Assembly: GCA_026770025.1 (NCBI GenBank)
Contig: JAMXDE010000009.1
Span: 905,001 to 969,000 of the forward strand
DNA from: Craspedostauros australis
Lineage: Eukaryota; Bacillariophyta; Bacillariophyceae; Mastogloiales; Achnanthaceae
Length of the DNA stretch: 64,000 bases
Direction: 5' to 3'
Shown: positions 1-64,000 of the stretch, in pieces
How the letters are laid out: each line of letters starts with the position of its first letter
Position numbering within the stretch: position 1 is the first letter of the stretch
Made by a program: the position numbers and the translations under genes
The notes under the pieces: generated by a model
The model's input: the letters and a program-made list of their open reading frames with translations, nothing else
Told to the model about the DNA's origin: nothing
Database searches by the model: none

Positions 1-1021
1 CATCGACATGAGCTTCTGGTGTGATGGGAGCGATGCCACGATCATCTCTTTGCCTCCGCAACGCGTTGCTCTCTGTCCTCTTGCAGTCATCGACCTTATC
101 GCCGTCATCGCCGTCATCGTCGCCATCGTCGCCATCGCAAGATGTGGCGAGTGGCGCGTTGCTTGATGTGACTCTTCACTCGTGGCAACACACATTTTAT
201 CAGCCAGGTCATCGCGGGAATAACCGCCAAGACCACATCGTGTTTCACCCAATTCGTGTGCTTGGTGCGTTCAAGAAAACAAAAAAGACTCGTTGGTAGG
301 AGTGTGTCCACAAATAACGGTCAAAGACATATGTATTGATGCGACTCATGACCATCTAATGTCGTTGCGACACAATATTGTTCACACAATCAAATCGCCA
401 GTGCCGTTTGCGACTACTTCATGGATCGGCGATAAATGATTCATATGACCAAGACCGCTGTTTTTGTCATCGAGGACGCCAAAAACATCTCGAACGATTG
501 GCCGTTGAATCGTGTCACGTCGCTTGTCAACCTCGCACAATCCACGTTTGTGGTGTTTCACATGAATCGTGGTCAAACACGATCAACAATTGTTTGACTC
601 ATGCGATTCACAATGCAAAAACAGTAAGTCAATGTAGTCGACACTATCGCTTGTTTCTCGCAATTATTTTTGGCGCGAACCTGTTTGTGATGAAAGTTGG
701 TGGAGATGAACATCGCCGCGCGGAAACGCGCACAAATGAAGTCTTCGCCCAAACTGCGAGAACATGCGAATTGCGCACAAACGAACACAGCAACACAGCA
801 ACACAGCAACACAACAACACGACAATACGACGCTCACACCATCATCCACAGCACAGCAGATCACAGACACCGGCACATCCAACATTGCATCCACCATTAT
901 TCACATCCACTGAGTTCGTCTCATCGTCACTTCGAATCCAACGACAGCGGCCCACACAACAGCAACCGTATTCGGGTACTGCGCTCTGCTGCACTCTGCG
1001 TCGCATTGAATCAACGCCGCC
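1..1021. other. Upstream region of Psf3, no gene recognised
   Basis: No supported coding region is seen. Positions 99-142 are a low-complexity tract of TCGCCG/TCGCCA-type hexamers, and 780-840 is rich in CAACA repeats. The open frames here are short or start at non-ATG codons and match nothing I know. The last few hundred bases presumably hold the Psf3 promoter and 5' leader, including the E2F-like site listed separately. Confidence 0.5.
667..679. promoter_or_regulatory. E2F/DP-like site upstream of Psf3
   Basis: TTTTTGGCGCGAA fits the E2F consensus TTTSSCGC and is nearly palindromic, so it reads as an E2F half-site on both strands. It lies about 345 bp before the ATG of a replication-fork gene. 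GINS genes are classical E2F targets in plants and animals, so S-phase control is plausible. This is inferred from motif and context only. Confidence 0.4.
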
Positions 1022-2149
1022 ATGTCAACATCATCGTACTACGACATCGATGCCATCCTGGCGGAGGAAGAGCTGGTGCCCTGCACGACGCTCTTCGACT
1101 TCTCGCATCTTGCGCATCTGGATCCTGACGCGGACGACCAGCAGCACCACCTGCCGGAGACTTCGCGCATCAAGTTGCCGCTGTGGGCCATGGAGCAGTG
1201 GGCGCACGTGGGATTCTGCCGCGTTTCGATGCCCAGACATTACGCGCGCAGAGCGAGGGAGAGGCTGGCGGCCGATCCTGCAGATGCGGACTTGCGGTGA
1301 GTTAGTCCACAGTGTGCAGCAGCATTGTATGGCTTGCTCGAATTGGAATATAATTGGACGTGTATGGGAGTTGTCGAAGTCATGCAATGGTTGATTCTCC
1401 TGTTGTCAGGCTCATTCATCTCACCAACCGTCCTCTCCCTTCCAATCTCACGACACTTTGCATCACTCTTCTCCCTTCATCTCCAACAGCAAACGAAACG
1501 AACGATTCTTCTGGTCTGGAATCCGACTGGTGAGAATGATCGAGGACTCCAGTCAGAAGGTGGCGCACGCCATTGCTGGCTCTCGAAGAACGCTGCAGAG
1601 GAACCAACAAAGACAGGCTCTCACGAAGGTCATGGAAGAGGCAATGGAGCTGCGGAGGACCTTGCAAACGGTACGTGCGTATGAAGCATGTGATGGGATT
1701 CACCTTTGGATATGTTGCAGAATCTGATTCGCGAAGTCATGACGCGCATGCGAACCTTCCAATGGTCAACGTACCCTCTCACTCACTCATCCCATTCACC
1801 TGTTCACTCGTGCTACGTACGCTGAATTCACTTGCGATAGACCTACTCTGGTGAGCGACTTCGGAAGACACTGGATTGGGCCCTCAGCAGCGGCGACGAC
1901 GATGTGTCGCAGTACACGAACAAATTGACGGAGATCGAACGACGGCTATTTCGCACAGGCGCGGATGCCGTTGCGGCGCACATAGAATGGATGACGCATG
2001 GCAATCGCCGGCTCGGTACGGCACCAGCGCCTGTCTCCAAGGCATCTCCCGTCACGCCGGAGCGGACTTCTGAGGGTGACCCTGCGCCGAATGACCAAGA
2101 ATCCAACGAACGGGAAGATGGGAATGCCAAGCGTCGGCGGTACAATTGA
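1022..2149 (+). CDS. PSF3: GINS complex subunit Psf3 (three exons)
   Basis: The proposed model is join(1022..1296, 1490..1670, 1841..2149), 254 aa. All introns are GT..AG and phases agree. Psf3 is part of the GINS tetramer (Sld5-Psf1-Psf2-Psf3), which with Cdc45 and MCM2-7 forms the nuclear CMG replicative helicase. Exon 1 begins MSTSSYYDIDAILAEEE and contains the conserved block IKLPLWAMEQWA followed by VSMPRHY and ADPADADLR, matching the LELPLWLA / VELPKIY / ADPNVVDL blocks of human GINS3. Exon 2 gives RFFWSGIRLVRMI, and exon 3 gives TNKLTEIERRLFRTG (human LDEMERGLFQTG) and a basic end KRRRYN. Length is close to GINS3 (216 aa), with an extra linker before the C-terminus. A small exon at 1721 would break the frame, so one 170-bp intron is preferred. 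It converges with the DTW gene, 117 bp apart. Confidence 0.88.
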
Positions 2150-2266
2150 AGCGGTGTGATAGGAATAACTCTAACGCATAACACCACTGTCGCGCTCATA
2201 CGTATCCACTCGAAGCCTGCTGTCAATGCGTGTAGAGGTTCACCTGTTTTCCATAGTCCACAGCAT

Positions 2267-3364
2267 TCATTTCGAACCCTTGTGATTTCGGAAAGAGTTC
2301 CATTTCTGCACCATGACATCCAGCGGCTTCATGAAGATGTCGAACAGTTCATGATTCCCCTCAATGCGAGACACCACCCAGGCGATGGCTTCCGCAGTCG
2401 ACATGCAATCATCGCTTGGTGGCGTTCGAATGTCAAATCGTCGTGGGCGGTACTTCACCGTCGGTGTTTGTGACGATGGCTGCTTGCCATCCTCTCCAGC
2501 ATCTATCTTCTGATCTTGCTGCTGCTTTTGCCGCGCATGCCGTTGCAGGGCTTCCAAATCGCTGGGTTGCAACGACACCGTGATCATTTGGTTTGGGTAG
2601 CAATCGCCCTTAGCCAGGTGCTTGCGATGCATCTCCGAAGCGAACTTCCACGTTGCATCCAACACCAAAATCGTGATGCGCTTGTCGCTGTCAGCATCGG
2701 CGTCCTTCTGTTCCACCTCTGATCGGTTGCCTCCATCATGCGACTGTCCATGATGATGATCGTCATCATTATTATTGTCGTCGTGGTTGTCATCATTGTC
2801 ATTGTTGTCGTCGTGGTTGTCATGATCAAGCTTGGCCATTGCATCGCCCAGGGATATGGCACTGTTGGAGTCGGGAAAGAGAAGAATGACGCGATTGCCG
2901 CTGCTCGTGTCCAACCATTGGCGTGGAATATCAAAGTTGTGACGCTTCCACTGCGGATCGTTGAGACCGGGATGATCTGGCGGAAACAACCGCCGACCCG
3001 TGATGGTGTGCATGCAGCGATGATCGAGACAGAGTTCGATGAGCGGGAGGGAGCGGTTCTTGTGCTTCGTTTCGTGGGGATGCTGCAGAACCAAGAGACG
3101 GCATCGTCGCAAGGAGATCCGGTGTTTGGGAAGGCCCTCGCAGATGCACGCCCTTGGTTTCGGTCGGTCGCACACTGAGCAGATCACCCTGCGAGACTTG
3201 TTGGTGGGCGCAGTCGTCGTTTGTCGTTGTTCATCGCCGCGGTCTTCGTCCTTCTGGGCGTTGCCATTGTTGTTGCAGCCGTTGCTGTTGCCGTTGTTGC
3301 TGGTGCGATCCGCCTCGGTTTGCTCTGCCGCAGATGCAGGAAGACTCGGATGCGATCGCTTCAT
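2267..3364 (-). CDS. DTW-domain tRNA-uridine aminocarboxypropyltransferase (DTWD2/TapT-like)
   Basis: Single-exon ORF of 365 aa, ATG at 3364. The DTW family transfers the 3-amino-3-carboxypropyl group of S-adenosylmethionine to uridine in tRNA (acp3U). Residues 62-75 hold the zinc-binding pattern CSVCDRPKPRACIC. Next come a LLVLQHPHE strand typical of the family, the signature LDATW at 235-239 (DTW motif), and R-T-P near 313 with STAEA at 322-326, the conserved C-terminal S/T-x-E-A block. Family members are usually 250-300 aa. The extra length comes from a hydrophilic N-terminus of about 55 residues and an Asn/Asp/His-rich insert at about 180-210 between the substrate-binding half and the DTW motif. 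The insert looks like an expanded GTC/ATC repeat (2740-2830) and is probably a surface loop. The subtype (DTWD1 or DTWD2) is not certain. Confidence 0.85.
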   Translation of the reverse strand: MKRSHPSLPASAAEQTEADRTSNNGNSNGCNNNGNAQKDEDRGDEQRQTTTAPTNKSRRVICSVCDRPKPRACICEGLPKHRISLRRCRLLVLQHPHETKHKNRSLPLIELCLDHRCMHTITGRRLFPPDHPGLNDPQWKRHNFDIPRQWLDTSSGNRVILLFPDSNSAISLGDAMAKLDHDNHDDNNDNDDNHDDNNNDDDHHHGQSHDGGNRSEVEQKDADADSDKRITILVLDATWKFASEMHRKHLAKGDCYPNQMITVSLQPSDLEALQRHARQKQQQDQKIDAGEDGKQPSSQTPTVKYRPRRFDIRTPPSDDCMSTAEAIAWVVSRIEGNHELFDIFMKPLDVMVQKWNSFRNHKGSK

Positions 3365-3810
3365 GGCACCAAATTGACGTCAGTCCAATCCGCTGCTCGA
3401 CCAAAGTGCCCGATTTTGCGATTGCATTTGCGTTGGTAGTAGTATGAGAGCGCGAGTAGATATGAATCCATGTGACGATGATGGCAGCAGTGATGACAGC
3501 GCAGGTGAGGAAGAGGACGACGACGAGGAGAGGGCTTGGCAACACCACACAACGCAGCACAATTGTGTCGCGCCATGCACGACTGAGCTTCTCAAAGCCA
3601 CCAGTAAGCGAAGATATTCGACTCATTCGAACCAATCGAAGCACGATTGATCCCTATGTCGTAGAACGAACGGCTTCGCACGACGCCCTTAAATAAGCAG
3701 CATTCACGAGAAGTTGAGTGCCATCGTAGTGTCGCGGACACTGTGACAATTGCAAAAAACCAAATGATTCCAACAGAGGACTTTCGCACGAACAAGCTGT
3801 GTGTCACACT
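3365..3810. other. Intergenic: 5' side of the DTW gene to the transposon
   Basis: Presumed promoter and leader of the minus-strand DTW gene. No coding region supported. The last six bases before the element, CATAAG at 3811-3816, are the left target-site duplication of the transposon. Confidence 0.5.
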
Positions 3811-3816
3811 CATAAG
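3811..3816. repeat. Left target-site duplication (CATAAG)
   Basis: The hexamer CATAAG lies directly outside the left inverted repeat and recurs at 17375-17380 directly outside the right one. The inferred empty site is a single CATAAG between cacact and tgtgcag. Confidence 0.7.
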
Positions 3817-3853
3817 ACCCGCCTGAGCGAAAATAGTACACCTTTCTCGGGAA
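3817..3853 (+). repeat. Left terminal inverted repeat, 37 bp
   Basis: Begins ACCCGCCTGAGCGAAAATAG and is identical over all 37 bases to the reverse complement of 17338-17374. Similarity stops sharply inside, where both flanks become AT-rich and unrelated. Confidence 0.8.
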
Positions 3854-5497
3854 CGTCGTTTCTGTGTTGAAAATAACTGCATATATCTCTTCTCCTACAT
3901 CAAATACATAATATGGCCAGAACTAGAATTGTTCCGTCCAATCATTTTAAAGTTATGGAGGGTTGAAAATCATGTCAAATCTACGTATTAGGTGAATAAC
4001 GCACAGACGCCAAAGTGCTCATTGACGCTTCAATTTAGTCGCAGTGGTCATTCGTCCCAAAACAGTCTTTTTTCTTCCGTCGTTTGGGCTTTGTTCGCGA
4101 TTCTTGAATTTCCGGAGAGTGACTTTACCTTGTGCTCACACAGAATCGTTGGTGTGAACACAAAACTGTTGTTGCATGGAGAGTGATATGATGTATCATA
4201 TTGTGATGCGGTGCGATGTGCAATGGGCCGTCAACCAGGATGGTAGGCACAGTCCTTGTTCCTCTTCCTCCTGTCTGGTATGTCAGAGTGGTAGCAAGGG
4301 GGCTGCAGGGGCTGCAATGCATGAGACGCATACGATGCAAGTTGCGCAGCGCTGAATTGGACGATGTGAATTGCTGGTGCCAAGATGGAAATGGACAGCA
4401 CCCTCGCCACAGTCCTGTACGCAGTGGCAACCCCAACCCACACATATCTAATCCAGGTCTTGACCCTCTGGCCCCCTAATCCCATCCCTAACCCTAACAT
4501 TGAATAACTTCATGGCTCTGTCTGAGTAATGTCAGCCACATGCAGTTGCCTCCCTCGTCTCTCCCAAGTTGCCGAAACCCCAGCCGGAACCCTAACCCCA
4601 ACCCCAACCCCAACCGGAACCCCAACCCTAACCCTAACTCTAGCCCTGAGCAACTGCTTCCCTCGATCCCTAACCCTAACCCAAGCCAGAACCCCAGCCC
4701 TAACTCTAACCCTGAGCAACCTCATGACTCTGTCTGAACAACGTCATCTGCACACAGTTACCTCCTCCGTCGCTCTGGTGTTGCCCTTGTCGCGACCTCT
4801 TGCTTTTCTCCCACTTTTTTGTTTCCTGCACTGTTTCGATCCATTTCAACGGTCGCCGTTCCAGCGTTTTTTATTCGATTTCACAATTTTTACAGTTTGT
4901 TTCGTCGAAGGTATCCTCCAGAACGTCCTTTGAACTCTTTGGCGCCAATGAAACTGAATCAATATTGTCGATTGTGATTGCGGTATCCGGACAGACGCCA
5001 TATCTGCTGAATAAAACTTGGCACGTTGGCTCGAAGGCTTCGTTGAGAATCTCAACGCACGAGCCATCCAAAGAGACAGACTTGGACAAACAAAGACAAG
5101 AAACAAGTCAACACGAGAGACGAAAGGGGCCCTGTGTTGACTGGTGGGAAACATCGCGTCGCGTGGCTTCGCATCATCACCGTTGCCATTTCCATTTCCA
5201 TCGGCATCCCTTGGCAACCGCACGAGTACCATACTCGCTCGCCATCATCTTTTTTCAATCAAGAGCATCATGCACAAGCACGTTCATCTTCTGAAGTGCT
5301 TCATCCCACGCCCAACTGGCATCTCTCATTGCGTCGATCAATTGACCGATCGCCGCTCGTGCCTCAGTTGGTGGGTTGTACCGTTACGGTCACGCATTCC
5401 TGCTTGTGCGACCGTGACAATTCCAACGCATCACAACGCATCACAACGCATCACAATGCACCGCAATGCACCACAGCGCACCACAACCCAAAGAGAA
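3854..5497. other. Left arm of the transposon, non-coding
   Basis: AT-rich subterminal sequence to about 4100, then the telomere-like tract listed separately. A 72-codon minus-strand frame at 4871-5089 (starts MSKSVSLDGSC) has protein-like composition but no family I recognise. The rest holds only short overlapping frames. Positions 5420-5490 are an imperfect GCATCACAAC / CACCACAACG repeat. Confidence 0.45.
4474..4725 (+). repeat. Degenerate telomere-type (CCCTAA) repeat tract
   Basis: Many CCCTAACCCTAAC, CCCCAACCCC and variant units occur at 4480-4500, 4585-4650 and 4670-4715. A unit containing TCATGGCTCTGTCTGAGTAA at about 4512 recurs diverged at about 4722, so the tract looks like two copies of a roughly 210-bp subtelomeric-type unit. 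The basic unit fits the TTAGGG telomere repeat. It lies inside the transposon, so it is interstitial. Confidence 0.6.
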
Positions 5498-8338
5498 ATG
5501 AACATGGCAGACGATCCCTCCATCTCGGTGGAGGATGAGGATAGCAAATCTTCCATGAGCTTCGTCTCCAAGGCCAACGAGATGTGCCTCAACACGCTCG
5601 GCGATCGCACCAAGTCCAAGACCAGATCCTACAAGTGCGTCGTCGACGTCCTTGAGGCGGATGACAACATACCCTTCGTGAGCAAGATGGGGACGGATGC
5701 AGCAGGCAATGACATGCTCTTCAATCTGTGGAAGGATTCCAAGGTAGGTACAATGCGCAATGCACAATACACTGCACGAATGAGCTGAAGAAGCTCTGCA
5801 AGTATTCCATGGTATGCATCGCGCTCCTCACACACAGAACAACATTGCATTCTAGTCTCATATATTATTCTCATATTCTGTTGTCTTGCTTCACTGTTCG
5901 CGTCATCCTTCCAACCAACAATCCTGCATCCACATCGACATCGTCCACACTCCAAACACTGCAGAATCAAAAAAGCGTCTGGCGCAAAACAATGTTGGCG
6001 TCGTATCAGACCAGCAACCCCAAATGGACCAAGGTGATGGATCTGGACCACTTTGCCAGAAAGGAGAAGATGCTGTGGAAGTGAAAGGGAAGCCGGGTGC
6101 TTCCCAGAGCAAGAGATCCAATGTCGCAAGACGGCAAGCTCATCACGCACGCACTTCTCAGTTTGTCACAGGGCAGCACGGACTCCGTCATCCTCAGGGA
6201 ATTCGATCTCGTCAAATCCGCATTCGTCACCGACAGGCCATTCTCAATACGGAAGACAAGACCAGAGCCTGCTACAAAACAAGGAACATCCTCCTGGTCG
6301 GGGCGGATTTTGGTTCTTCGTCTCTCACGAGGGCGGGATACCCCAGGACGATCCGCGAGTGGGTGAGAGGCACGGATCTGGCATCAGCGTCTGTGGTCCT
6401 TGAAGGTGAAAAGTCTGACATCGCAGTCTCAGCCAACGTCGACAATCAGAGGGTGCGCAGCGGGGGTATCTACAAAATCTGCACGAGGGCCATCGCCTAC
6501 CAGACCACCAAATTCTGGATACGGAGGTCAAGTACAAGCACATGCTGCCGCCCAGACAACATACCAGAATCGAGACAGGAGATCCGCCGGATTTCAAACC
6601 GTTGCTTGCACCAGAAGATTCGGATATCGATTTCGGTGGCACCGTTCTCATGATCCCATTGCAATCCAACTGGTCACCTGAGGGTGCCAAGGAATTCAAG
6701 GCTGGATCCATCATCTACATCAACGCGCACAAATTCGTCAGTATGGACCGGCCTATCGGATACATCAAACCCTCTTTAAACCCTCCGACTACCTCCTCCG
6801 CGAAAACTACACCGTCACAAAGAACCACCTCATCCTCATGCTCATTGGTAACGTCAGATCGAAGCTGGAATTCTATCAATTGGAGGAGGAGGCTAACAAG
6901 CTGCGTTTGGTGGGAGTCGACAAGCGGCCACGAATCGCCTCCGCCAGCGTTTGATCTGCGCATCCCTATGAGAGCAATCGATTCTGGACCACGACCACCA
7001 GATACACAGAACCAACCACGCTGTGGCTTGGCGATGCATCCGTGTTTGATGGCGAAGACGAGAAGATGATGAAGCGGGTCGACCCAGAGGTGCACCTTGG
7101 CAGCAAGCTCAAATCGCTACCGAGTCAATTCGATTCGAAAGGTTTGGACGTCATGCAACGCATCGCAGAAAGCAAGGACGGCACTGATGCTCTGCACATC
7201 ATCATGTCGAAGAGGCGTCCCCACGAACAAGCAGACCCACCTTGCTCTACGCCTATGGTGCCTTTGAGGTCGTGTCGGTCCGCATTACAACCTGCAACAG
7301 GTCTGGAATGGTGGGAATGTGGCGGCGTCTGCGCGGAAACCAACATGTACGGTGGCGGAGCATTCGGTCCAGGCTGGCATCAGGTGAGTGACAAGTGTTG
7401 TTGATGTTGCTGCTGCTGCTGTGTATGATCGTGTTGTACACTTGCGCATTTGCACCTGGCATGTGCGCGGCGCAGAGCAGACCAAAAAATCAGGAATGGA
7501 AAGCGTGCACAAAACAGGCGCATTGAAGGAGTACGACTTTCAGAGATTGTGGGGACATATGCCATTGATTCCTTGATTCTATTCCATTCGTATTCCCACT
7601 TCAATTCACATCATACTCACAATTGAATCAATGTCCGATTGGTTGGCATGATATGATATGATACGAACTGCGCCCATTCTGTGGTACTGCTCGCACACAC
7701 TCTCATCCCGAATGATGGACTCCACTCCAACCATCCGTCTGAATTGCTGCAATATCGTCTTGCTGGAGGCCGCGGTGCACGAAAAGCGTACCAAACCACA
7801 CAAAGACTTCATCGCAGCTGCTGAGGATTTGATTTCGTCGAAGTATGAAAAGCCAAAACATTGGTCATCCACGGCAGATCCGGCGGAGGATTGGTGGTGC
7901 GGATGCTTTCGTGATGCTCCTGAACTGTTCAGCGCGGTGCGTTGGGCAGTCGACCCATGTCATCAAGCGGTCAAAGATCTGCATTCGGACGATGCACCGA
8001 TATGCGCGACGAATTTGGATCCGGACGCGTCCGATTGGAGGTGTTCATGAAGTAGATCTCGCCGTACCACAACATCAAATAGGATCCAAAGTTTCTACCA
8101 ATCCTATTCACTGCCGCACGAACGATGATCGGATAACCCAGCGCATGCACGCAAGATGGTGAAGAAGCTGTGGAGCCTGGTTCAGGGAAAACGATGGCTG
8201 TCATAATACGATGAGAATGTGGAGGGCGGGAACGATCTGCATGCAACGCCGAAGCAGGACGCCTTCATGACTGCGCTGGCGTACGATTTCATGTTCATGA
8301 CGTTGCCAAAGAATGCCAAAAAGTCAGCTGACGAGTAA
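5498..8338 (+). pseudogene. Decayed prolyl oligopeptidase (S9A family) gene
   Basis: A first exon from ATG 5498 reads into NEMCLNTLGD, DVLEADDNIPFVSK and MLFNLWKDSK, with donor AAG|GTAGGT at 5744. A second begins at 5965 with NQKSVWRKTMLASY and PKWTKVMDLD. Family-typical fragments follow in order but in changing frames: SVILREFDLVKSAFV (about 6180), TTLWLGDASVF (about 7020), KSLPSQFDSKGLDVMQ (about 7110), MYGGGAFGPGWHQ (about 7345), HKDFIAAAEDLISSKYEKP (about 7800), GRSGGGLV around the nucleophile Ser (about 7880), and YDFMFMTLPKN with a stop at 8336-8338. This matches the bacterial-type prolyl oligopeptidase layout of N-terminal propeller and C-terminal alpha/beta hydrolase, about 690 aa. 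At least six frame changes or stops break it, so it is not functional as read. Whole locus lies within the transposon. Confidence 0.8.
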
Positions 8339-8652
8339 TGGACGGGGTTTGGATTGATGCACGCAGTGGTCTAATCGTGTATCATACCATACATAGCAAG
8401 CACATGTGCGAATTGAGTAGATGCACGGCGATGGTGGTTCCATTGTGCATGTCAAGATCATAGCAACCGATAACATCAGAGCCACTCTATACATACCAAC
8501 AACAGCTTCCTCTCGTAATCCCTGTGGACACGCAGTTACTGCAGTTGATATCGCCATGCTGCAAGTTGATAGTATCAATGTGACACAGAGTATAGTATCG
8601 TAGAATAGAATGCAATATAATAATGTTGGCATACTCGCGGCGGTCGTCAGGA
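8339..8652. other. Gap between pseudogene and transposase
   Basis: No coding region seen. Presumed 3' side of both the plus-strand pseudogene and the minus-strand transposase ORF, which converge here. Imperfect ATAGTATCG/TATAATA motifs at 8570-8625 could be termination or polyadenylation context, but nothing specific is recognised. Confidence 0.4.
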
Positions 8653-11600
8653 TCAATCATCGGAAGGTAGCAGGTTGCCATCAATCACATCAGCGTCCTG
8701 CCCATCGTATGGGCGATCATCCAGAACCTGCTCTTCGTGCGCTTCTTCGCTTTGAGTGTTCTCCTTGGATGCCATGATCCGCAGTTCATGCATCTCGTTC
8801 AGGCACTCTTCGCACTCCTCGTCATCCAAGTAGCCATTGTTCTCAAGGTATCTCTCCGCTCGACCGTCAGGAGCTGCCAGGAAGCATTTCAGGTACGTGA
8901 TGTCCACCTTGATCCTCTGCTCCCAATCAAGCAAGAAAGGCCCGGCCATCAGCTCTTCGTGAAGCACATGAGCGCTCCTCCTCGTGTCCGGGTTCCTGCA
9001 AGCAATCGCAGCATCGCACACGATCTGCGCCACTTGTTTCGACATGGACGGTACCTTGGTTGCCGGACGTGCTGATGGATCCTTCTTTCGTGAGGTGGCT
9101 TTGTCTGGGTGGCAGATCGCCCATCCCTGCCTGATGGATTGAGGGAAGTCCACTGTGGCATTTCCTTCACAATTTGCCGTTTCTGCTGCCGCTGCTGGTT
9201 CCAGAACACGCGAAGTGAGAACGCGCTTGAGCATGTCAGTTTTGCTGGTGCTCTTGTTTGTTGTTGTTGCGTGTCGTCGCTCAGTCGGTTGTGAGCTGCG
9301 GATATTCTGTGGATCCATCACAAATGCCGGTGGGACCTCTGTGATGTCCTCATCATTGCAAGTGACATCGAGATGGAGAATGTCAAACTTGTCGATCTTG
9401 TCCTGAGTGATGGTCTCTGGATGCGTCAATCCCGATGATGCTGTGACCTGAATTTTGTCATCAATCAGATCAATTTGATGGGTGGCGCGAACGGAAACTC
9501 GGTTGGTCGCGAATGCTTTTTCCTTTCCGTCCACATCGCAGATGATGGCATGTCCCAATCTGCTCAGATCCAACAGAAGCGTTGTTGTCCCCTTGATGTT
9601 GGCAGCTTTCAGCACTTTGAAAACATCGCCTTCGGTGGCAATCTTTGCGTCCCTGGCACTGTCCACATACAACCTGAGTTGACGTGAGACAAAACCGAAG
9701 TGTCCGTCCAAAGCACTCTTGCCAGCTTGTGCCTCAGTGTACAGCCATTGGATGATTTGGAGTCGTGGTTTGGGAGGGCGGGTTCCGGTGTCTTGCTGTG
9801 CTTTGGCCTTCGTGGATGATGCAGCCTTCGCGTCATGATAAGATGACTGCTCGGTGTTGATTTTGGGGGGAGGTGGATACTTAGCCTTGTCCTTGTGCTT
9901 GCCCTTGTTCTTGGCTGTTGTCTTCCGCTTCTTCTTCTTCTTCTCCGGCATCGTGTATTCAACTTCAACCTGTCCCTGGTTTAGTCCATGCATGTACCTC
10001 ATCAGTGCCGGACTCGCGAAACAACTGGCATTGTCGCTTTGGAATACGACCTCTTTGACCCCCTTGTGAAGCTTCGGAAGCACGGTAGAATGAAGAATCT
10101 TGATCGCACCAGCAACTTGGACATGATCCTGTTTGTTCCGCCCCTTCATCACCATGTCAATGAATCGGTACTCGAACTTACCGTTCTTGTATTGGATTGT
10201 CATGACACCAAGGAGAGACATTCTGTTTTTTCCGAAGAACGCTTTCTGAGCTTCCTGATTCTCTGTTGGGAGGATGCGTTGCTTGTGATCAAGCACGGCA
10301 ATGATGCGATCTGGGTGGTCCTTGAGGCGCTCCTTTTCCTCCTTGATCTTCTGCGCTTGTACCTTTCGTCTCACTTGGTGGGCCATGTACTGGCGCAGCG
10401 CGTCATCACACAGGTTAATTGCTGCAGCCATGCGATCCAATTCAAACGTGTTGCCAGTGATGCTGTTGGTGGCAGTTTTCATGAAGTTGCGAACACGAAT
10501 CGGGAAAAACGTCATGACATCTGCACATTGCTTGCATGCTTGGTTCACAAATGGGAGGGAGCCTTTTGTCAGTGCGAACTCTGCGGAATGTAGATTATCC
10601 GTTGTTGTCTTCACCTTGAGGTGCTTGTTCGCGTATTCCCATTTTGCAAATGAAAGAACAGAATCACTGTCCGTGATGATGGCCTGTGCCTCATCAAGAA
10701 GTTCAGACGCGAGTTCTTTGTCTTGATGTTCCTTGTTCTGAGTCCGAAGCAGTTCCATGACTCTCTTGATCATGCTTTGGAAGTGCATGAATACAGTCAG
10801 AGTGTCTGTGTAGAAGGAGGACAGGCCAGTTTGACACTTGCCACGTCGCGTGAGCAATGTCAGGATACTCCTGAAGGCAGGCATACCAACTGGGTCATCT
10901 GTTGTGTTCTTGTACTTGGCAAAGAGCTGCTCTTCTGATATTGATCCGCGAATGAAGATGGGCAGGTCTGGGAACAGAACACCAGCCAACTTGACACTCC
11001 TTGTGATGCCTGGCCGGTACTGGAACATGGAAGTGAGAAATGAGACTACGCCCTGGAGACTAGATTCCTTGACACGGTACTTGTAGTCTGCGTGTGGGAA
11101 CTGGCCTCCAGCAAGGATCGCACCTCCAGCGTGCGACAGTCGCCTGTGTCCTGTACGAGACATGGTTCGGCGTCCAAGCTTGACCCTCACCTTGTCTCCT
11201 TTCGACAAGCTACTGTAGTGCGCGGCCAGGATTCGGGTGCAGCGCCTGGAGTCACAGGTCATTGCCAAAACCGCACGAGCAGTCAGTGATAGTTCTTGAT
11301 TCCCCCAGAAGGCTAAATGACAGAGAGTCTGCTCCAGCAACACAGGAGGGAGCTGTTTGCGATGTCGCACGAAGGTCATGGCTTCTGAAAGCTGTTTGGG
11401 GGGTTCTCTGCCAGGAAACATGTGCTGGGTTGACCCACCACAAACTCCATCCCAGACTCGGTTGATGAGACTCCAACGACCAGTCGCTGTCTTTCGTGGG
11501 AGACGTTCAAATCCATCCACATGGAACCGTGAGAGGGGTTTGATGCTAATGCCAGCTGCTTCAAAAATGGCTTGCAGCACTTCTCTTCGATTCACCTTGC

Positions 11601-12297
11601 CCTCGTTGGCTGGAACGAACGCAGCATCGGTGTCATCCTCACTGGTTGTACTCGCACAATCCGACTCGCACTCTTCCATAGACACAGCGACATCTCGTCG
11701 CGCGAGCACATCATCTCCTGCCTGTCGATGTGGCGCCCTGCATCTGGTTGCTGATGATTTGCGCTTGGGACGTGTTGGCGCAGCAGCACCACCACAAGTC
11801 CCAATGGAGAACGAATTGGCCTGTGGTACAAAGGCATTCACACCTGTGTGACGTGCACCTCTGCTTATGGATGATGCGCAGTTTGGGCAAAATGGTGGCC
11901 TACTGCAGTGACTGCAGAACAGGGTCAGACATTGCTTGCAAGGCATGATACCAAAGCAGTTGGGACCCATGTAGTTGGAAGTGGGAGTTGCCATGCTGTT
12001 GTTGGGATGGAATGTAGAGTATGGTAGACCACCCACGCCTGTACCGATGTAGCTGGGGATGCAAAAGGAAGGAGGTTGTATGTTGGGAGGGACATGATGA
12101 TTCGCAACCATGGGGAGAGGAGGACTGTGAACGCTGCCATGGTGGTTTGGTCCGACATGTGCAGAGTATTGGTACGATGCGTAGTCCCCATGAGGTGGTT
12201 GGTGATAGATGGATGTGCCAGCAGTTGCTGTTTGACGCTGCACCTTTGATTGGGATGGATTGGGGTCGCTGCTCGAATCCTCGCGTGGACGGGTCAT
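8653..12297 (-). CDS. DDE-type (RNase H-fold) transposase-like protein, 1214 aa
   Basis: The frame is open from 12576, but residues before the Met at 12297 read like translated leader, so ATG 12297 (MTRPREDSSSDPNPSQ) is preferred. Around residues 117-138 is a cysteine cluster of four CxxC/CxC-type pairs (CKQC, CSHC, CPNC), a likely zinc-binding DNA-recognition module. The catalytic core pattern is D670 in AVLDHKQRILP followed by FGKNRMSLLG, D755 in FQSDNASCF, and E855 in YTEAQAGKSALDGHF. The blocks FGK-x-(G/N)xS, SDNA-x-C and E/D-x-Q-x-GK-x-xxD occur together in uncharacterised transposase-like proteins of many eukaryotes. A Lys-rich insert (KKKKKRKTTAKNKGKHK) lies between the second D and E, and the C-terminus is acidic. 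The frame is intact although the neighbouring cargo gene is decayed. The exact superfamily is not identified. Confidence 0.65.
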   Translation of the reverse strand: MTRPREDSSSDPNPSQSKVQRQTATAGTSIYHQPPHGDYASYQYSAHVGPNHHGSVHSPPLPMVANHHVPPNIQPPSFCIPSYIGTGVGGLPYSTFHPNNSMATPTSNYMGPNCFGIMPCKQCLTLFCSHCSRPPFCPNCASSISRGARHTGVNAFVPQANSFSIGTCGGAAAPTRPKRKSSATRCRAPHRQAGDDVLARRDVAVSMEECESDCASTTSEDDTDAAFVPANEGKVNRREVLQAIFEAAGISIKPLSRFHVDGFERLPRKTATGRWSLINRVWDGVCGGSTQHMFPGREPPKQLSEAMTFVRHRKQLPPVLLEQTLCHLAFWGNQELSLTARAVLAMTCDSRRCTRILAAHYSSLSKGDKVRVKLGRRTMSRTGHRRLSHAGGAILAGGQFPHADYKYRVKESSLQGVVSFLTSMFQYRPGITRSVKLAGVLFPDLPIFIRGSISEEQLFAKYKNTTDDPVGMPAFRSILTLLTRRGKCQTGLSSFYTDTLTVFMHFQSMIKRVMELLRTQNKEHQDKELASELLDEAQAIITDSDSVLSFAKWEYANKHLKVKTTTDNLHSAEFALTKGSLPFVNQACKQCADVMTFFPIRVRNFMKTATNSITGNTFELDRMAAAINLCDDALRQYMAHQVRRKVQAQKIKEEKERLKDHPDRIIAVLDHKQRILPTENQEAQKAFFGKNRMSLLGVMTIQYKNGKFEYRFIDMVMKGRNKQDHVQVAGAIKILHSTVLPKLHKGVKEVVFQSDNASCFASPALMRYMHGLNQGQVEVEYTMPEKKKKKRKTTAKNKGKHKDKAKYPPPPKINTEQSSYHDAKAASSTKAKAQQDTGTRPPKPRLQIIQWLYTEAQAGKSALDGHFGFVSRQLRLYVDSARDAKIATEGDVFKVLKAANIKGTTTLLLDLSRLGHAIICDVDGKEKAFATNRVSVRATHQIDLIDDKIQVTASSGLTHPETITQDKIDKFDILHLDVTCNDEDITEVPPAFVMDPQNIRSSQPTERRHATTTNKSTSKTDMLKRVLTSRVLEPAAAAETANCEGNATVDFPQSIRQGWAICHPDKATSRKKDPSARPATKVPSMSKQVAQIVCDAAIACRNPDTRRSAHVLHEELMAGPFLLDWEQRIKVDITYLKCFLAAPDGRAERYLENNGYLDDEECEECLNEMHELRIMASKENTQSEEAHEEQVLDDRPYDGQDADVIDGNLLPSDD

Positions 12298-12947
12298 GAT
12301 GCGATAGCGATGGTGGCTGACGGACGATGTGGGTGGGGGGAAGGCACGGATGATTCTGAATGATCTCGATGTTGGGGAGCACTGAGCGTTGCGCTGACAT
12401 TGCAGATAGGAGAACACAGCAGACAGCAACAACAACACACAACAAACCAAAATGACACATGCACATTCGTTCACAACAGCATGAGGGATGTGTTTGTGTC
12501 GAGATCGGCAGCAACAGTTCAACGGTCGCTCATTGGTGCATACGTGGTTGTGATTGGAGAATGTATGTGGAACCATCTGCGATTTTTATTCTGGCGAAAG
12601 AGTGAGTGTGACGCAGCGCCAACACAACGAGAGAGCAAGTGCAAGAGAGAGAGAGAGAGCAACAAGTGCTACATCAATCCGTCTGTCCATTCATTCTCTA
12701 TTGATTTTGTCTTTTTATTCTCGTCGATTGTAGCCTCAATTTCTCATCATTTGCATTGGCATCGTGAGAGACGATCGAGTGTGTATCATGATTACGTCCC
12801 TGGTGGCCGAACGCAACCCGGTAGAATACAATCGATCTGTTCTTCGTTGGCTGCCATTTGGAGTTGTGTTGGCTGTCGGCGCCGATCGTCTCAGATGCGA
12901 CGATTGAAGTATCCGCAGTGAATGGGCAAGAGTACAGTTGTTGGGTG

Positions 12948-13018
12948 TGCGATGTGTGGTGTGTGGTGTGTGGTGTGTGGTGTGTGGTGTGTGGTGTGTG
13001 GTGTGTGATGTGTGATGT
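12948..13018. repeat. TGTGTGG minisatellite
   Basis: About ten tandem copies of a 7-bp unit (TGTGTGG, with TGTGATG variants at the right end). Simple-sequence repeat inside the transposon. Confidence 0.85.
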
Positions 13019-13170
13019 GAGTTCGCTGGGGGCGGACATTCTGTTCTGCCTGTTGCTTTTGATTGGTGCGTCGGAGATTGGGTGGCTGGTCCATGAATCT
13101 GTCATTTGTGATCCCATCGTGTTGTTTTCTTGATTTTCGGATATACTTTGGTTCTTCGTTGTTCGTTTGT

Positions 13171-13209
13171 TAAATGTCGTTCGTCCTCGTGAGCAACAAA
13201 CGACATTTA
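13171..13209. repeat. Perfect 11-bp hairpin
   Basis: TAAATGTCGTT at 13171-13181 is the exact reverse complement of AACGACATTTA at 13199-13209, with a 17-nt loop. It sits about 870 bp upstream of the transposase start. It could be an internal inverted repeat or a protein-binding site; function unknown. Confidence 0.6.
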
Positions 13210-13337
13210 CACTGAACCATTGATGATTCCCATCCAATCAGATTTGACCGAGGTGCGCCAAATTCACAACAACAACTCCCACACCAAACCCACATTTTCG
13301 ATCAAGACACCAAAACTGGATCGGGCATCGACCAAGG

Positions 13338-16300
13338 CATGCAGTGTATTGTCGAGTATGAGACAAGTAGAAGACGCCAAGTCGATCTTCGAACCATGAT
13401 GGAACCGCAAAAGCGCAGCGCTCACAATGGTGCAGGAACGCGTCCGTGGTTCCACATATTTCAGGAGCCGCTACAATTTGTCCACTGCCGTCGCTGATCG
13501 TCAACTCTGTTGGTTGAGTCGTTGGCCTCGTGATACCAAGCGGTAGGAAATCTTGCCCCGCACCATCTCCAGCATCTGGGCCATCCGCAAACCTGCGTAA
13601 CCATCTGTATCAATTCCATGTGTATCTCCTTCCATTGGTGGAATTCGAAAAGGCCAACACCACACGGATCCGCGAGCAATTGAAAGTCAACACACAGTCT
13701 GCCGGAGTCCGGAGCCCTCGCAAGAGGATTGCGAGCAACATCAATTCGGAGCGTGTAGATCGCTCAGGCACAACCTCCCCTTTCCCATCAGCCGGACACC
13801 ATGCATTATTGCGCAATACGAATGGTTGATGCAACTGTAATGGCATAGACTCACCTCAATCGTGCATGACACTGACGATGCCCTCCAGAAGGTGCATGAC
13901 GACGGAGAGGAATTTGCATGGGTATGGATTTGGTCGGATAGAAATAGCACCAGACGTAATTGCGAAATAAAAATTGGACGACTACAAAGTAAACAATGAG
14001 GCGGAGGAGATGAGAGTGGTTCGTCCCTCCAGACGTCGAAACTGATAGAATGCGTGATGGAAACGTTCAGGTGAGGGTGCAAAAATGTTAGTGCGAAGAA
14101 TAACACGGGGTCCCTACATAGGTATGCTTTTGTTGGCATAGGAATAGCACCAGGCGGAATTGCGAAATAAAATTGGACGACTACAAAGTAGACGACAAGG
14201 CGAAGAAGATGACGCCAGTCCGGGCATGTGGCTGTCGAAACCGATGGAGTCCGTGAACGCAGCGGAAAGGGGAAGATGTTGCAACTTTATCGTGAGAAAT
14301 AAGACGAGAGAAAACGAGAATCCGGCAACACAACGCGCCGAACTAAAAATAGCACAGAGTGAATCGTATGCATTGTATTGGTGGGTGGATATGTCGGAAG
14401 CGTTGAAATCAAGGTATGGAGTTCATCCAACGGAGAGGATCGTGCAAAGGATGAATGCAGTAATGTTTGCAAATGTGCTACCCACGCAACAACATCGTAT
14501 ACCACTATTGAAAAATTCAGTCGATTGATTTGGGAGAAAATCGGGGAACCAGAAATTGGACACAGAGGGCCCAAGGCAAACAAGGAGCCGGCACGGCACA
14601 ACCCCAGGTTGCGGCTCTCACACTCCTGCGCAAGCCAGAGTGGGTATGATGGTGCTGTCGTACACTGTCTAGTGTATGAACATACCTATCGTTCAATGAT
14701 AAGAATCTAATCAGTGGATTGCTAGAGTCGGCACAAGGTGGGCACCTGCAGCATAGACACAGAATGCTACCTGGACACCATCGCCGCCGACACCAAGCGC
14801 CATGCCGAATGGAATAAGGTTCTTGAATGATCGATTCCAAATGCTCTGCTCCAAGTACAATGCAATCTCCATGATGCTGGTAACATTGTCTGGTACAACT
14901 GGACTGACTCCAAGAGCAAATGTGCTGACTTCTGCCCATGAGCTAATTGGTGACTTGCGCCATTCCCTTTCACAGTTGCGTGTAGCAATTTGTGGCTGCA
15001 CGTACCGGCGTTTGCTCCGCGTATCTGCACCATGTCCTGCGATGGTACCAATACGGCGACTATGGTTCGTCGCCAAGTGTGTCGATACGGTATCCTTGGG
15101 ATGATCACAGCTCGCTCCATCCATCCATTCGTCAATCTATCCAATACGTATGGTACTGGTATTAGTAGCATGTCGTGTCGTGTCGTGTCGTATCGGAAAG
15201 TCACGAATGTAGTTTGGAGTGTGCGCGATTTGTCGCTCGACTTGTGAATTGGGATGCGCAGTTCTCTTGCAAATGGACACCAGTTTCCGGCGCAGAGCAG
15301 TGGCTCACATTTTGCTCTCACGCGAACACCAGTCAATCGCGGCGAGAGGACGAGTACACGCCATCAATTCGAAAATGTTTGTGCTTGCGAGGAAATCGGA
15401 ACAAGCTCTCAGCCTCATCCACACTACCTCATCCGTTAGTATGGCACTATTGTTTTATTGCTCAGAACATCCCATCCATCTGCCCCGACGCTTTCCGTAC
15501 AGATGATCACCACCAGCTTCTCGTCTATCGCTCATCCAACAACCGCTGGGGGAGACAACAAATCGCATCCGCCTGTGGAACAGCGTTCACCAATCATCAA
15601 CCGCCAGTGCCATTCATGGTTGGCGCCGGCTGTTGCTTGCTCTGTGACCACCCAGACTGCCACGAACGGCCCCAGCAGACAACGGAGAATGATGACGATC
15701 AGCGAGAGCGAGTGATGATACCAAATCCATGGGCGCAAAAAAAAAATCGCACGCGCATGTCAGTATCGGTGTCGTCGCCAGGAGCAAAATTGGAGCTGTG
15801 TTTCCACAGCACCAAGAGGGATTGTTATTCGAAGCAACGCTGCTGTCAAATCAATTCAAATACCCTAAACTCAATCCACAATATGGCGTCCAAACGGTCA
15901 GCACATCGTTGTTCCTTGTCTTTGATCCACGCCAACTCTGGAGACGATAACGCACCATGGAACTGATCGTCATACCTATCTCATGAGGGTAACAATGCTG
16001 ACAATCCTCGCGCTCCAAGTCTGCCTGCGCTGCTGACCACCAAGCGCGCCTTGTGGATGCAACACCATCGTTGACGGTTGGAATTGACGGTGGAATGTTG
16101 ATTCTGCGGAAGTCAACCGATCCATCACAAGATCTAACCTGATCAGCCTCCGATGTGCAAATAATACAAATGTGGGCATGTACGATAAAAACAGATGTAT
16201 TATATGCGATACTGCTGTACTCCCCTTCTTGTGTTCAGTGCGGTACATCATTCTGTTCTCGCAGAGCCACTCCGCAGTTTTGTGGCGCTCCAGAAACGAT

Positions 16301-17337
16301 TCCGTGGGGAATGTGTATCAACAGGCACAAAGCAGTCCAGAATTCGCGAGCGCAGTATCTGATTTGGTTTTGTTCCATGCATGTTTCCACCAAAACACCA
16401 CATCTCACGTCTGTCTGTCCACCGACATCTGAAAAAGTACACAGCGATTCTTTGGGTGCGACATGAAAAAGAACCAGGAAAAGGAATGAAACGTGATCAA
16501 GAAAAGAGCAAAATGAAGCCACAAACTTCCACAACAGCAACAAGACTCCGAAATCCTCCAGAAGAGGCGCAACGAACGGCGACTCGGCAACTCAGCAACT
16601 CGAGAAGAGCACAGCAGAGCACAGCAGCGTACATCAGGAATGTGCCGTAGTCGCCACCGGCCAACTTTGATTCGCAGGATGGGAACGTTATCCTCCTGTA
16701 CCTCTCTTGTCACAGAGTCTCGTGCCCCTTGTATGCAATGAGAGACCACACGTGGAACGCGCGAGATCATGGTGCGACGAACCCGGCAGTGATCACAGTT
16801 CCCGCGCTCGCGAAGTGCAAGCAGCATCAGCAAAAGCAAAAGTAACATCCCACTATACCTGGTGGAATATACTGATAGCTCTGCACCTTCATCCCATCCT
16901 GATGTCGTATGGCACAGCGCAGTGCACGTACGTACCATCGCATGCTGGTGCAGTTTTGCTCCTCACCTATTGTTCCAAGTCCACCGCGAGAAACTGCGTG
17001 CAATCAATTGGGGCCAAAAACAGCCGAAATGTGGGCCCATTTGCACGACTGTAGACACGTCTGAGGGCGGCTTCGAGTGCCTTGCTGTGAGTCCGTCTGA
17101 GAGAGGAAAAAAGAACATTTTCGCCGCTCGCCGACGTCCAACTTGAAGACAATGACGAGTCGCATCCATGTCCGATCGAAAGCTAAAAACCTAAAGCACG
17201 GGCTACTGTGGGGAATTTCTCAACTCAAGCCCTCATAACTTATAAAATATAAAGTTTAGCAATTCTAGGAAAGTCAATCCGTCACTTTCTCATAGAGAGG
17301 AACATCATATTAAATTTATAGGGAAATCTGAGAGGAC
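13338..17337. other. Right arm of the transposon, no confident gene
   Basis: Four kilobases of overlapping short frames. A frame at 14160-14528 (without an early ATG; contains SESYALYWWVDMSEALKSRY) and a minus-strand frame at 14711-15124 (contains GMALGVGGDGVQVAF) look more protein-like than the rest, but neither is recognised and neither has clear exon boundaries. Positions 17200-17337 are AT-rich like the left subterminal region. These may be remnants of further cargo. Confidence 0.4.
13919..14320 (+). repeat. Diverged 200-bp tandem duplication
   Basis: GAAATAGCACCAGACGTAAT (13941) matches GGAATAGCACCAGGCGGAAT (14141), followed in both by TTGCGAAATAAAATTGGACG-like sequence and ACTACAAAGTA. 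Similarity continues weakly through GTCGAAAC(T/C)GAT. The period is about 200 bp, two copies, clearly diverged. Confidence 0.65.
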
Positions 17338-17374
17338 TTCCCGAGAAAGGTGTACTATTTTCGCTCAGGCGGGT
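17338..17374 (-). repeat. Right terminal inverted repeat, 37 bp
   Basis: Exact reverse complement of 3817-3853, ending ...CTCAGGCGGGT at 17374. Confidence 0.8.
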
Positions 17375-17380
17375 CATAAG
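17375..17380. repeat. Right target-site duplication (CATAAG)
   Basis: Same hexamer as 3811-3816, abutting the right inverted repeat. Confidence 0.7.
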
Positions 17381-18245
17381 TGTGCAGCAACAAAACCAAC
17401 CATCGACAGAATCACGGAAGAATAACACGCTCTACTTCGGCGGTGCACGCTTTCATCGCCTTCCAAAAGTCCACGAAGCTGTCGCCGCTTTGACCAGTCA
17501 CCCAACGAAATCGTGTTGGAAATGAGCGGGGCACAATCAGAACACCACGGAAAGAAACCAAGCAATTCAAAATCGAAATGGAATCGCTGGAACAAACAGC
17601 ATGAATGCGTTTTAATCCATCTTGTCGGATCTCTCTCGCTGAAATGCAGGAGAGGTAAAAAATGAACACATTGACAGTTCCGTAAAACTAAAAATATAGA
17701 TTGCCTCAACGTAGACTTTGTGTCTCCTTTGTCATGTGATGGTAAGGGTTCTGAATATGTGGTCGGTTTTCCAAGGATCAAGGAAAGGTTGACGTGCTTG
17801 ATTACGTAGTGCTGGTCGGCTCACTCGCCTGTAACTGCACAAAGTTACAAGCGATAACTCTCTCACGACCAGAATTGCTCAAGCACAAACCAAGAAATCC
17901 AACGGACGCGAGAAACAGTCACCCGCATGCGACCAGAGCAAGACAGCGGCAACCAGTCGTGAATTCAAATTGGCAGTATCTGAACTCGCACAGCACGAGC
18001 TTTGGTTCCGCCCCTCGGCTCGCGCCTGGGTAGGGAACCGAGTGGCGGGCTTTGTATCAACAGTTCTCACACCACAACAGCGCCTCGAACGTCGCCTACT
18101 GCATGCCATCGCTCGTATCCCATTACATTGCGTTGCAGTTCTTGAGTCTACCATAATAGTGCTGTGTAAAACATACGAATGCATATAATACCACACACAC
18201 TGATACAGGCACGCCACACCACAACGCTGTCAACAAAGTAACAGA
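17381..18245. other. Intergenic and promoter region of the glycosyltransferase gene
   Basis: No coding region supported. A TATA-like CATATAATA at about 18181-18189, some 60 bp before the ATG, could be the core promoter of the glycosyltransferase gene. Confidence 0.4.
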
Positions 18246-19937
18246 ATGAGCAAGCGAGAGCCGAAAGCCCACACCAGACAGGGGCGGAAAAGATCCAAAA
18301 AGAAGAAAGCTGTCGTCGATGACGCAAAGAAGGTCACTCTCAGCGGCGCAAAGAAGGCCGCTATCTCGCTGCTGCTCCTTGGTAGCATCATCTCATCGTT
18401 CCTGGTTGGGCAAAATCAGCTCGGGCCTTCACAGGAGGCCTCTCAGCAGCCATTTGACATGAATCTCGTGGCCGCGGAAAATGAGCCAGCTCAAATGACC
18501 CCGCCCGCTTCTCAAGAAGACACGCCATTGCCATCCCTGTCTGGCACAACAGCGCAGACATGGGACGAACCTGTCGCTCGCGTGGCCTACATGCTCAGCG
18601 TCACGAATTGCGCGCCAAAATTTACAGCGGCCCTCTACGATGCCGTGGCCGTATGGAAGCATGGGATCGAGTTGCACTCGTTTCCACGGTCCAAGTACGC
18701 CGCAGATTTCTTCGTCATCATGCATCCCTCGTTGCAGAAATCTAAATGCAGCACCGTTGTCACACATCCATCCTCGGTGGTGAATGTGAACCAAGCTAAC
18801 GGGGCAAGCGGAGGAGCACTACAGGGACAACCATCGTGGTTGATTTCCACCGTCGCGGATCTCAACATGACACTCTTGCTCAAGCCATTTCCGATTCTGC
18901 CCGATCAAATCAAGAACGGCACGTTCTTGCAAAGGGACATTGACAAGGACGGCTGCTGCGGCCACAAGGAGCTGATGAAGCTGTACGCTTACACAATGAC
19001 CAACTACACGCTGGCCATCCATCTCGATGTGGATACGCTGGTGACATCGCCTTTGGACGAACTGTTTGATGCCATTCACTTCCCGCACACTCATCCAGTC
19101 GGACAGGCCGCGCGGCAACGGTTGGAGGACGAGAAGCTGATTGCTCCGACGCACAAAGGCCGGCGTCCATTGGTGGACGTCCCAGACATTGCGGCGTTCT
19201 ACACACGTGATTACAATATGGTGCCGCCCGGTTTCGCCGAGAGGGTTGGAATGCAAGGTGGATTCTTGCTTGTGCGACCCAATCAAACAACCTACGACGA
19301 GTTACTGGACATCGTACGCTCTGGAGACTACACACGGGGCTATGGAATGAAAAATGGTTGGCGAGGAAGCGGATTTGGGGGTCACATTTGGGGCAGCCTC
19401 ACGATCCAAGGTTTGCTGGGCTACTTCTTCTGGACCCCCGAAAGGAACACGCAGAATATCGAGTTGCATCGATGCAAGTTCAACCAGATTTCGGACAATC
19501 CACGGCGTTCTACTTTCCACAGGAAGGTCCCACGCGGAACGCCCTATCCCGAAGCCAACATGACGTTCCGCGATGCCGACTGTCGGGATGGCCGCGACAA
19601 TTGCGACGATGTCCAATGCCAGACCTGGCCGATCGAGGACACGCGGCTGGTGCATTACACTGCCTGCAAGAAGCCTTGGACCTGCCCAGGTGTGCAGTAC
19701 AATGCCACGTGGAATATGGTTGGCTGTCGTGCCATGCACAGGGCTTGGTTCTTGGTGCGTCAATCACTCCAGAAGGAGATGCTGTCGCGATACCGAGAGG
19801 CCATCGGTCATACTGACTCCAATGATCGTGATGGTGTCGAAATCATCGTTCGCAACAATTCGGGCACGCACAACCCAGAGCTTCAGTTTGGATACTGCAA
19901 TGAAAAAGGACCCAAGGGGTACATTACGATGTTTTGA
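18246..19937 (+). CDS. Type II membrane glycosyltransferase (GT-A fold, DxD)
   Basis: Single-exon ORF of 563 aa. The N-terminus is strongly basic (SKREPKAHTRQGRKRSKKKK), then one hydrophobic segment at about 37-56 (AISLLLLGSIISSFLVG) makes a signal anchor, so a Golgi-type enzyme with a luminal catalytic domain is expected. The stem is followed by VARVAYMLSVTNC and a nucleotide-sugar fold. The metal-binding DxD is D261-V-D263 in LAIHLDVDTLVTSPLDEL. Further family-like blocks are GMQGGFLLVRPNQTTY (about 335) and GSGFGGHIWGSLTIQGLLGYFF (about 375), like the HxxGxxKPW region of GT8 enzymes in position. A Cys-rich C-terminal part (CRDGRDNCDDVQCQTW, ACKKPWTCPG) probably forms disulphides. N-x-T sites are present. 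Related proteins occur in stramenopiles and haptophytes. The donor and acceptor cannot be told from sequence. Confidence 0.75.
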   Translation: MSKREPKAHTRQGRKRSKKKKAVVDDAKKVTLSGAKKAAISLLLLGSIISSFLVGQNQLGPSQEASQQPFDMNLVAAENEPAQMTPPASQEDTPLPSLSGTTAQTWDEPVARVAYMLSVTNCAPKFTAALYDAVAVWKHGIELHSFPRSKYAADFFVIMHPSLQKSKCSTVVTHPSSVVNVNQANGASGGALQGQPSWLISTVADLNMTLLLKPFPILPDQIKNGTFLQRDIDKDGCCGHKELMKLYAYTMTNYTLAIHLDVDTLVTSPLDELFDAIHFPHTHPVGQAARQRLEDEKLIAPTHKGRRPLVDVPDIAAFYTRDYNMVPPGFAERVGMQGGFLLVRPNQTTYDELLDIVRSGDYTRGYGMKNGWRGSGFGGHIWGSLTIQGLLGYFFWTPERNTQNIELHRCKFNQISDNPRRSTFHRKVPRGTPYPEANMTFRDADCRDGRDNCDDVQCQTWPIEDTRLVHYTACKKPWTCPGVQYNATWNMVGCRAMHRAWFLVRQSLQKEMLSRYREAIGHTDSNDRDGVEIIVRNNSGTHNPELQFGYCNEKGPKGYITMF

Positions 19938-20427
19938 CCATCAGTTGGACTTGTCGGTGGGATTCTCTATCCATGCAGGAATGGGGAAAAAGAGCTCGCG
20001 CAATGTAAGCAGCAGCCTGGAGAAATAGAACGGGATGAGTCAAACCTACTCTATCTCAATCTACTCTGCTCTCAGCAATTGACCTCGTTCGATACTTCCA
20101 TAAAGTAAATCTATCTTCGGGCTCTCTGGTGAGACATAGCCATGAACCCACCCGAATCCGCTGTTGGCTGAATCCCGCTGTGGCATGTGCTCGTGTCCCG
20201 TTTTGTTTCTGGATTGGCGCCAAAAAATACAAACGCCGCTTCCGAAACCGACACAGAAATCCAAGATCCCCTTGCCCACACTCCGCACAACATTTGGCGC
20301 AACGTTTGGCACAACACCCCTTGTGTTTTCCACGGCGCCGGCGGACGGATCGTGTGTGAGAGCTACCTGTCGATGGACGCATTGCGCTGCTGATGGATGC
20401 AAGCGGAATACTTGTACGACAACAGTG
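19938..20427. other. Intergenic between glycosyltransferase and PIG-A
   Basis: 3' flank of the glycosyltransferase gene and presumed promoter and leader of PIG-A. No other gene seen. Confidence 0.5.
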
Positions 20428-22583
20428 ATGGCACGCCATAGATCGGGCAAGGCACGCCGTTCCAACACATCAAAGATGCAGGAACAGGAGCCGATGATCC
20501 AGGATGACATCAATGCACCCTGTCCAAGACAGAAACAACAACAAGCGATGCAACGGAGGACCTTTCGCATCGCCATGGTGTGTGACTTCTTCTACCCGTG
20601 ACTTGGAGGTGTGGAGATGCACATCTGGTCGCTGTCGCAGCATCTGCTGTGTTTGGGACACAAGGTCGTCGTCGTCACGCACGCATACGCCGATCGCAAG
20701 GGGGTCAGATACATGGCAGGTGGATTGAAGGTGTACTATTGTGTACGTGACTACATCCATTTGTTACATTAGCAATGCGCCATTGCGGCAAAGTATTTGT
20801 TGGGTTGTCCCATATCACTCCATGGCGATATCCACAACTTCCTCGTCCTCTCACACTGCCTTGCCTCTATTTCATCACACGAATACGAACGCATCCCACA
20901 ACCACCAAATGGTGAACAAAAGCCAATACTCCCAATGACAGACCAGGACGCGTTGCCAACGTTTCTGACAACGTACCCCTTGGTCCGTCACATCTTCATC
21001 CGTGAACAAATCGATATCGTGCATGCACACCAGGCAACCAGCACCATGGCCAACGAATCAGTCGTTTACGCATCGCTTCTCGGGCTTCCCAGCGTCTATA
21101 CGGACCATTCTCTCTTTGCTTTGCATGATCTGGCCGGCGTTATATTAAATCGGGTGAGTGGGGTTGTTCTGCATTCTCTCGAGGAGCATGATGTAACAAT
21201 CAGGCAAATTGATTCATTGATGTGCATCTGTTGCTGTCCAAGCGGGATCTGTCTCTGTCTCTCTCTCTCTCGGTGAACGCAAAAAACGCAAACTGGGCAT
21301 CATCAACCGTTAAATCCATTCTCACCATTGCTTTCTTCACGGTCAGCACGTTCGTCTCCTGCTGCGATCCTGATCCACGTGATTTGGTTACAACGCGTAC
21401 TGAAGGTGCTAGAAACTACGCTTTCCACAGCCGACGCCACCATTGCCGTATCACACATCTGCCGTACCAATTTGATCCTACGGGCCAACCTCGATCCGCA
21501 ACGTGTCCATGTGGTGCCCAATGCAATCGACCCATCCAAGTTCACGCCAGATCCATCCAAACGGCCGAAGGAAAGGTAGGTCAAGAGAAAAGAGACGACG
21601 CTTTTCTTGCGGAGCGTGTGTATCAGAGCGATGTCGATGCGTTGCAGCTACTAGCATCGCACCGCGTATGTAAGCTGTCTCGAACTGCTCGTATCTTGTT
21701 CGCGCCGTGCCAATCTGAATCAAATCAAATTAAAGGAAACTAACGCCGTGTCCAATCGGTCTCCTCCTCTTTGGATTCCCCATTGGCACAACCAAATTCC
21801 AGAATACGCATCGTCGTGGTGTATCGCCTGGTGTATCGCAAAGGCGTGGACCTGCTGGTTGGTATCATCCCCAAGGTCTGTCAGGCATTGCCACAGATCG
21901 ATTTCCTCGTGGGTGGAGACGGGAACAAGTTCCTCAATCTGCAGGAAATGGTCGAGCAGGAACAGCTGGAAGATCGCGTGCAGTTCCTGGGCAGCGTCCC
22001 GCACGAGCAGGTCTGTGACGTGCTTTGCCAGGGTCACATCTTCCTCAACTGTTCTCTGACGGAGTCATTCTGTATTGCGATCTTGGAAGCTGCATGTTGC
22101 GGGTTGCTCATCGTGTCGACAGATGTCGGTGGCATTCCGGAGGTGCTGGAGGATGATATGATTCTGATGGCGAAACCCAACGTGGATGCGTTGATGCAGC
22201 AAATCATGGAGGCAGCCTCGAGGCAGTCATCAGATGCAACCAAGGTGGATCCCTTCGAAACACACGAACGCATCAAGTCCATGTACTCATGGGAGCAAGT
22301 CGCAGCCGATACATTGCGAGTCTATGATACAACAGCTAGTGAGAAGGAGGAGCGTAGCGGAGCGAAGTCTTTGCTCGCTAAGTTGCGTCGATACAGTCGC
22401 CTTGGCGTGATCTCTGGCCTCGTCGCATGTCTCCTTGCAGTGACGATGGAATTCTGGGCTTGCGTCGTGGACCTGTGGCAACCGGTTGATGGCATTGACG
22501 TGGTCCATGAGAAACAAGCTTGCGTACGGAGAGCCGATGCAAGACATCAATCTGGCAAATCAAAGGCGAAGTGGAGAAAGTGA
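20428..22583 (+). CDS. PIGA: PIG-A, GPI GlcNAc-transferase catalytic subunit, with one in-frame TGA
   Basis: Model join(20428..20742, 20923..21153, 21406..21575, 21803..22583), 498 codons against 484 aa in human PIG-A. All introns are GT..AG and phases fit. PIG-A (yeast Spt14/Gpi3) transfers GlcNAc from UDP-GlcNAc to phosphatidylinositol on the cytosolic face of the ER, the first step of GPI synthesis. Landmarks are [102 protein letters not shown] (the GT4 E-x7-E motif) and a C-terminal membrane segment ([19 protein letters not shown]). Codon 58 (20599-20601) is TGA, between FFYP and LGGVE, where homologues have Gln, Asn or Arg. Everything else is open. It could be a recent null allele or pseudogene, a sequence error, or read-through. 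A LINE follows 24 nt after the stop. Confidence 0.85.
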
Positions 22584-22590
22584 TGCAGAG

Positions 22591-22607
22591 TAATGCCATG
22601 CAATGTA
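22591..22607. repeat. Left target-site duplication of the LINE
   Basis: TAATGCCATGCAATGTA here recurs without mismatch at 53101-53117. It begins 7 nt after the PIG-A stop codon. Confidence 0.9.
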
Positions 22608-22721
22608 CAATTTCCAGATGGAACCAACTTCCGGAAGAAATTGTCACAGCAAATAAACCACGAATAAACAAATTGAAGACAAACACCAAACAGCAAAAAC
22701 AACCAGTAGAACAACGACGAA

Positions 22722-25334
22722 ATGACGACGACGAGGAGCAGCAAGATGACGCGTCCAACGGGCCAAATGCCGATGGAAGCGTATGTCAGAGGCGGCATCA
22801 ACAGCAACAAGGCGAAGAGCAACAGACCAGGAGGAGTAGAGGAGAAGACAGGGCAAGACGCGACGACGAACGGGGGCAAACAGGGCGAGAAAGATGGAAA
22901 GCAAGGACGAGGCGTTCGCAAGGTAGAATGCGCCGCAGGCAAGTACTGCAAGGGAAGAGGACAGGCAGCAGCAGCTGTGCGATGCATCATGTGCGGTGTA
23001 CCGGCGCACAGGGAATGCAGAGCATGGATCAAGCCAGAAGAAGGCCTGGTGACACCAAGAGGATTCCCAGTGGTGTGCACACAGTGCATCGAAAACGACA
23101 ACATCACAGTGCAGGCAACGAAGGCAGGGCAGCGAAGTGTTGGAGCAGCAACAGAAGCAATACGCAAAGCGTTGAGCAAGAAGTGGGGCAAGATGAAGGA
23201 GATCAAGGCAACGAAGGACAACAAAGATAAGGACAATAGAAAGCAAGATGGAGAAGAGGCAGGGCAACGACGTGACGGGACAAGCGGAGGAACGAACAAA
23301 CCAAAGGAAGCGAAAGGAGGAGAGGACACGAGCAGCGACGAAGAGAACGAATGGGCGGACACGTGGGAAGAAGGAACCGGAGGGGACAACATGGCAGCGG
23401 AAAAGGGAGAAGAGACGGCAGATCAAGGAGGTAGCAAGAAAAGAACGGAAAGAAGCCCGCGACACTCAACGGCGGTGGAGCTGCCAGCCAAAAGAACGGA
23501 CTTACGGGACGAGGAGCCAGAGGCGGAGAAGACGCAGGAGAAAGCACCGGAGGACGATGAAGAGACGACGAACATCATGCCAGCGACACCACAGGCAATT
23601 GGAGAAATCAGGCAGGACAACATTCACCCAACAATGGATTGTGACGATGAAACACAAGCTGGAAGCAACGAGAGCGGGATTGGAAGGAGCCGAGCACGAG
23701 AACGCGAAGCAATCGAGACACGCTACTGCGATGTACAGATGATGATCGAAGGCGGAGATGGTGCCAACGACGCAGGCACGGCGATCGACGCAGCTATTGC
23801 ATCATGCAAAGAGTTCCTACGATCAATCCAACGGGTGAACGCAACAGCAAAATTGCTGCCTTGGAATCCCTACGAAGACCAAACGATTGTGCACGCAATG
23901 GAGTCATTCCCAACAGATATGACTAACCTGAAAAGGTTCTTCAAAGGAGTGAGGCCAATCTACAAAGCGGCAAAAGAGAAAGGGTATTTGAAAGTCAAGA
24001 TCAAAGCGAAAGGACCTATCAGCAAAATCACAGGAGAGCTGATGGACTACTTCCAACACATAGGAGGGAGGTTTGAAGTAGCGAAGATACAGGCCCCTTC
24101 TACAACAACGCTGGGCTGGCTCCTATACTCCACTCGACAGATCGATGCAGAAGCACTGGAGGCGGAACTCACAAAGTTAGCCAAGACCCAGGTAGCAATC
24201 ACATGGAAGCGGATAGCAGACGGAGAGAAATACGATCCCAACAGGGACACGAAGAAGGACCCAAGGGCGCTTCACGTGGAATCCAGCACGGAGGATCGAG
24301 CACTAGTGGCCAAAGTACTGGAAGTGTACTACAGCACAAAGTCGAAGAAGTTCCCACTAGGAGTGAGAATGCGTATCATCACGCCATTATCCGGCATCGT
24401 CAACACAGACATGAGGAAAGGATGGTTCGAGCTACGCGAACGCCAAATGGAATGGTGCCTACACGCGGTAGCGATGACGACCTACGACATCATCCCAGAG
24501 TGCTTGCAAGAGATTCCAGACGGCTCACATCTCACACTCAGAGAGATGGTGATGTGGATCAAGTCCACCACCGGCAACGAAAAGACGCCGCTCTTCACAT
24601 CGATAGATAAGCAGTGGAGGGGCAACGGCTACGTGCTACAATTCCACCCAGACAAGACAGCGGAAGCAAGAATGGTGGTCAAAGGGCTGTTGGTCAAGTT
24701 GACTGCCGACTACGGAGAGGACGTGGAGCGACTGTTTACGTCCATGGCCCGGGTAGAAGCAAAGACGATGAAATGGGATGAGACCACAAAGAGAGTGATA
24801 TCCGAAAAAGACAAGGAAGTGGAAGCAGCCATGGAGGTCGACGAAGACATGCATTTCCAGACGACCAGAGAAGAAGATGAAGGAGACGAAGATGAAGAAG
24901 GGGAAAGAGGAGTCCCAATCAGAAGAGAGAAGGATTATGGAGATGACGACACAATCCCCTCGATGAGAGACGCAGGCGCATGGAGAAAGGTTCGGGAAAA
25001 AAGAAGCGAAAAGAGGCGAGCGGCCCAGCAAGCACGAGAAGACGAAGGGTCGACAACATCAACGATCACAGGGGCAAGTAGAAGCACGACGGGCACACAG
25101 AAGGAAAAGATGGCAGTGCTCCAAGAGCAGATGGGGAAGATTTTGGAAGCGCAAGCTCAAGGATCAGTGACATCGACATTGTCGGGAAGTACCGGGCGAA
25201 CCACCGGAACTACGCGAGCGCTGATGGCCGCCATGCAACAGCAAATGGAAGAGTTGAAACAGCTGGTGGTAACCACGAAAGCAGAGAACGAAGCGCTCAA
25301 GGCGGCAGAAAAGCCGGGAAAAACATTGGAGTAA
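22722..25334 (+). CDS. LINE ORF1 protein with PHD-like zinc finger
   Basis: 870 aa. Residues about 67-125 carry a cysteine/histidine series (CAAGKYC, RCIMC, HREC, CTQC) like a PHD/RING-type cross-brace finger rather than the CCHC knuckles usual in LINE ORF1. A long charged, low-complexity segment (Glu/Lys/Arg-rich) follows to about residue 330. A conserved-looking globular part (LLPWNPYEDQTIVHAMESFP onward, about 385-700) comes next, and the C-terminus has a coiled coil (LQEQMGKILEAQAQ, MQQQMEELKQLV). It probably binds LINE RNA and chromatin or nucleic acid. ORF2 starts 42 nt downstream of its stop. Confidence 0.75.
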   Translation: MTTTRSSKMTRPTGQMPMEAYVRGGINSNKAKSNRPGGVEEKTGQDATTNGGKQGEKDGKQGRGVRKVECAAGKYCKGRGQAAAAVRCIMCGVPAHRECRAWIKPEEGLVTPRGFPVVCTQCIENDNITVQATKAGQRSVGAATEAIRKALSKKWGKMKEIKATKDNKDKDNRKQDGEEAGQRRDGTSGGTNKPKEAKGGEDTSSDEENEWADTWEEGTGGDNMAAEKGEETADQGGSKKRTERSPRHSTAVELPAKRTDLRDEEPEAEKTQEKAPEDDEETTNIMPATPQAIGEIRQDNIHPTMDCDDETQAGSNESGIGRSRAREREAIETRYCDVQMMIEGGDGANDAGTAIDAAIASCKEFLRSIQRVNATAKLLPWNPYEDQTIVHAMESFPTDMTNLKRFFKGVRPIYKAAKEKGYLKVKIKAKGPISKITGELMDYFQHIGGRFEVAKIQAPSTTTLGWLLYSTRQIDAEALEAELTKLAKTQVAITWKRIADGEKYDPNRDTKKDPRALHVESSTEDRALVAKVLEVYYSTKSKKFPLGVRMRIITPLSGIVNTDMRKGWFELRERQMEWCLHAVAMTTYDIIPECLQEIPDGSHLTLREMVMWIKSTTGNEKTPLFTSIDKQWRGNGYVLQFHPDKTAEARMVVKGLLVKLTADYGEDVERLFTSMARVEAKTMKWDETTKRVISEKDKEVEAAMEVDEDMHFQTTREEDEGDEDEEGERGVPIRREKDYGDDDTIPSMRDAGAWRKVREKRSEKRRAAQQAREDEGSTTSTITGASRSTTGTQKEKMAVLQEQMGKILEAQAQGSVTSTLSGSTGRTTGTTRALMAAMQQQMEELKQLVVTTKAENEALKAAEKPGKTLE

Positions 25335-25376
25335 GGCCACAGAAGGTCCAGTGCACAACACAAACCATCGGAACGG

Positions 25377-28300
25377 GTGACGACCGGGAAGAGGCGCACG
25401 AGATACAAACAGCTGAGGAACCGAGAGGGGACTCGGCGAATGGTTAGACCAGCAGGGCAAGAGCAACAGTCAGTGGCAGCATGGCGACAGACTTGGAGCC
25501 CACAACAAGCGCCGGCGGATCGAGAGGTTATACCGCAACAGACCGACCGCGGAAGACGACGGAAGACGAACGAGGGTGGAAGGACGAACAGGGTGAGGAG
25601 GAGAATGCTAAGGAAGCAAGAAGGACAGCTGCGGGTAGGAGTGCAGAACTTTGGAGGACTGGGAAGACGACCGGGAGCAGTAGATGAAGGGTTGAAGAGG
25701 TGGATGAATGAAGGGGAGTTTGATGTATTCGGGATTACCGAGGTGAATGTGGATTGGAGGACGACATCAGCGGAGCATACCCTGAAAGGCAGAACGCAAG
25801 AATGGTGGCCAACAGGGACGGCAGTTGCAAAAACAGCAAACAATCGAACGAGCGAGGCGACAGAAAGCAAGCAGTGGGGAGGAGTGGCGATGATCAGCAG
25901 ATTCCAGGCCGCAATCAGAATCATGGGCCAAGGAGAAGATCCGACCAAACTAGGGCGGTGGGTATGGCAGAGATACCGAGGGGCGAACCAACAGACACTC
26001 TGAGTGGTAGTGGCATATCGGCCATGTCGGCCAAGAAGCAAGGGGTTTCTCAACACGCATGCACAACATCGGCGATACTTCAATGAGAAGAGGAAGGATA
26101 GAGAACCACGAATAGCGATGATAGAAGACCTTCAGAAAGCAATCCAGGCATGGAGATCAGAAGGTGATCATATCATAGTGGCAATGGATTGCAATGAAGA
26201 TACGGACTCAACAACGATGCGCGAATTCAGAGAGAACACAGGACTACGTAACACCATGGAATGGGCGGGCAAGGACGTCAGTCGGTTACCAACACACCGA
26301 CTGGGCAAAGTGCCCATAGACGGAGTATTCGCAACAGCAGGAGTACGGATTGAAGGCGCAGGAGTGAGCGACTGGGATGAAGGAATACAGCTGAGACAGG
26401 CTGATCACCGATGCCTATGGATCGACATCAGCATGGTGGCAGTGCTTGGACAATCGATGCCAGCACTCCGCAAAGCAGTGACGAGAAGAGTGAAAACAGA
26501 AGATCCAAGAATCGTGAAAAAATTCAACGAGGCATACGAGACTCATTTACGGCAACACAAAGCAAGGTCAAGAGCGTTCAGGTTGGAGAAGGATGCAAAG
26601 GAAAAGTGGACAGCGGGAATGGAGAAGGAAGCGGAAGCGTTCGATAGGATAAGAGTAGAAGGAATTTGGAAAGCCGATGAGAAATGCCGCAGACTGCGGA
26701 TGGGAGGCATACCGTATTCTAGAGAATACAAAAGAATCGAGGCACGCATCGGACTATGGAATAATGTGGTGAGAAAGAGGAAGGGAGCCAATATCTCCTC
26801 AACGATGATGTCGAGGTTGGCGAAACGAGCGGGAGAAACAAGAAGAGTGAAGGAACTCATGAGATGTGGCAGCGACGAAGTGGACAAGGAGCAAGCGGCG
26901 GCATATGCGGAGCTGAAGCAGTTCAGAGTGCGAGCGACGAATGCGCGAGAAAATTGGCTGGAGGGGTTGGCGGAAGCCAGAGGACTCGAGGAAGTCAGAA
27001 AGCGGGCAGAACAGAAAACGAACGACATGGGCGGCGCACAAGACATGAGCGCTGGAGCGGCAACGGCACAACAACTACTCCAGCTGCGGAAGAAGGAAAG
27101 AGTACGAGCGACATATCGGAGAATACGCATGGCATCAGGCAACAACGCAACAGCAGGGATATCGATGGTGATCGCGCCCGACAGCAATGGGCAGTGGGTT
27201 GAGAGAACAGGCAAGGAGGAGATCGAGCGAGGGTGCATGGAGGAAAACAAGCGAAGGTTCCGGCAAACGGAAGAAACACCATTCATGCATGGGCAGCTTG
27301 CACGGGAGTTTGGATATCTGGGAGTAACAGAAGCCGCGGAGAAAACGCTCAGCGGGACGTATGAGCCACGACAATGGGTGGATGAAGGTGCCAAGAAACT
27401 TCTGGCAGGGTTGCGATCGGTCGCAAGCAGAAGCATTCCAGCGGGAATGACGACAGACGAATTCCAGCAAGGATGGAGGAAAGCCAAGGAAGACACATCG
27501 GCAGGACCATCAGGGATACACTTCGGGCACTTCAAGGCCATCGCATACCACCGAGGGAATTCGGAATTTGAAGCTAGTATGACATCGGTGGCGATGGTGA
27601 GCGGATACTCATACCAAAGGTGGAGGAAAGGCACGGATGTGGAATTGATGAAGAAGGCGAACAGTTTCCGAGTCGACAAGCTCAGAACAATCGTTCTATT
27701 TGAGGCTGACTTCAATTTTGCGAACAAAGCGATCGGAAGGAAGGCGGCCCACCAAGCGGAGCAACAAGACAGGTTCGCGGAGGAACAATACGGCAGTCGG
27801 AAACGGCATCGGGCGATAGACCACGCGTTGAATAAGCAACTCACAATGGACTGGGCGAGGCAAACACGAATACCAACGGTGTTGTGTACTAACGACCTGA
27901 AGAGTTGCTACGATCGGATTGTACATACGGTGGCGTCGATGGGATTGCAACGGCAGGGAATCGCACAGTCCAAAGTGGTGTGCATGTTCAGTACGCTCCA
28001 ACAACTTGAGCACTACATCAGAACCGCATACGGCGAGTCCAGATTGACGTATGGCGGTAAAAGGTGGGTAGTGCCGATGCAAGGCATTTACCAAGGGAAT
28101 GAAGCAGGCCCGGTCATATGGGCGGTTATCTCCTCACCAGTGCTGGACATTATGAAACGTGAAGGGCACACTGCCAGCTTCCGAACTGTGGTGAGCAATG
28201 AGGACGTCGAAATGGTGGGCTACGCATTCGTGGACGATACAGATCTAGTTGTGAATGCACGAGATGGAGAAGACGTACAACAAACCATACAACGCATGCA

Positions 28301-30267
28301 ACGAAGCGTGCAATCGTGGGAGAGCCTAGCAAGGGCAACTGGCGGAGCATTGGTCGTGGAGAAATGCATGTGGTGGGCTGTCGATTTCAAGTGGAATGCG
28401 GACGGCACATGGAGATATGCCACGAACGAGGAGACGCCAGCTGCACTAATGATGAAGGGAACGACAGGGATACCGCAGGCGATGCCAAGAAGCGGGTGCC
28501 ATCAGGCGTTCGAAACGCTGGGAGTGAAGCTTGCGCCGGATGGCAATGACTCGGCGATCGAGACAACGCTACGGAAAAAAGCGGAGCAATGGGTTGAGAA
28601 AGTGCGAACATGGCGCATGAGACAGGAAGACGCCGAAATTGCGGTGCGAACAGTGCTGATGAAGAAGCTGGAGTATGTGTTACCGGTGGCCCAATTGTCC
28701 AGAGCGCAGTGCAACGGCATTATGAATCCAGTGTGGAAGACTATGATGTCGAAAGTGGGCTTCAATAAGGGGTTCCCAAGGGAAATGGCGTATGCAACAG
28801 CGGGGTGGCTGGGAGCAGACATGCATGAGTTGCACACAACGCAAGTGGTGGAACACATGAAGATGGTCCTTGAGCACGGCGAAAGGATGACAATGACAGG
28901 CAAGCTGATGAGAGGGAGCATACAAGCAATGAAGACAGAGGTAGGAGTGGGCACATCCTTATTTGAGATTGGATACAAGGAGTGGGAGTTCTTGGCGACA
29001 GCATGTTGGGTCAAGACCGTGTGGAGGGAAGCCAGTGAATGCGGCATCAAGATCCGGGAGAAGACAGCAACGGCAGCGCTTGCACATGACAAAGATGAAT
29101 GGCTCATGGTAGCTTTTCGCGATGCAGGCTACAGCAGGATGCAACAAATTCGGCTGAACCGATGCCGAATTATCATGCAAGTAGTAAGCGTGGCAGACGT
29201 GATTGATGAGCGCCGCCAAAGAGTGATGGCCAGGCAACAATACAGCGATGAAGGCAAATGGCAAGGACGGCGGCACATCAGCTGGCCACGACAAGGCAAG
29301 GTACCGCGAAAGGACTGGAAGTTGTGGGACCAAGCACTCCGACGAGTGGCGACAACTGCACAGCAAGGGACGATGTGGGATATCACGAACGTCGGCGCAA
29401 TACGCAGTGATGATGGAAAGATAATATGGGCGCGAGAGACGGCACACGAATGGCGACGATGGAATGCAAGTGGCGGCAAGGCTTCAGGTGTTGCAGAGTA
29501 CGTATGGTCGGGAGAAACGGCGAAGGAGCCGCCAGCAGACTGGAGGGTTGTCTATCTGCGGGAGCGATCAGAACGTCTGCGAGTTGTGGGCACAGGGGGC
29601 CGAGCAGGACGCCACGGAAACCAGCACAACATGCGGGTAAGACAGTCGGAGCAAAGGTGGCTGGAGGCGGTGCTCCAAGGCAAGGCGGTTATCAGTACCG
29701 ATGGGTCGTACAAGAACGGACGGAGCACTGCAGCATACTCTCTCAACATCCAAGGGCAGAGGCGAGGCCAAGTGTCAGCAGCAAGCGCAGTCCCAGGGCG
29801 CGAGGAGGTGCAGAGTGCATACAGAGCAGAGATAGGCGGCATCCTGCAAGCCCTACGTAGGGTTGAGGCGATCATGGAGGCGCACGGGGCTGGCCAAGCG
29901 GTGCAAGGAAAGGAAATCATCGTCGCATGTGACAACAAGATGGCCGGGATTCATGCTGTGGAATACACTCAGGATGTGGGCGTGTCGGTGCAACACTTTG
30001 ACGTGCTCCGCGAAATCAGAAGTATCCAGCGGAGGTTGACAGTACAGCTGACATACAAGCACGTCTACAGCCATCAGCTTGAGCGAGACCGAGGCGTGAA
30101 GCAGGATGAGTATGCCGTGTGGAACGACAACGTCGATAAAGCCGCAGGGGCAGCTCAATCTGCAACGGCGGCGTATGAGGACAAAGAAATGTGCCACCAG
30201 GAATGGGCGATTTGGGTAGGCGGGAGAAAAGTGTGTACTGATACGACGTCGACACTACGAAGATATA
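25377..30267 (+). CDS. LINE ORF2: endonuclease, reverse transcriptase, RNase H (5' part)
   Basis: From ATG 25377. The endonuclease has GVQNFGG, the catalytic Glu in DVFGITEVN, IIVAMDCNEDT, DGVFAT and DHRCLWID. Reverse transcriptase begins about 27690 and has TNDLKSCYDRI, PMQGIYQGNEAGP and the active site YAFVDDTDLVV (about 28230). RNase H has ISTDGSYKNG, YRAEIGG, ACDNKMAG and VWNDNVDKAAG (29690-30160). One in-frame TGA at 26001-26003 splits the endonuclease just before VVVAYRPC; the frame is otherwise open through the domain order, and a CGA-to-TGA change would explain it. The reading is cut at 30267 by the LTR nest. Confidence 0.85.
30262..30267. repeat. Left target-site duplication of the copia array (GATATA)
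   Basis: GATATA precedes the TG of the first LTR and recurs at 51942-51947 directly after the CA of the last LTR. Confidence 0.85.
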
Positions 30268-31062
30268 TGTTGGCAAGTTCCGCTCACGGTAACCTACGAT
30301 CGTGGAAGATGGTGTTGGTTGATAGTCGTTTGTTTACTATTTCATTACGTTGGCACTCCGATACTCTCGGTGTCCGTTCGTTCTCTTGCCCGATGCTCTC
30401 GGCGCTTCAATCTGTGTCGTAGATTTGGTCTCCGACTATGAGTCGGTACGCGAGATCCTCTCTCGCTCCTCTCTGTATTCTCTCTCTCTCTCTCTCTCAA
30501 CATCGTGTGCTCGTGCTACACAACACTCCGTGTTCGATGCATACTCTGCATTCGACACTCTGTTCATTCAGTGCTGGCTTCTACTCCATGAGTACTTACC
30601 ATTTGAAGTTCACCTTCAGTATCCATGATCTTCATGGGTCATCGTATCTTCGCCTCCTGCTCTGACTTGGAGACAGCTGTCGACGTGGTGACATGTTGAC
30701 ATCTTGTCGACGTCAGTAGGCGTTCTTCTGCTCTCCAGATGTCACGTTCCATTGGTGATGCAGTAGTCTGTCAGATGATATCGTCATCTGAGGTTTAGTT
30801 GGGAAGTACCTCGAGATTCTCTTGGTACCATTGATGCATGGACGGACGATCTTCTGATTCTTCCAGAAATCGTTATTTGCAAATTTCCTCCAGAAATCTT
30901 GCCCCTTTTCGTGTGTTCCATTTCCCCTGTAATTCTGACGAATCACAGCATACTATCGACACGAGTATAGTTATACCGTCCAAGTGCGTATGAGAGAATA
31001 ACGGGTGAACGATGCACATATACACGTATATCTTGACATATACTCACATGTACATCTCGACA
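30268..31062 (-). repeat. LTR 1 of the copia array
   Basis: 795 bp, plus strand TGTTGGCAAG...CATCTCGACA. Contains a CT microsatellite near 30480. Apparently identical to LTR 2. Confidence 0.92.
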
Positions 31063-31082
31063 CCCTTCCTGTGTGCATTCGG

Positions 31083-34000
31083 TCATTCGAATGTTCTCGA
31101 TGTGTCAAGGTACGACTTCTCATGTTCACGTTGCAAGTCGGCCTTGATGTTCTTGGTGAATCCGTCGCTTGTGGTCTGCTCGGATTTGACAAAAATGATT
31201 TCGATGGTTTTGTTGATTACCATGTTCCTCACGTAGTGATGGCGCACGTCTATGTGCCGCGATCGTTGGGATGTCGATGGGTTCTTGGCGATGAAGATTG
31301 CTCCGATGTTGTCCACACGGACCTTGATCGGTGTCTTCACTGGGACGCCCACACTTTCGAGTAGCTGCATCACGAAGAAGATTTCCTTTGCCGCTTCGGA
31401 AAGGGCAACGTATTCTGCTTCGGATGAGCTGAGTGTGACGGCCTTCTGTGCCTTGGATCGCCAAAGGATTGGTACCTTGCACAGGTATAGGATGAATCCC
31501 CCTACGCTAATTCTTGTGTTCTTGTCTCCTGCATATTCGCTATCGCAGAAGAGCTCCATGTCCCAGCCGTCGTCATCTGGACGCGCTGGATGGATCTTCA
31601 ATCCATAGTCCTTTGTATCGATCACATACTTGATGATCCGATACATCTCCTTCATTGCAGCCTTGGTGGGCCCGATCAATACCTTGGAGAGTTCCCTCAC
31701 AGGGTTCGCGATATCCGGTCGCGAGTGCTTGATGAGGAAGAGTAGCATACCGACGCCTCGGCGATATTCGGCATGTTCTTCCGGTCCGACCTTCTGCAGT
31801 CCGTTATCTTCGGATGGTCGTACGATGATTTGACCCGGGGTTCCCGGTGTCCCGTAGCGTTGCATCTTCTCAACCTTGGTTCCGAACTCTTCGATTAGGT
31901 GTCGGATGAGATGTGGTTGACGCAATGTCGCTCTAGTCTTGTCATGGTTCAGTTCGATGTTGCAGCTGAGGTAGTCTCCGAGTCCGCGCTCGATTGTCAC
32001 CTTGAACTTGCTGCCTTGAATATCCTTCAGGAAGGTCTCCAGTGCCTTGGAGTCTCCGCAACAGAAGCAATCGTCCACGTAGATGGCCACGATCATGCTT
32101 CCTTCGTTCGTCTTCCTGTAGAACAGGCACGGGTCTGCTGCGCTCTGTTCGAAGTTGATATTCTTGAGGGTCGATACCAACATCTTGAACCATTGCCTGG
32201 CGCTCTGTACAAGTCCGTAGATTGGCTTGTGTAGGGTCAGGGCTTCGTCTGGTTGATGATCCATCCCATTGGGACAGTTCATGTAGATCTCCTCGTCGAG
32301 GTCTCCATGTAGGAATGCCGTTACGACATCGACGAGTGCGCAGTCCATCTTCTTGATTAGCATGATCACCATCATGACTCGATAGGTCACGTCATGAATG
32401 ACGGGTGAGTAATGCTCTTGGAAGTCTACTCCTGCGACTTGTGAATAGCCACATGCAACGAGCCGTGCTCGATGTGTGCCGTCACGCTTCAGCTTGAAGA
32501 CCCATTTGCACTTGCAGCATCTGCGGCCGCGTGGGATGGCGTCTCGTTTGATCTTGCTGTACACCTTGCGTGTATCCATGGAGTCGAACTCCTTCTTGAT
32601 GGCTGCTCGATATCCCTTCCGATGGATAGGATCTGGATGATTGAAGGCTCCGTCGAACGTTGTAGGTTCGATGTGCTTCTCTGGTTCCTTGTTCTCGTCC
32701 TGCATCGACAATCCGATGTCGATCGCTGGTGATTCGGTAATGATTGCATTCATTCCGTATAGTCCTGTTGTGCTATGATGAGTGATCTCGATCTCTTCAT
32801 TTTCGTCTTCGATTTCTTCATCATCTGTAGTTTCGTTGTTGGAATCGTCGATCATCTCGTCGCTGAGTTCGTCACTCGCCTCGTTGGATGATGGATCGCT
32901 CTCATAGCCTTCTTCCTTTCGACCTCGTTCGTTGAAGTCTGCGAGCTCACGCAGAGCTCTGGGAATACTCTTCCCAGCAGTTGTCTTGGGATTAACTTCT
33001 CCCTTCCTGCCTCGTGCTTCGTGACGTCGGATCCTCTCCTTTCTAGCTATGTCACGCTTGTTTGGTTTGCTCGGTGGAGATCTGGATAGTGTGTCATGTG
33101 TAGATCTCGCTGGTGTGTTCGGAGGAGTGACACCTGTCTCGTCATCGGCTTCGTCGCCGGAGGGTAGGATTTCGTCATCCTCATGATTGGATTCGCTCCG
33201 ATTTTCCTCGTCATTCTGGATTAGTTGAGTCACTGCTCCGTTGTTCTCATTATCCTCATCATCGCTGTCTGATAGGATGTAGTATCTGTTGCTGTCAGCA
33301 AAAGATACTCTCTTCGCTTCCGATGTTTGACGCGTTGCCGTCCTTGGCGTTGCTCCCTTCCGTCCGATGGTTGTGAAGCCGTCTGCGTCCGTTGTTCCTG
33401 TTTCATTGGATATGTTCGGTGCTGGTGCCCAGCCACGGAACTGTCCGTATGATTGGTTGAGCCACTTGATGTCCCGTGAACAGATGAGTGACTTGGTCGA
33501 TGGTCTGTACATGTTGTAGACCCCTGATGCATGTTGGTGTGCATATCCGATGAACACCATCTCTTCTCCTCTGTTCTTGAGTTTGGCGGTGATCCCGCCG
33601 TAGGTAGTCTTCACAACACCCACCTCTCCAAACGTGCGGAGTGCATCCGCATATGGTGGATCGTTGCTGAAGAATTGTCGATGTGGTGACTCCTTCTGGT
33701 TCTTCGCTACGGTGATGTTGGCGATGGCGGTGGCAGTGCTAGCAGCTGCTGCCCACAGGCCATGCCTATATTCTTCGTCGAGCTGTGCTCCGTTAAGCAT
33801 GGAGCGGATCTTGGTGTAGAGGTACGCGAACTTGCGTTCCACTCTGCCGTTCTGTTGCGGCGTGTTCGATGCCGTGTATTCGAATTTCACGTTGAGTCCT
33901 GCATCGATGAGAATATCCTCCGTGGATTTGTTCTCTCCGCTATTGTCACCTCGGAAGGTGATCTGTTGGTCACCAGTCTGTGACTTGATCGTTTGAACGA

Positions 34001-37000
34001 ATCGTTTGATGTACCCTGGTTGATCACTCTTGTTCTTGAGAAAGAAACTCCAGCAGTGATCCGTGCAGTCGTCCACGATCAGGGTCCAGTAGCGTTTATC
34101 TCCGAAGCTTATGTGTTTAGTGTAACTAATGTCAATGAAGAACCGTTCGCCGCGGCGAGTAGCTCTTGGAATGGTTGCCTTCGGAATATTCTTCACTCTT
34201 GCGTTCGCGACCGCGCAGTCGCGACACACCGGCATCTCGCCGATGATTTTCCATCCGTACTGAGCGGCCGTCCGCTTCATGGTCTCGAGTGGCGCGTGGC
34301 CGAGCATTCGGTGCAGGTTCACCGCGCTGATTTCCTTGGATGGATTCTTGACGATGGCTGTGCAAGCCTTGTCGTCGTCTGTTGGTATGATGGGATGCAT
34401 CTGCACTCCCGTGATGAATCCGTTGGATGTGGGGAAGACTCGATCGAACACGATCTTCATTCCGGATCCGTTGATGATGTCCATCAGAATGCCGTTGTTA
34501 CCAAGCTGGTAACCGTTGTACAGAGCCTTGTTCGTGGAGAAAAGGTTCACCGCCATTTTCGGTGTGTACTTCACGTCATCGAGCCGGATGATGTGGCCAG
34601 TGTTGTCTCGCTGCTTGACCTTCAAGCGAATGGATCCCATCTTGGGAGAGTCCAGTTTCGTGCTGTCTCCCACTTGGACGAAGGACTTGATGTGCCGCAC
34701 GTTGAAGAGAGCGGCATCCGAGTTGACGATGTGACACGAAGCTCCGCTGTCGGCGAGCCAGGTGTCCTTGTTGACTTTGTCCTTGTACTTGGTGCTCAGC
34801 TTGTGGAGTTGCTCCACAGCTGCCGCAGCTATCTCGTCGTCGAAGCTGTCGTCGTCGTCGTCTTCGTGGACTCCATCTTCGTTGTATGGATGATGATGGT
34901 CTCCGTCATCCATATCGTCAGGTAGCTGTGCGTAGTCCGATGGAACCGTACTGTTCCGATGAGATCCTGTGGCTGGATCATATGGGTGGACGCGTGGTCG
35001 CTCGCGTAAGAGTACGCGCATACATCCTCCTAGGATGTAGTGAAGATCCGTTTCTGGGATCGTCTCTGTCTCGGCTGCTTCCAGTATGCGATTGATCACA
35101 ACCGAATTGGCGAGAATCTCTTCAATCGATCTGAAGTTCTCGGATAGGATGGATCCCATCATGTTGACCCATATCGGTCTGAGTACCCCTCGTTCGATTC
35201 CTGGGAACAGGCTCACTCCCGCTTCCATCACTGCATCGAAGATGAGTTGCTTCTGGATCACCAATGCTGTCTCTGTTGCATATGGGACGGTGTCATGACG
35301 ATGGAGGTAGTTGGATCTGTTGGGATCTTCGATTGGTGGGAAGTCGATATTCCCTGGGTAGACGACATGCTCGTTTGGATTGAAGCTGTCGTCTGGATGA
35401 TTGCCGTCCTCGGATTCATCGCTGTCATCCTCATCGAAGATGCCCGATCTGTTGTTCCCCGCTGCTGGAGGAGGCGGCGCTGCGGCGCGGCGCGTTTCGC
35501 CTTGATTGATGAAGGTTCCCGTTCTCTCGTATCTCCCAATTTGAGGAGGAGGCAACTCGTCGCGGTTCGCCTCGTCGTCTTCATCTGCGCCGTCCTCGTC
35601 GGCGTCGTCGTCGTCATCGCTCATGGCCTCTTCGATGTCGCTATCATTGGCCTCGTCGTCCATCTCAGCTTCGTCGCCGTATGAACCGATCAGGTCGTGC
35701 GCGTTGAAGCAGCATTCGTAGCTCACTTCGCGTCTTGGATCCACCTCGTGGATGATTGGCTCCTCGCTGAGCCACTCCGGGATGATCTCATCATCCTGCA
35801 CTTCGTCGTCACTCCCGACGTATTCGAAGTTATCGAAGAAGGAGTCTTCGATGTAGTCGTCGGACACCAACATGCAGAGCGGCATGTCCTTTGCTGAGAG
35901 TACCATCTCGTGCCCGCTCTTGTCGTGTCCTTGTGTTGCTGTGTTGGCCTGCTCGTCGGCCTTCTTCTTCTCGTTGAACTTCTTCTTTCGGCATTCCGCC
36001 TCGCGGTGTCCGAAGATGCCGCAGTAGTTGCACTTGCCCTTGAAGCCGCTTCCCTTGTTGCGCTTTCCGTTCATCTTGTTGTTGTTGTTGTTGTTTTTCT
36101 TGTTGTTCGATTTCTTGCGTTCTGGGCAATCGGCGGATCTGTGACCATACACGCCACAGTTGTGACAAGTACCCTTGAAGTTACCGGTGCTTGTGAAGCC
36201 GGTGTCGTTGCTCTTCGTGTTACTGTCTTGGAAGTCGTCGACGTATGCTTTGCCTCCTCTGTGTGTGGCGTATGCAGTGCGGAGTACTCCTCTGATCGTG
36301 TTGATGGTGACCAGTTCCGGATTGAACGTGAGTTGGTGCTGGAAGTTCACGATGTGAGTTTTGTATTCGTTGCTCACCGTGCTGAGGATTTGCATGATCA
36401 TTTCCTCGTCCGAGATCTCATACTTGACATCGTGGAGACGCGATTGTAGACTCTCGAGTTGCGTAATGTAGATGTCGGGGTCCGTGTCTCTCTTCATCTT
36501 TTCGTTGTTGAATTGGCGCTTGAGTTTGATCTTCGTCACCGCGTCGGATGGTCGGAACTTCTCCGCGAGAACGTTCCACGCTGCGTGTGCGTCTCCTTCA
36601 GGGTAGTCGTCGGAGACGCATTGGTTGATGTATTGGATGGCCTGCTTGCCTTTTCCTTTCTCTGCATCCATCATGAGGATCAGATCGCTGAAGCAGTCGC
36701 ATCCCAGTTCGTAGATCTCCTCCATCGCTTCCTTGTCTTCATTGGCGGCTGCCGCGATCTCGCTCAATGTTGGCACCTTGGTCTTGCCCAACATCACGTC
36801 TCTCGTCTTCTGTGCACGAGCGTATGCCTTTGCTTGGGACTCCCATGCGCTGTAGTCTTCCTGTTCACCGCTGAACATTGGCGCCTTGATGCGTCGCTTG
36901 TTCACGTTGGCTGATGTCGCCATGTTGGTTCGTTGTTTCGTCGTTGGTGCGCTCGCGCCCTTGATTTCCGTCTGTTTCTGTGTTGTCACTTCTTCGATTT

Positions 37001-37328
37001 TCGCTTGTTGTTTCGCGAGGACTGATTTGCTCACAAATTCTCCTCCTGGTGGTGTCTCACTTTTCCCACCCTGTTTGGCTGTGCGAATGCTCTTCGTCAC
37101 ACCAGTCTCCTCTTGCTTGACCGTCTTGAGAATCCTCTTCTCCTCGCGGTGTAGTCTTGCAGACCGTTCTTCTTCGGTCTCGTCGATCGCGCTTGCGTAT
37201 GCGCCTGATAGGACAGTAGCCGCGGCTACTTCCTTCTCTTCTCGTGGTGGAGTCTCACTCGCACCTTCTTCTCTCTTGATAGCCGGATTGGACAGAGGGA
37301 TGTCTTTCAATTCCTCTTCCTCGCTCAT
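31083..37328 (-). CDS. Copia gag-pol polyprotein, first copy (fossil A)
   Basis: One long frame of 2081 aa that looks whole. Order: gag with two CCHC knuckles (CHNCGVYGHRSADC and CNYCGIFGHREAEC, about 390-450); an unusual acidic spacer of roughly 300 residues with Asp/Glu runs; aspartic protease DSGASCH; pre-integrase HRMLGH with CRDC; integrase core (DISYTKH, DNSGE, PQQNGRVERK); copia reverse transcriptase (KPIYGLVQSARQW, IYVDDCF); RNase H (CDSEYAGD, SSSEAEYVALSEA). The protease-integrase-RT-RNase H order defines Ty1/copia. Confidence 0.93.
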   Translation of the reverse strand: MSEEEELKDIPLSNPAIKREEGASETPPREEKEVAAATVLSGAYASAIDETEEERSARLHREEKRILKTVKQEETGVTKSIRTAKQGGKSETPPGGEFVSKSVLAKQQAKIEEVTTQKQTEIKGASAPTTKQRTNMATSANVNKRRIKAPMFSGEQEDYSAWESQAKAYARAQKTRDVMLGKTKVPTLSEIAAAANEDKEAMEEIYELGCDCFSDLILMMDAEKGKGKQAIQYINQCVSDDYPEGDAHAAWNVLAEKFRPSDAVTKIKLKRQFNNEKMKRDTDPDIYITQLESLQSRLHDVKYEISDEEMIMQILSTVSNEYKTHIVNFQHQLTFNPELVTINTIRGVLRTAYATHRGGKAYVDDFQDSNTKSNDTGFTSTGNFKGTCHNCGVYGHRSADCPERKKSNNKKNNNNNNKMNGKRNKGSGFKGKCNYCGIFGHREAECRKKKFNEKKKADEQANTATQGHDKSGHEMVLSAKDMPLCMLVSDDYIEDSFFDNFEYVGSDDEVQDDEIIPEWLSEEPIIHEVDPRREVSYECCFNAHDLIGSYGDEAEMDDEANDSDIEEAMSDDDDDADEDGADEDDEANRDELPPPQIGRYERTGTFINQGETRRAAAPPPPAAGNNRSGIFDEDDSDESEDGNHPDDSFNPNEHVVYPGNIDFPPIEDPNRSNYLHRHDTVPYATETALVIQKQLIFDAVMEAGVSLFPGIERGVLRPIWVNMMGSILSENFRSIEEILANSVVINRILEAAETETIPETDLHYILGGCMRVLLRERPRVHPYDPATGSHRNSTVPSDYAQLPDDMDDGDHHHPYNEDGVHEDDDDDSFDDEIAAAAVEQLHKLSTKYKDKVNKDTWLADSGASCHIVNSDAALFNVRHIKSFVQVGDSTKLDSPKMGSIRLKVKQRDNTGHIIRLDDVKYTPKMAVNLFSTNKALYNGYQLGNNGILMDIINGSGMKIVFDRVFPTSNGFITGVQMHPIIPTDDDKACTAIVKNPSKEISAVNLHRMLGHAPLETMKRTAAQYGWKIIGEMPVCRDCAVANARVKNIPKATIPRATRRGERFFIDISYTKHISFGDKRYWTLIVDDCTDHCWSFFLKNKSDQPGYIKRFVQTIKSQTGDQQITFRGDNSGENKSTEDILIDAGLNVKFEYTASNTPQQNGRVERKFAYLYTKIRSMLNGAQLDEEYRHGLWAAAASTATAIANITVAKNQKESPHRQFFSNDPPYADALRTFGEVGVVKTTYGGITAKLKNRGEEMVFIGYAHQHASGVYNMYRPSTKSLICSRDIKWLNQSYGQFRGWAPAPNISNETGTTDADGFTTIGRKGATPRTATRQTSEAKRVSFADSNRYYILSDSDDEDNENNGAVTQLIQNDEENRSESNHEDDEILPSGDEADDETGVTPPNTPARSTHDTLSRSPPSKPNKRDIARKERIRRHEARGRKGEVNPKTTAGKSIPRALRELADFNERGRKEEGYESDPSSNEASDELSDEMIDDSNNETTDDEEIEDENEEIEITHHSTTGLYGMNAIITESPAIDIGLSMQDENKEPEKHIEPTTFDGAFNHPDPIHRKGYRAAIKKEFDSMDTRKVYSKIKRDAIPRGRRCCKCKWVFKLKRDGTHRARLVACGYSQVAGVDFQEHYSPVIHDVTYRVMMVIMLIKKMDCALVDVVTAFLHGDLDEEIYMNCPNGMDHQPDEALTLHKPIYGLVQSARQWFKMLVSTLKNINFEQSAADPCLFYRKTNEGSMIVAIYVDDCFCCGDSKALETFLKDIQGSKFKVTIERGLGDYLSCNIELNHDKTRATLRQPHLIRHLIEEFGTKVEKMQRYGTPGTPGQIIVRPSEDNGLQKVGPEEHAEYRRGVGMLLFLIKHSRPDIANPVRELSKVLIGPTKAAMKEMYRIIKYVIDTKDYGLKIHPARPDDDGWDMELFCDSEYAGDKNTRISVGGFILYLCKVPILWRSKAQKAVTLSSSEAEYVALSEAAKEIFFVMQLLESVGVPVKTPIKVRVDNIGAIFIAKNPSTSQRSRHIDVRHHYVRNMVINKTIEIIFVKSEQTTSDGFTKNIKADLQREHEKSYLDTSRTFE

Positions 37329-37410
37329 TCAGCCTGCTGCTCTTGAATGATGTTCGTCTTCCTCGCACGATACGATTCGCGGGCTCGCCCTGATCTATTG
37401 TTTATAAACG

Positions 37411-38205
37411 TGTTGGCAAGTTCCGCTCACGGTAACCTACGATCGTGGAAGATGGTGTTGGTTGATAGTCGTTTGTTTACTATTTCATTACGTTGGCACT
37501 CCGATACTCTCGGTGTCCGTTCGTTCTCTTGCCCGATGCTCTCGGCGCTTCAATCTGTGTCGTAGATTTGGTCTCCGACTATGAGTCGGTACGCGAGATC
37601 CTCTCTCGCTCCTCTCTGTATTCTCTCTCTCTCTCTCTCTCAACATCGTGTGCTCGTGCTACACAACACTCCGTGTTCGATGCATACTCTGCATTCGACA
37701 CTCTGTTCATTCAGTGCTGGCTTCTACTCCATGAGTACTTACCATTTGAAGTTCACCTTCAGTATCCATGATCTTCATGGGTCATCGTATCTTCGCCTCC
37801 TGCTCTGACTTGGAGACAGCTGTCGACGTGGTGACATGTTGACATCTTGTCGACGTCAGTAGGCGTTCTTCTGCTCTCCAGATGTCACGTTCCATTGGTG
37901 ATGCAGTAGTCTGTCAGATGATATCGTCATCTGAGGTTTAGTTGGGAAGTACCTCGAGATTCTCTTGGTACCATTGATGCATGGACGGACGATCTTCTGA
38001 TTCTTCCAGAAATCGTTATTTGCAAATTTCCTCCAGAAATCTTGCCCCTTTTCGTGTGTTCCATTTCCCCTGTAATTCTGACGAATCACAGCATACTATC
38101 GACACGAGTATAGTTATACCGTCCAAGTGCGTATGAGAGAATAACGGGTGAACGATGCACATATACACGTATATCTTGACATATACTCACATGTACATCT
38201 CGACA
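37411..38205 (-). repeat. LTR 2 of the copia array, shared by both copies
   Basis: 795 bp. Acts as right-hand boundary of the first internal region and left-hand boundary of the second. Confidence 0.92.
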
Positions 38206-38225
38206 CCCTTCCTGTGTGCATTCGG

Positions 38226-41200
38226 TCATTCGAATGTTCTCGATGTGTCAAGGTACGACTTCTCATGTTCACGTTGCAAGTCGGCCTTGATGTTCTTGGT
38301 GAATCCGTCGCTTGTGGTCTGCTCGGATTTGACAAAAATGATTTCGATGGTTTTGTTGATTACCATGTTCCTCACGTAGTGATGGCGCACGTCTATGTGC
38401 CGCGATCGTTGGGATGTCGATGGGTTCTTGGCGATGAAGATTGCTCCGATGTTGTCCACACGGACCTTGATCGGTGTCTTCACTGGGACGCCCACACTTT
38501 CGAGTAGCTGCATCACGAAGAAGATTTCCTTTGCCGCTTCGGAAAGGGCAACGTATTCTGCTTCGGATGAGCTGAGTGTGACGGCCTTCTGTGCCTTGGA
38601 TCGCCAAAGGATTGGTACCTTGCACAGGTATAGGATGAATCCCCCTACGCTAATTCTTGTGTTCTTGTCTCCTGCATATTCGCTATCGCAGAAGAGCTCC
38701 ATGTCCCAGCCGTCGTCATCTGGACGCGCTGGATGGATCTTCAATCCATAGTCCTTTGTATCGATCACATACTTGATGATCCGATACATCTCCTTCATTG
38801 CAGCCTTGGTGGGCCCGATCAATACCTTGGAGAGTTCCCTCACAGGGTTCGCGATATCCGGTCGCGAGTGCTTGATGAGGAAGAGTAGCATACCGACGCC
38901 TCGGCGATATTCGGCATGTTCTTCCGGTCCGACCTTCTGCAGTCCGTTATCTTCGGATGGTCGTACGATGATTTGACCCGGGGTTCCCGGTGTCCCGTAG
39001 CGTTGCATCTTCTCAACCTTGGTTCCGAACTCTTCGATTAGGTGTCGGATGAGATGTGGTTGACGCAATGTCGCTCTAGTCTTGTCATGGTTCAGTTCGA
39101 TGTTGCAGCTGAGGTAGTCTCCGAGTCCGCGCTCGATTGTCACCTTGAACTTGCTGCCTTGAATATCCTTCAGGAAGGTCTCCAGTGCCTTGGAGTCTCC
39201 GCAACAGAAGCAATCGTCCACGTAGATGGCCACGATCATGCTTCCTTCGTTCGTCTTCCTGTAGAACAGGCACGGGTCTGCTGCGCTCTGTTCGAAGTTG
39301 ATATTCTTGAGGGTCGATACCAACATCTTGAACCATTGCCTGGCGCTCTGTACAAGTCCGTAGATTGGCTTGTGTAGGGTCAGGGCTTCGTCTGGTTGAT
39401 GATCCATCCCATTGGGACAGTTCATGTAGATCTCCTCGTCGAGGTCTCCATGTAGGAATGCCGTTACGACATCGACGAGTGCGCAGTCCATCTTCTTGAT
39501 TAGCATGATCACCATCATGACTCGATAGGTCACGTCATGAATGACGGGTGAGTAATGCTCTTGGAAGTCTACTCCTGCGACTTGTGAATAGCCACATGCA
39601 ACGAGCCGTGCTCGATGTGTGCCGTCACGCTTCAGCTTGAAGACCCATTTGCACTTGCAGCATCTGCGGCCGCGTGGGATGGCGTCTCGTTTGATCTTGC
39701 TGTACACCTTGCGTGTATCCATGGAGTCGAACTCCTTCTTGATGGCTGCTCGATATCCCTTCCGATGGATAGGATCTGGATGATTGAAGGCTCCGTCGAA
39801 CGTTGTAGGTTCGATGTGCTTCTCTGGTTCCTTGTTCTCGTCCTGCATCGACAATCCGATGTCGATCGCTGGTGATTCGGTAATGATTGCATTCATTCCG
39901 TATAGTCCTGTTGTGCTATGATGAGTGATCTCGATCTCTTCATTTTCGTCTTCGATTTCTTCATCATCTGTAGTTTCGTTGTTGGAATCGTCGATCATCT
40001 CGTCGCTGAGTTCGTCACTCGCCTCGTTGGATGATGGATCGCTCTCATAGCCTTCTTCCTTTCGACCTCGTTCGTTGAAGTCTGCGAGCTCACGCAGAGC
40101 TCTGGGAATACTCTTCCCAGCAGTTGTCTTGGGATTAACTTCTCCCTTCCTGCCTCGTGCTTCGTGACGTCGGATCCTCTCCTTTCTAGCTATGTCACGC
40201 TTGTTTGGTTTGCTCGGTGGAGATCTGGATAGTGTGTCATGTGTAGATCTCGCTGGTGTGTTCGGAGGAGTGACACCTGTCTCGTCATCGGCTTCGTCGC
40301 CGGAGGGTAGGATTTCGTCATCCTCATGATTGGATTCGCTCCGATTTTCCTCGTCATTCTGGATTAGTTGAGTCACTGCTCCGTTGTTCTCATTATCCTC
40401 ATCATCGCTGTCTGATAGGATGTAGTATCTGTTGCTGTCAGCAAAAGATACTCTCTTCGCTTCCGATGTTTGACGCGTTGCCGTCCTTGGCGTTGCTCCC
40501 TTCCGTCCGATGGTTGTGAAGCCGTCTGCGTCCGTTGTTCCTGTTTCATTGGATATGTTCGGTGCTGGTGCCCAGCCACGGAACTGTCCGTATGATTGGT
40601 TGAGCCACTTGATGTCCCGTGAACAGATGAGTGACTTGGTCGATGGTCTGTACATGTTGTAGACCCCTGATGCATGTTGGTGTGCATATCCGATGAACAC
40701 CATCTCTTCTCCTCTGTTCTTGAGTTTGGCGGTGATCCCGCCGTAGGTAGTCTTCACAACACCCACCTCTCCAAACGTGCGGAGTGCATCCGCATATGGT
40801 GGATCGTTGCTGAAGAATTGTCGATGTGGTGACTCCTTCTGGTTCTTCGCTACGGTGATGTTGGCGATGGCGGTGGCAGTGCTAGCAGCTGCTGCCCACA
40901 GGCCATGCCTATATTCTTCGTCGAGCTGTGCTCCGTTAAGCATGGAGCGGATCTTGGTGTAGAGGTACGCGAACTTGCGTTCCACTCTGCCGTTCTGTTG
41001 CGGCGTGTTCGATGCCGTGTATTCGAATTTCACGTTGAGTCCTGCATCGATGAGAATATCCTCCGTGGATTTGTTCTCTCCGCTATTGTCACCTCGGAAG
41101 GTGATCTGTTGGTCACCAGTCTGTGACTTGATCGTTTGAACGAATCGTTTGATGTACCCTGGTTGATCACTCTTGTTCTTGAGAAAGAAACTCCAGCAGT

Positions 41201-44200
41201 GATCCGTGCAGTCGTCCACGATCAGGGTCCAGTAGCGTTTATCTCCGAAGCTTATGTGTTTAGTGTAACTAATGTCAATGAAGAACCGTTCGCCGCGGCG
41301 AGTAGCTCTTGGAATGGTTGCCTTCGGAATATTCTTCACTCTTGCGTTCGCGACCGCGCAGTCGCGACACACCGGCATCTCGCCGATGATTTTCCATCCG
41401 TACTGAGCGGCCGTCCGCTTCATGGTCTCGAGTGGCGCGTGGCCGAGCATTCGGTGCAGGTTCACCGCGCTGATTTCCTTGGATGGATTCTTGACGATGG
41501 CTGTGCAAGCCTTGTCGTCGTCTGTTGGTATGATGGGATGCATCTGCACTCCCGTGATGAATCCGTTGGATGTGGGGAAGACTCGATCGAACACGATCTT
41601 CATTCCGGATCCGTTGATGATGTCCATCAGAATGCCGTTGTTACCAAGCTGGTAACCGTTGTACAGAGCCTTGTTCGTGGAGAAAAGGTTCACCGCCATT
41701 TTCGGTGTGTACTTCACGTCATCGAGCCGGATGATGTGGCCAGTGTTGTCTCGCTGCTTGACCTTCAAGCGAATGGATCCCATCTTGGGAGAGTCCAGTT
41801 TCGTGCTGTCTCCCACTTGGACGAAGGACTTGATGTGCCGCACGTTGAAGAGAGCGGCATCCGAGTTGACGATGTGACACGAAGCTCCGCTGTCGGCGAG
41901 CCAGGTGTCCTTGTTGACTTTGTCCTTGTACTTGGTGCTCAGCTTGTGGAGTTGCTCCACAGCTGCCGCAGCTATCTCGTCGTCGAAGCTGTCGTCGTCG
42001 TCGTCTTCGTGGACTCCATCTTCGTTGTATGGATGATGATGGTCTCCGTCATCCATATCGTCAGGTAGCTGTGCGTAGTCCGATGGAACCGTACTGTTCC
42101 GATGAGATCCTGTGGCTGGATCATATGGGTGGACGCGTGGTCGCTCGCGTAAGAGTACGCGCATACATCCTCCTAGGATGTAGTGAAGATCCGTTTCTGG
42201 GATCGTCTCTGTCTCGGCTGCTTCCAGTATGCGATTGATCACAACCGAATTGGCGAGAATCTCTTCAATCGATCTGAAGTTCTCGGATAGGATGGATCCC
42301 ATCATGTTGACCCATATCGGTCTGAGTACCCCTCGTTCGATTCCTGGGAACAGGCTCACTCCCGCTTCCATCACTGCATCGAAGATGAGTTGCTTCTGGA
42401 TCACCAATGCTGTCTCTGTTGCATATGGGACGGTGTCATGACGATGGAGGTAGTTGGATCTGTTGGGATCTTCGATTGGTGGGAAGTCGATATTCCCTGG
42501 GTAGACGACATGCTCGTTTGGATTGAAGCTGTCGTCTGGATGATTGCCGTCCTCGGATTCATCGCTGTCATCCTCATCGAAGATGCCCGATCTGTTGTTC
42601 CCCGCTGCTGGAGGAGGCGGCGCTGCGGCGCGGCGCGTTTCGCCTTGATTGATGAAGGTTCCCGTTCTCTCGTATCTCCCAATTTGAGGAGGAGGCAACT
42701 CGTCGCGGTTCGCCTCGTCGTCTTCATCTGCGCCGTCCTCGTCGGCGTCGTCGTCGTCATCGCTCATGGCCTCTTCGATGTCGCTATCATTGGCCTCGTC
42801 GTCCATCTCAGCTTCGTCGCCGTATGAACCGATCAGGTCGTGCGCGTTGAAGCAGCATTCGTAGCTCACTTCGCGTCTTGGATCCACCTCGTGGATGATT
42901 GGCTCCTCGCTGAGCCACTCCGGGATGATCTCATCATCCTGCACTTCGTCGTCACTCCCGACGTATTCGAAGTTATCGAAGAAGGAGTCTTCGATGTAGT
43001 CGTCGGACACCAACATGCAGAGCGGCATGTCCTTTGCTGAGAGTACCATCTCGTGCCCGCTCTTGTCGTGTCCTTGTGTTGCTGTGTTGGCCTGCTCGTC
43101 GGCCTTCTTCTTCTCGTTGAACTTCTTCTTTCGGCATTCCGCCTCGCGGTGTCCGAAGATGCCGCAGTAGTTGCACTTGCCCTTGAAGCCGCTTCCCTTG
43201 TTGCGCTTTCCGTTCATCTTGTTGTTGTTGTTGTTGTTTTTCTTGTTGTTCGATTTCTTGCGTTCTGGGCAATCGGCGGATCTGTGACCATACACGCCAC
43301 AGTTGTGACAAGTACCCTTGAAGTTACCGGTGCTTGTGAAGCCGGTGTCGTTGCTCTTCGTGTTACTGTCTTGGAAGTCGTCGACGTATGCTTTGCCTCC
43401 TCTGTGTGTGGCGTATGCAGTGCGGAGTACTCCTCTGATCGTGTTGATGGTGACCAGTTCCGGATTGAACGTGAGTTGGTGCTGGAAGTTCACGATGTGA
43501 GTTTTGTATTCGTTGCTCACCGTGCTGAGGATTTGCATGATCATTTCCTCGTCCGAGATCTCATACTTGACATCGTGGAGACGCGATTGTAGACTCTCGA
43601 GTTGCGTAATGTAGATGTCGGGGTCCGTGTCTCTCTTCATCTTTTCGTTGTTGAATTGGCGCTTGAGTTTGATCTTCGTCACCGCGTCGGATGGTCGGAA
43701 CTTCTCCGCGAGAACGTTCCACGCTGCGTGTGCGTCTCCTTCAGGGTAGTCGTCGGAGACGCATTGGTTGATGTATTGGATGGCCTGCTTGCCTTTTCCT
43801 TTCTCTGCATCCATCATGAGGATCAGATCGCTGAAGCAGTCGCATCCCAGTTCGTAGATCTCCTCCATCGCTTCCTTGTCTTCATTGGCGGCTGCCGCGA
43901 TCTCGCTCAATGTTGGCACCTTGGTCTTGCCCAACATCACGTCTCTCGTCTTCTGTGCACGAGCGTATGCCTTTGCTTGGGACTCCCATGCGCTGTAGTC
44001 TTCCTGTTCACCGCTGAACATTGGCGCCTTGATGCGTCGCTTGTTCACGTTGGCTGATGTCGCCATGTTGGTTCGTTGTTTCGTCGTTGGTGCGCTCGCG
44101 CCCTTGATTTCCGTCTGTTTCTGTGTTGTCACTTCTTCGATTTTCGCTTGTTGTTTCGCGAGGACTGATTTGCTCACAAATTCTCCTCCTGGTGGTGTCT

Positions 44201-44243
44201 CACTTTTCCCACCCTGTTTGGCTGTGCGAATGCTCTTCGTCAC
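38226..44243 (-). CDS. Copia gag-pol, second copy (fossil A, interrupted)
   Basis: Same polyprotein as the first copy, identical over the 2000 or so residues compared by eye, with the same domain order. Its gag beginning is separated from the rest by the inserted element at 44249-50837; the remaining gag beginning lies at 50838-51064. Broken by that one insertion, otherwise it looks whole. Confidence 0.9.
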   Translation of the reverse strand: MTKSIRTAKQGGKSETPPGGEFVSKSVLAKQQAKIEEVTTQKQTEIKGASAPTTKQRTNMATSANVNKRRIKAPMFSGEQEDYSAWESQAKAYARAQKTRDVMLGKTKVPTLSEIAAAANEDKEAMEEIYELGCDCFSDLILMMDAEKGKGKQAIQYINQCVSDDYPEGDAHAAWNVLAEKFRPSDAVTKIKLKRQFNNEKMKRDTDPDIYITQLESLQSRLHDVKYEISDEEMIMQILSTVSNEYKTHIVNFQHQLTFNPELVTINTIRGVLRTAYATHRGGKAYVDDFQDSNTKSNDTGFTSTGNFKGTCHNCGVYGHRSADCPERKKSNNKKNNNNNNKMNGKRNKGSGFKGKCNYCGIFGHREAECRKKKFNEKKKADEQANTATQGHDKSGHEMVLSAKDMPLCMLVSDDYIEDSFFDNFEYVGSDDEVQDDEIIPEWLSEEPIIHEVDPRREVSYECCFNAHDLIGSYGDEAEMDDEANDSDIEEAMSDDDDDADEDGADEDDEANRDELPPPQIGRYERTGTFINQGETRRAAAPPPPAAGNNRSGIFDEDDSDESEDGNHPDDSFNPNEHVVYPGNIDFPPIEDPNRSNYLHRHDTVPYATETALVIQKQLIFDAVMEAGVSLFPGIERGVLRPIWVNMMGSILSENFRSIEEILANSVVINRILEAAETETIPETDLHYILGGCMRVLLRERPRVHPYDPATGSHRNSTVPSDYAQLPDDMDDGDHHHPYNEDGVHEDDDDDSFDDEIAAAAVEQLHKLSTKYKDKVNKDTWLADSGASCHIVNSDAALFNVRHIKSFVQVGDSTKLDSPKMGSIRLKVKQRDNTGHIIRLDDVKYTPKMAVNLFSTNKALYNGYQLGNNGILMDIINGSGMKIVFDRVFPTSNGFITGVQMHPIIPTDDDKACTAIVKNPSKEISAVNLHRMLGHAPLETMKRTAAQYGWKIIGEMPVCRDCAVANARVKNIPKATIPRATRRGERFFIDISYTKHISFGDKRYWTLIVDDCTDHCWSFFLKNKSDQPGYIKRFVQTIKSQTGDQQITFRGDNSGENKSTEDILIDAGLNVKFEYTASNTPQQNGRVERKFAYLYTKIRSMLNGAQLDEEYRHGLWAAAASTATAIANITVAKNQKESPHRQFFSNDPPYADALRTFGEVGVVKTTYGGITAKLKNRGEEMVFIGYAHQHASGVYNMYRPSTKSLICSRDIKWLNQSYGQFRGWAPAPNISNETGTTDADGFTTIGRKGATPRTATRQTSEAKRVSFADSNRYYILSDSDDEDNENNGAVTQLIQNDEENRSESNHEDDEILPSGDEADDETGVTPPNTPARSTHDTLSRSPPSKPNKRDIARKERIRRHEARGRKGEVNPKTTAGKSIPRALRELADFNERGRKEEGYESDPSSNEASDELSDEMIDDSNNETTDDEEIEDENEEIEITHHSTTGLYGMNAIITESPAIDIGLSMQDENKEPEKHIEPTTFDGAFNHPDPIHRKGYRAAIKKEFDSMDTRKVYSKIKRDAIPRGRRCCKCKWVFKLKRDGTHRARLVACGYSQVAGVDFQEHYSPVIHDVTYRVMMVIMLIKKMDCALVDVVTAFLHGDLDEEIYMNCPNGMDHQPDEALTLHKPIYGLVQSARQWFKMLVSTLKNINFEQSAADPCLFYRKTNEGSMIVAIYVDDCFCCGDSKALETFLKDIQGSKFKVTIERGLGDYLSCNIELNHDKTRATLRQPHLIRHLIEEFGTKVEKMQRYGTPGTPGQIIVRPSEDNGLQKVGPEEHAEYRRGVGMLLFLIKHSRPDIANPVRELSKVLIGPTKAAMKEMYRIIKYVIDTKDYGLKIHPARPDDDGWDMELFCDSEYAGDKNTRISVGGFILYLCKVPILWRSKAQKAVTLSSSEAEYVALSEAAKEIFFVMQLLESVGVPVKTPIKVRVDNIGAIFIAKNPSTSQRSRHIDVRHHYVRNMVINKTIEIIFVKSEQTTSDGFTKNIKADLQREHEKSYLDTSRTFE

Positions 44244-44244
44244 A

Positions 44245-44248
44245 CCAG
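44245..44248. repeat. Left 4-bp target duplication of fossil B (CCAG)
   Basis: CCAG precedes the left LTR and recurs at 50838-50841 after the right LTR. The uninterrupted first copy of fossil A has a single CCAG at the matching place (near 37110). Confidence 0.8.
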
Positions 44249-44543
44249 AGAGCGAGTTTTAGGGTCAAACGAGTCGCGTAGCTCGTATTGGTCAAAGATT
44301 CTATGACCGTACAGTCACAAGCAACCGAGGCGGAATGTTTGTGGCTGAAACAACACAGGGGAAAAACAAACAAACAGAGCATGTGTCTTTGTTGGATTCA
44401 TGGCGTGCGGTCACAATCTGGTTCACAACAAGGAGTGTATCAGCAATACACCAACAACAAATAAGCAATAGAAGACTGTCATCTGTGTGCCTGCGAGTGC
44501 TTCATTTCGCGTCCTGAGCACGCAAGCAAGCCAGAATCATTCG
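44249..44543 (+). repeat. Left LTR of fossil B
   Basis: 295 bp, AGAGCGAGTTTTAGGGTC...CAGAATCATTCG, same as 50543-50837. Confidence 0.88.
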
Positions 44544-44697
44544 GTTTATCAGTTGCTTCGCTCTGCGATTTGGAACCAGTGACGGCAGGAGCGACGGCTC
44601 GCAGAAGTCAGGTCACTTGGGAGCTCAACGGACTCACGGATTGATCATCCAAGTGAGGGTGTCCAGCAGCGGCAGTACCGGCTGACCACCACACAGC

Positions 44698-46137
44698 ATG
44701 GCGATCACACTGACCCAGATCTTCACCTGGTTGGGGTTTGACTCGATTCCCCACCGCAACATCGTTCGCGACGACTTCGTGCCGCAGAACGTTGGACTCG
44801 AAGGGTTGCAACATGAGACAGCGGAAGCCATCGACACCGCTTGCAACCAGTACTCTCGCAGAGGTCAAGACGCCTTCCATGTCTCCAGAGCGACGAGGCG
44901 CCTGCTCATCGCCCTCATGTATTGGGTGCAAGACCAAGTGCGGTTGGATCTCGAGGTTGAGTTCGACGATGACACCACGCGTCAGGAATTCTTTTCCGAG
45001 ATACTGGAAGCGAAGGCACGGCACGACCGGCGCATCACACAGACGAAGAAGGGCGACAAGCTGTTGACGCACACCTTCTGTGTCCAGCTCAAGTCAGGCG
45101 CGCAATGGCGACGCTGGGTGGATGAACTGGTGAGCACTCTTGAGGCCATCATTGGTGCCAAAGGCATCCCACTCAGCTATGTCATCAGAGAGCAGGCGGA
45201 ACCATCCGACGAACCCGATCTCAGCTGGGAACACAACGCTCTCACGCTGGCGCCGCTGACCGGCGAAACCTATCGCCTGGACACAGCAACGGTGCACCGC
45301 ATCATCCTCCAGAACATCGCAGAGGATTCCGACGCGTACACCTACATCAAGCCATTCATCAGGGCGCGCGACGGCAGGCGTTGCTTCAAGGCACTGGCTG
45401 AAAGGTACGACAACCCAGCCAGCGTCGAGGCCAGGGTCACAGCCGCCAAGCAAGTCCTTCGCACCATTCGCTACAACAACGAGCGCCACCTGTCCTTCGA
45501 ACAGTACTCGGCCAAGCTGCAACGTGCAGTGGACGAACTTGACGACTGCGACCGACCGATGTATGACCAAGACATTGTTGACACCATCTTCCAGACAATC
45601 CAAGCACCGGGATTGCAGATGCTCAAGTCCACACTCAAGCTGGACTACAGCCGCAACCCAACCAATTACAAGACAGTCCTCTTGGAGTTTGCGAAGGAAA
45701 TACCTGAGCATTCAACCAGCATGCGGGGCAACCGACAAGTCGCTCAAACAACCTCCAACGGCCGCACCACATCGCAAGGATCACCACCAGCCGTGGGCGC
45801 CATCACAGCTGATGGATCCCTGTACATCGGCAAGTACAGTCCAAAGCAGTGGTTCAGCGCCGAGGTGCAGCAACACCGCGAAGAGATCCTGAAGGCCAGG
45901 GGCACGAAGCGCAACGGACGCGGAGGGAAGGGCAAGCAGAACCTCCAGCGACAGGTCCAGCAACTCAAGAGACAAGTGAGCCAACTCAAGTCATCCGCAT
46001 CCGCGCAACAGAAGCGCAATCACGATGCCAACGACGAGCCCGCCATGGATCGTGGGCAGCCAGCGTCCGATCGACACGACCAAGCTGGCACAGCATTTGG
46101 TGGAAGGGACTCCAAGCGACAGAACACCGGAAGCTGA
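44698..46137 (+). CDS. gag of fossil B
   Basis: 479 aa. Copia-type gag with the conserved helical block around FEQYSAKLQRAVDELDD, and a basic C-terminal tail (KRNGRGGKGKQN) with a predicted coiled coil (LQRQVQQLKRQVSQLKSS). No CCHC knuckle is seen, unlike fossil A. Confidence 0.8.
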   Translation: MAITLTQIFTWLGFDSIPHRNIVRDDFVPQNVGLEGLQHETAEAIDTACNQYSRRGQDAFHVSRATRRLLIALMYWVQDQVRLDLEVEFDDDTTRQEFFSEILEAKARHDRRITQTKKGDKLLTHTFCVQLKSGAQWRRWVDELVSTLEAIIGAKGIPLSYVIREQAEPSDEPDLSWEHNALTLAPLTGETYRLDTATVHRIILQNIAEDSDAYTYIKPFIRARDGRRCFKALAERYDNPASVEARVTAAKQVLRTIRYNNERHLSFEQYSAKLQRAVDELDDCDRPMYDQDIVDTIFQTIQAPGLQMLKSTLKLDYSRNPTNYKTVLLEFAKEIPEHSTSMRGNRQVAQTTSNGRTTSQGSPPAVGAITADGSLYIGKYSPKQWFSAEVQQHREEILKARGTKRNGRGGKGKQNLQRQVQQLKRQVSQLKSSASAQQKRNHDANDEPAMDRGQPASDRHDQAGTAFGGRDSKRQNTGS

Positions 46138-46161
46138 TGGTGTTGGCGAGAGTGCACGTTA

Positions 46162-49100
46162 GTGGTGATGTTCGGTATCTGGATTCGTAATCTAAGACGC
46201 TGTTACTCACATACCCAACGACACTCTTGCGAGTACACCAGTTGCATATCCGTGTTTCGTACGTCCCAAAGATCACGACGTGTTGGCACCATACATGCCA
46301 ACAATCCGCATGATGGCCATGAGGTACAGTCCAGGCTTGAACTGGACTCTCATGCCGACACCATTGTTGCCGGCCGACAGTGCGTGGTGCTACATTATAC
46401 TGACAGGTGCTGTGACGTGTCACCATACACTGACAGCTATGATCCAGTCAAAGATGTGCCCATAGTGACAGCCGCAACTGGATACACATCCGCAGCAGGC
46501 CGGCGGTACATACTCGTGTTCAACGAGGCATTGTCAATGCCAAGCCTCGACCACTCGTTGGTCAATCCAAACCAACTGCGGCACCATGGAGTTGACGTAC
46601 AGGACAACCCATACGCTGGGAAGCCCATGGTCATACGACATGACGAGCAGGGTTTTGCGGCGTGTCTGCAATCAGAGGGTACCACCATATACCTCGACAC
46701 ATGGAGGCCATCATCCGCAGATCTGAGCCAGCTACCACACATCGTACTGTCCAGCCCGACACCTTGGAACCCAGAACACGTCCGGTTCCCAATCATCCCA
46801 TACCACGAACAGGAAGAGATCGAGGTCCGAAACACGCATGCAGTTCGCTCATCCACCCACCACGCTGACATGGATAACCATTATGGATCCATCAATTGCC
46901 ATTTCAACCAACGGCTGATTCGGAGTGTGCGTGTGGATGAGAAGGCAATAGACCGCAAGCCTGCGGTGTCAACGGCGATGACGGACAACCCCGATGTCCA
47001 TATCCCTGGTCCCATCACAGAGGACGAGATCCAGGTACCGAGATCGTTCCTGTCGGCTGACCGGCACTCGAAGATGACGGCCGAAGAGCTCAGCGATCGG
47101 TGGCACCTCAGCCTCGAGCAAGCACGGCTTACTCTTCGGGCTACGACTCGGAACCTCGTGCGATCGGCGGTCATGCCGTTGGCTCGGCGCTACCGTGCCG
47201 ATCGCATGTACATCCCAAAGCGGATCCAGGGGATTATGGCAACGGATACGATGTATGCCCGATGTGAGGATCTACATGGGCACAAGTACTCGCAGATCTT
47301 CGCATCTCCTCAATTCTTCGTTGAGGCATACCACATGTTCCGGAAGTCGGAGGCACATGAGGCCCTCGACACCTTCGTCCGTGACTATGGGGCTCCGGAT
47401 ATACTCGTCGCAGACGGTGCGCCGGAGCAGGTTGGACCACACAGCCAATTCCGAAAACGATGTCGCAAGTACAACATCCAGTTGCATGTCACGGAAGTTG
47501 AGCGGCACAACCAGAACCCGGCGGAAGGTGTCATTCGTGAGTTGAGACGGCGGTGGTACAGGGTCATGTTCAGGACGAACTGTCCCAGACGATTGTGGAG
47601 CTACGGGTTGACCCACCTTGCTGCCATCATGCAGCGCACAGCCAGCAATGCAGGAGGCTTACAGGGACGCACACCGATTGAGCGGTTGACTGGCGAGACG
47701 CCGGACATTTCGGAGTACCTCGATTTTGGATTCTACGATCGAGTGTGGTTCAAGCCGAACGCGGGGCTGGGTGAAATACAGGTGGGGCGATTCCTTGGTG
47801 TGGCACGGACGACGGGATCGTTGATGTCATATTGGGTTTTGCCAGCGTCTGGCATTCCCATGGCGCGCACTACGGTGCAGCGGGTGACCACTGTTGAGAT
47901 GGGTGTCGATGCCCACAAGGAGAAATTCGTGGCATATGATGCTGCAATAGCTCGGCGTTTCAAAGAGGAGCGGCTGGCGGTCACGGGAGGGAGGCCGCAG
48001 CTTTCCGCATGGGCCGAGCTGAATGACGACGATCCCGACTTTGCGGCCGAGTTCTCCCGCACGTTCAGCAACGGGGACGTCGCGGAGGCCGATGACGCTT
48101 TCGACCCTGATACGTTCGATGGATACCTCAACATGGAGCTATCTATCGATCGCGGGGGAGAGTATCCGGAATTCGCTCGCGTCACAAAGCGGCTTCGCGA
48201 CAAGGACGGCAAACCCATTGGGACAGCGGCCACCAACCCAATCATGGATACACGGTTGTACGAAGTTGAGTTCAGCGACGGACACCGGCAATCCATGGCA
48301 GCAAACGTCATTGCGGAGAATTTATTCGCACAGATTGACGAAGAAGGCAACCGGCACGTGCTTATCGATGAGATCATCGATCATCGCAAGGATGCCAGTG
48401 CCATCACTCAGCAGAATGCCTTCATCACTGCCAAGAATGGAGTGAAGAGGCGCCGTGAAACAACCATTGGGTGGGATATTCTCATTCAGTGGAAAGACGG
48501 CAGCACGACGTGGAATGCATTGAAGGATGTCAAGGACTCATACCCAGTACAGCTGGCTGAGTATGCAGTGGACAATCGCATTTCAATGGAGCCAGCATTT
48601 GCTTGGTGGGTTCCCTTCGTGTTGAAGAAGCGCAAGCGAATTCTCGCGAAGGTCAAATCCAAGTATTGGGTTCGAACTCACAAGTATGGTGTTCGCGTGC
48701 CAAAGTCGGTGGAGGAAGCGAAGCAGGTCGACCGTGAAAACGGCAATACCCTGTGGTGGGATTCGATCATGAAGGAGATGAAGAACGTCAGGCCGGCATT
48801 CGAGGTGTTCGAGGGGGATCAATCTGACATACCCAACGGATACCAGGAGATCAAGTGCCACCTGATATTCGATGTGAAGCTCGGCGAGAATTTCAGACGC
48901 AAGGCCCGACTGGTCGCCGGGGGACACAAGACATCCACGCCATCATCGATCACATACTCCTCCGTCGTATCCAGAGATTCGGTTCGCATCGCATTGACCA
49001 TTGCGGCAATGAACGACCTGGATGTCATGGCATGCGACATTCAGAATGCCTACCTCACGGCAGATTGCCGCGAGAGAATCTGGACAAGAGCAGGACCAGA

Positions 49101-50379
49101 ATTCGCAGCTGAAGAAGGAAAGATCATGCTTGTGAAGAAGGCGCTTTACGGGTTGAAGTCATCCGGAGCTGCATTCAGGGCCAAACTGGCCGGCGTTCTG
49201 CATGATAGCGGATTCAGATCGTCGCAGGCAGATCCTGACGTATGGCTACGACCAGCAGCAAAGCCAGACGGATTCGAATACTATGAAATCGTGCTGTGCT
49301 ACGTCGACGATGTGATGGCAATCAGCCATCAACCCAAGCAAGTCATATCCAATATCTCAGCTGTGTTCAAGCTGAAAGGGGACAAAGTCGAGCCACCTGA
49401 TATGTACCTTGGAGCATCGCTCGACAAGAAGGCAAACGAGAACGGCACCATGTGCTGGCGCATTTCATCAGAGAAGTACTGCAAGGCGGCTATCGAGAAC
49501 GTGGAGTCAAAGCTGTCCGAAGAAGGTCTGCGACTACCATCGGGATGCAAGACACCATTCACATCTGGATATCATCCAGCTGAGGATACTACAGCAGAGC
49601 TCAAGGCAGATGGGCTACAACGATTCCAAGAGCTGATTGGTGTGCTGCGGTGGGCGATCGAGATCGGACGGGTCGACATCTTGCTCGAGGTCTCCCTCCT
49701 ATCTTCGTTCTTGGCGATGCCAAGGGTGGGACATCTACAGCAGGTGTATCACATCTTTGGATACCTCAAGAACACGAGCAAGCGCTCGATGTTGATGGAT
49801 CCAGACCACCCAAGGATTTCGGAGGATCGATTCCAATCGTTTGAATGGGAAGATTTCTACCGAGACGCCGAAGAGCAGATACCCACAAATGCACCCAAGC
49901 CCAGAGGAAACGTTGCTTCCACCCACTGCTTTGTGGATGCCAGTCACGCAGCAGACAAAGCAACCCGCAGGTCGCAGACAGGCATCTTGATCTTCATGAA
50001 TCGAGCGCCGGTCATGTGGTACAGCAAACGACAGAACTCAGTCGAAACATCCACGTTTGGTTCGGAGTTCACTGCAATGCGGCAAGCTGTGGAAATGGTA
50101 TCGTCTCTACGATACAAACTCAGGATGTTTGGCGTCCCGTTGGAGGGACCGACCAATATGTTCTGTGACAATGAAGCGGTGTACAAGAATGCATCGACAC
50201 CCCACTCCACACTCTCCAAGAAGCATCACAGCATATCATATCACCGGTGCAGGGAAGCTGTGGCAAGTGGGATCATTAGAGTCGCGAAAGAGGACACACT
50301 GACCAATCTGGCAGATGTGTTCACCAAGACCATGGCGGCCCCAAAACGGGAGACGCTTTTGGGTAGGTTTCTGTATTAA
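46162..50379 (+). CDS. pol of fossil B, with a chromodomain-like module
   Basis: About 1405 aa. Protease LELDSHADTIVAG (a DSHAD variant seen in stramenopile copia elements); integrase region with DTFVRDYGAPDILVADGAPEQ and RHNQNPAEGVIRELRR; then around residues 770-800 ILIQWKDGSTTWNALKDVKD, which reads like a chromodomain between integrase and RT; copia reverse transcriptase (LVKKALYGLKSSGAAFR, LCYVDDVMA); RNase H (FVDASHAADKATRRSQTG, TFGSEFTAMRQAVEMV). Confidence 0.88.
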   Translation: MVMFGIWIRNLRRCYSHTQRHSCEYTSCISVFRTSQRSRRVGTIHANNPHDGHEVQSRLELDSHADTIVAGRQCVVLHYTDRCCDVSPYTDSYDPVKDVPIVTAATGYTSAAGRRYILVFNEALSMPSLDHSLVNPNQLRHHGVDVQDNPYAGKPMVIRHDEQGFAACLQSEGTTIYLDTWRPSSADLSQLPHIVLSSPTPWNPEHVRFPIIPYHEQEEIEVRNTHAVRSSTHHADMDNHYGSINCHFNQRLIRSVRVDEKAIDRKPAVSTAMTDNPDVHIPGPITEDEIQVPRSFLSADRHSKMTAEELSDRWHLSLEQARLTLRATTRNLVRSAVMPLARRYRADRMYIPKRIQGIMATDTMYARCEDLHGHKYSQIFASPQFFVEAYHMFRKSEAHEALDTFVRDYGAPDILVADGAPEQVGPHSQFRKRCRKYNIQLHVTEVERHNQNPAEGVIRELRRRWYRVMFRTNCPRRLWSYGLTHLAAIMQRTASNAGGLQGRTPIERLTGETPDISEYLDFGFYDRVWFKPNAGLGEIQVGRFLGVARTTGSLMSYWVLPASGIPMARTTVQRVTTVEMGVDAHKEKFVAYDAAIARRFKEERLAVTGGRPQLSAWAELNDDDPDFAAEFSRTFSNGDVAEADDAFDPDTFDGYLNMELSIDRGGEYPEFARVTKRLRDKDGKPIGTAATNPIMDTRLYEVEFSDGHRQSMAANVIAENLFAQIDEEGNRHVLIDEIIDHRKDASAITQQNAFITAKNGVKRRRETTIGWDILIQWKDGSTTWNALKDVKDSYPVQLAEYAVDNRISMEPAFAWWVPFVLKKRKRILAKVKSKYWVRTHKYGVRVPKSVEEAKQVDRENGNTLWWDSIMKEMKNVRPAFEVFEGDQSDIPNGYQEIKCHLIFDVKLGENFRRKARLVAGGHKTSTPSSITYSSVVSRDSVRIALTIAAMNDLDVMACDIQNAYLTADCRERIWTRAGPEFAAEEGKIMLVKKALYGLKSSGAAFRAKLAGVLHDSGFRSSQADPDVWLRPAAKPDGFEYYEIVLCYVDDVMAISHQPKQVISNISAVFKLKGDKVEPPDMYLGASLDKKANENGTMCWRISSEKYCKAAIENVESKLSEEGLRLPSGCKTPFTSGYHPAEDTTAELKADGLQRFQELIGVLRWAIEIGRVDILLEVSLLSSFLAMPRVGHLQQVYHIFGYLKNTSKRSMLMDPDHPRISEDRFQSFEWEDFYRDAEEQIPTNAPKPRGNVASTHCFVDASHAADKATRRSQTGILIFMNRAPVMWYSKRQNSVETSTFGSEFTAMRQAVEMVSSLRYKLRMFGVPLEGPTNMFCDNEAVYKNASTPHSTLSKKHHSISYHRCREAVASGIIRVAKEDTLTNLADVFTKTMAAPKRETLLGRFLY

Positions 50380-50542
50380 CAGATAGCCATGGGGAGTTGC
50401 ATGAAGGGTAGCGAACGCGCGAGGTTTTTTGGGAGGCAAAATGCCGTTTTTCCTGCGCGCATACTACAACGATGAGGGGCGTTGTATAGGCACAGATGGC
50501 GGTCAGGCATACAGCCAGCATATGCCAATTCAACGAGGGGAC

Positions 50543-50837
50543 AGAGCGAGTTTTAGGGTCAAACGAGTCGCGTAGCTCGTATTGGTCAAAGATTCTATGA
50601 CCGTACAGTCACAAGCAACCGAGGCGGAATGTTTGTGGCTGAAACAACACAGGGGAAAAACAAACAAACAGAGCATGTGTCTTTGTTGGATTCATGGCGT
50701 GCGGTCACAATCTGGTTCACAACAAGGAGTGTATCAGCAATACACCAACAACAAATAAGCAATAGAAGACTGTCATCTGTGTGCCTGCGAGTGCTTCATT
50801 TCGCGTCCTGAGCACGCAAGCAAGCCAGAATCATTCG
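50543..50837 (+). repeat. Right LTR of fossil B
   Basis: Identical by eye to the left LTR over 295 bp. Followed by CCAG and then the remaining gag beginning of the second fossil A copy. Confidence 0.88.
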
Positions 50838-51146
50838 CCAGTCTCCTCTTGCTTGACCGTCTTGAGAATCCTCTTCTCCTCGCGGTGTAGTCTTGCAGAC
50901 CGTTCTTCTTCGGTCTCGTCGATCGCGCTTGCGTATGCGCCTGATAGGACAGTAGCCGCGGCTACTTCCTTCTCTTCTCGTGGTGGAGTCTCACTCGCAC
51001 CTTCTTCTCTCTTGATAGCCGGATTGGACAGAGGGATGTCTTTCAATTCCTCTTCCTCGCTCATTCAGCCTGCTGCTCTTGAATGATGTTCGTCTTCCTC
51101 GCACGATACGATTCGCGGGCTCGCCCTGATCTATTGTTTATAAACG

Positions 51147-51941
51147 TGTTGGCAAGTTCCGCTCACGGTAACCTACGATCGTGGAAGATGGTGTTGGTTG
51201 ATAGTCGTTTGTTTACTATTTCATTACGTTGGCACTCCGATACTCTCGGTGTCCGTTCGTTCTCTTGCCCGATGCTCTCGGCGCTTCAATCTGTGTCGTA
51301 GATTTGGTCTCCGACTATGAGTCGGTACGCGAGATCCTCTCTCGCTCCTCTCTGTATTCTCTCTCTCTCTCTCTCTCAACATCGTGTGCTCGTGCTACAC
51401 AACACTCCGTGTTCGATGCATACTCTGCATTCGACACTCTGTTCATTCAGTGCTGGCTTCTACTCCATGAGTACTTACCATTTGAAGTTCACCTTCAGTA
51501 TCCATGATCTTCATGGGTCATCATATCTTCGCCTCCTGCTCTGACTTGGAGACAGCTGTCGACGTGGTGACATGTTGACATCTTGTCGACGTCAGTAGGC
51601 GTTCTTCTGCTCTCCAGATGTCACGTTCCATTGGTGATGCAGTAGTCTGTCAGATGATATCGTCATCTGAGGTTTAGTTGGGAAGTACCTCGAGATTCTC
51701 TTGGTACCATTGATGCATGGACGGACGATCTTCTGATTCTTCCAGAAATCGTTATTTGCAAATTTCCTCCAGAAATCTTGCCCCTTTTCGTGTGTTCCAT
51801 TTCCCCTGTAATTCTGACGAATCACAGTATACTATCGACACGAGTATAGTTATACCGTCCAAGTGCGTATGAGAGAATAACGGGTGAACGATGCACATAT
51901 ACACGTACATCTTGACATATACTCACATGTACATCTCGACA
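51147..51941 (-). repeat. LTR 3 of the copia array
   Basis: 795 bp. Differs from LTR 1 and LTR 2 at about three positions. Followed by the GATATA target duplication and then LINE ORF2 sequence. Confidence 0.92.
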
Positions 51942-51947
51942 GATATA

Positions 51948-52882
51948 TTCAAGGGCGGCGGACGATCCACTGGCAATGCAAAGTAGGCAGGCTCCGAAAG
52001 GAGGAAGCAGGACGGGTCGACGTTCACGCTGCTCGGCTGGCAATGGCAAGTTTGAAGCCGTCGAGAAGGAAGTGGGTGGCGAAGCACGCGTGCAGTTTTG
52101 GGCCGGTCGGGCGCAACATGCGCAAATGGAAGCTCTGGAGTCATGACAAGTGCCCAATATGCAAAGATCAAGAAGAAACAACGGAGTATGTGATGCAATG
52201 CGCACACCCACTGGCGGTAGCGGTACGAAACGAGGCTTTGAAGCAGTGGGAGACAGACATGATGGCGGCGAGAGGTGACGGAGCGATGGTGAGGGAGCTG
52301 GTGCGACAGGTGCGTGCATGGAGCGAAGGCGGGACAGTCTCTATCGACGGCGGCCCGCAGCTGCGAAAGGCAGCCGAGGAACAAGCGGCGATAGGCTGGG
52401 GCATGCTGGTAAGAGGGCGGTGGTCGGCAAAATGGCAGAAAATACAGGAGTCCACCATGCTGGTGAACGATAGCCCAGGACGTCCGGCGAATTGGATCGC
52501 GAAAGCCATGGCAGGGCTCTGGGACGTCAGGTGGAAAGCGTGGATGGCCCGCAACAAAGTGCTGCATGAAAGCGACGCCGCGGCCGAAGCTGCCAAGATC
52601 TCCCAAGAAGCGGAGCAGGCGGTACAGGACGAGTGGCGCAAAGGCACGCAGGACATCAGCGGCGACGACGCCAGGCTTTTGACTCATACAACGGAGGCAG
52701 CGGTCCAAGCGCAGTCTGCACAGAATCAGATGCGGTGGGTCAGGCATGTCAGGGCAGCTCGACAGGCAGGGTTGCAACGACGAACGAAGGGTCCGCTTCA
52801 GAGGCGGCAAAAACGGAAGACGTATGCGGCGCGACAGCGTATAGCAGGCAGGCAGGTACGGCAGCGGCGTCTTCCACCATGA
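51948..52882 (+). CDS. LINE ORF2, 3' part (Cys/His tail) after the LTR nest
   Basis: About 310 aa to a TGA at 52880-52882. The frame starts in the LTR at 51884, but the LINE part begins after GATATA with QGRRTIHWQCK. It includes CPICKDQEETTEYVMQCAH, a Cys/His knuckle of the kind found after the RNase H or RT in I-like and R1-like LINEs, a Trp-rich helical stretch (DVRWKAWMARNKVLHES) and a basic Arg/Gln-rich C-terminus. Together with 25377-30267 it makes up ORF2. About 218 bp of 3' untranslated sequence follow. Confidence 0.85.
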
Positions 52883-53100
52883 CAGAAAAAGAATGTGAAG
52901 TGCACGACGACAACAGTTGCGTGCCCAGTGCGGTATGTTTGATGGCCCGTGGAACTGGCAACCCGCGGTAGACCAAGGAGTGAGAGATCTAGGTAGGTCG
53001 TTCGAGCGCGGTCGGTCCGTATGGGCTCGCCGTATGCCGGCAACGTTAAAGCTTTCGAGGCGACCCTCGTGTGAGGGGATAATCATTGCGTTATTATTAT

Positions 53101-53117
53101 TAATGCCATGCAATGTA
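53101..53117. repeat. Right target-site duplication of the LINE
   Basis: TAATGCCATGCAATGTA, identical to 22591-22607, directly after the ATT-repeat tail. Confidence 0.9.
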
Positions 53118-53489
53118 ATCCAATGGATCATGAAAGTTGTGCTTCATAGATTGTGGTTTTTCTGGTCTCAATACTACGAGCTGCATCAATACAACGTAAG
53201 CAACATTATCTACAAAGACTCGCACTGCAGCAAAATGTGGGCTATGGTATCTCCCCAGAGAGTAAGTTGTTTGCTCTCCGCACAAAGAAGGGAATAGCGT
53301 GAAGACAAATTCGTTCGTCAAAACAGCAGAGGGTGTACTCTCCTCAAGTTTTCCTTCCCTTCCGCCCATGTCCTCCCAATCATTCTGCCGTTGTTGCAAT
53401 TCCAATTGTGTTGTCGACTCTGCTCTGAAACCACATAGTATTCGTCTGTCGTCGCAATGCACGCGCACGTCTATTATTTGTGCTCGTAC
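53118..53489. other. Former 3' flank of PIG-A, displaced by the LINE
   Basis: Before the LINE insertion this sequence would have lain directly after the PIG-A stop codon, so it should hold the original 3' UTR and polyadenylation site. No coding region is seen. Confidence 0.5.
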
Positions 53490-54284
53490 TGTGCGAGCAT
53501 GCTACTAGGAACATGTGTCAGGATGTGCATATGTGTATGTGCATCGTTCACCTGCCATTCTCTTATGTTTCGTGCACAGACGGTACAACTATATTCGCGT
53601 CAATAGTGAGCTGTGATTTGTCAAAATCACATCACGAAATCGGACACAAAAAACGAGCAGAATTTCTGGAGGAAATTTGCAAACAATGATTTCTGAGAGA
53701 ATCAGGAACATTGTCTGTCCATCCATCAATGGAAACGTATGGTATCGAGCGAAGCTTGATGCACCTCCCAACTAAACCCCAGATGACAATATCATCTGAC
53801 AGACTACTGCATCATCGATGGAACGTGACATCTGGAGAGCAGAAGGATGACAGCTGACATCCACAGGATGTCATTGTGTCACAATGTTGACATCTGTCTC
53901 CACATCAGATCAAGAAGGTGAAGATTTGATGGCCAAGAGACATCAAGATTGTGGATATACAAGGAGGAGTGTAGTGTGGGAGTATTGGCAAATACTTGTG
54001 AAGTAGTGGGCCAGTAGAGAATGAGCTGATGGAGTATTAAGTATGAAATATTGCATGATACGAACATGCAATATTGAGAGAGAGAATATGAGTAACAGCA
54101 AGAGAGCATCTTGCATACCAACTCATAGTCAGGCAGACCAATGAGACAGACCAAGAGCATCAGACCAACAGCAGCAACTCCAAGAGCATTGGAGTGCCAA
54201 CATGCTGAAATAGCAAACAGAATTGTAACAACCATTACCTGCTTCCACAATCGCAAGGATATCCATGAGCGGAACTTGCCAACA
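53490..54284 (+). mobile_element. Old diverged solo-LTR-like copy of the fossil A family
   Basis: Reads in plus orientation and aligns along its length to the reverse complement of the 795-bp LTRs. Shared blocks include TTTCTGGAGGAAATTTGCAA, CCCAACTAAACC, ATCATCTGACAGACTACTGC, TGGAACGTGACATCTGGAGA and the end GAGCGGAACTTGCCAACA. Divergence is substantial (roughly a fifth to a quarter by eye). No gag-pol follows and no clear flanking duplication is seen, so it is an old solo LTR or remnant, opposite in orientation to the young array. Confidence 0.8.
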
Positions 54285-56758
54285 GTTGGTGTGGTCTGTG
54301 TATGGAATACAGGAGCCACATCCAATGAGGTGATCTGCTGCCAAAATGTGGCCTTTGCGCAGGGGGCTGCCACAGCCCCAAATCAACCGCTCTCGCAGCC
54401 CCCTCTCGTCCACCAACCAAGAAATACATGGCAGTGACGGTGATGTGTGTGGATGCTGCATTGGACTGCTGGTTGGTGTGGCGCTGGGGATGCCATTTGA
54501 CAGCTGTTGAGGAGGTTATTTCGGTGTTGCACCATTGTCATGTTGTTGTGTGGAGTTTGGCACTTTCAACCAGTCGTACATGTTGGGGGATGTGGGATTT
54601 ACCGACGGTTGTACCGAATGTATGAAAGAGACACGACACAAAACACTTCGAGACTAGCAAGCCCACTCAACCATTCCATCACGACGAAACACAGCTGATG
54701 ATGTTTCACATTGTGCTGTGATTGGTGTTTCATGACGCAGCAGCCAGTTTGGTGACGTAGATGATGACAGATTAGTCAAACATAGGATAGAGTTGAAGTT
54801 CATCTAAAGAACGGACTACTTTTCACTCAGTGTGTTCCTAGTCGCACCTTGAAATTATTTTGGCGCGAAACCTCCCACCAACAAATACGGAACAATCACT
54901 CTTTTCCCTCCTTCTCCCACACTCATTCATGAATCACCACTGACTCAAACACTATCGGAAGTCAATAGGATCAAGACACCTTGGGAACTATATGCTCTTC
55001 TGAACTATTGTAATGCGGCCAACCTGAATTCCGTTGTCAGCTAAACAACCTGACAACTTTGCATGACAACAGCCAAGAGATCCTCCCTGCTTCAACACAT
55101 ACAGGGAATCTAACATCAATTCCCTCGGCCTGACAACCTGTGTTCTCGATCTCAACCTCAATCAAGGTGTCAAGGCTTAGTACTCGAACGTAGAACTACT
55201 ACGATGAGATACTGGAGAAAGAGAGGAAGAGAGGACCGGTCCGCCCTCAGCACTGAACCTCTGAAGGTCAGTGCAGAGCCGCACCATTCAGACTGACTAT
55301 CGTTTCTTCATCCTGCATCTCAATCTGATCAACTCACAATGCAGACTATTCAAATAACAAATAGCACAACTCAAGATCAGCACTACAACACTCATCTACT
55401 TCATTGTCACATACTACTAATCTCCAGACGGTCGCCCCACGTTGACTTCACCATCAGATTCCTTGAATCTGGCAGTCAACTAGGCCATCCCTTCCGGATC
55501 GTGTCACAACAGCACACAAAAATCCAACTGATAGAATGGATTTAAACGCGCACTCACTGCTTCTCCCAAAACTCAACACCCAGCGTTTTAGTGGATGGAC
55601 TGTTGGATCGCTTCATCAGAAGGCCCCAGAGACGAAACAATTCATAATGGGAACAAACTCGCTGAAACAATGAACAGGAAAGGGTTAGAGTAAGTTGGAT
55701 CGATGTCGTCGGAAGCGTAGCGGTGAAACCTGAAAGAGATCGAAAAATGAGCATATCCATCGGTCCATAAAACTTCTAAAAGGACCTAACTAAAAAATGT
55801 AATGGCTAATTATTCGTATTAAATCTACAGGGGTGACGAATATGTGCTTAGTTTGGATATCGTAGACAAAAAGTTAGGAGGTCCATTTCAAATGGCTGGT
55901 GGACTCGCTCACGAGGATGGATCCTCGTTTGACAAGAGAACGGGGAACCTCGGTGAATTGTCGCCACATTTGGTGTCGGAGTGGGTTCGCAATCTGGGAG
56001 TCCGACAATCATGTTTATCACTACGACATCCGAACGACGTCCAACACTTGAGTTCACCAGCCAACCGTCGAGAACGAAAATTCTCCGCATGCCAACGTGC
56101 GGAGTTTGGTTGGTCAGCACGATGGTGCCAATCGGCGTGGCTTGTCCGCAAGGGGGAAACCGCTTTGGCTGCGAAGGTCCATCGCGACAAGAAAGAGAAA
56201 GGGGTGAACACCCTTTTGCACGCTTCGCGGCAATTGAGCACGCTTCTGCCTCTGACCGACTGTCCCATCGTCACACATCGGCGCAGTCACAAGAGTTGCA
56301 TCCGTCTTCCTTGGTCAGAATTCGCCGCTTGACAACGACGACGACGACCACCACAATTGCCAGATTCCCACATCCACCATTGTTTCGACGTGAGAGGCCG
56401 TAGAGCACTGACGTGACACTAGCACAACGGTCAGATCATCGCAACAACGTTGTGATCTCTGGAAGACCGCCCAGGCATTCCACTCAAGCATTCAACTCAG
56501 ACAGGCAGTTCGGAGATACAGTATCACAAGAGAGACACGGCTGGTCACCAATCGTGTCAACTGCAGCAAGACCGAAGACCCAGACCAGCAACCAAGACCA
56601 GCAGCCAAGACCAACAGCAAGATCAACAGCAGGTGCCACAGGGAAGCTCATCTTACAGCATTTGTTGACAGAACAAAACATCAGAGTCCGCACTCCACCT
56701 CGTAAACCAGCAAAGCCACACAGCAAAGCCAAGCAGCAATTGAGAAAGGACAGTCACG
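54285..56758. other. Intergenic, no confident gene
   Basis: Positions 54858-54870 (TTTTGGCGCGAAA) are a perfect E2F-like palindrome, but no S-phase gene follows. Frames at 55844-56332 (contains SLDIVDKKLGGPFQMAGG) and the minus strand of 55848-56120 are unrecognised and overlap. Positions 56560-56640 are CAGCAACCAAGACCAG-type repeats just before the SET gene, probably its 5' leader. Confidence 0.4.
54858..54870. promoter_or_regulatory. Orphan E2F/DP-like palindrome
   Basis: TTTTGGCGCGAAA fits the E2F consensus on both strands. Its context AATTATTTTGGCGCGAAACCT closely resembles the site upstream of Psf3 (AATTATTTTTGGCGCGAACCT at 662-682). No adjacent cell-cycle gene is recognised. Confidence 0.3.
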
Positions 56759-58531
56759 ATGACGATACTGCGAAGAGCGACGGCAACGACGGCAGTGGCC
56801 GCCACGGTCCTCTTCTCCTTGGCCAAGGTCACTGTCATGGCCACCTCCGCGACGTCCGTTCTGGTGGAACAAGACGTTGCCAATGCAGCCGCTAATGCAG
56901 ACATCAACGATCAAGCGCATGCATCATCGTCCGATCAGCAGGACGCACAATCCGCAGATCCGCTCACAGACTCGGACTCCGAAACCAACGAGACTTCGCA
57001 GGAAGAGGAGTCCTGCGCCTCGCCGCTGATCAACAACTTCGTGGGGCTCGATGCCAACGGGGAGGTGGATTACATGCTCCTGCATTTGGGAGAGTGGGTG
57101 CTCAACACCAAGGGAGTCAGCGTCTCATCCAAAATACAAATGAGGCAGTGCGCCGACAAGCCAATTCGAGGCGTCTTCGCCACGGATCACATCAAGGAGG
57201 GCGAGTACCTCTTCACGCTGCCACGCGAGGTCATGATCACGCCCAAGATCAAGACGGAGCGCGACAAGTCATTGTACTTGAACAGAGATTCCGCGGATGA
57301 GGAGTACGAGCTCAAGCAGTGCCTTGCGGTGCGGGGTCTCTACGACGAATTCATGAAGCCGGAGCCGGAGAATCCATACATCGACTACCTCAGGGCCCAG
57401 CCCCTCTTCTACGTCCCTCCTCTCTGGACGCCTGCCGGAAAGGAGTACCTCGCCACCCTCCTGCCCGAGGCCATCGGGGTCCGGGAGGACCTCTCCACGC
57501 ACATCGTGGACAAGTTCTGGGATCCGTGCTCGGAGGCCCTCGACCTGCCTCCCATCCACAACTACCATTCGGAGTCCGACGAGAACATGCCGTACCAGCT
57601 CGACATGCTGCTGCATGCCTGGAACATCGTCTCAGCGCGCGCCGAGGACTACGGCACTCTCATCAGCATCTACGACATGGTCAACCACCAGAACGGACAC
57701 AAGCTCAACACCCGACACATCATCCACGACAAAAAGACATTCTCCCTCGTCGCCTCCAAGGACATCGAGGCGGGCAGTGAGATATTCAACAGCTACTCAC
57801 AGTGCGCCACCTGCGGAACGCGCGCCTTTGATTACGGCACGTGGGAGACCTTCCGCGATTACGGATTCGTGGAGAACTACCCACAGCGGTATCTCCCGGC
57901 CTTCGGATCGGATGCCAGATTCGTATTCGATGTCGATCACAAACCCAATGACGACGGCACCCCCAATGATGACGGTCCCCTCGTGGCCAAGTTCAACGTC
58001 CCGCTTTGCCAGCAGGCCGTGGATTTCTTCGAGGACATGATCCAGGAGATGGAGGGCAAGCTCTCCATGCGGGAGCAGGGCGGTTGTCCTTCCGAGATGC
58101 CGTCCTTCGAATGCGAGCTGTCGTGGCAGATATTCGATGCCCATCTCGTTGCATTCCGAACGGCGCTGGAACAGTCGCAGCACGAGGAGATTTCCGATGT
58201 GGTCTGGAAGATGGGACCGGACTGGTACTCGCCCAAGTGGGAAGAAGAGCTCATCACGTTGCTTGCGGGATACTACGGAAAGTGGACGAAGGAGATCCTG
58301 GAAGATGACTTCTACGCCAAGTACAGGAACTTCATCGAGAAGGCGTGGGCAGCGTACGAGCGCGCAGAAGAGGAGGACGAAGATGATGACGAGGACGAAG
58401 ATGAGTACGATGATGGCTTGGCCGACTACGGCTGGTTCACCTCTCCGTACCAGTACATGCACGAAAGCAGCGTCCATCTGACAGATCCAACCTTCGAAGA
58501 GGCGGAGAGAGAGGAGGAGCTCATGAAATAG
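56759..58531 (+). CDS. SET-domain protein-lysine methyltransferase-like protein with signal peptide
   Basis: 590 aa, single exon, ATG 56759. The N-terminus RRATATTAVAATVLFSLAKVTVMATS is a likely signal peptide, so it enters the secretory route or, with a transit region, an organelle. The body is the Rubisco-LSMT/SETD3 type of split SET domain. KPIRGVFATDHIKEGEYLFTLPREVMI (about 133-160) matches the opening GRGVxAxxxIxxGE block. YIDYLRAQP and PLWTPAGKEYLATLL lie in the insert, DMVNHQNGHKLNT (about 306) is the NH motif, and EAGSEIFNSYSQC (about 336-348) replaces the usual (N)SYG. CATCGTR follows where this class has the GxxxN-like post-SET turn. The tail is very acidic (EEEDEDDDEDEDEYDDG). Enzymatic activity and substrate are not known; the missing Gly after SY leaves catalysis uncertain. 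Confidence 0.8.
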   Translation: MTILRRATATTAVAATVLFSLAKVTVMATSATSVLVEQDVANAAANADINDQAHASSSDQQDAQSADPLTDSDSETNETSQEEESCASPLINNFVGLDANGEVDYMLLHLGEWVLNTKGVSVSSKIQMRQCADKPIRGVFATDHIKEGEYLFTLPREVMITPKIKTERDKSLYLNRDSADEEYELKQCLAVRGLYDEFMKPEPENPYIDYLRAQPLFYVPPLWTPAGKEYLATLLPEAIGVREDLSTHIVDKFWDPCSEALDLPPIHNYHSESDENMPYQLDMLLHAWNIVSARAEDYGTLISIYDMVNHQNGHKLNTRHIIHDKKTFSLVASKDIEAGSEIFNSYSQCATCGTRAFDYGTWETFRDYGFVENYPQRYLPAFGSDARFVFDVDHKPNDDGTPNDDGPLVAKFNVPLCQQAVDFFEDMIQEMEGKLSMREQGGCPSEMPSFECELSWQIFDAHLVAFRTALEQSQHEEISDVVWKMGPDWYSPKWEEELITLLAGYYGKWTKEILEDDFYAKYRNFIEKAWAAYERAEEEDEDDDEDEDEYDDGLADYGWFTSPYQYMHESSVHLTDPTFEEAEREEELMK

Positions 58532-59113
58532 CTCTACTCCTAAGACGCCTATGATTGGTGAGCACATACGAGTAGGGCAACGAACATAGGTGGCAAGCTT
58601 AAGCTTGATAATAGACACCAGCCCATCGTCATGCTGCGATCAGTACCATACAGCACCATGCAATACATCATAAAATATATACTTGTGGATTGGAGATTAC
58701 CCATAGTACCGACACGCATGGGCGGGCTCCGCGATCACGGAACCGATGGAAATCGCGTTCGGTCATTGTGGTCGACCCTGTCCAGGAATGTTCTTGAACA
58801 TGGTGTGATGGCAGAACATCAACATCACATCACATCAGTGTCAAAAAGAGAAGGCGACACGAAACACGAAACACGAAACCCACCGAAGAGGTTGCTCACC
58901 TCCCCACTCCAGACAACGAGGCACAGAACAAACGAGAGTTGATGGTCGCACAAACATCCGTGGCGCGCAACAGCCTGTGACTGTGCCACATGAAGGTCTC
59001 TCGTTGCATCGTTGGGACCGACCAATCAAGCAAGACATCTGCCGTACCATACTCTACGCTATTATTATACTCTCTGCTCGACTCGACAGCAATCACTTGT
59101 GTCTTCGTTCAGC
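58532..59113. other. Intergenic between SET gene and membrane protein
   Basis: No gene seen. Short ACATCACATCACATCA and GAAACACGAAACACGAAAC repeats at 58820-58880. Positions 59060-59075 are TATTATTATAC, a possible core promoter of the next gene. Confidence 0.4.
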
Positions 59114-60346
59114 ATGGTACGAGTACGAGTAGCAACCTGCTCGCATGGGTCATCATTCCTTCTGCTGATACCATTTCTTTCGACAGTCGTGGCCTACGTC
59201 CCATCATCCACGCATATCGTGCCAACATACACATACCATGCTTCAACAAGGGCCATTCCCAACACAGTTGCTGCGATGCCACCAATGTTCCTGCCGAGCC
59301 AACACTGTAGAACCCCAATCTGGTGCTCATCAGTATTACACTCAGCAACGCCGCCTGGAATACCGCATAGCAGCAGCAGCAGTATCGGCGGCAACGACGT
59401 GAACAAGAACATAACTTTCACGGTTCCCGATCCCATGCTTGCCAGGGCCGCACGATGGCAATCCTTCCGAGAACGCACAACGCGCAGCATCCCGCAATGC
59501 ACCACGATGCTCGCGCTGACGACGATCGTGGATTTCTTTTCCACCCTCTGCCTGTGCCCGACGGTCCCCTTCCAGTCCGCGCGTGCCAACTTCATTCTCG
59601 GTCTGGAAACGCTGTGGAAGCTGAGCCTGGGCTTCGGCCTGTGGCTCATCCACTCCGGCAACAAGCGATTCATCCCGCCCGACACATCGGAACGCGACCG
59701 TTTGGTCAGCGCGCTCAAGATCTTGGCGTTCCTCTGGCGCAAGACGGCGTGGGTTCTCGTGGCGAGCTGCCTCGTCAATATTTGGGGCACGTTCGGAGCC
59801 GCCATCAAACCATCGGTGGTGGTCATGGCCGTCTGCGCGATGGGGTCGCTCATTATGCGGCAAGTGAACTACCGAGAGACCAAGGCGTTTCGAAATGACG
59901 TGAGGCTCATCCGCGCCACGGGTTTGCTGGTGGTGCGCAACATGGCCTTGTGCACGTTCGCGTTCGCGCTGCGGGGTGTCGTGGGCGCAATCTGCTCGCT
60001 GTTTCGTTCCACGGTCACGATGCAGGAGTACCATCTTTCGGGGATTCAGACGCCCTTCGTGACGGCCGGGTTGCTGTGGAAGCTGCGGCGGGCCTTCTTT
60101 CGGGCCGTCGTCACCAACAGCGGCGGCGAAGATGAGGATGAAGACGACAACGATCGTGATGAAGGGAGTTCGAGACCTATTCTGGTGCCGGAAGATCTGA
60201 TGGATGCGCAGGATAAGTTTTACAGTTCGGTATCGACGATACTGGCCGGCGAAGCGTATGCCAAAGCAACCTTGCTCATGATAGCGTTCATCCGGTCCAA
60301 GATATCTCCAGAACATCTGGAGGTCATTGTGCAGCTTATGCATTGA
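59114..60346 (+). CDS. Multi-pass membrane protein with plastid-type leader, family unknown
   Basis: The frame opens at 59012, but ATG 59114 (MVRVRVATCSHGSSFLLLIPFLSTVVA) starts exactly at a signal peptide, giving 410 aa. Cleavage before YVPSS (VVA-YVP) resembles the aromatic +1 position of complex-plastid leaders, followed by a Ser/Thr/Pro/Arg-rich stretch to about residue 95. The mature part has about four to five hydrophobic segments (LETLWKLSLGFGLWLI, TAWVLVASCLVNIWG, SVVVMAVCAMGSLIM, NMALCTFAFALRGVVGAI). An acidic EDEDEDDNDRDE loop and a last amphipathic stretch follow. I do not recognise the family. The overall plan resembles the next gene (leader, then four or more segments), so both may sit in plastid membranes. 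Confidence 0.65.
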   Translation: MVRVRVATCSHGSSFLLLIPFLSTVVAYVPSSTHIVPTYTYHASTRAIPNTVAAMPPMFLPSQHCRTPIWCSSVLHSATPPGIPHSSSSSIGGNDVNKNITFTVPDPMLARAARWQSFRERTTRSIPQCTTMLALTTIVDFFSTLCLCPTVPFQSARANFILGLETLWKLSLGFGLWLIHSGNKRFIPPDTSERDRLVSALKILAFLWRKTAWVLVASCLVNIWGTFGAAIKPSVVVMAVCAMGSLIMRQVNYRETKAFRNDVRLIRATGLLVVRNMALCTFAFALRGVVGAICSLFRSTVTMQEYHLSGIQTPFVTAGLLWKLRRAFFRAVVTNSGGEDEDEDDNDRDEGSSRPILVPEDLMDAQDKFYSSVSTILAGEAYAKATLLMIAFIRSKISPEHLEVIVQLMH

Positions 60347-61157
60347 TGGTGAGAGAATGAAGGGAAACCAATAGAGTAAAGTGCAATAGAGCGTTGCGGT
60401 CGAGACGAAGCGCGCAATTGACAAGCTGCAGCTCAGCTACACCAGATAGTCTGCTGCGAGCACGACCTAAGCGTGCAGCATTCTACTCACACATCCTTCA
60501 TAGGTCGTAAAGCACGTGTTCAAGTGGAAGCACAGTGCAGTGCATTACTACAGTATTGTGGAATGCTATTGAATCCATAGTGTATACTTATGAGTACGAG
60601 TGCTGACCATTGGGGGATTCATCCTCTGCTCTTCCTTTGGTTGCAACGACGACCTAAAGAGCATGTTCGCAGGTTGTAGTCGTATCTGATTGGTGGTATC
60701 ACGCGCTCCCCAACCAGAAGATACAGATGGATACGCATTTGCCGCGCTTTTCCTTGGTGTCAAAAGATACTGTTCTCGCGCAGCTCCCCATTTTCGTTCA
60801 TCTCGGTTGGCACTAACACATCGCAGGTTGTACTTATTGGCGCTTCCTCTCCTCTTGGCATCCCATCCCTGCACAGACGCAAGCACAGACACAAGCACAG
60901 AAACAGAAATAGATACGACCTGGAGGACCATCCACCAAGGCGCACTCTTGTTTGTCACGTGGCTCTGCACTCGCAATTGCATCCAAACGATCGCAGCCTT
61001 CGACCGCGACAACAACAACAACAACAGCAACGGCTGATCACAACGACAAGCTACCGAAGAGCAGGCAACCTCGCAATCAGTTGCCCTCCTTCATTCGTGC
61101 GACGAGTACTATCATACATATTATAGGTCGTACGTGCACACAAAGAGACAGTCCACC
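60347..61157. other. Intergenic between the two membrane-protein genes
   Basis: No gene supported. A short frame at 60690-61037 is chance-like. The stretch 61005-61030 is an ACAACAACAACAACA repeat in the presumed leader of the next gene. Confidence 0.45.
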
Positions 61158-62459
61158 ATGCGTGTTCACATCATGCCGTTCATCGCAGTGATCGGCCATG
61201 CGATGCTGAGCGCAGAAGTTGCTTCGGCCTTTGCGCCTCACCGCAACCGACCAGCAACAACTGCAACAGCAATGTTGGCGAGGACGCCGCGTGTCCTTGG
61301 GGGAAGGCCGGCGCCAAACCGTACGTCTGGAATTCCATCATCGTCTTCAGCATGGGCGCCAAGATCGTTTCCATCAACTGCTCAAAGAACGAGCGCAACG
61401 TCGTTGACGATGTCCGTCGATAACTACAGCTCCATCGCATTGAAGTTCTTCACATCCGTCCGAGTCCCCTCCGCCTTGATTGCGGGCTCCAGCCTCGGAT
61501 CGCTGTTCACGTTGTTGGACGACGACGACGATGACGATGAGGAGGGTGACGGGGGAGTCAAAATCAAGATGACACCTCAAGATCTCAAGCTGCGTCGCTG
61601 GATAATCCGGATCTACCACTTCTTTGGTTTGGTCACCTTGATGCTGAGCCTCAATGCTATTGTCACGTCCACGGCGGCAGCGACGACGCTGATGCTGGGA
61701 CGCTACTCATCGTCCACCGCCACCAGCGTGTACGCCTTCATGGAGCAGCATATGAAGTACGAATTCGTGACAACGCGCTGGAGCTTCCTCACCAGCATGC
61801 TCAGCTTCATTGCCGGCATCGCAATGCGTGCGCTCGTGGAATTCAATCTGTACCGCAAGGGAAATCGCAAGAATGCGGCGGCGCTGTTCTTCTGTCTGTT
61901 CGGTCTGTGGTCCCACTTGCTGTCCTTCGTCAATTCGACGTTGTATTCGTCCCCGAATATCTTCCTCATGACGTGGGAGGTTCTCAAGGTGAGAGCGTCA
62001 CGGTGGTTGCCTGTTGTTCATGCTTCCTCGTGCCCATGCGTCGTTGGTTGGGTTCGATTCACGCTCCCATCATGTAGCATCATGTTGCACTTCATTCCAC
62101 ATGACCTAACCTCATTCCAACCATTCTCCATTTCAATTCCTCGACTTCATCAACTATACTACGTCACACGATACCAACGTGACACAACACCGCACTCTGC
62201 TGATCAGCTTGTCTTTGTCAAGGCGTTCGTGAGACCCCGCAAGTTTCTGGAGATGGCGAGCGTCCTGAGCTTCGCTACCAGCTTCGTGTTTGTTACCATG
62301 ATCGTGTTGGACAAGAAGAGTGCGAGCGGCAATGTCGGTGGTGCTTCCAAGAACAAGGATGGTGGCGATGACGAAGATGAACGCGAATGCGCAGAAGAGA
62401 TGCGGCTTGGGGGAGAGGTTGCTGTGGATCAATCCAGCGGGCACGGTGTGGATTCTTGA
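61158..62459 (+). CDS. Plastid-targeted multi-pass membrane protein (ASAFAP leader), two exons
   Basis: Model join(61158..61988, 62208..62459), 360 aa. The leader MRVHIMPFIAVIGHAMLSAEVASA is a signal peptide cut before FAPHRNRP. The ASA-FAP motif with Phe at +1, then a basic Ser/Thr-rich transit region, is the established import signal of red complex plastids. An Asp-rich run (DDDDDDDEEGD) follows, then about four to five hydrophobic segments: HFFGLVTLMLSLNAIV, WSFLTSMLSFIAGIAMRALV, ALFFCLFGLWSHLLSFV and MASVLSFATSFVFVTMIVL. The intron (AAG|GTGAGA..ATCAG) is 219 bp, a multiple of three without stops, so an unspliced reading is also open; splicing is preferred because the intervening residues look random. 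The family is not recognised. Confidence 0.72.
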   Translation: MRVHIMPFIAVIGHAMLSAEVASAFAPHRNRPATTATAMLARTPRVLGGRPAPNRTSGIPSSSSAWAPRSFPSTAQRTSATSLTMSVDNYSSIALKFFTSVRVPSALIAGSSLGSLFTLLDDDDDDDEEGDGGVKIKMTPQDLKLRRWIIRIYHFFGLVTLMLSLNAIVTSTAAATTLMLGRYSSSTATSVYAFMEQHMKYEFVTTRWSFLTSMLSFIAGIAMRALVEFNLYRKGNRKNAAALFFCLFGLWSHLLSFVNSTLYSSPNIFLMTWEVLKVRASRWLPVVHASSCPCVVGWVRFTLPSCSIMLHFIPHDLTSFQPFSISIPRLHQLYYVTRYQRDTTPHSADQLVFVKAFVRPRKFLEMASVLSFATSFVFVTMIVLDKKSASGNVGGASKNKDGGDDEDERECAEEMRLGGEVAVDQSSGHGVDS

Positions 62460-63034
62460 CATCGGAGACACGCACGTTGATGGAGCTAATGCAACGTAAG
62501 AGAGCATTAGAGCATATCCTCTTTCGTCGTCATCCATACGTAGCTCGTCACTGAGGAAAAGGAGACCATCTCCAATACTCTCTAGAGGTGGGCTGCGCGT
62601 GTCCATGTGGAGTGTAAATATTGGATATGTTTATTGTGTTGACGACATTCTGTTGCGCGCTTCAAATCGGAAAGGATGATTCGCCACCAGTGAAAAGTCT
62701 CGATAGCAGTTGCTTCGCTCCCAGGAATTGGACCTGGTCTCGATTGTGTTGGTAGTACGTTGCTTTGTTCTATTGTTGTTTTGCTCTTTTGACTTGTTGA
62801 GCCTAGCTCGGAGATGGAGCGCTGCCTGCTGTTGCGTCTGCGACTCTGCCTTTCACAATTCGGCATTCCCCATGCATTCATCATGGAAGGGTGGAAGCAA
62901 GTTAGACGGAAGGAAAATGGGATGCTCTCGAGAGACATAGATCTGGCAATTCGCTGAAGGATCGGTGAAAATCCGAGTGCCAAATCGAAATAGAGTATGG
63001 TCGACCGACTGTGCGCCTTGGCACGCTTCGATGC
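62460..63034. other. Intergenic, convergent 3' flanks
   Basis: 3' sides of the plastid membrane protein (+) and SKP1 (-). No gene seen. Confidence 0.45.
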
Positions 63035-63514
63035 TTACGAGGCCTTCACGACAGCATCTTCCTCTGGTGTCAGCTCGTTGGCAATGTTGAAAATCGCTCG
63101 GAGTTCCTGCGCCGACTTGCCCTTGATGAGAACCGCGACAGCGAGACACGTGAGATCCAGAAGCGGCTTGATGTCCATGAAGTTGGCCGCCGTTACAAGT
63201 TCGAAGAGGAGAGTCTTATCAACGTTGCAGAATTCCGCGTACCACGGCTGTACGAGGCTTTCGATCTTGGATGACTTGAGTGGCGTGGTGATGGCTGTCA
63301 TGGGCTCTTCCTGATGGTGCTTGCAGAAATCGATGACCTTGACGAGAACTTCGTTTCGCACGTTTGGCAGTGGGATCTCGCGAACATCGGCATCATCATC
63401 ATCCTCGTCCTCCTCGACAGTAATTGCCACCAGCTTTGACATCTTGGCGATGGAGATGGGGAGTTCGTGCTTGTCTCCCTCCTTGGAGACCTGCGCAACG
63501 GTGGATAGTGGCAT
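63035..63514 (-). CDS. SKP1: SKP1, SCF ubiquitin-ligase adaptor
   Basis: 159 aa from ATG 63514. SKP1 links CUL1 to F-box proteins in nuclear and cytosolic SCF ubiquitin ligases. The N-terminal BTB/POZ-like half reads ELPISIAKMSKLVAITVEEDEDDDDADVREIPLPNV and VLVKVIDFCKHHQEEP. The C-terminal dimerisation half gives WYAEFCNVDKTLLFELVTAANFMDIKPLLDLTC, LIKGKSAQELRAIFNIANELTPEED, all in register with human SKP1 (163 aa). The usual ending after TPEEE (RKENQWCEEK), which helps contact the F-box, is replaced by AVVKAS and a stop. A GTAAGC at the stop codon (CTC|GTAAGC) could be a 5' splice site to a last small exon, but no convincing ENxW-type exon is seen downstream, so the C-terminus is uncertain. 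Confidence 0.88.
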   Translation of the reverse strand: MPLSTVAQVSKEGDKHELPISIAKMSKLVAITVEEDEDDDDADVREIPLPNVRNEVLVKVIDFCKHHQEEPMTAITTPLKSSKIESLVQPWYAEFCNVDKTLLFELVTAANFMDIKPLLDLTCLAVAVLIKGKSAQELRAIFNIANELTPEEDAVVKAS

Positions 63515-64000
63515 GCGTGTGGGTGTGGATTTTGGTGTGAGACGAAAAGCAATACAGTATGGATGTGAGTGAGAGCGAACGGGTGCACCACGTAGAGCTC
63601 AGGGCAATCAGCATAGAGCACAACGCAAGAACTACCAGTGTCTTCAGCAGCAGCGGCAGCAGCAGTGCCATCGTCTTCTGCAACTTCGTTGATGCTGAGA
63701 TAGATCTGTGGTTGCAAGAGAGATCAGCGCTTCACCGTCCCAACATCCAATTCCACCATTCCAAGGCATCGAAAGCCGCGCGTGTGATCCTGCCATTCCG
63801 CATACTCGTCTCCCTGTTCGTTCTGCGCTTTGCTCTTCTCGTGTGATCAGCGTGGCGGCGATCTGCGCGTTTGATCGCTCCCTTACGCGCATGTTTTTCG
63901 CAGGCGTGCCTAATTCTGCTCTCCTCTGCGATGTTGCGTTGTGTTGGAGTGATAGAGCACAATCCGAATAGCGACGATGTGCTGTGGACCAAGTGCGGCC
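63515..64000. other. Upstream of SKP1 to window end
   Basis: Presumed SKP1 promoter and leader. A GCAGCAGCGGCAGCAGCAG run at 63645-63665 is open in several frames, but no product is recognised. Any gene at the right edge would be cut by the window. Confidence 0.4.

Follow-up and report, generated by a model that had tools for sequence, protein, structure and literature searches.

What is the 13.6-kb stretch that lies between two perfect inverted repeats in the window (the whole 64,000-nucleotide stretch of Craspedostauros australis DNA analysed here)? A sequence-only reading had taken it for a large DNA transposon of unknown superfamily with 37-bp perfect terminal inverted repeats (TIRs), a 6-bp target site duplication (TSD) and mostly decayed contents. 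Comparison with the rest of the same 74.8 Mb assembly (90 contigs) bears out the large DNA transposon: the stretch belongs to a multicopy family of large transposons that moved recently, with many other copies and empty sites in the same genome. The prospect that no second copy with the same ends would turn up, which had been named as grounds for giving the idea up, was removed by these copies. The features of the element are listed in Table 1.

We observed that the inverted arms extend over 47 nt when the flanks are counted in (3807-3853 and 17338-17384, 94% complementary). The perfect part is 38 bp long, starts with GACCCGCC and has the terminus GACCCG. The G precedes ACCCG at every end with no more than one mismatch to the repeat, and the termini of the element are GA..TC, i.e., RR..YY. 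The 37-bp repeats described earlier are thus real and perfect, but one base short, as the terminal G was missing from them.

For 23 of the 25 end pairs read, the 4-bp flanks were identical (counts per subfamily are in Table 1). These 23 duplications were ATAA in ten cases, TTAA in five, TTAT in five, ATAT in two and GTAA in one, with the central TA invariant in all of them; for example, copy C7 has the flanks ATAA/ATAA, and C59 has TTAT/TTAT. The two unequal pairs, C2a (ATAA/TTAT) and C38 (TTAA/ATAA), count against our explanation. The 25 pairs exclude partnerless or badly diverged ends (C9, C23, C30, C62, C64, C84, two on C1 and the C38 cluster) as well as the partial C12 and C71 copies. Three subfamily-1 pairs (C4b, C2d and C38) had altered outer repeats, starting with GACCCCGG.

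A 6-bp TSD, CATAAG, is ruled out, since the flanks of other copies match only over 4 bp outside the G. This hexamer does adjoin ACCCGCC on both sides of the element, but it is not the duplication, which is ATAA: at the left it arises from a chance C before ATAA and the element's first base, G, and at the right from the element's last base, C, and a chance G after ATAA. With a TSD of 4 bp, the comparison with Polintons, Dada and IS3EU made earlier falls away.

Table 1. Features of the element in the window (positions are those of the window; a dot marks features given without strand).
Feature	Position	Strand	Basis
Whole element, 13,560 bp	3816..17375	.	Ends and interior common to 7 other full copies
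Left TSD copy, ATAA	3812..3815	.	Flanks same over 4 bp in 20/22 subfamily-1 and 3/3 subfamily-2 end pairs
Left TIR, 38 bp, perfect	3816..3853	+	Inverted-repeat comparison
Right TIR, 38 bp, perfect	17338..17375	-	Inverted-repeat comparison
Right TSD copy, ATAA	17376..17379	.	4-bp flank comparison
Decayed second gene, fragments in shifting frames	5500..7404 (approximate)	+	Codon phase, gaps, stops
Intact ORF, likely DDE/D transposase, 1,214 aa from ATG	8653..12297	-	dN/dS, stop-free copies
Three CxxC knuckles, residues 120-140, possible zinc-binding part	11878..11940	-	Unchanged in 9 aligned copies
D670 codon, candidate first catalytic residue (VLDHKQ)	10288..10290	-	Same in 9/9 copies; end of predicted strand, low confidence
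D755 codon, candidate second catalytic residue (QSDN)	10033..10035	-	Same in 9/9 copies; just after predicted strand, low confidence
D864 codon, candidate third catalytic residue (GKSALDGHF)	9706..9708	-	Same in 9/9 copies; choice inferred
E855 codon, alternative third catalytic residue	9733..9735	-	Same in 9/9 copies

The left end (window positions 3812-3980) had at least 28 long matches in the genome among the 40 candidates scored of 53, and the right end had at least 30 among the 40 scored of 51. For one end of subfamily 2, the long matches numbered at least 21, with 2 partial ones besides. A 25-base end pattern matched at least 56 times in the 74.8 Mb at up to three mismatches, compared to no match for the reversed pattern, which exceeds what chance would give. 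Eight full copies, the window's among them, range from 12.9 to 22.7 kb. Those of 12.9-14.3 kb can be aligned over their full length, at ~90-99% identity in the matched stretches and with indels no longer than ~0.8 kb, while the two long copies, C36 and C29, are the same element plus nested insertions, one of which (in C36) carries identical 689-bp direct repeats. Separately, a 1.9-kb stretch with both family ends, diverged and mutated, was seen at G000:C9:1350332-1352240 (L058); it is perhaps an old internal-deletion derivative.

The sequence-only reading had proposed a search for empty sites, and we ran it with the joined flanks of nine copies. The 40 matches scored all belonged to the sites of C4a, C32 and C37, which occur uninterrupted at no fewer than 28, 10 and 2 places, respectively, each time with one copy of the 4 bp and with 94-100% identity over ~136 bp. 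For six further sites, that of the window included, the assembly contained only their own two flanks and no empty site. The two sets of queries (nine and six) were drawn from 22 sites, of which seven lay outside the queries. No excision footprint was seen, which counts against our explanation. The view that the inverted repeats are a chance pair, or belong to two small elements, with ancestral sequence between them found no supporting point and can be set aside with near certainty, given that the interior accompanies the ends in all seven other full copies and that three insertion sites are present uninterrupted elsewhere in the genome. We also observed that the insertions at G000:C37:7850-20743 and at G000:C12, from 1945616 to the contig end, share the same 20-base left flank, and that each of the two contigs also has the site uninterrupted; this looks like duplicated or allelic assembly sequence.

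The large open reading frames (ORFs) of the window's copy and of C17 are the same at 3635 of 3642 bases (7 differ) and stand between different flanks; the movement was therefore recent. The ORF is split in the same way in copies C6 and C59, which score identically and again differ in their flanks; this suggests that broken copies were moved in trans by enzymes produced elsewhere, but the shared split ORF could also come from gene conversion. Next to C59, a subfamily-2-like end is positioned exactly 4 bp away, which is how it would look if one element had inserted into the other's duplication.

Read from stop to stop, the large ORF has 1,310 codons, and it is under purifying selection. Its simple dN/dS was 0.23 against C32, 0.33 against C26, 0.25 against C36 and 0.35 against a subfamily-2 copy. 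The value against the near-identical C17, 0.59 from only 7 changes, counts against our explanation, as do three stops at aligned codons and one gap that the subfamily-2 copy shows over the window's stop-to-stop frame; read from its own ORF, that copy has no stop. Among the genome matches to the ORF (best 38 of 444 candidates scored), 21 of 39 were near full length, and 16 of these 21 had no stop, with one TGA in each of the other five. The codon phase of substitutions was tested in 30 blocks of 450 bases, with p values uncorrected. The signal was strongest in the ORF: of the seven blocks that span 9216-12365, all but one (11466-11915) had p<0.02, and the block 8766-9215 was not significant either. 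The description of the contents as mostly decayed does not apply to this intact, selected ORF, and it holds for the second, plus-strand gene.

Variability among the nine aligned copies is distributed unevenly along the protein: 242 of the 1,214 residues vary overall, compared to just 3 of 100 at residues 651-750, where D670 is located. Only 4 of 136 residues vary at 655-790, and the C-terminal stretch 1101-1200, with five, comes close to 651-750. The least variable stretch holds VLDHKQ and extends up to QSDN, with EAQAGKSALDGHF following ~100 residues later; the spacings between the candidate residues are 84 and 108 residues. We read the ORF as a transposase because it is the sole intact gene of a moving family, likely one of the DDE/D type with D670, D755 and D864 as the candidate triad. 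As for a DDD as opposed to a DDE triad, all four candidate residues, E855 included, are the same in all nine copies, and the structure models are too poor to choose. The spacing hhhDhK...FGK...NKQD...SDN...EAQxGKxxxD may resemble that of uncharacterised invertebrate proteins.

In Pfam, the whole ORF (E<=1) and its pieces (E<=10) had only weak matches below the cut-off, with no integrase model among them, and no match above the cut-off came from the 19 element ORFs scanned or from the large-ORF pieces (some short ORFs lay outside the scan). Nothing significant was found among PDB sequences, where three matches had E values of 0.089-0.24 and a further search had none. The same was true of the protein searches, which reach relatives sharing short words (7,988, 1,250 and 85 candidates scored, the first list possibly crowded by a lysine-rich run), and of word- and pattern-limited searches of viral contigs and prokaryote contigs.

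Two structure models of the ORF were poor (mean pLDDT 42.0 and 47.5). In the single-sequence model, with low confidence, D670 closes a predicted strand and D755 directly follows a second one; the order of elements, short ones apart, is strand-strand-strand-helix-strand (also of low confidence), an arrangement known from RNase H folds. In the second model, three strands and a helix recur, and the strand before D755 is absent. Fold searches with the single-sequence model returned mainly acetyltransferases and gelsolins, along with the Mos1 transposase at E 0.23, and are evidence neither way. Since model confidence is low and the fold searches gave no clear answer, the catalytic assignment is putative.

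The second gene lacks ~0.6 kb in five of the eight other aligned copies and in the subfamily-2 copy, and stops and frame changes were present in all five copies translated. Outside the large ORF, a codon-phase signal was confined to the blocks 6066-6515 (p=0.007) and 6966-7415 (p=0.04), values uncorrected for 30 blocks; pieces of the gene had no match in Pfam. Farther along, the region from 12.6 to 15.4 kb is about as conserved as the ORF in the comparison with C32 (2641/2747 bases the same, compared to 3520/3639). We did not adopt a coding gene in 12.6-17.3 kb, as this region has no codon-phase signal; the low dN/dS of some ORFs there comes from few changes. The part 12600-15400 could be a long leader, an intron or a binding region. 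A direct repeat of ~97 bp, with ~84% identity and 200 bp apart (13917-14013 and 14117-14212), was noticed here, and it is present in other copies as well.

We consider it very probable that the stretch is a copy of a 13-kb autonomous class II (TIR) DNA transposon with its transposase encoded at 8653-12297 on the minus strand. This reading builds on the observed ends, the 4-bp duplication with its TA core, the uninterrupted sites, the many insertions and the intact, selected ORF; to these it adds the ORF's presumed role as transposase, a putative DDE/D chemistry and probable cut-and-paste movement. The transposase would bind the 38-bp ends and excise the element, with cuts that separate its terminal G/C from the flanking 4 bp. 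The element would then enter a W-T-A-W-like target cut with a 4-bp stagger, whose repair would leave the 4-bp duplication. End binding, excision and strand transfer to a staggered target make up the ordinary DDE/D route, which would account for the ends, for the duplication and for the empty sites. With its intact ORFs for a likely transposase, its near-identical copies at different sites and its defined 4-bp target, the family is a good candidate for a giant transposon that still works in a 75-Mb genome. It raises the questions of how such long elements keep moving and what purpose the conserved non-coding 12.6-15.4 kb serves, and it lets one ask where the transposase belongs among the DDE/D superfamilies.

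Among the known superfamilies, Sola fits best on the 4-bp AT-rich TSD, the large size and a possible DDD triad, a likeness drawn from descriptions of the superfamily. Membership in Sola is defined by significant similarity to the Sola1, Sola2 or Sola3 transposases. That the element belongs to this superfamily, and is most like Sola1 or Sola2, is a narrower form of the transposon reading, to which we would give somewhat less than an even chance. Sola elements are described as having a DDD transposase, a 4-bp TSD, TIRs of 11-1124 bp and lengths mostly of 2-9 kb, in some cases >15 kb (PMC10741241); AT-rich 4-bp TSDs are given for Sola2-type elements (PMC3627910), 32-bp repeats with a 4-bp TSD for one Sola1 (PMC6875170), and a length of 21.5 kb for a Sola1 of Ectocarpus (PMC12477816). 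The 4-bp TSD in 23 of 25 end pairs and the large size, as in the giant Sola1 of Ectocarpus (PMC12477816), speak for Sola; with the giant Sola1 of Ectocarpus and Sola2 of amoebozoa the element shares a 4-bp AT-rich TSD, large size and one big transposase, which in our case is possibly DDD. Like Sola1-1_Ec32 (PMC12477816), the element has an extra gene on the opposite strand, but here that gene is decayed and its pieces are without a ParB or methyltransferase domain in Pfam. On the other hand, just two of our 23 duplications agree with AWWT, the preferred target published for one group of Sola2.

A new superfamily of eukaryotic DDE/D transposons is less probable, and we regard it as rather unlikely. 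In its favour, no significant family match came from Pfam, PDB sequences, or the protein or prokaryote-contig searches, and the TA-centred 4-bp target, the 38-bp GACCCG ends and the wide spacing of the candidate residues point the same way. However, the protein searches reach only short-word relatives and lie outside Repbase and the eukaryote protein sets, so the absence of a match weighs little. In its full form, i.e., a new giant superfamily whose members have a ~1,214-aa transposase with an N-terminal triple CxxC, carry a long non-coding interior that is conserved and travels along, end in 38-bp GACCCG repeats and insert at a TA-centred 4-bp target, the proposal is slightly less likely still. 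The unknown superfamily of the earlier description stands in so far as the libraries searched gave no match, but an undescribed system is more than the data show: both 4-bp AT-rich TSDs and elements of very large size have been published for Sola and other giant transposons, and the general form is already known from the latter.

A Kolobok relative is improbable. Kolobok elements have a 4-bp TSD, 5'-RR..YY-3' termini and a C/DxxH signature (PMC9587614), and the element shares the TSD length, the termini (GA..TC) and, in 5 of the 23 duplications, a TTAA target. Unlike Kolobok, however, it is not TTAA-specific, those five being the only TTAA cases, and C/DxxH is absent from the 145 residues that follow D755 (755-900; the sole such motifs in the protein are at 567 and 972), a comparison that depends on the putative catalytic residues.

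Several other groups were considered. Polinton/Maverick elements have genes for a retroviral-type integrase and DNA polymerase B and are excluded by the TSD (4 bp here, 6 bp there); none of the 19 element ORFs scanned reached the Pfam cut-off for such genes, some short ORFs being outside the scan. IS3EU and Dada, with TSDs of 6 bp (or 6-7 bp), are excluded in the same way. For the Gypsy-type integrase domain of Ginger, the ORF and its pieces had no Pfam match above the cut-off and no integrase among the weak ones. PiggyBac shares a 4-bp TSD that can be TTAA, and it is ruled out since 18 of the 23 duplications are not TTAA and the termini are GA..TC, not the CC..GG given in PMC10045372. The KDZ giant elements of brown algae, as described in PMC12477816, are >10 kb, with transposases that can exceed 1,300 aa and with nested insertions; our family resembles them in length, large transposase and nested insertions, and differs in that its ORF has no Pfam match above the cut-off.

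Retrotransposon-like ORFs were also seen in the window. Two Copia-type ORFs lie side by side on the minus strand (31083-37328 and 38226-44258), the Pfam scan covering the first of them; by eye they are the same protein over most of their length, possibly a tandem or nested pair. A long ORF at 26004-30422 matches RVT_1 (reverse transcriptase) and is perhaps a non-LTR retrotransposon; before it stands an 874-aa ORF without a Pfam match (22710-25334). A different Copia-type ORF (RVT_2) occupies 46138-50379 on the plus strand.
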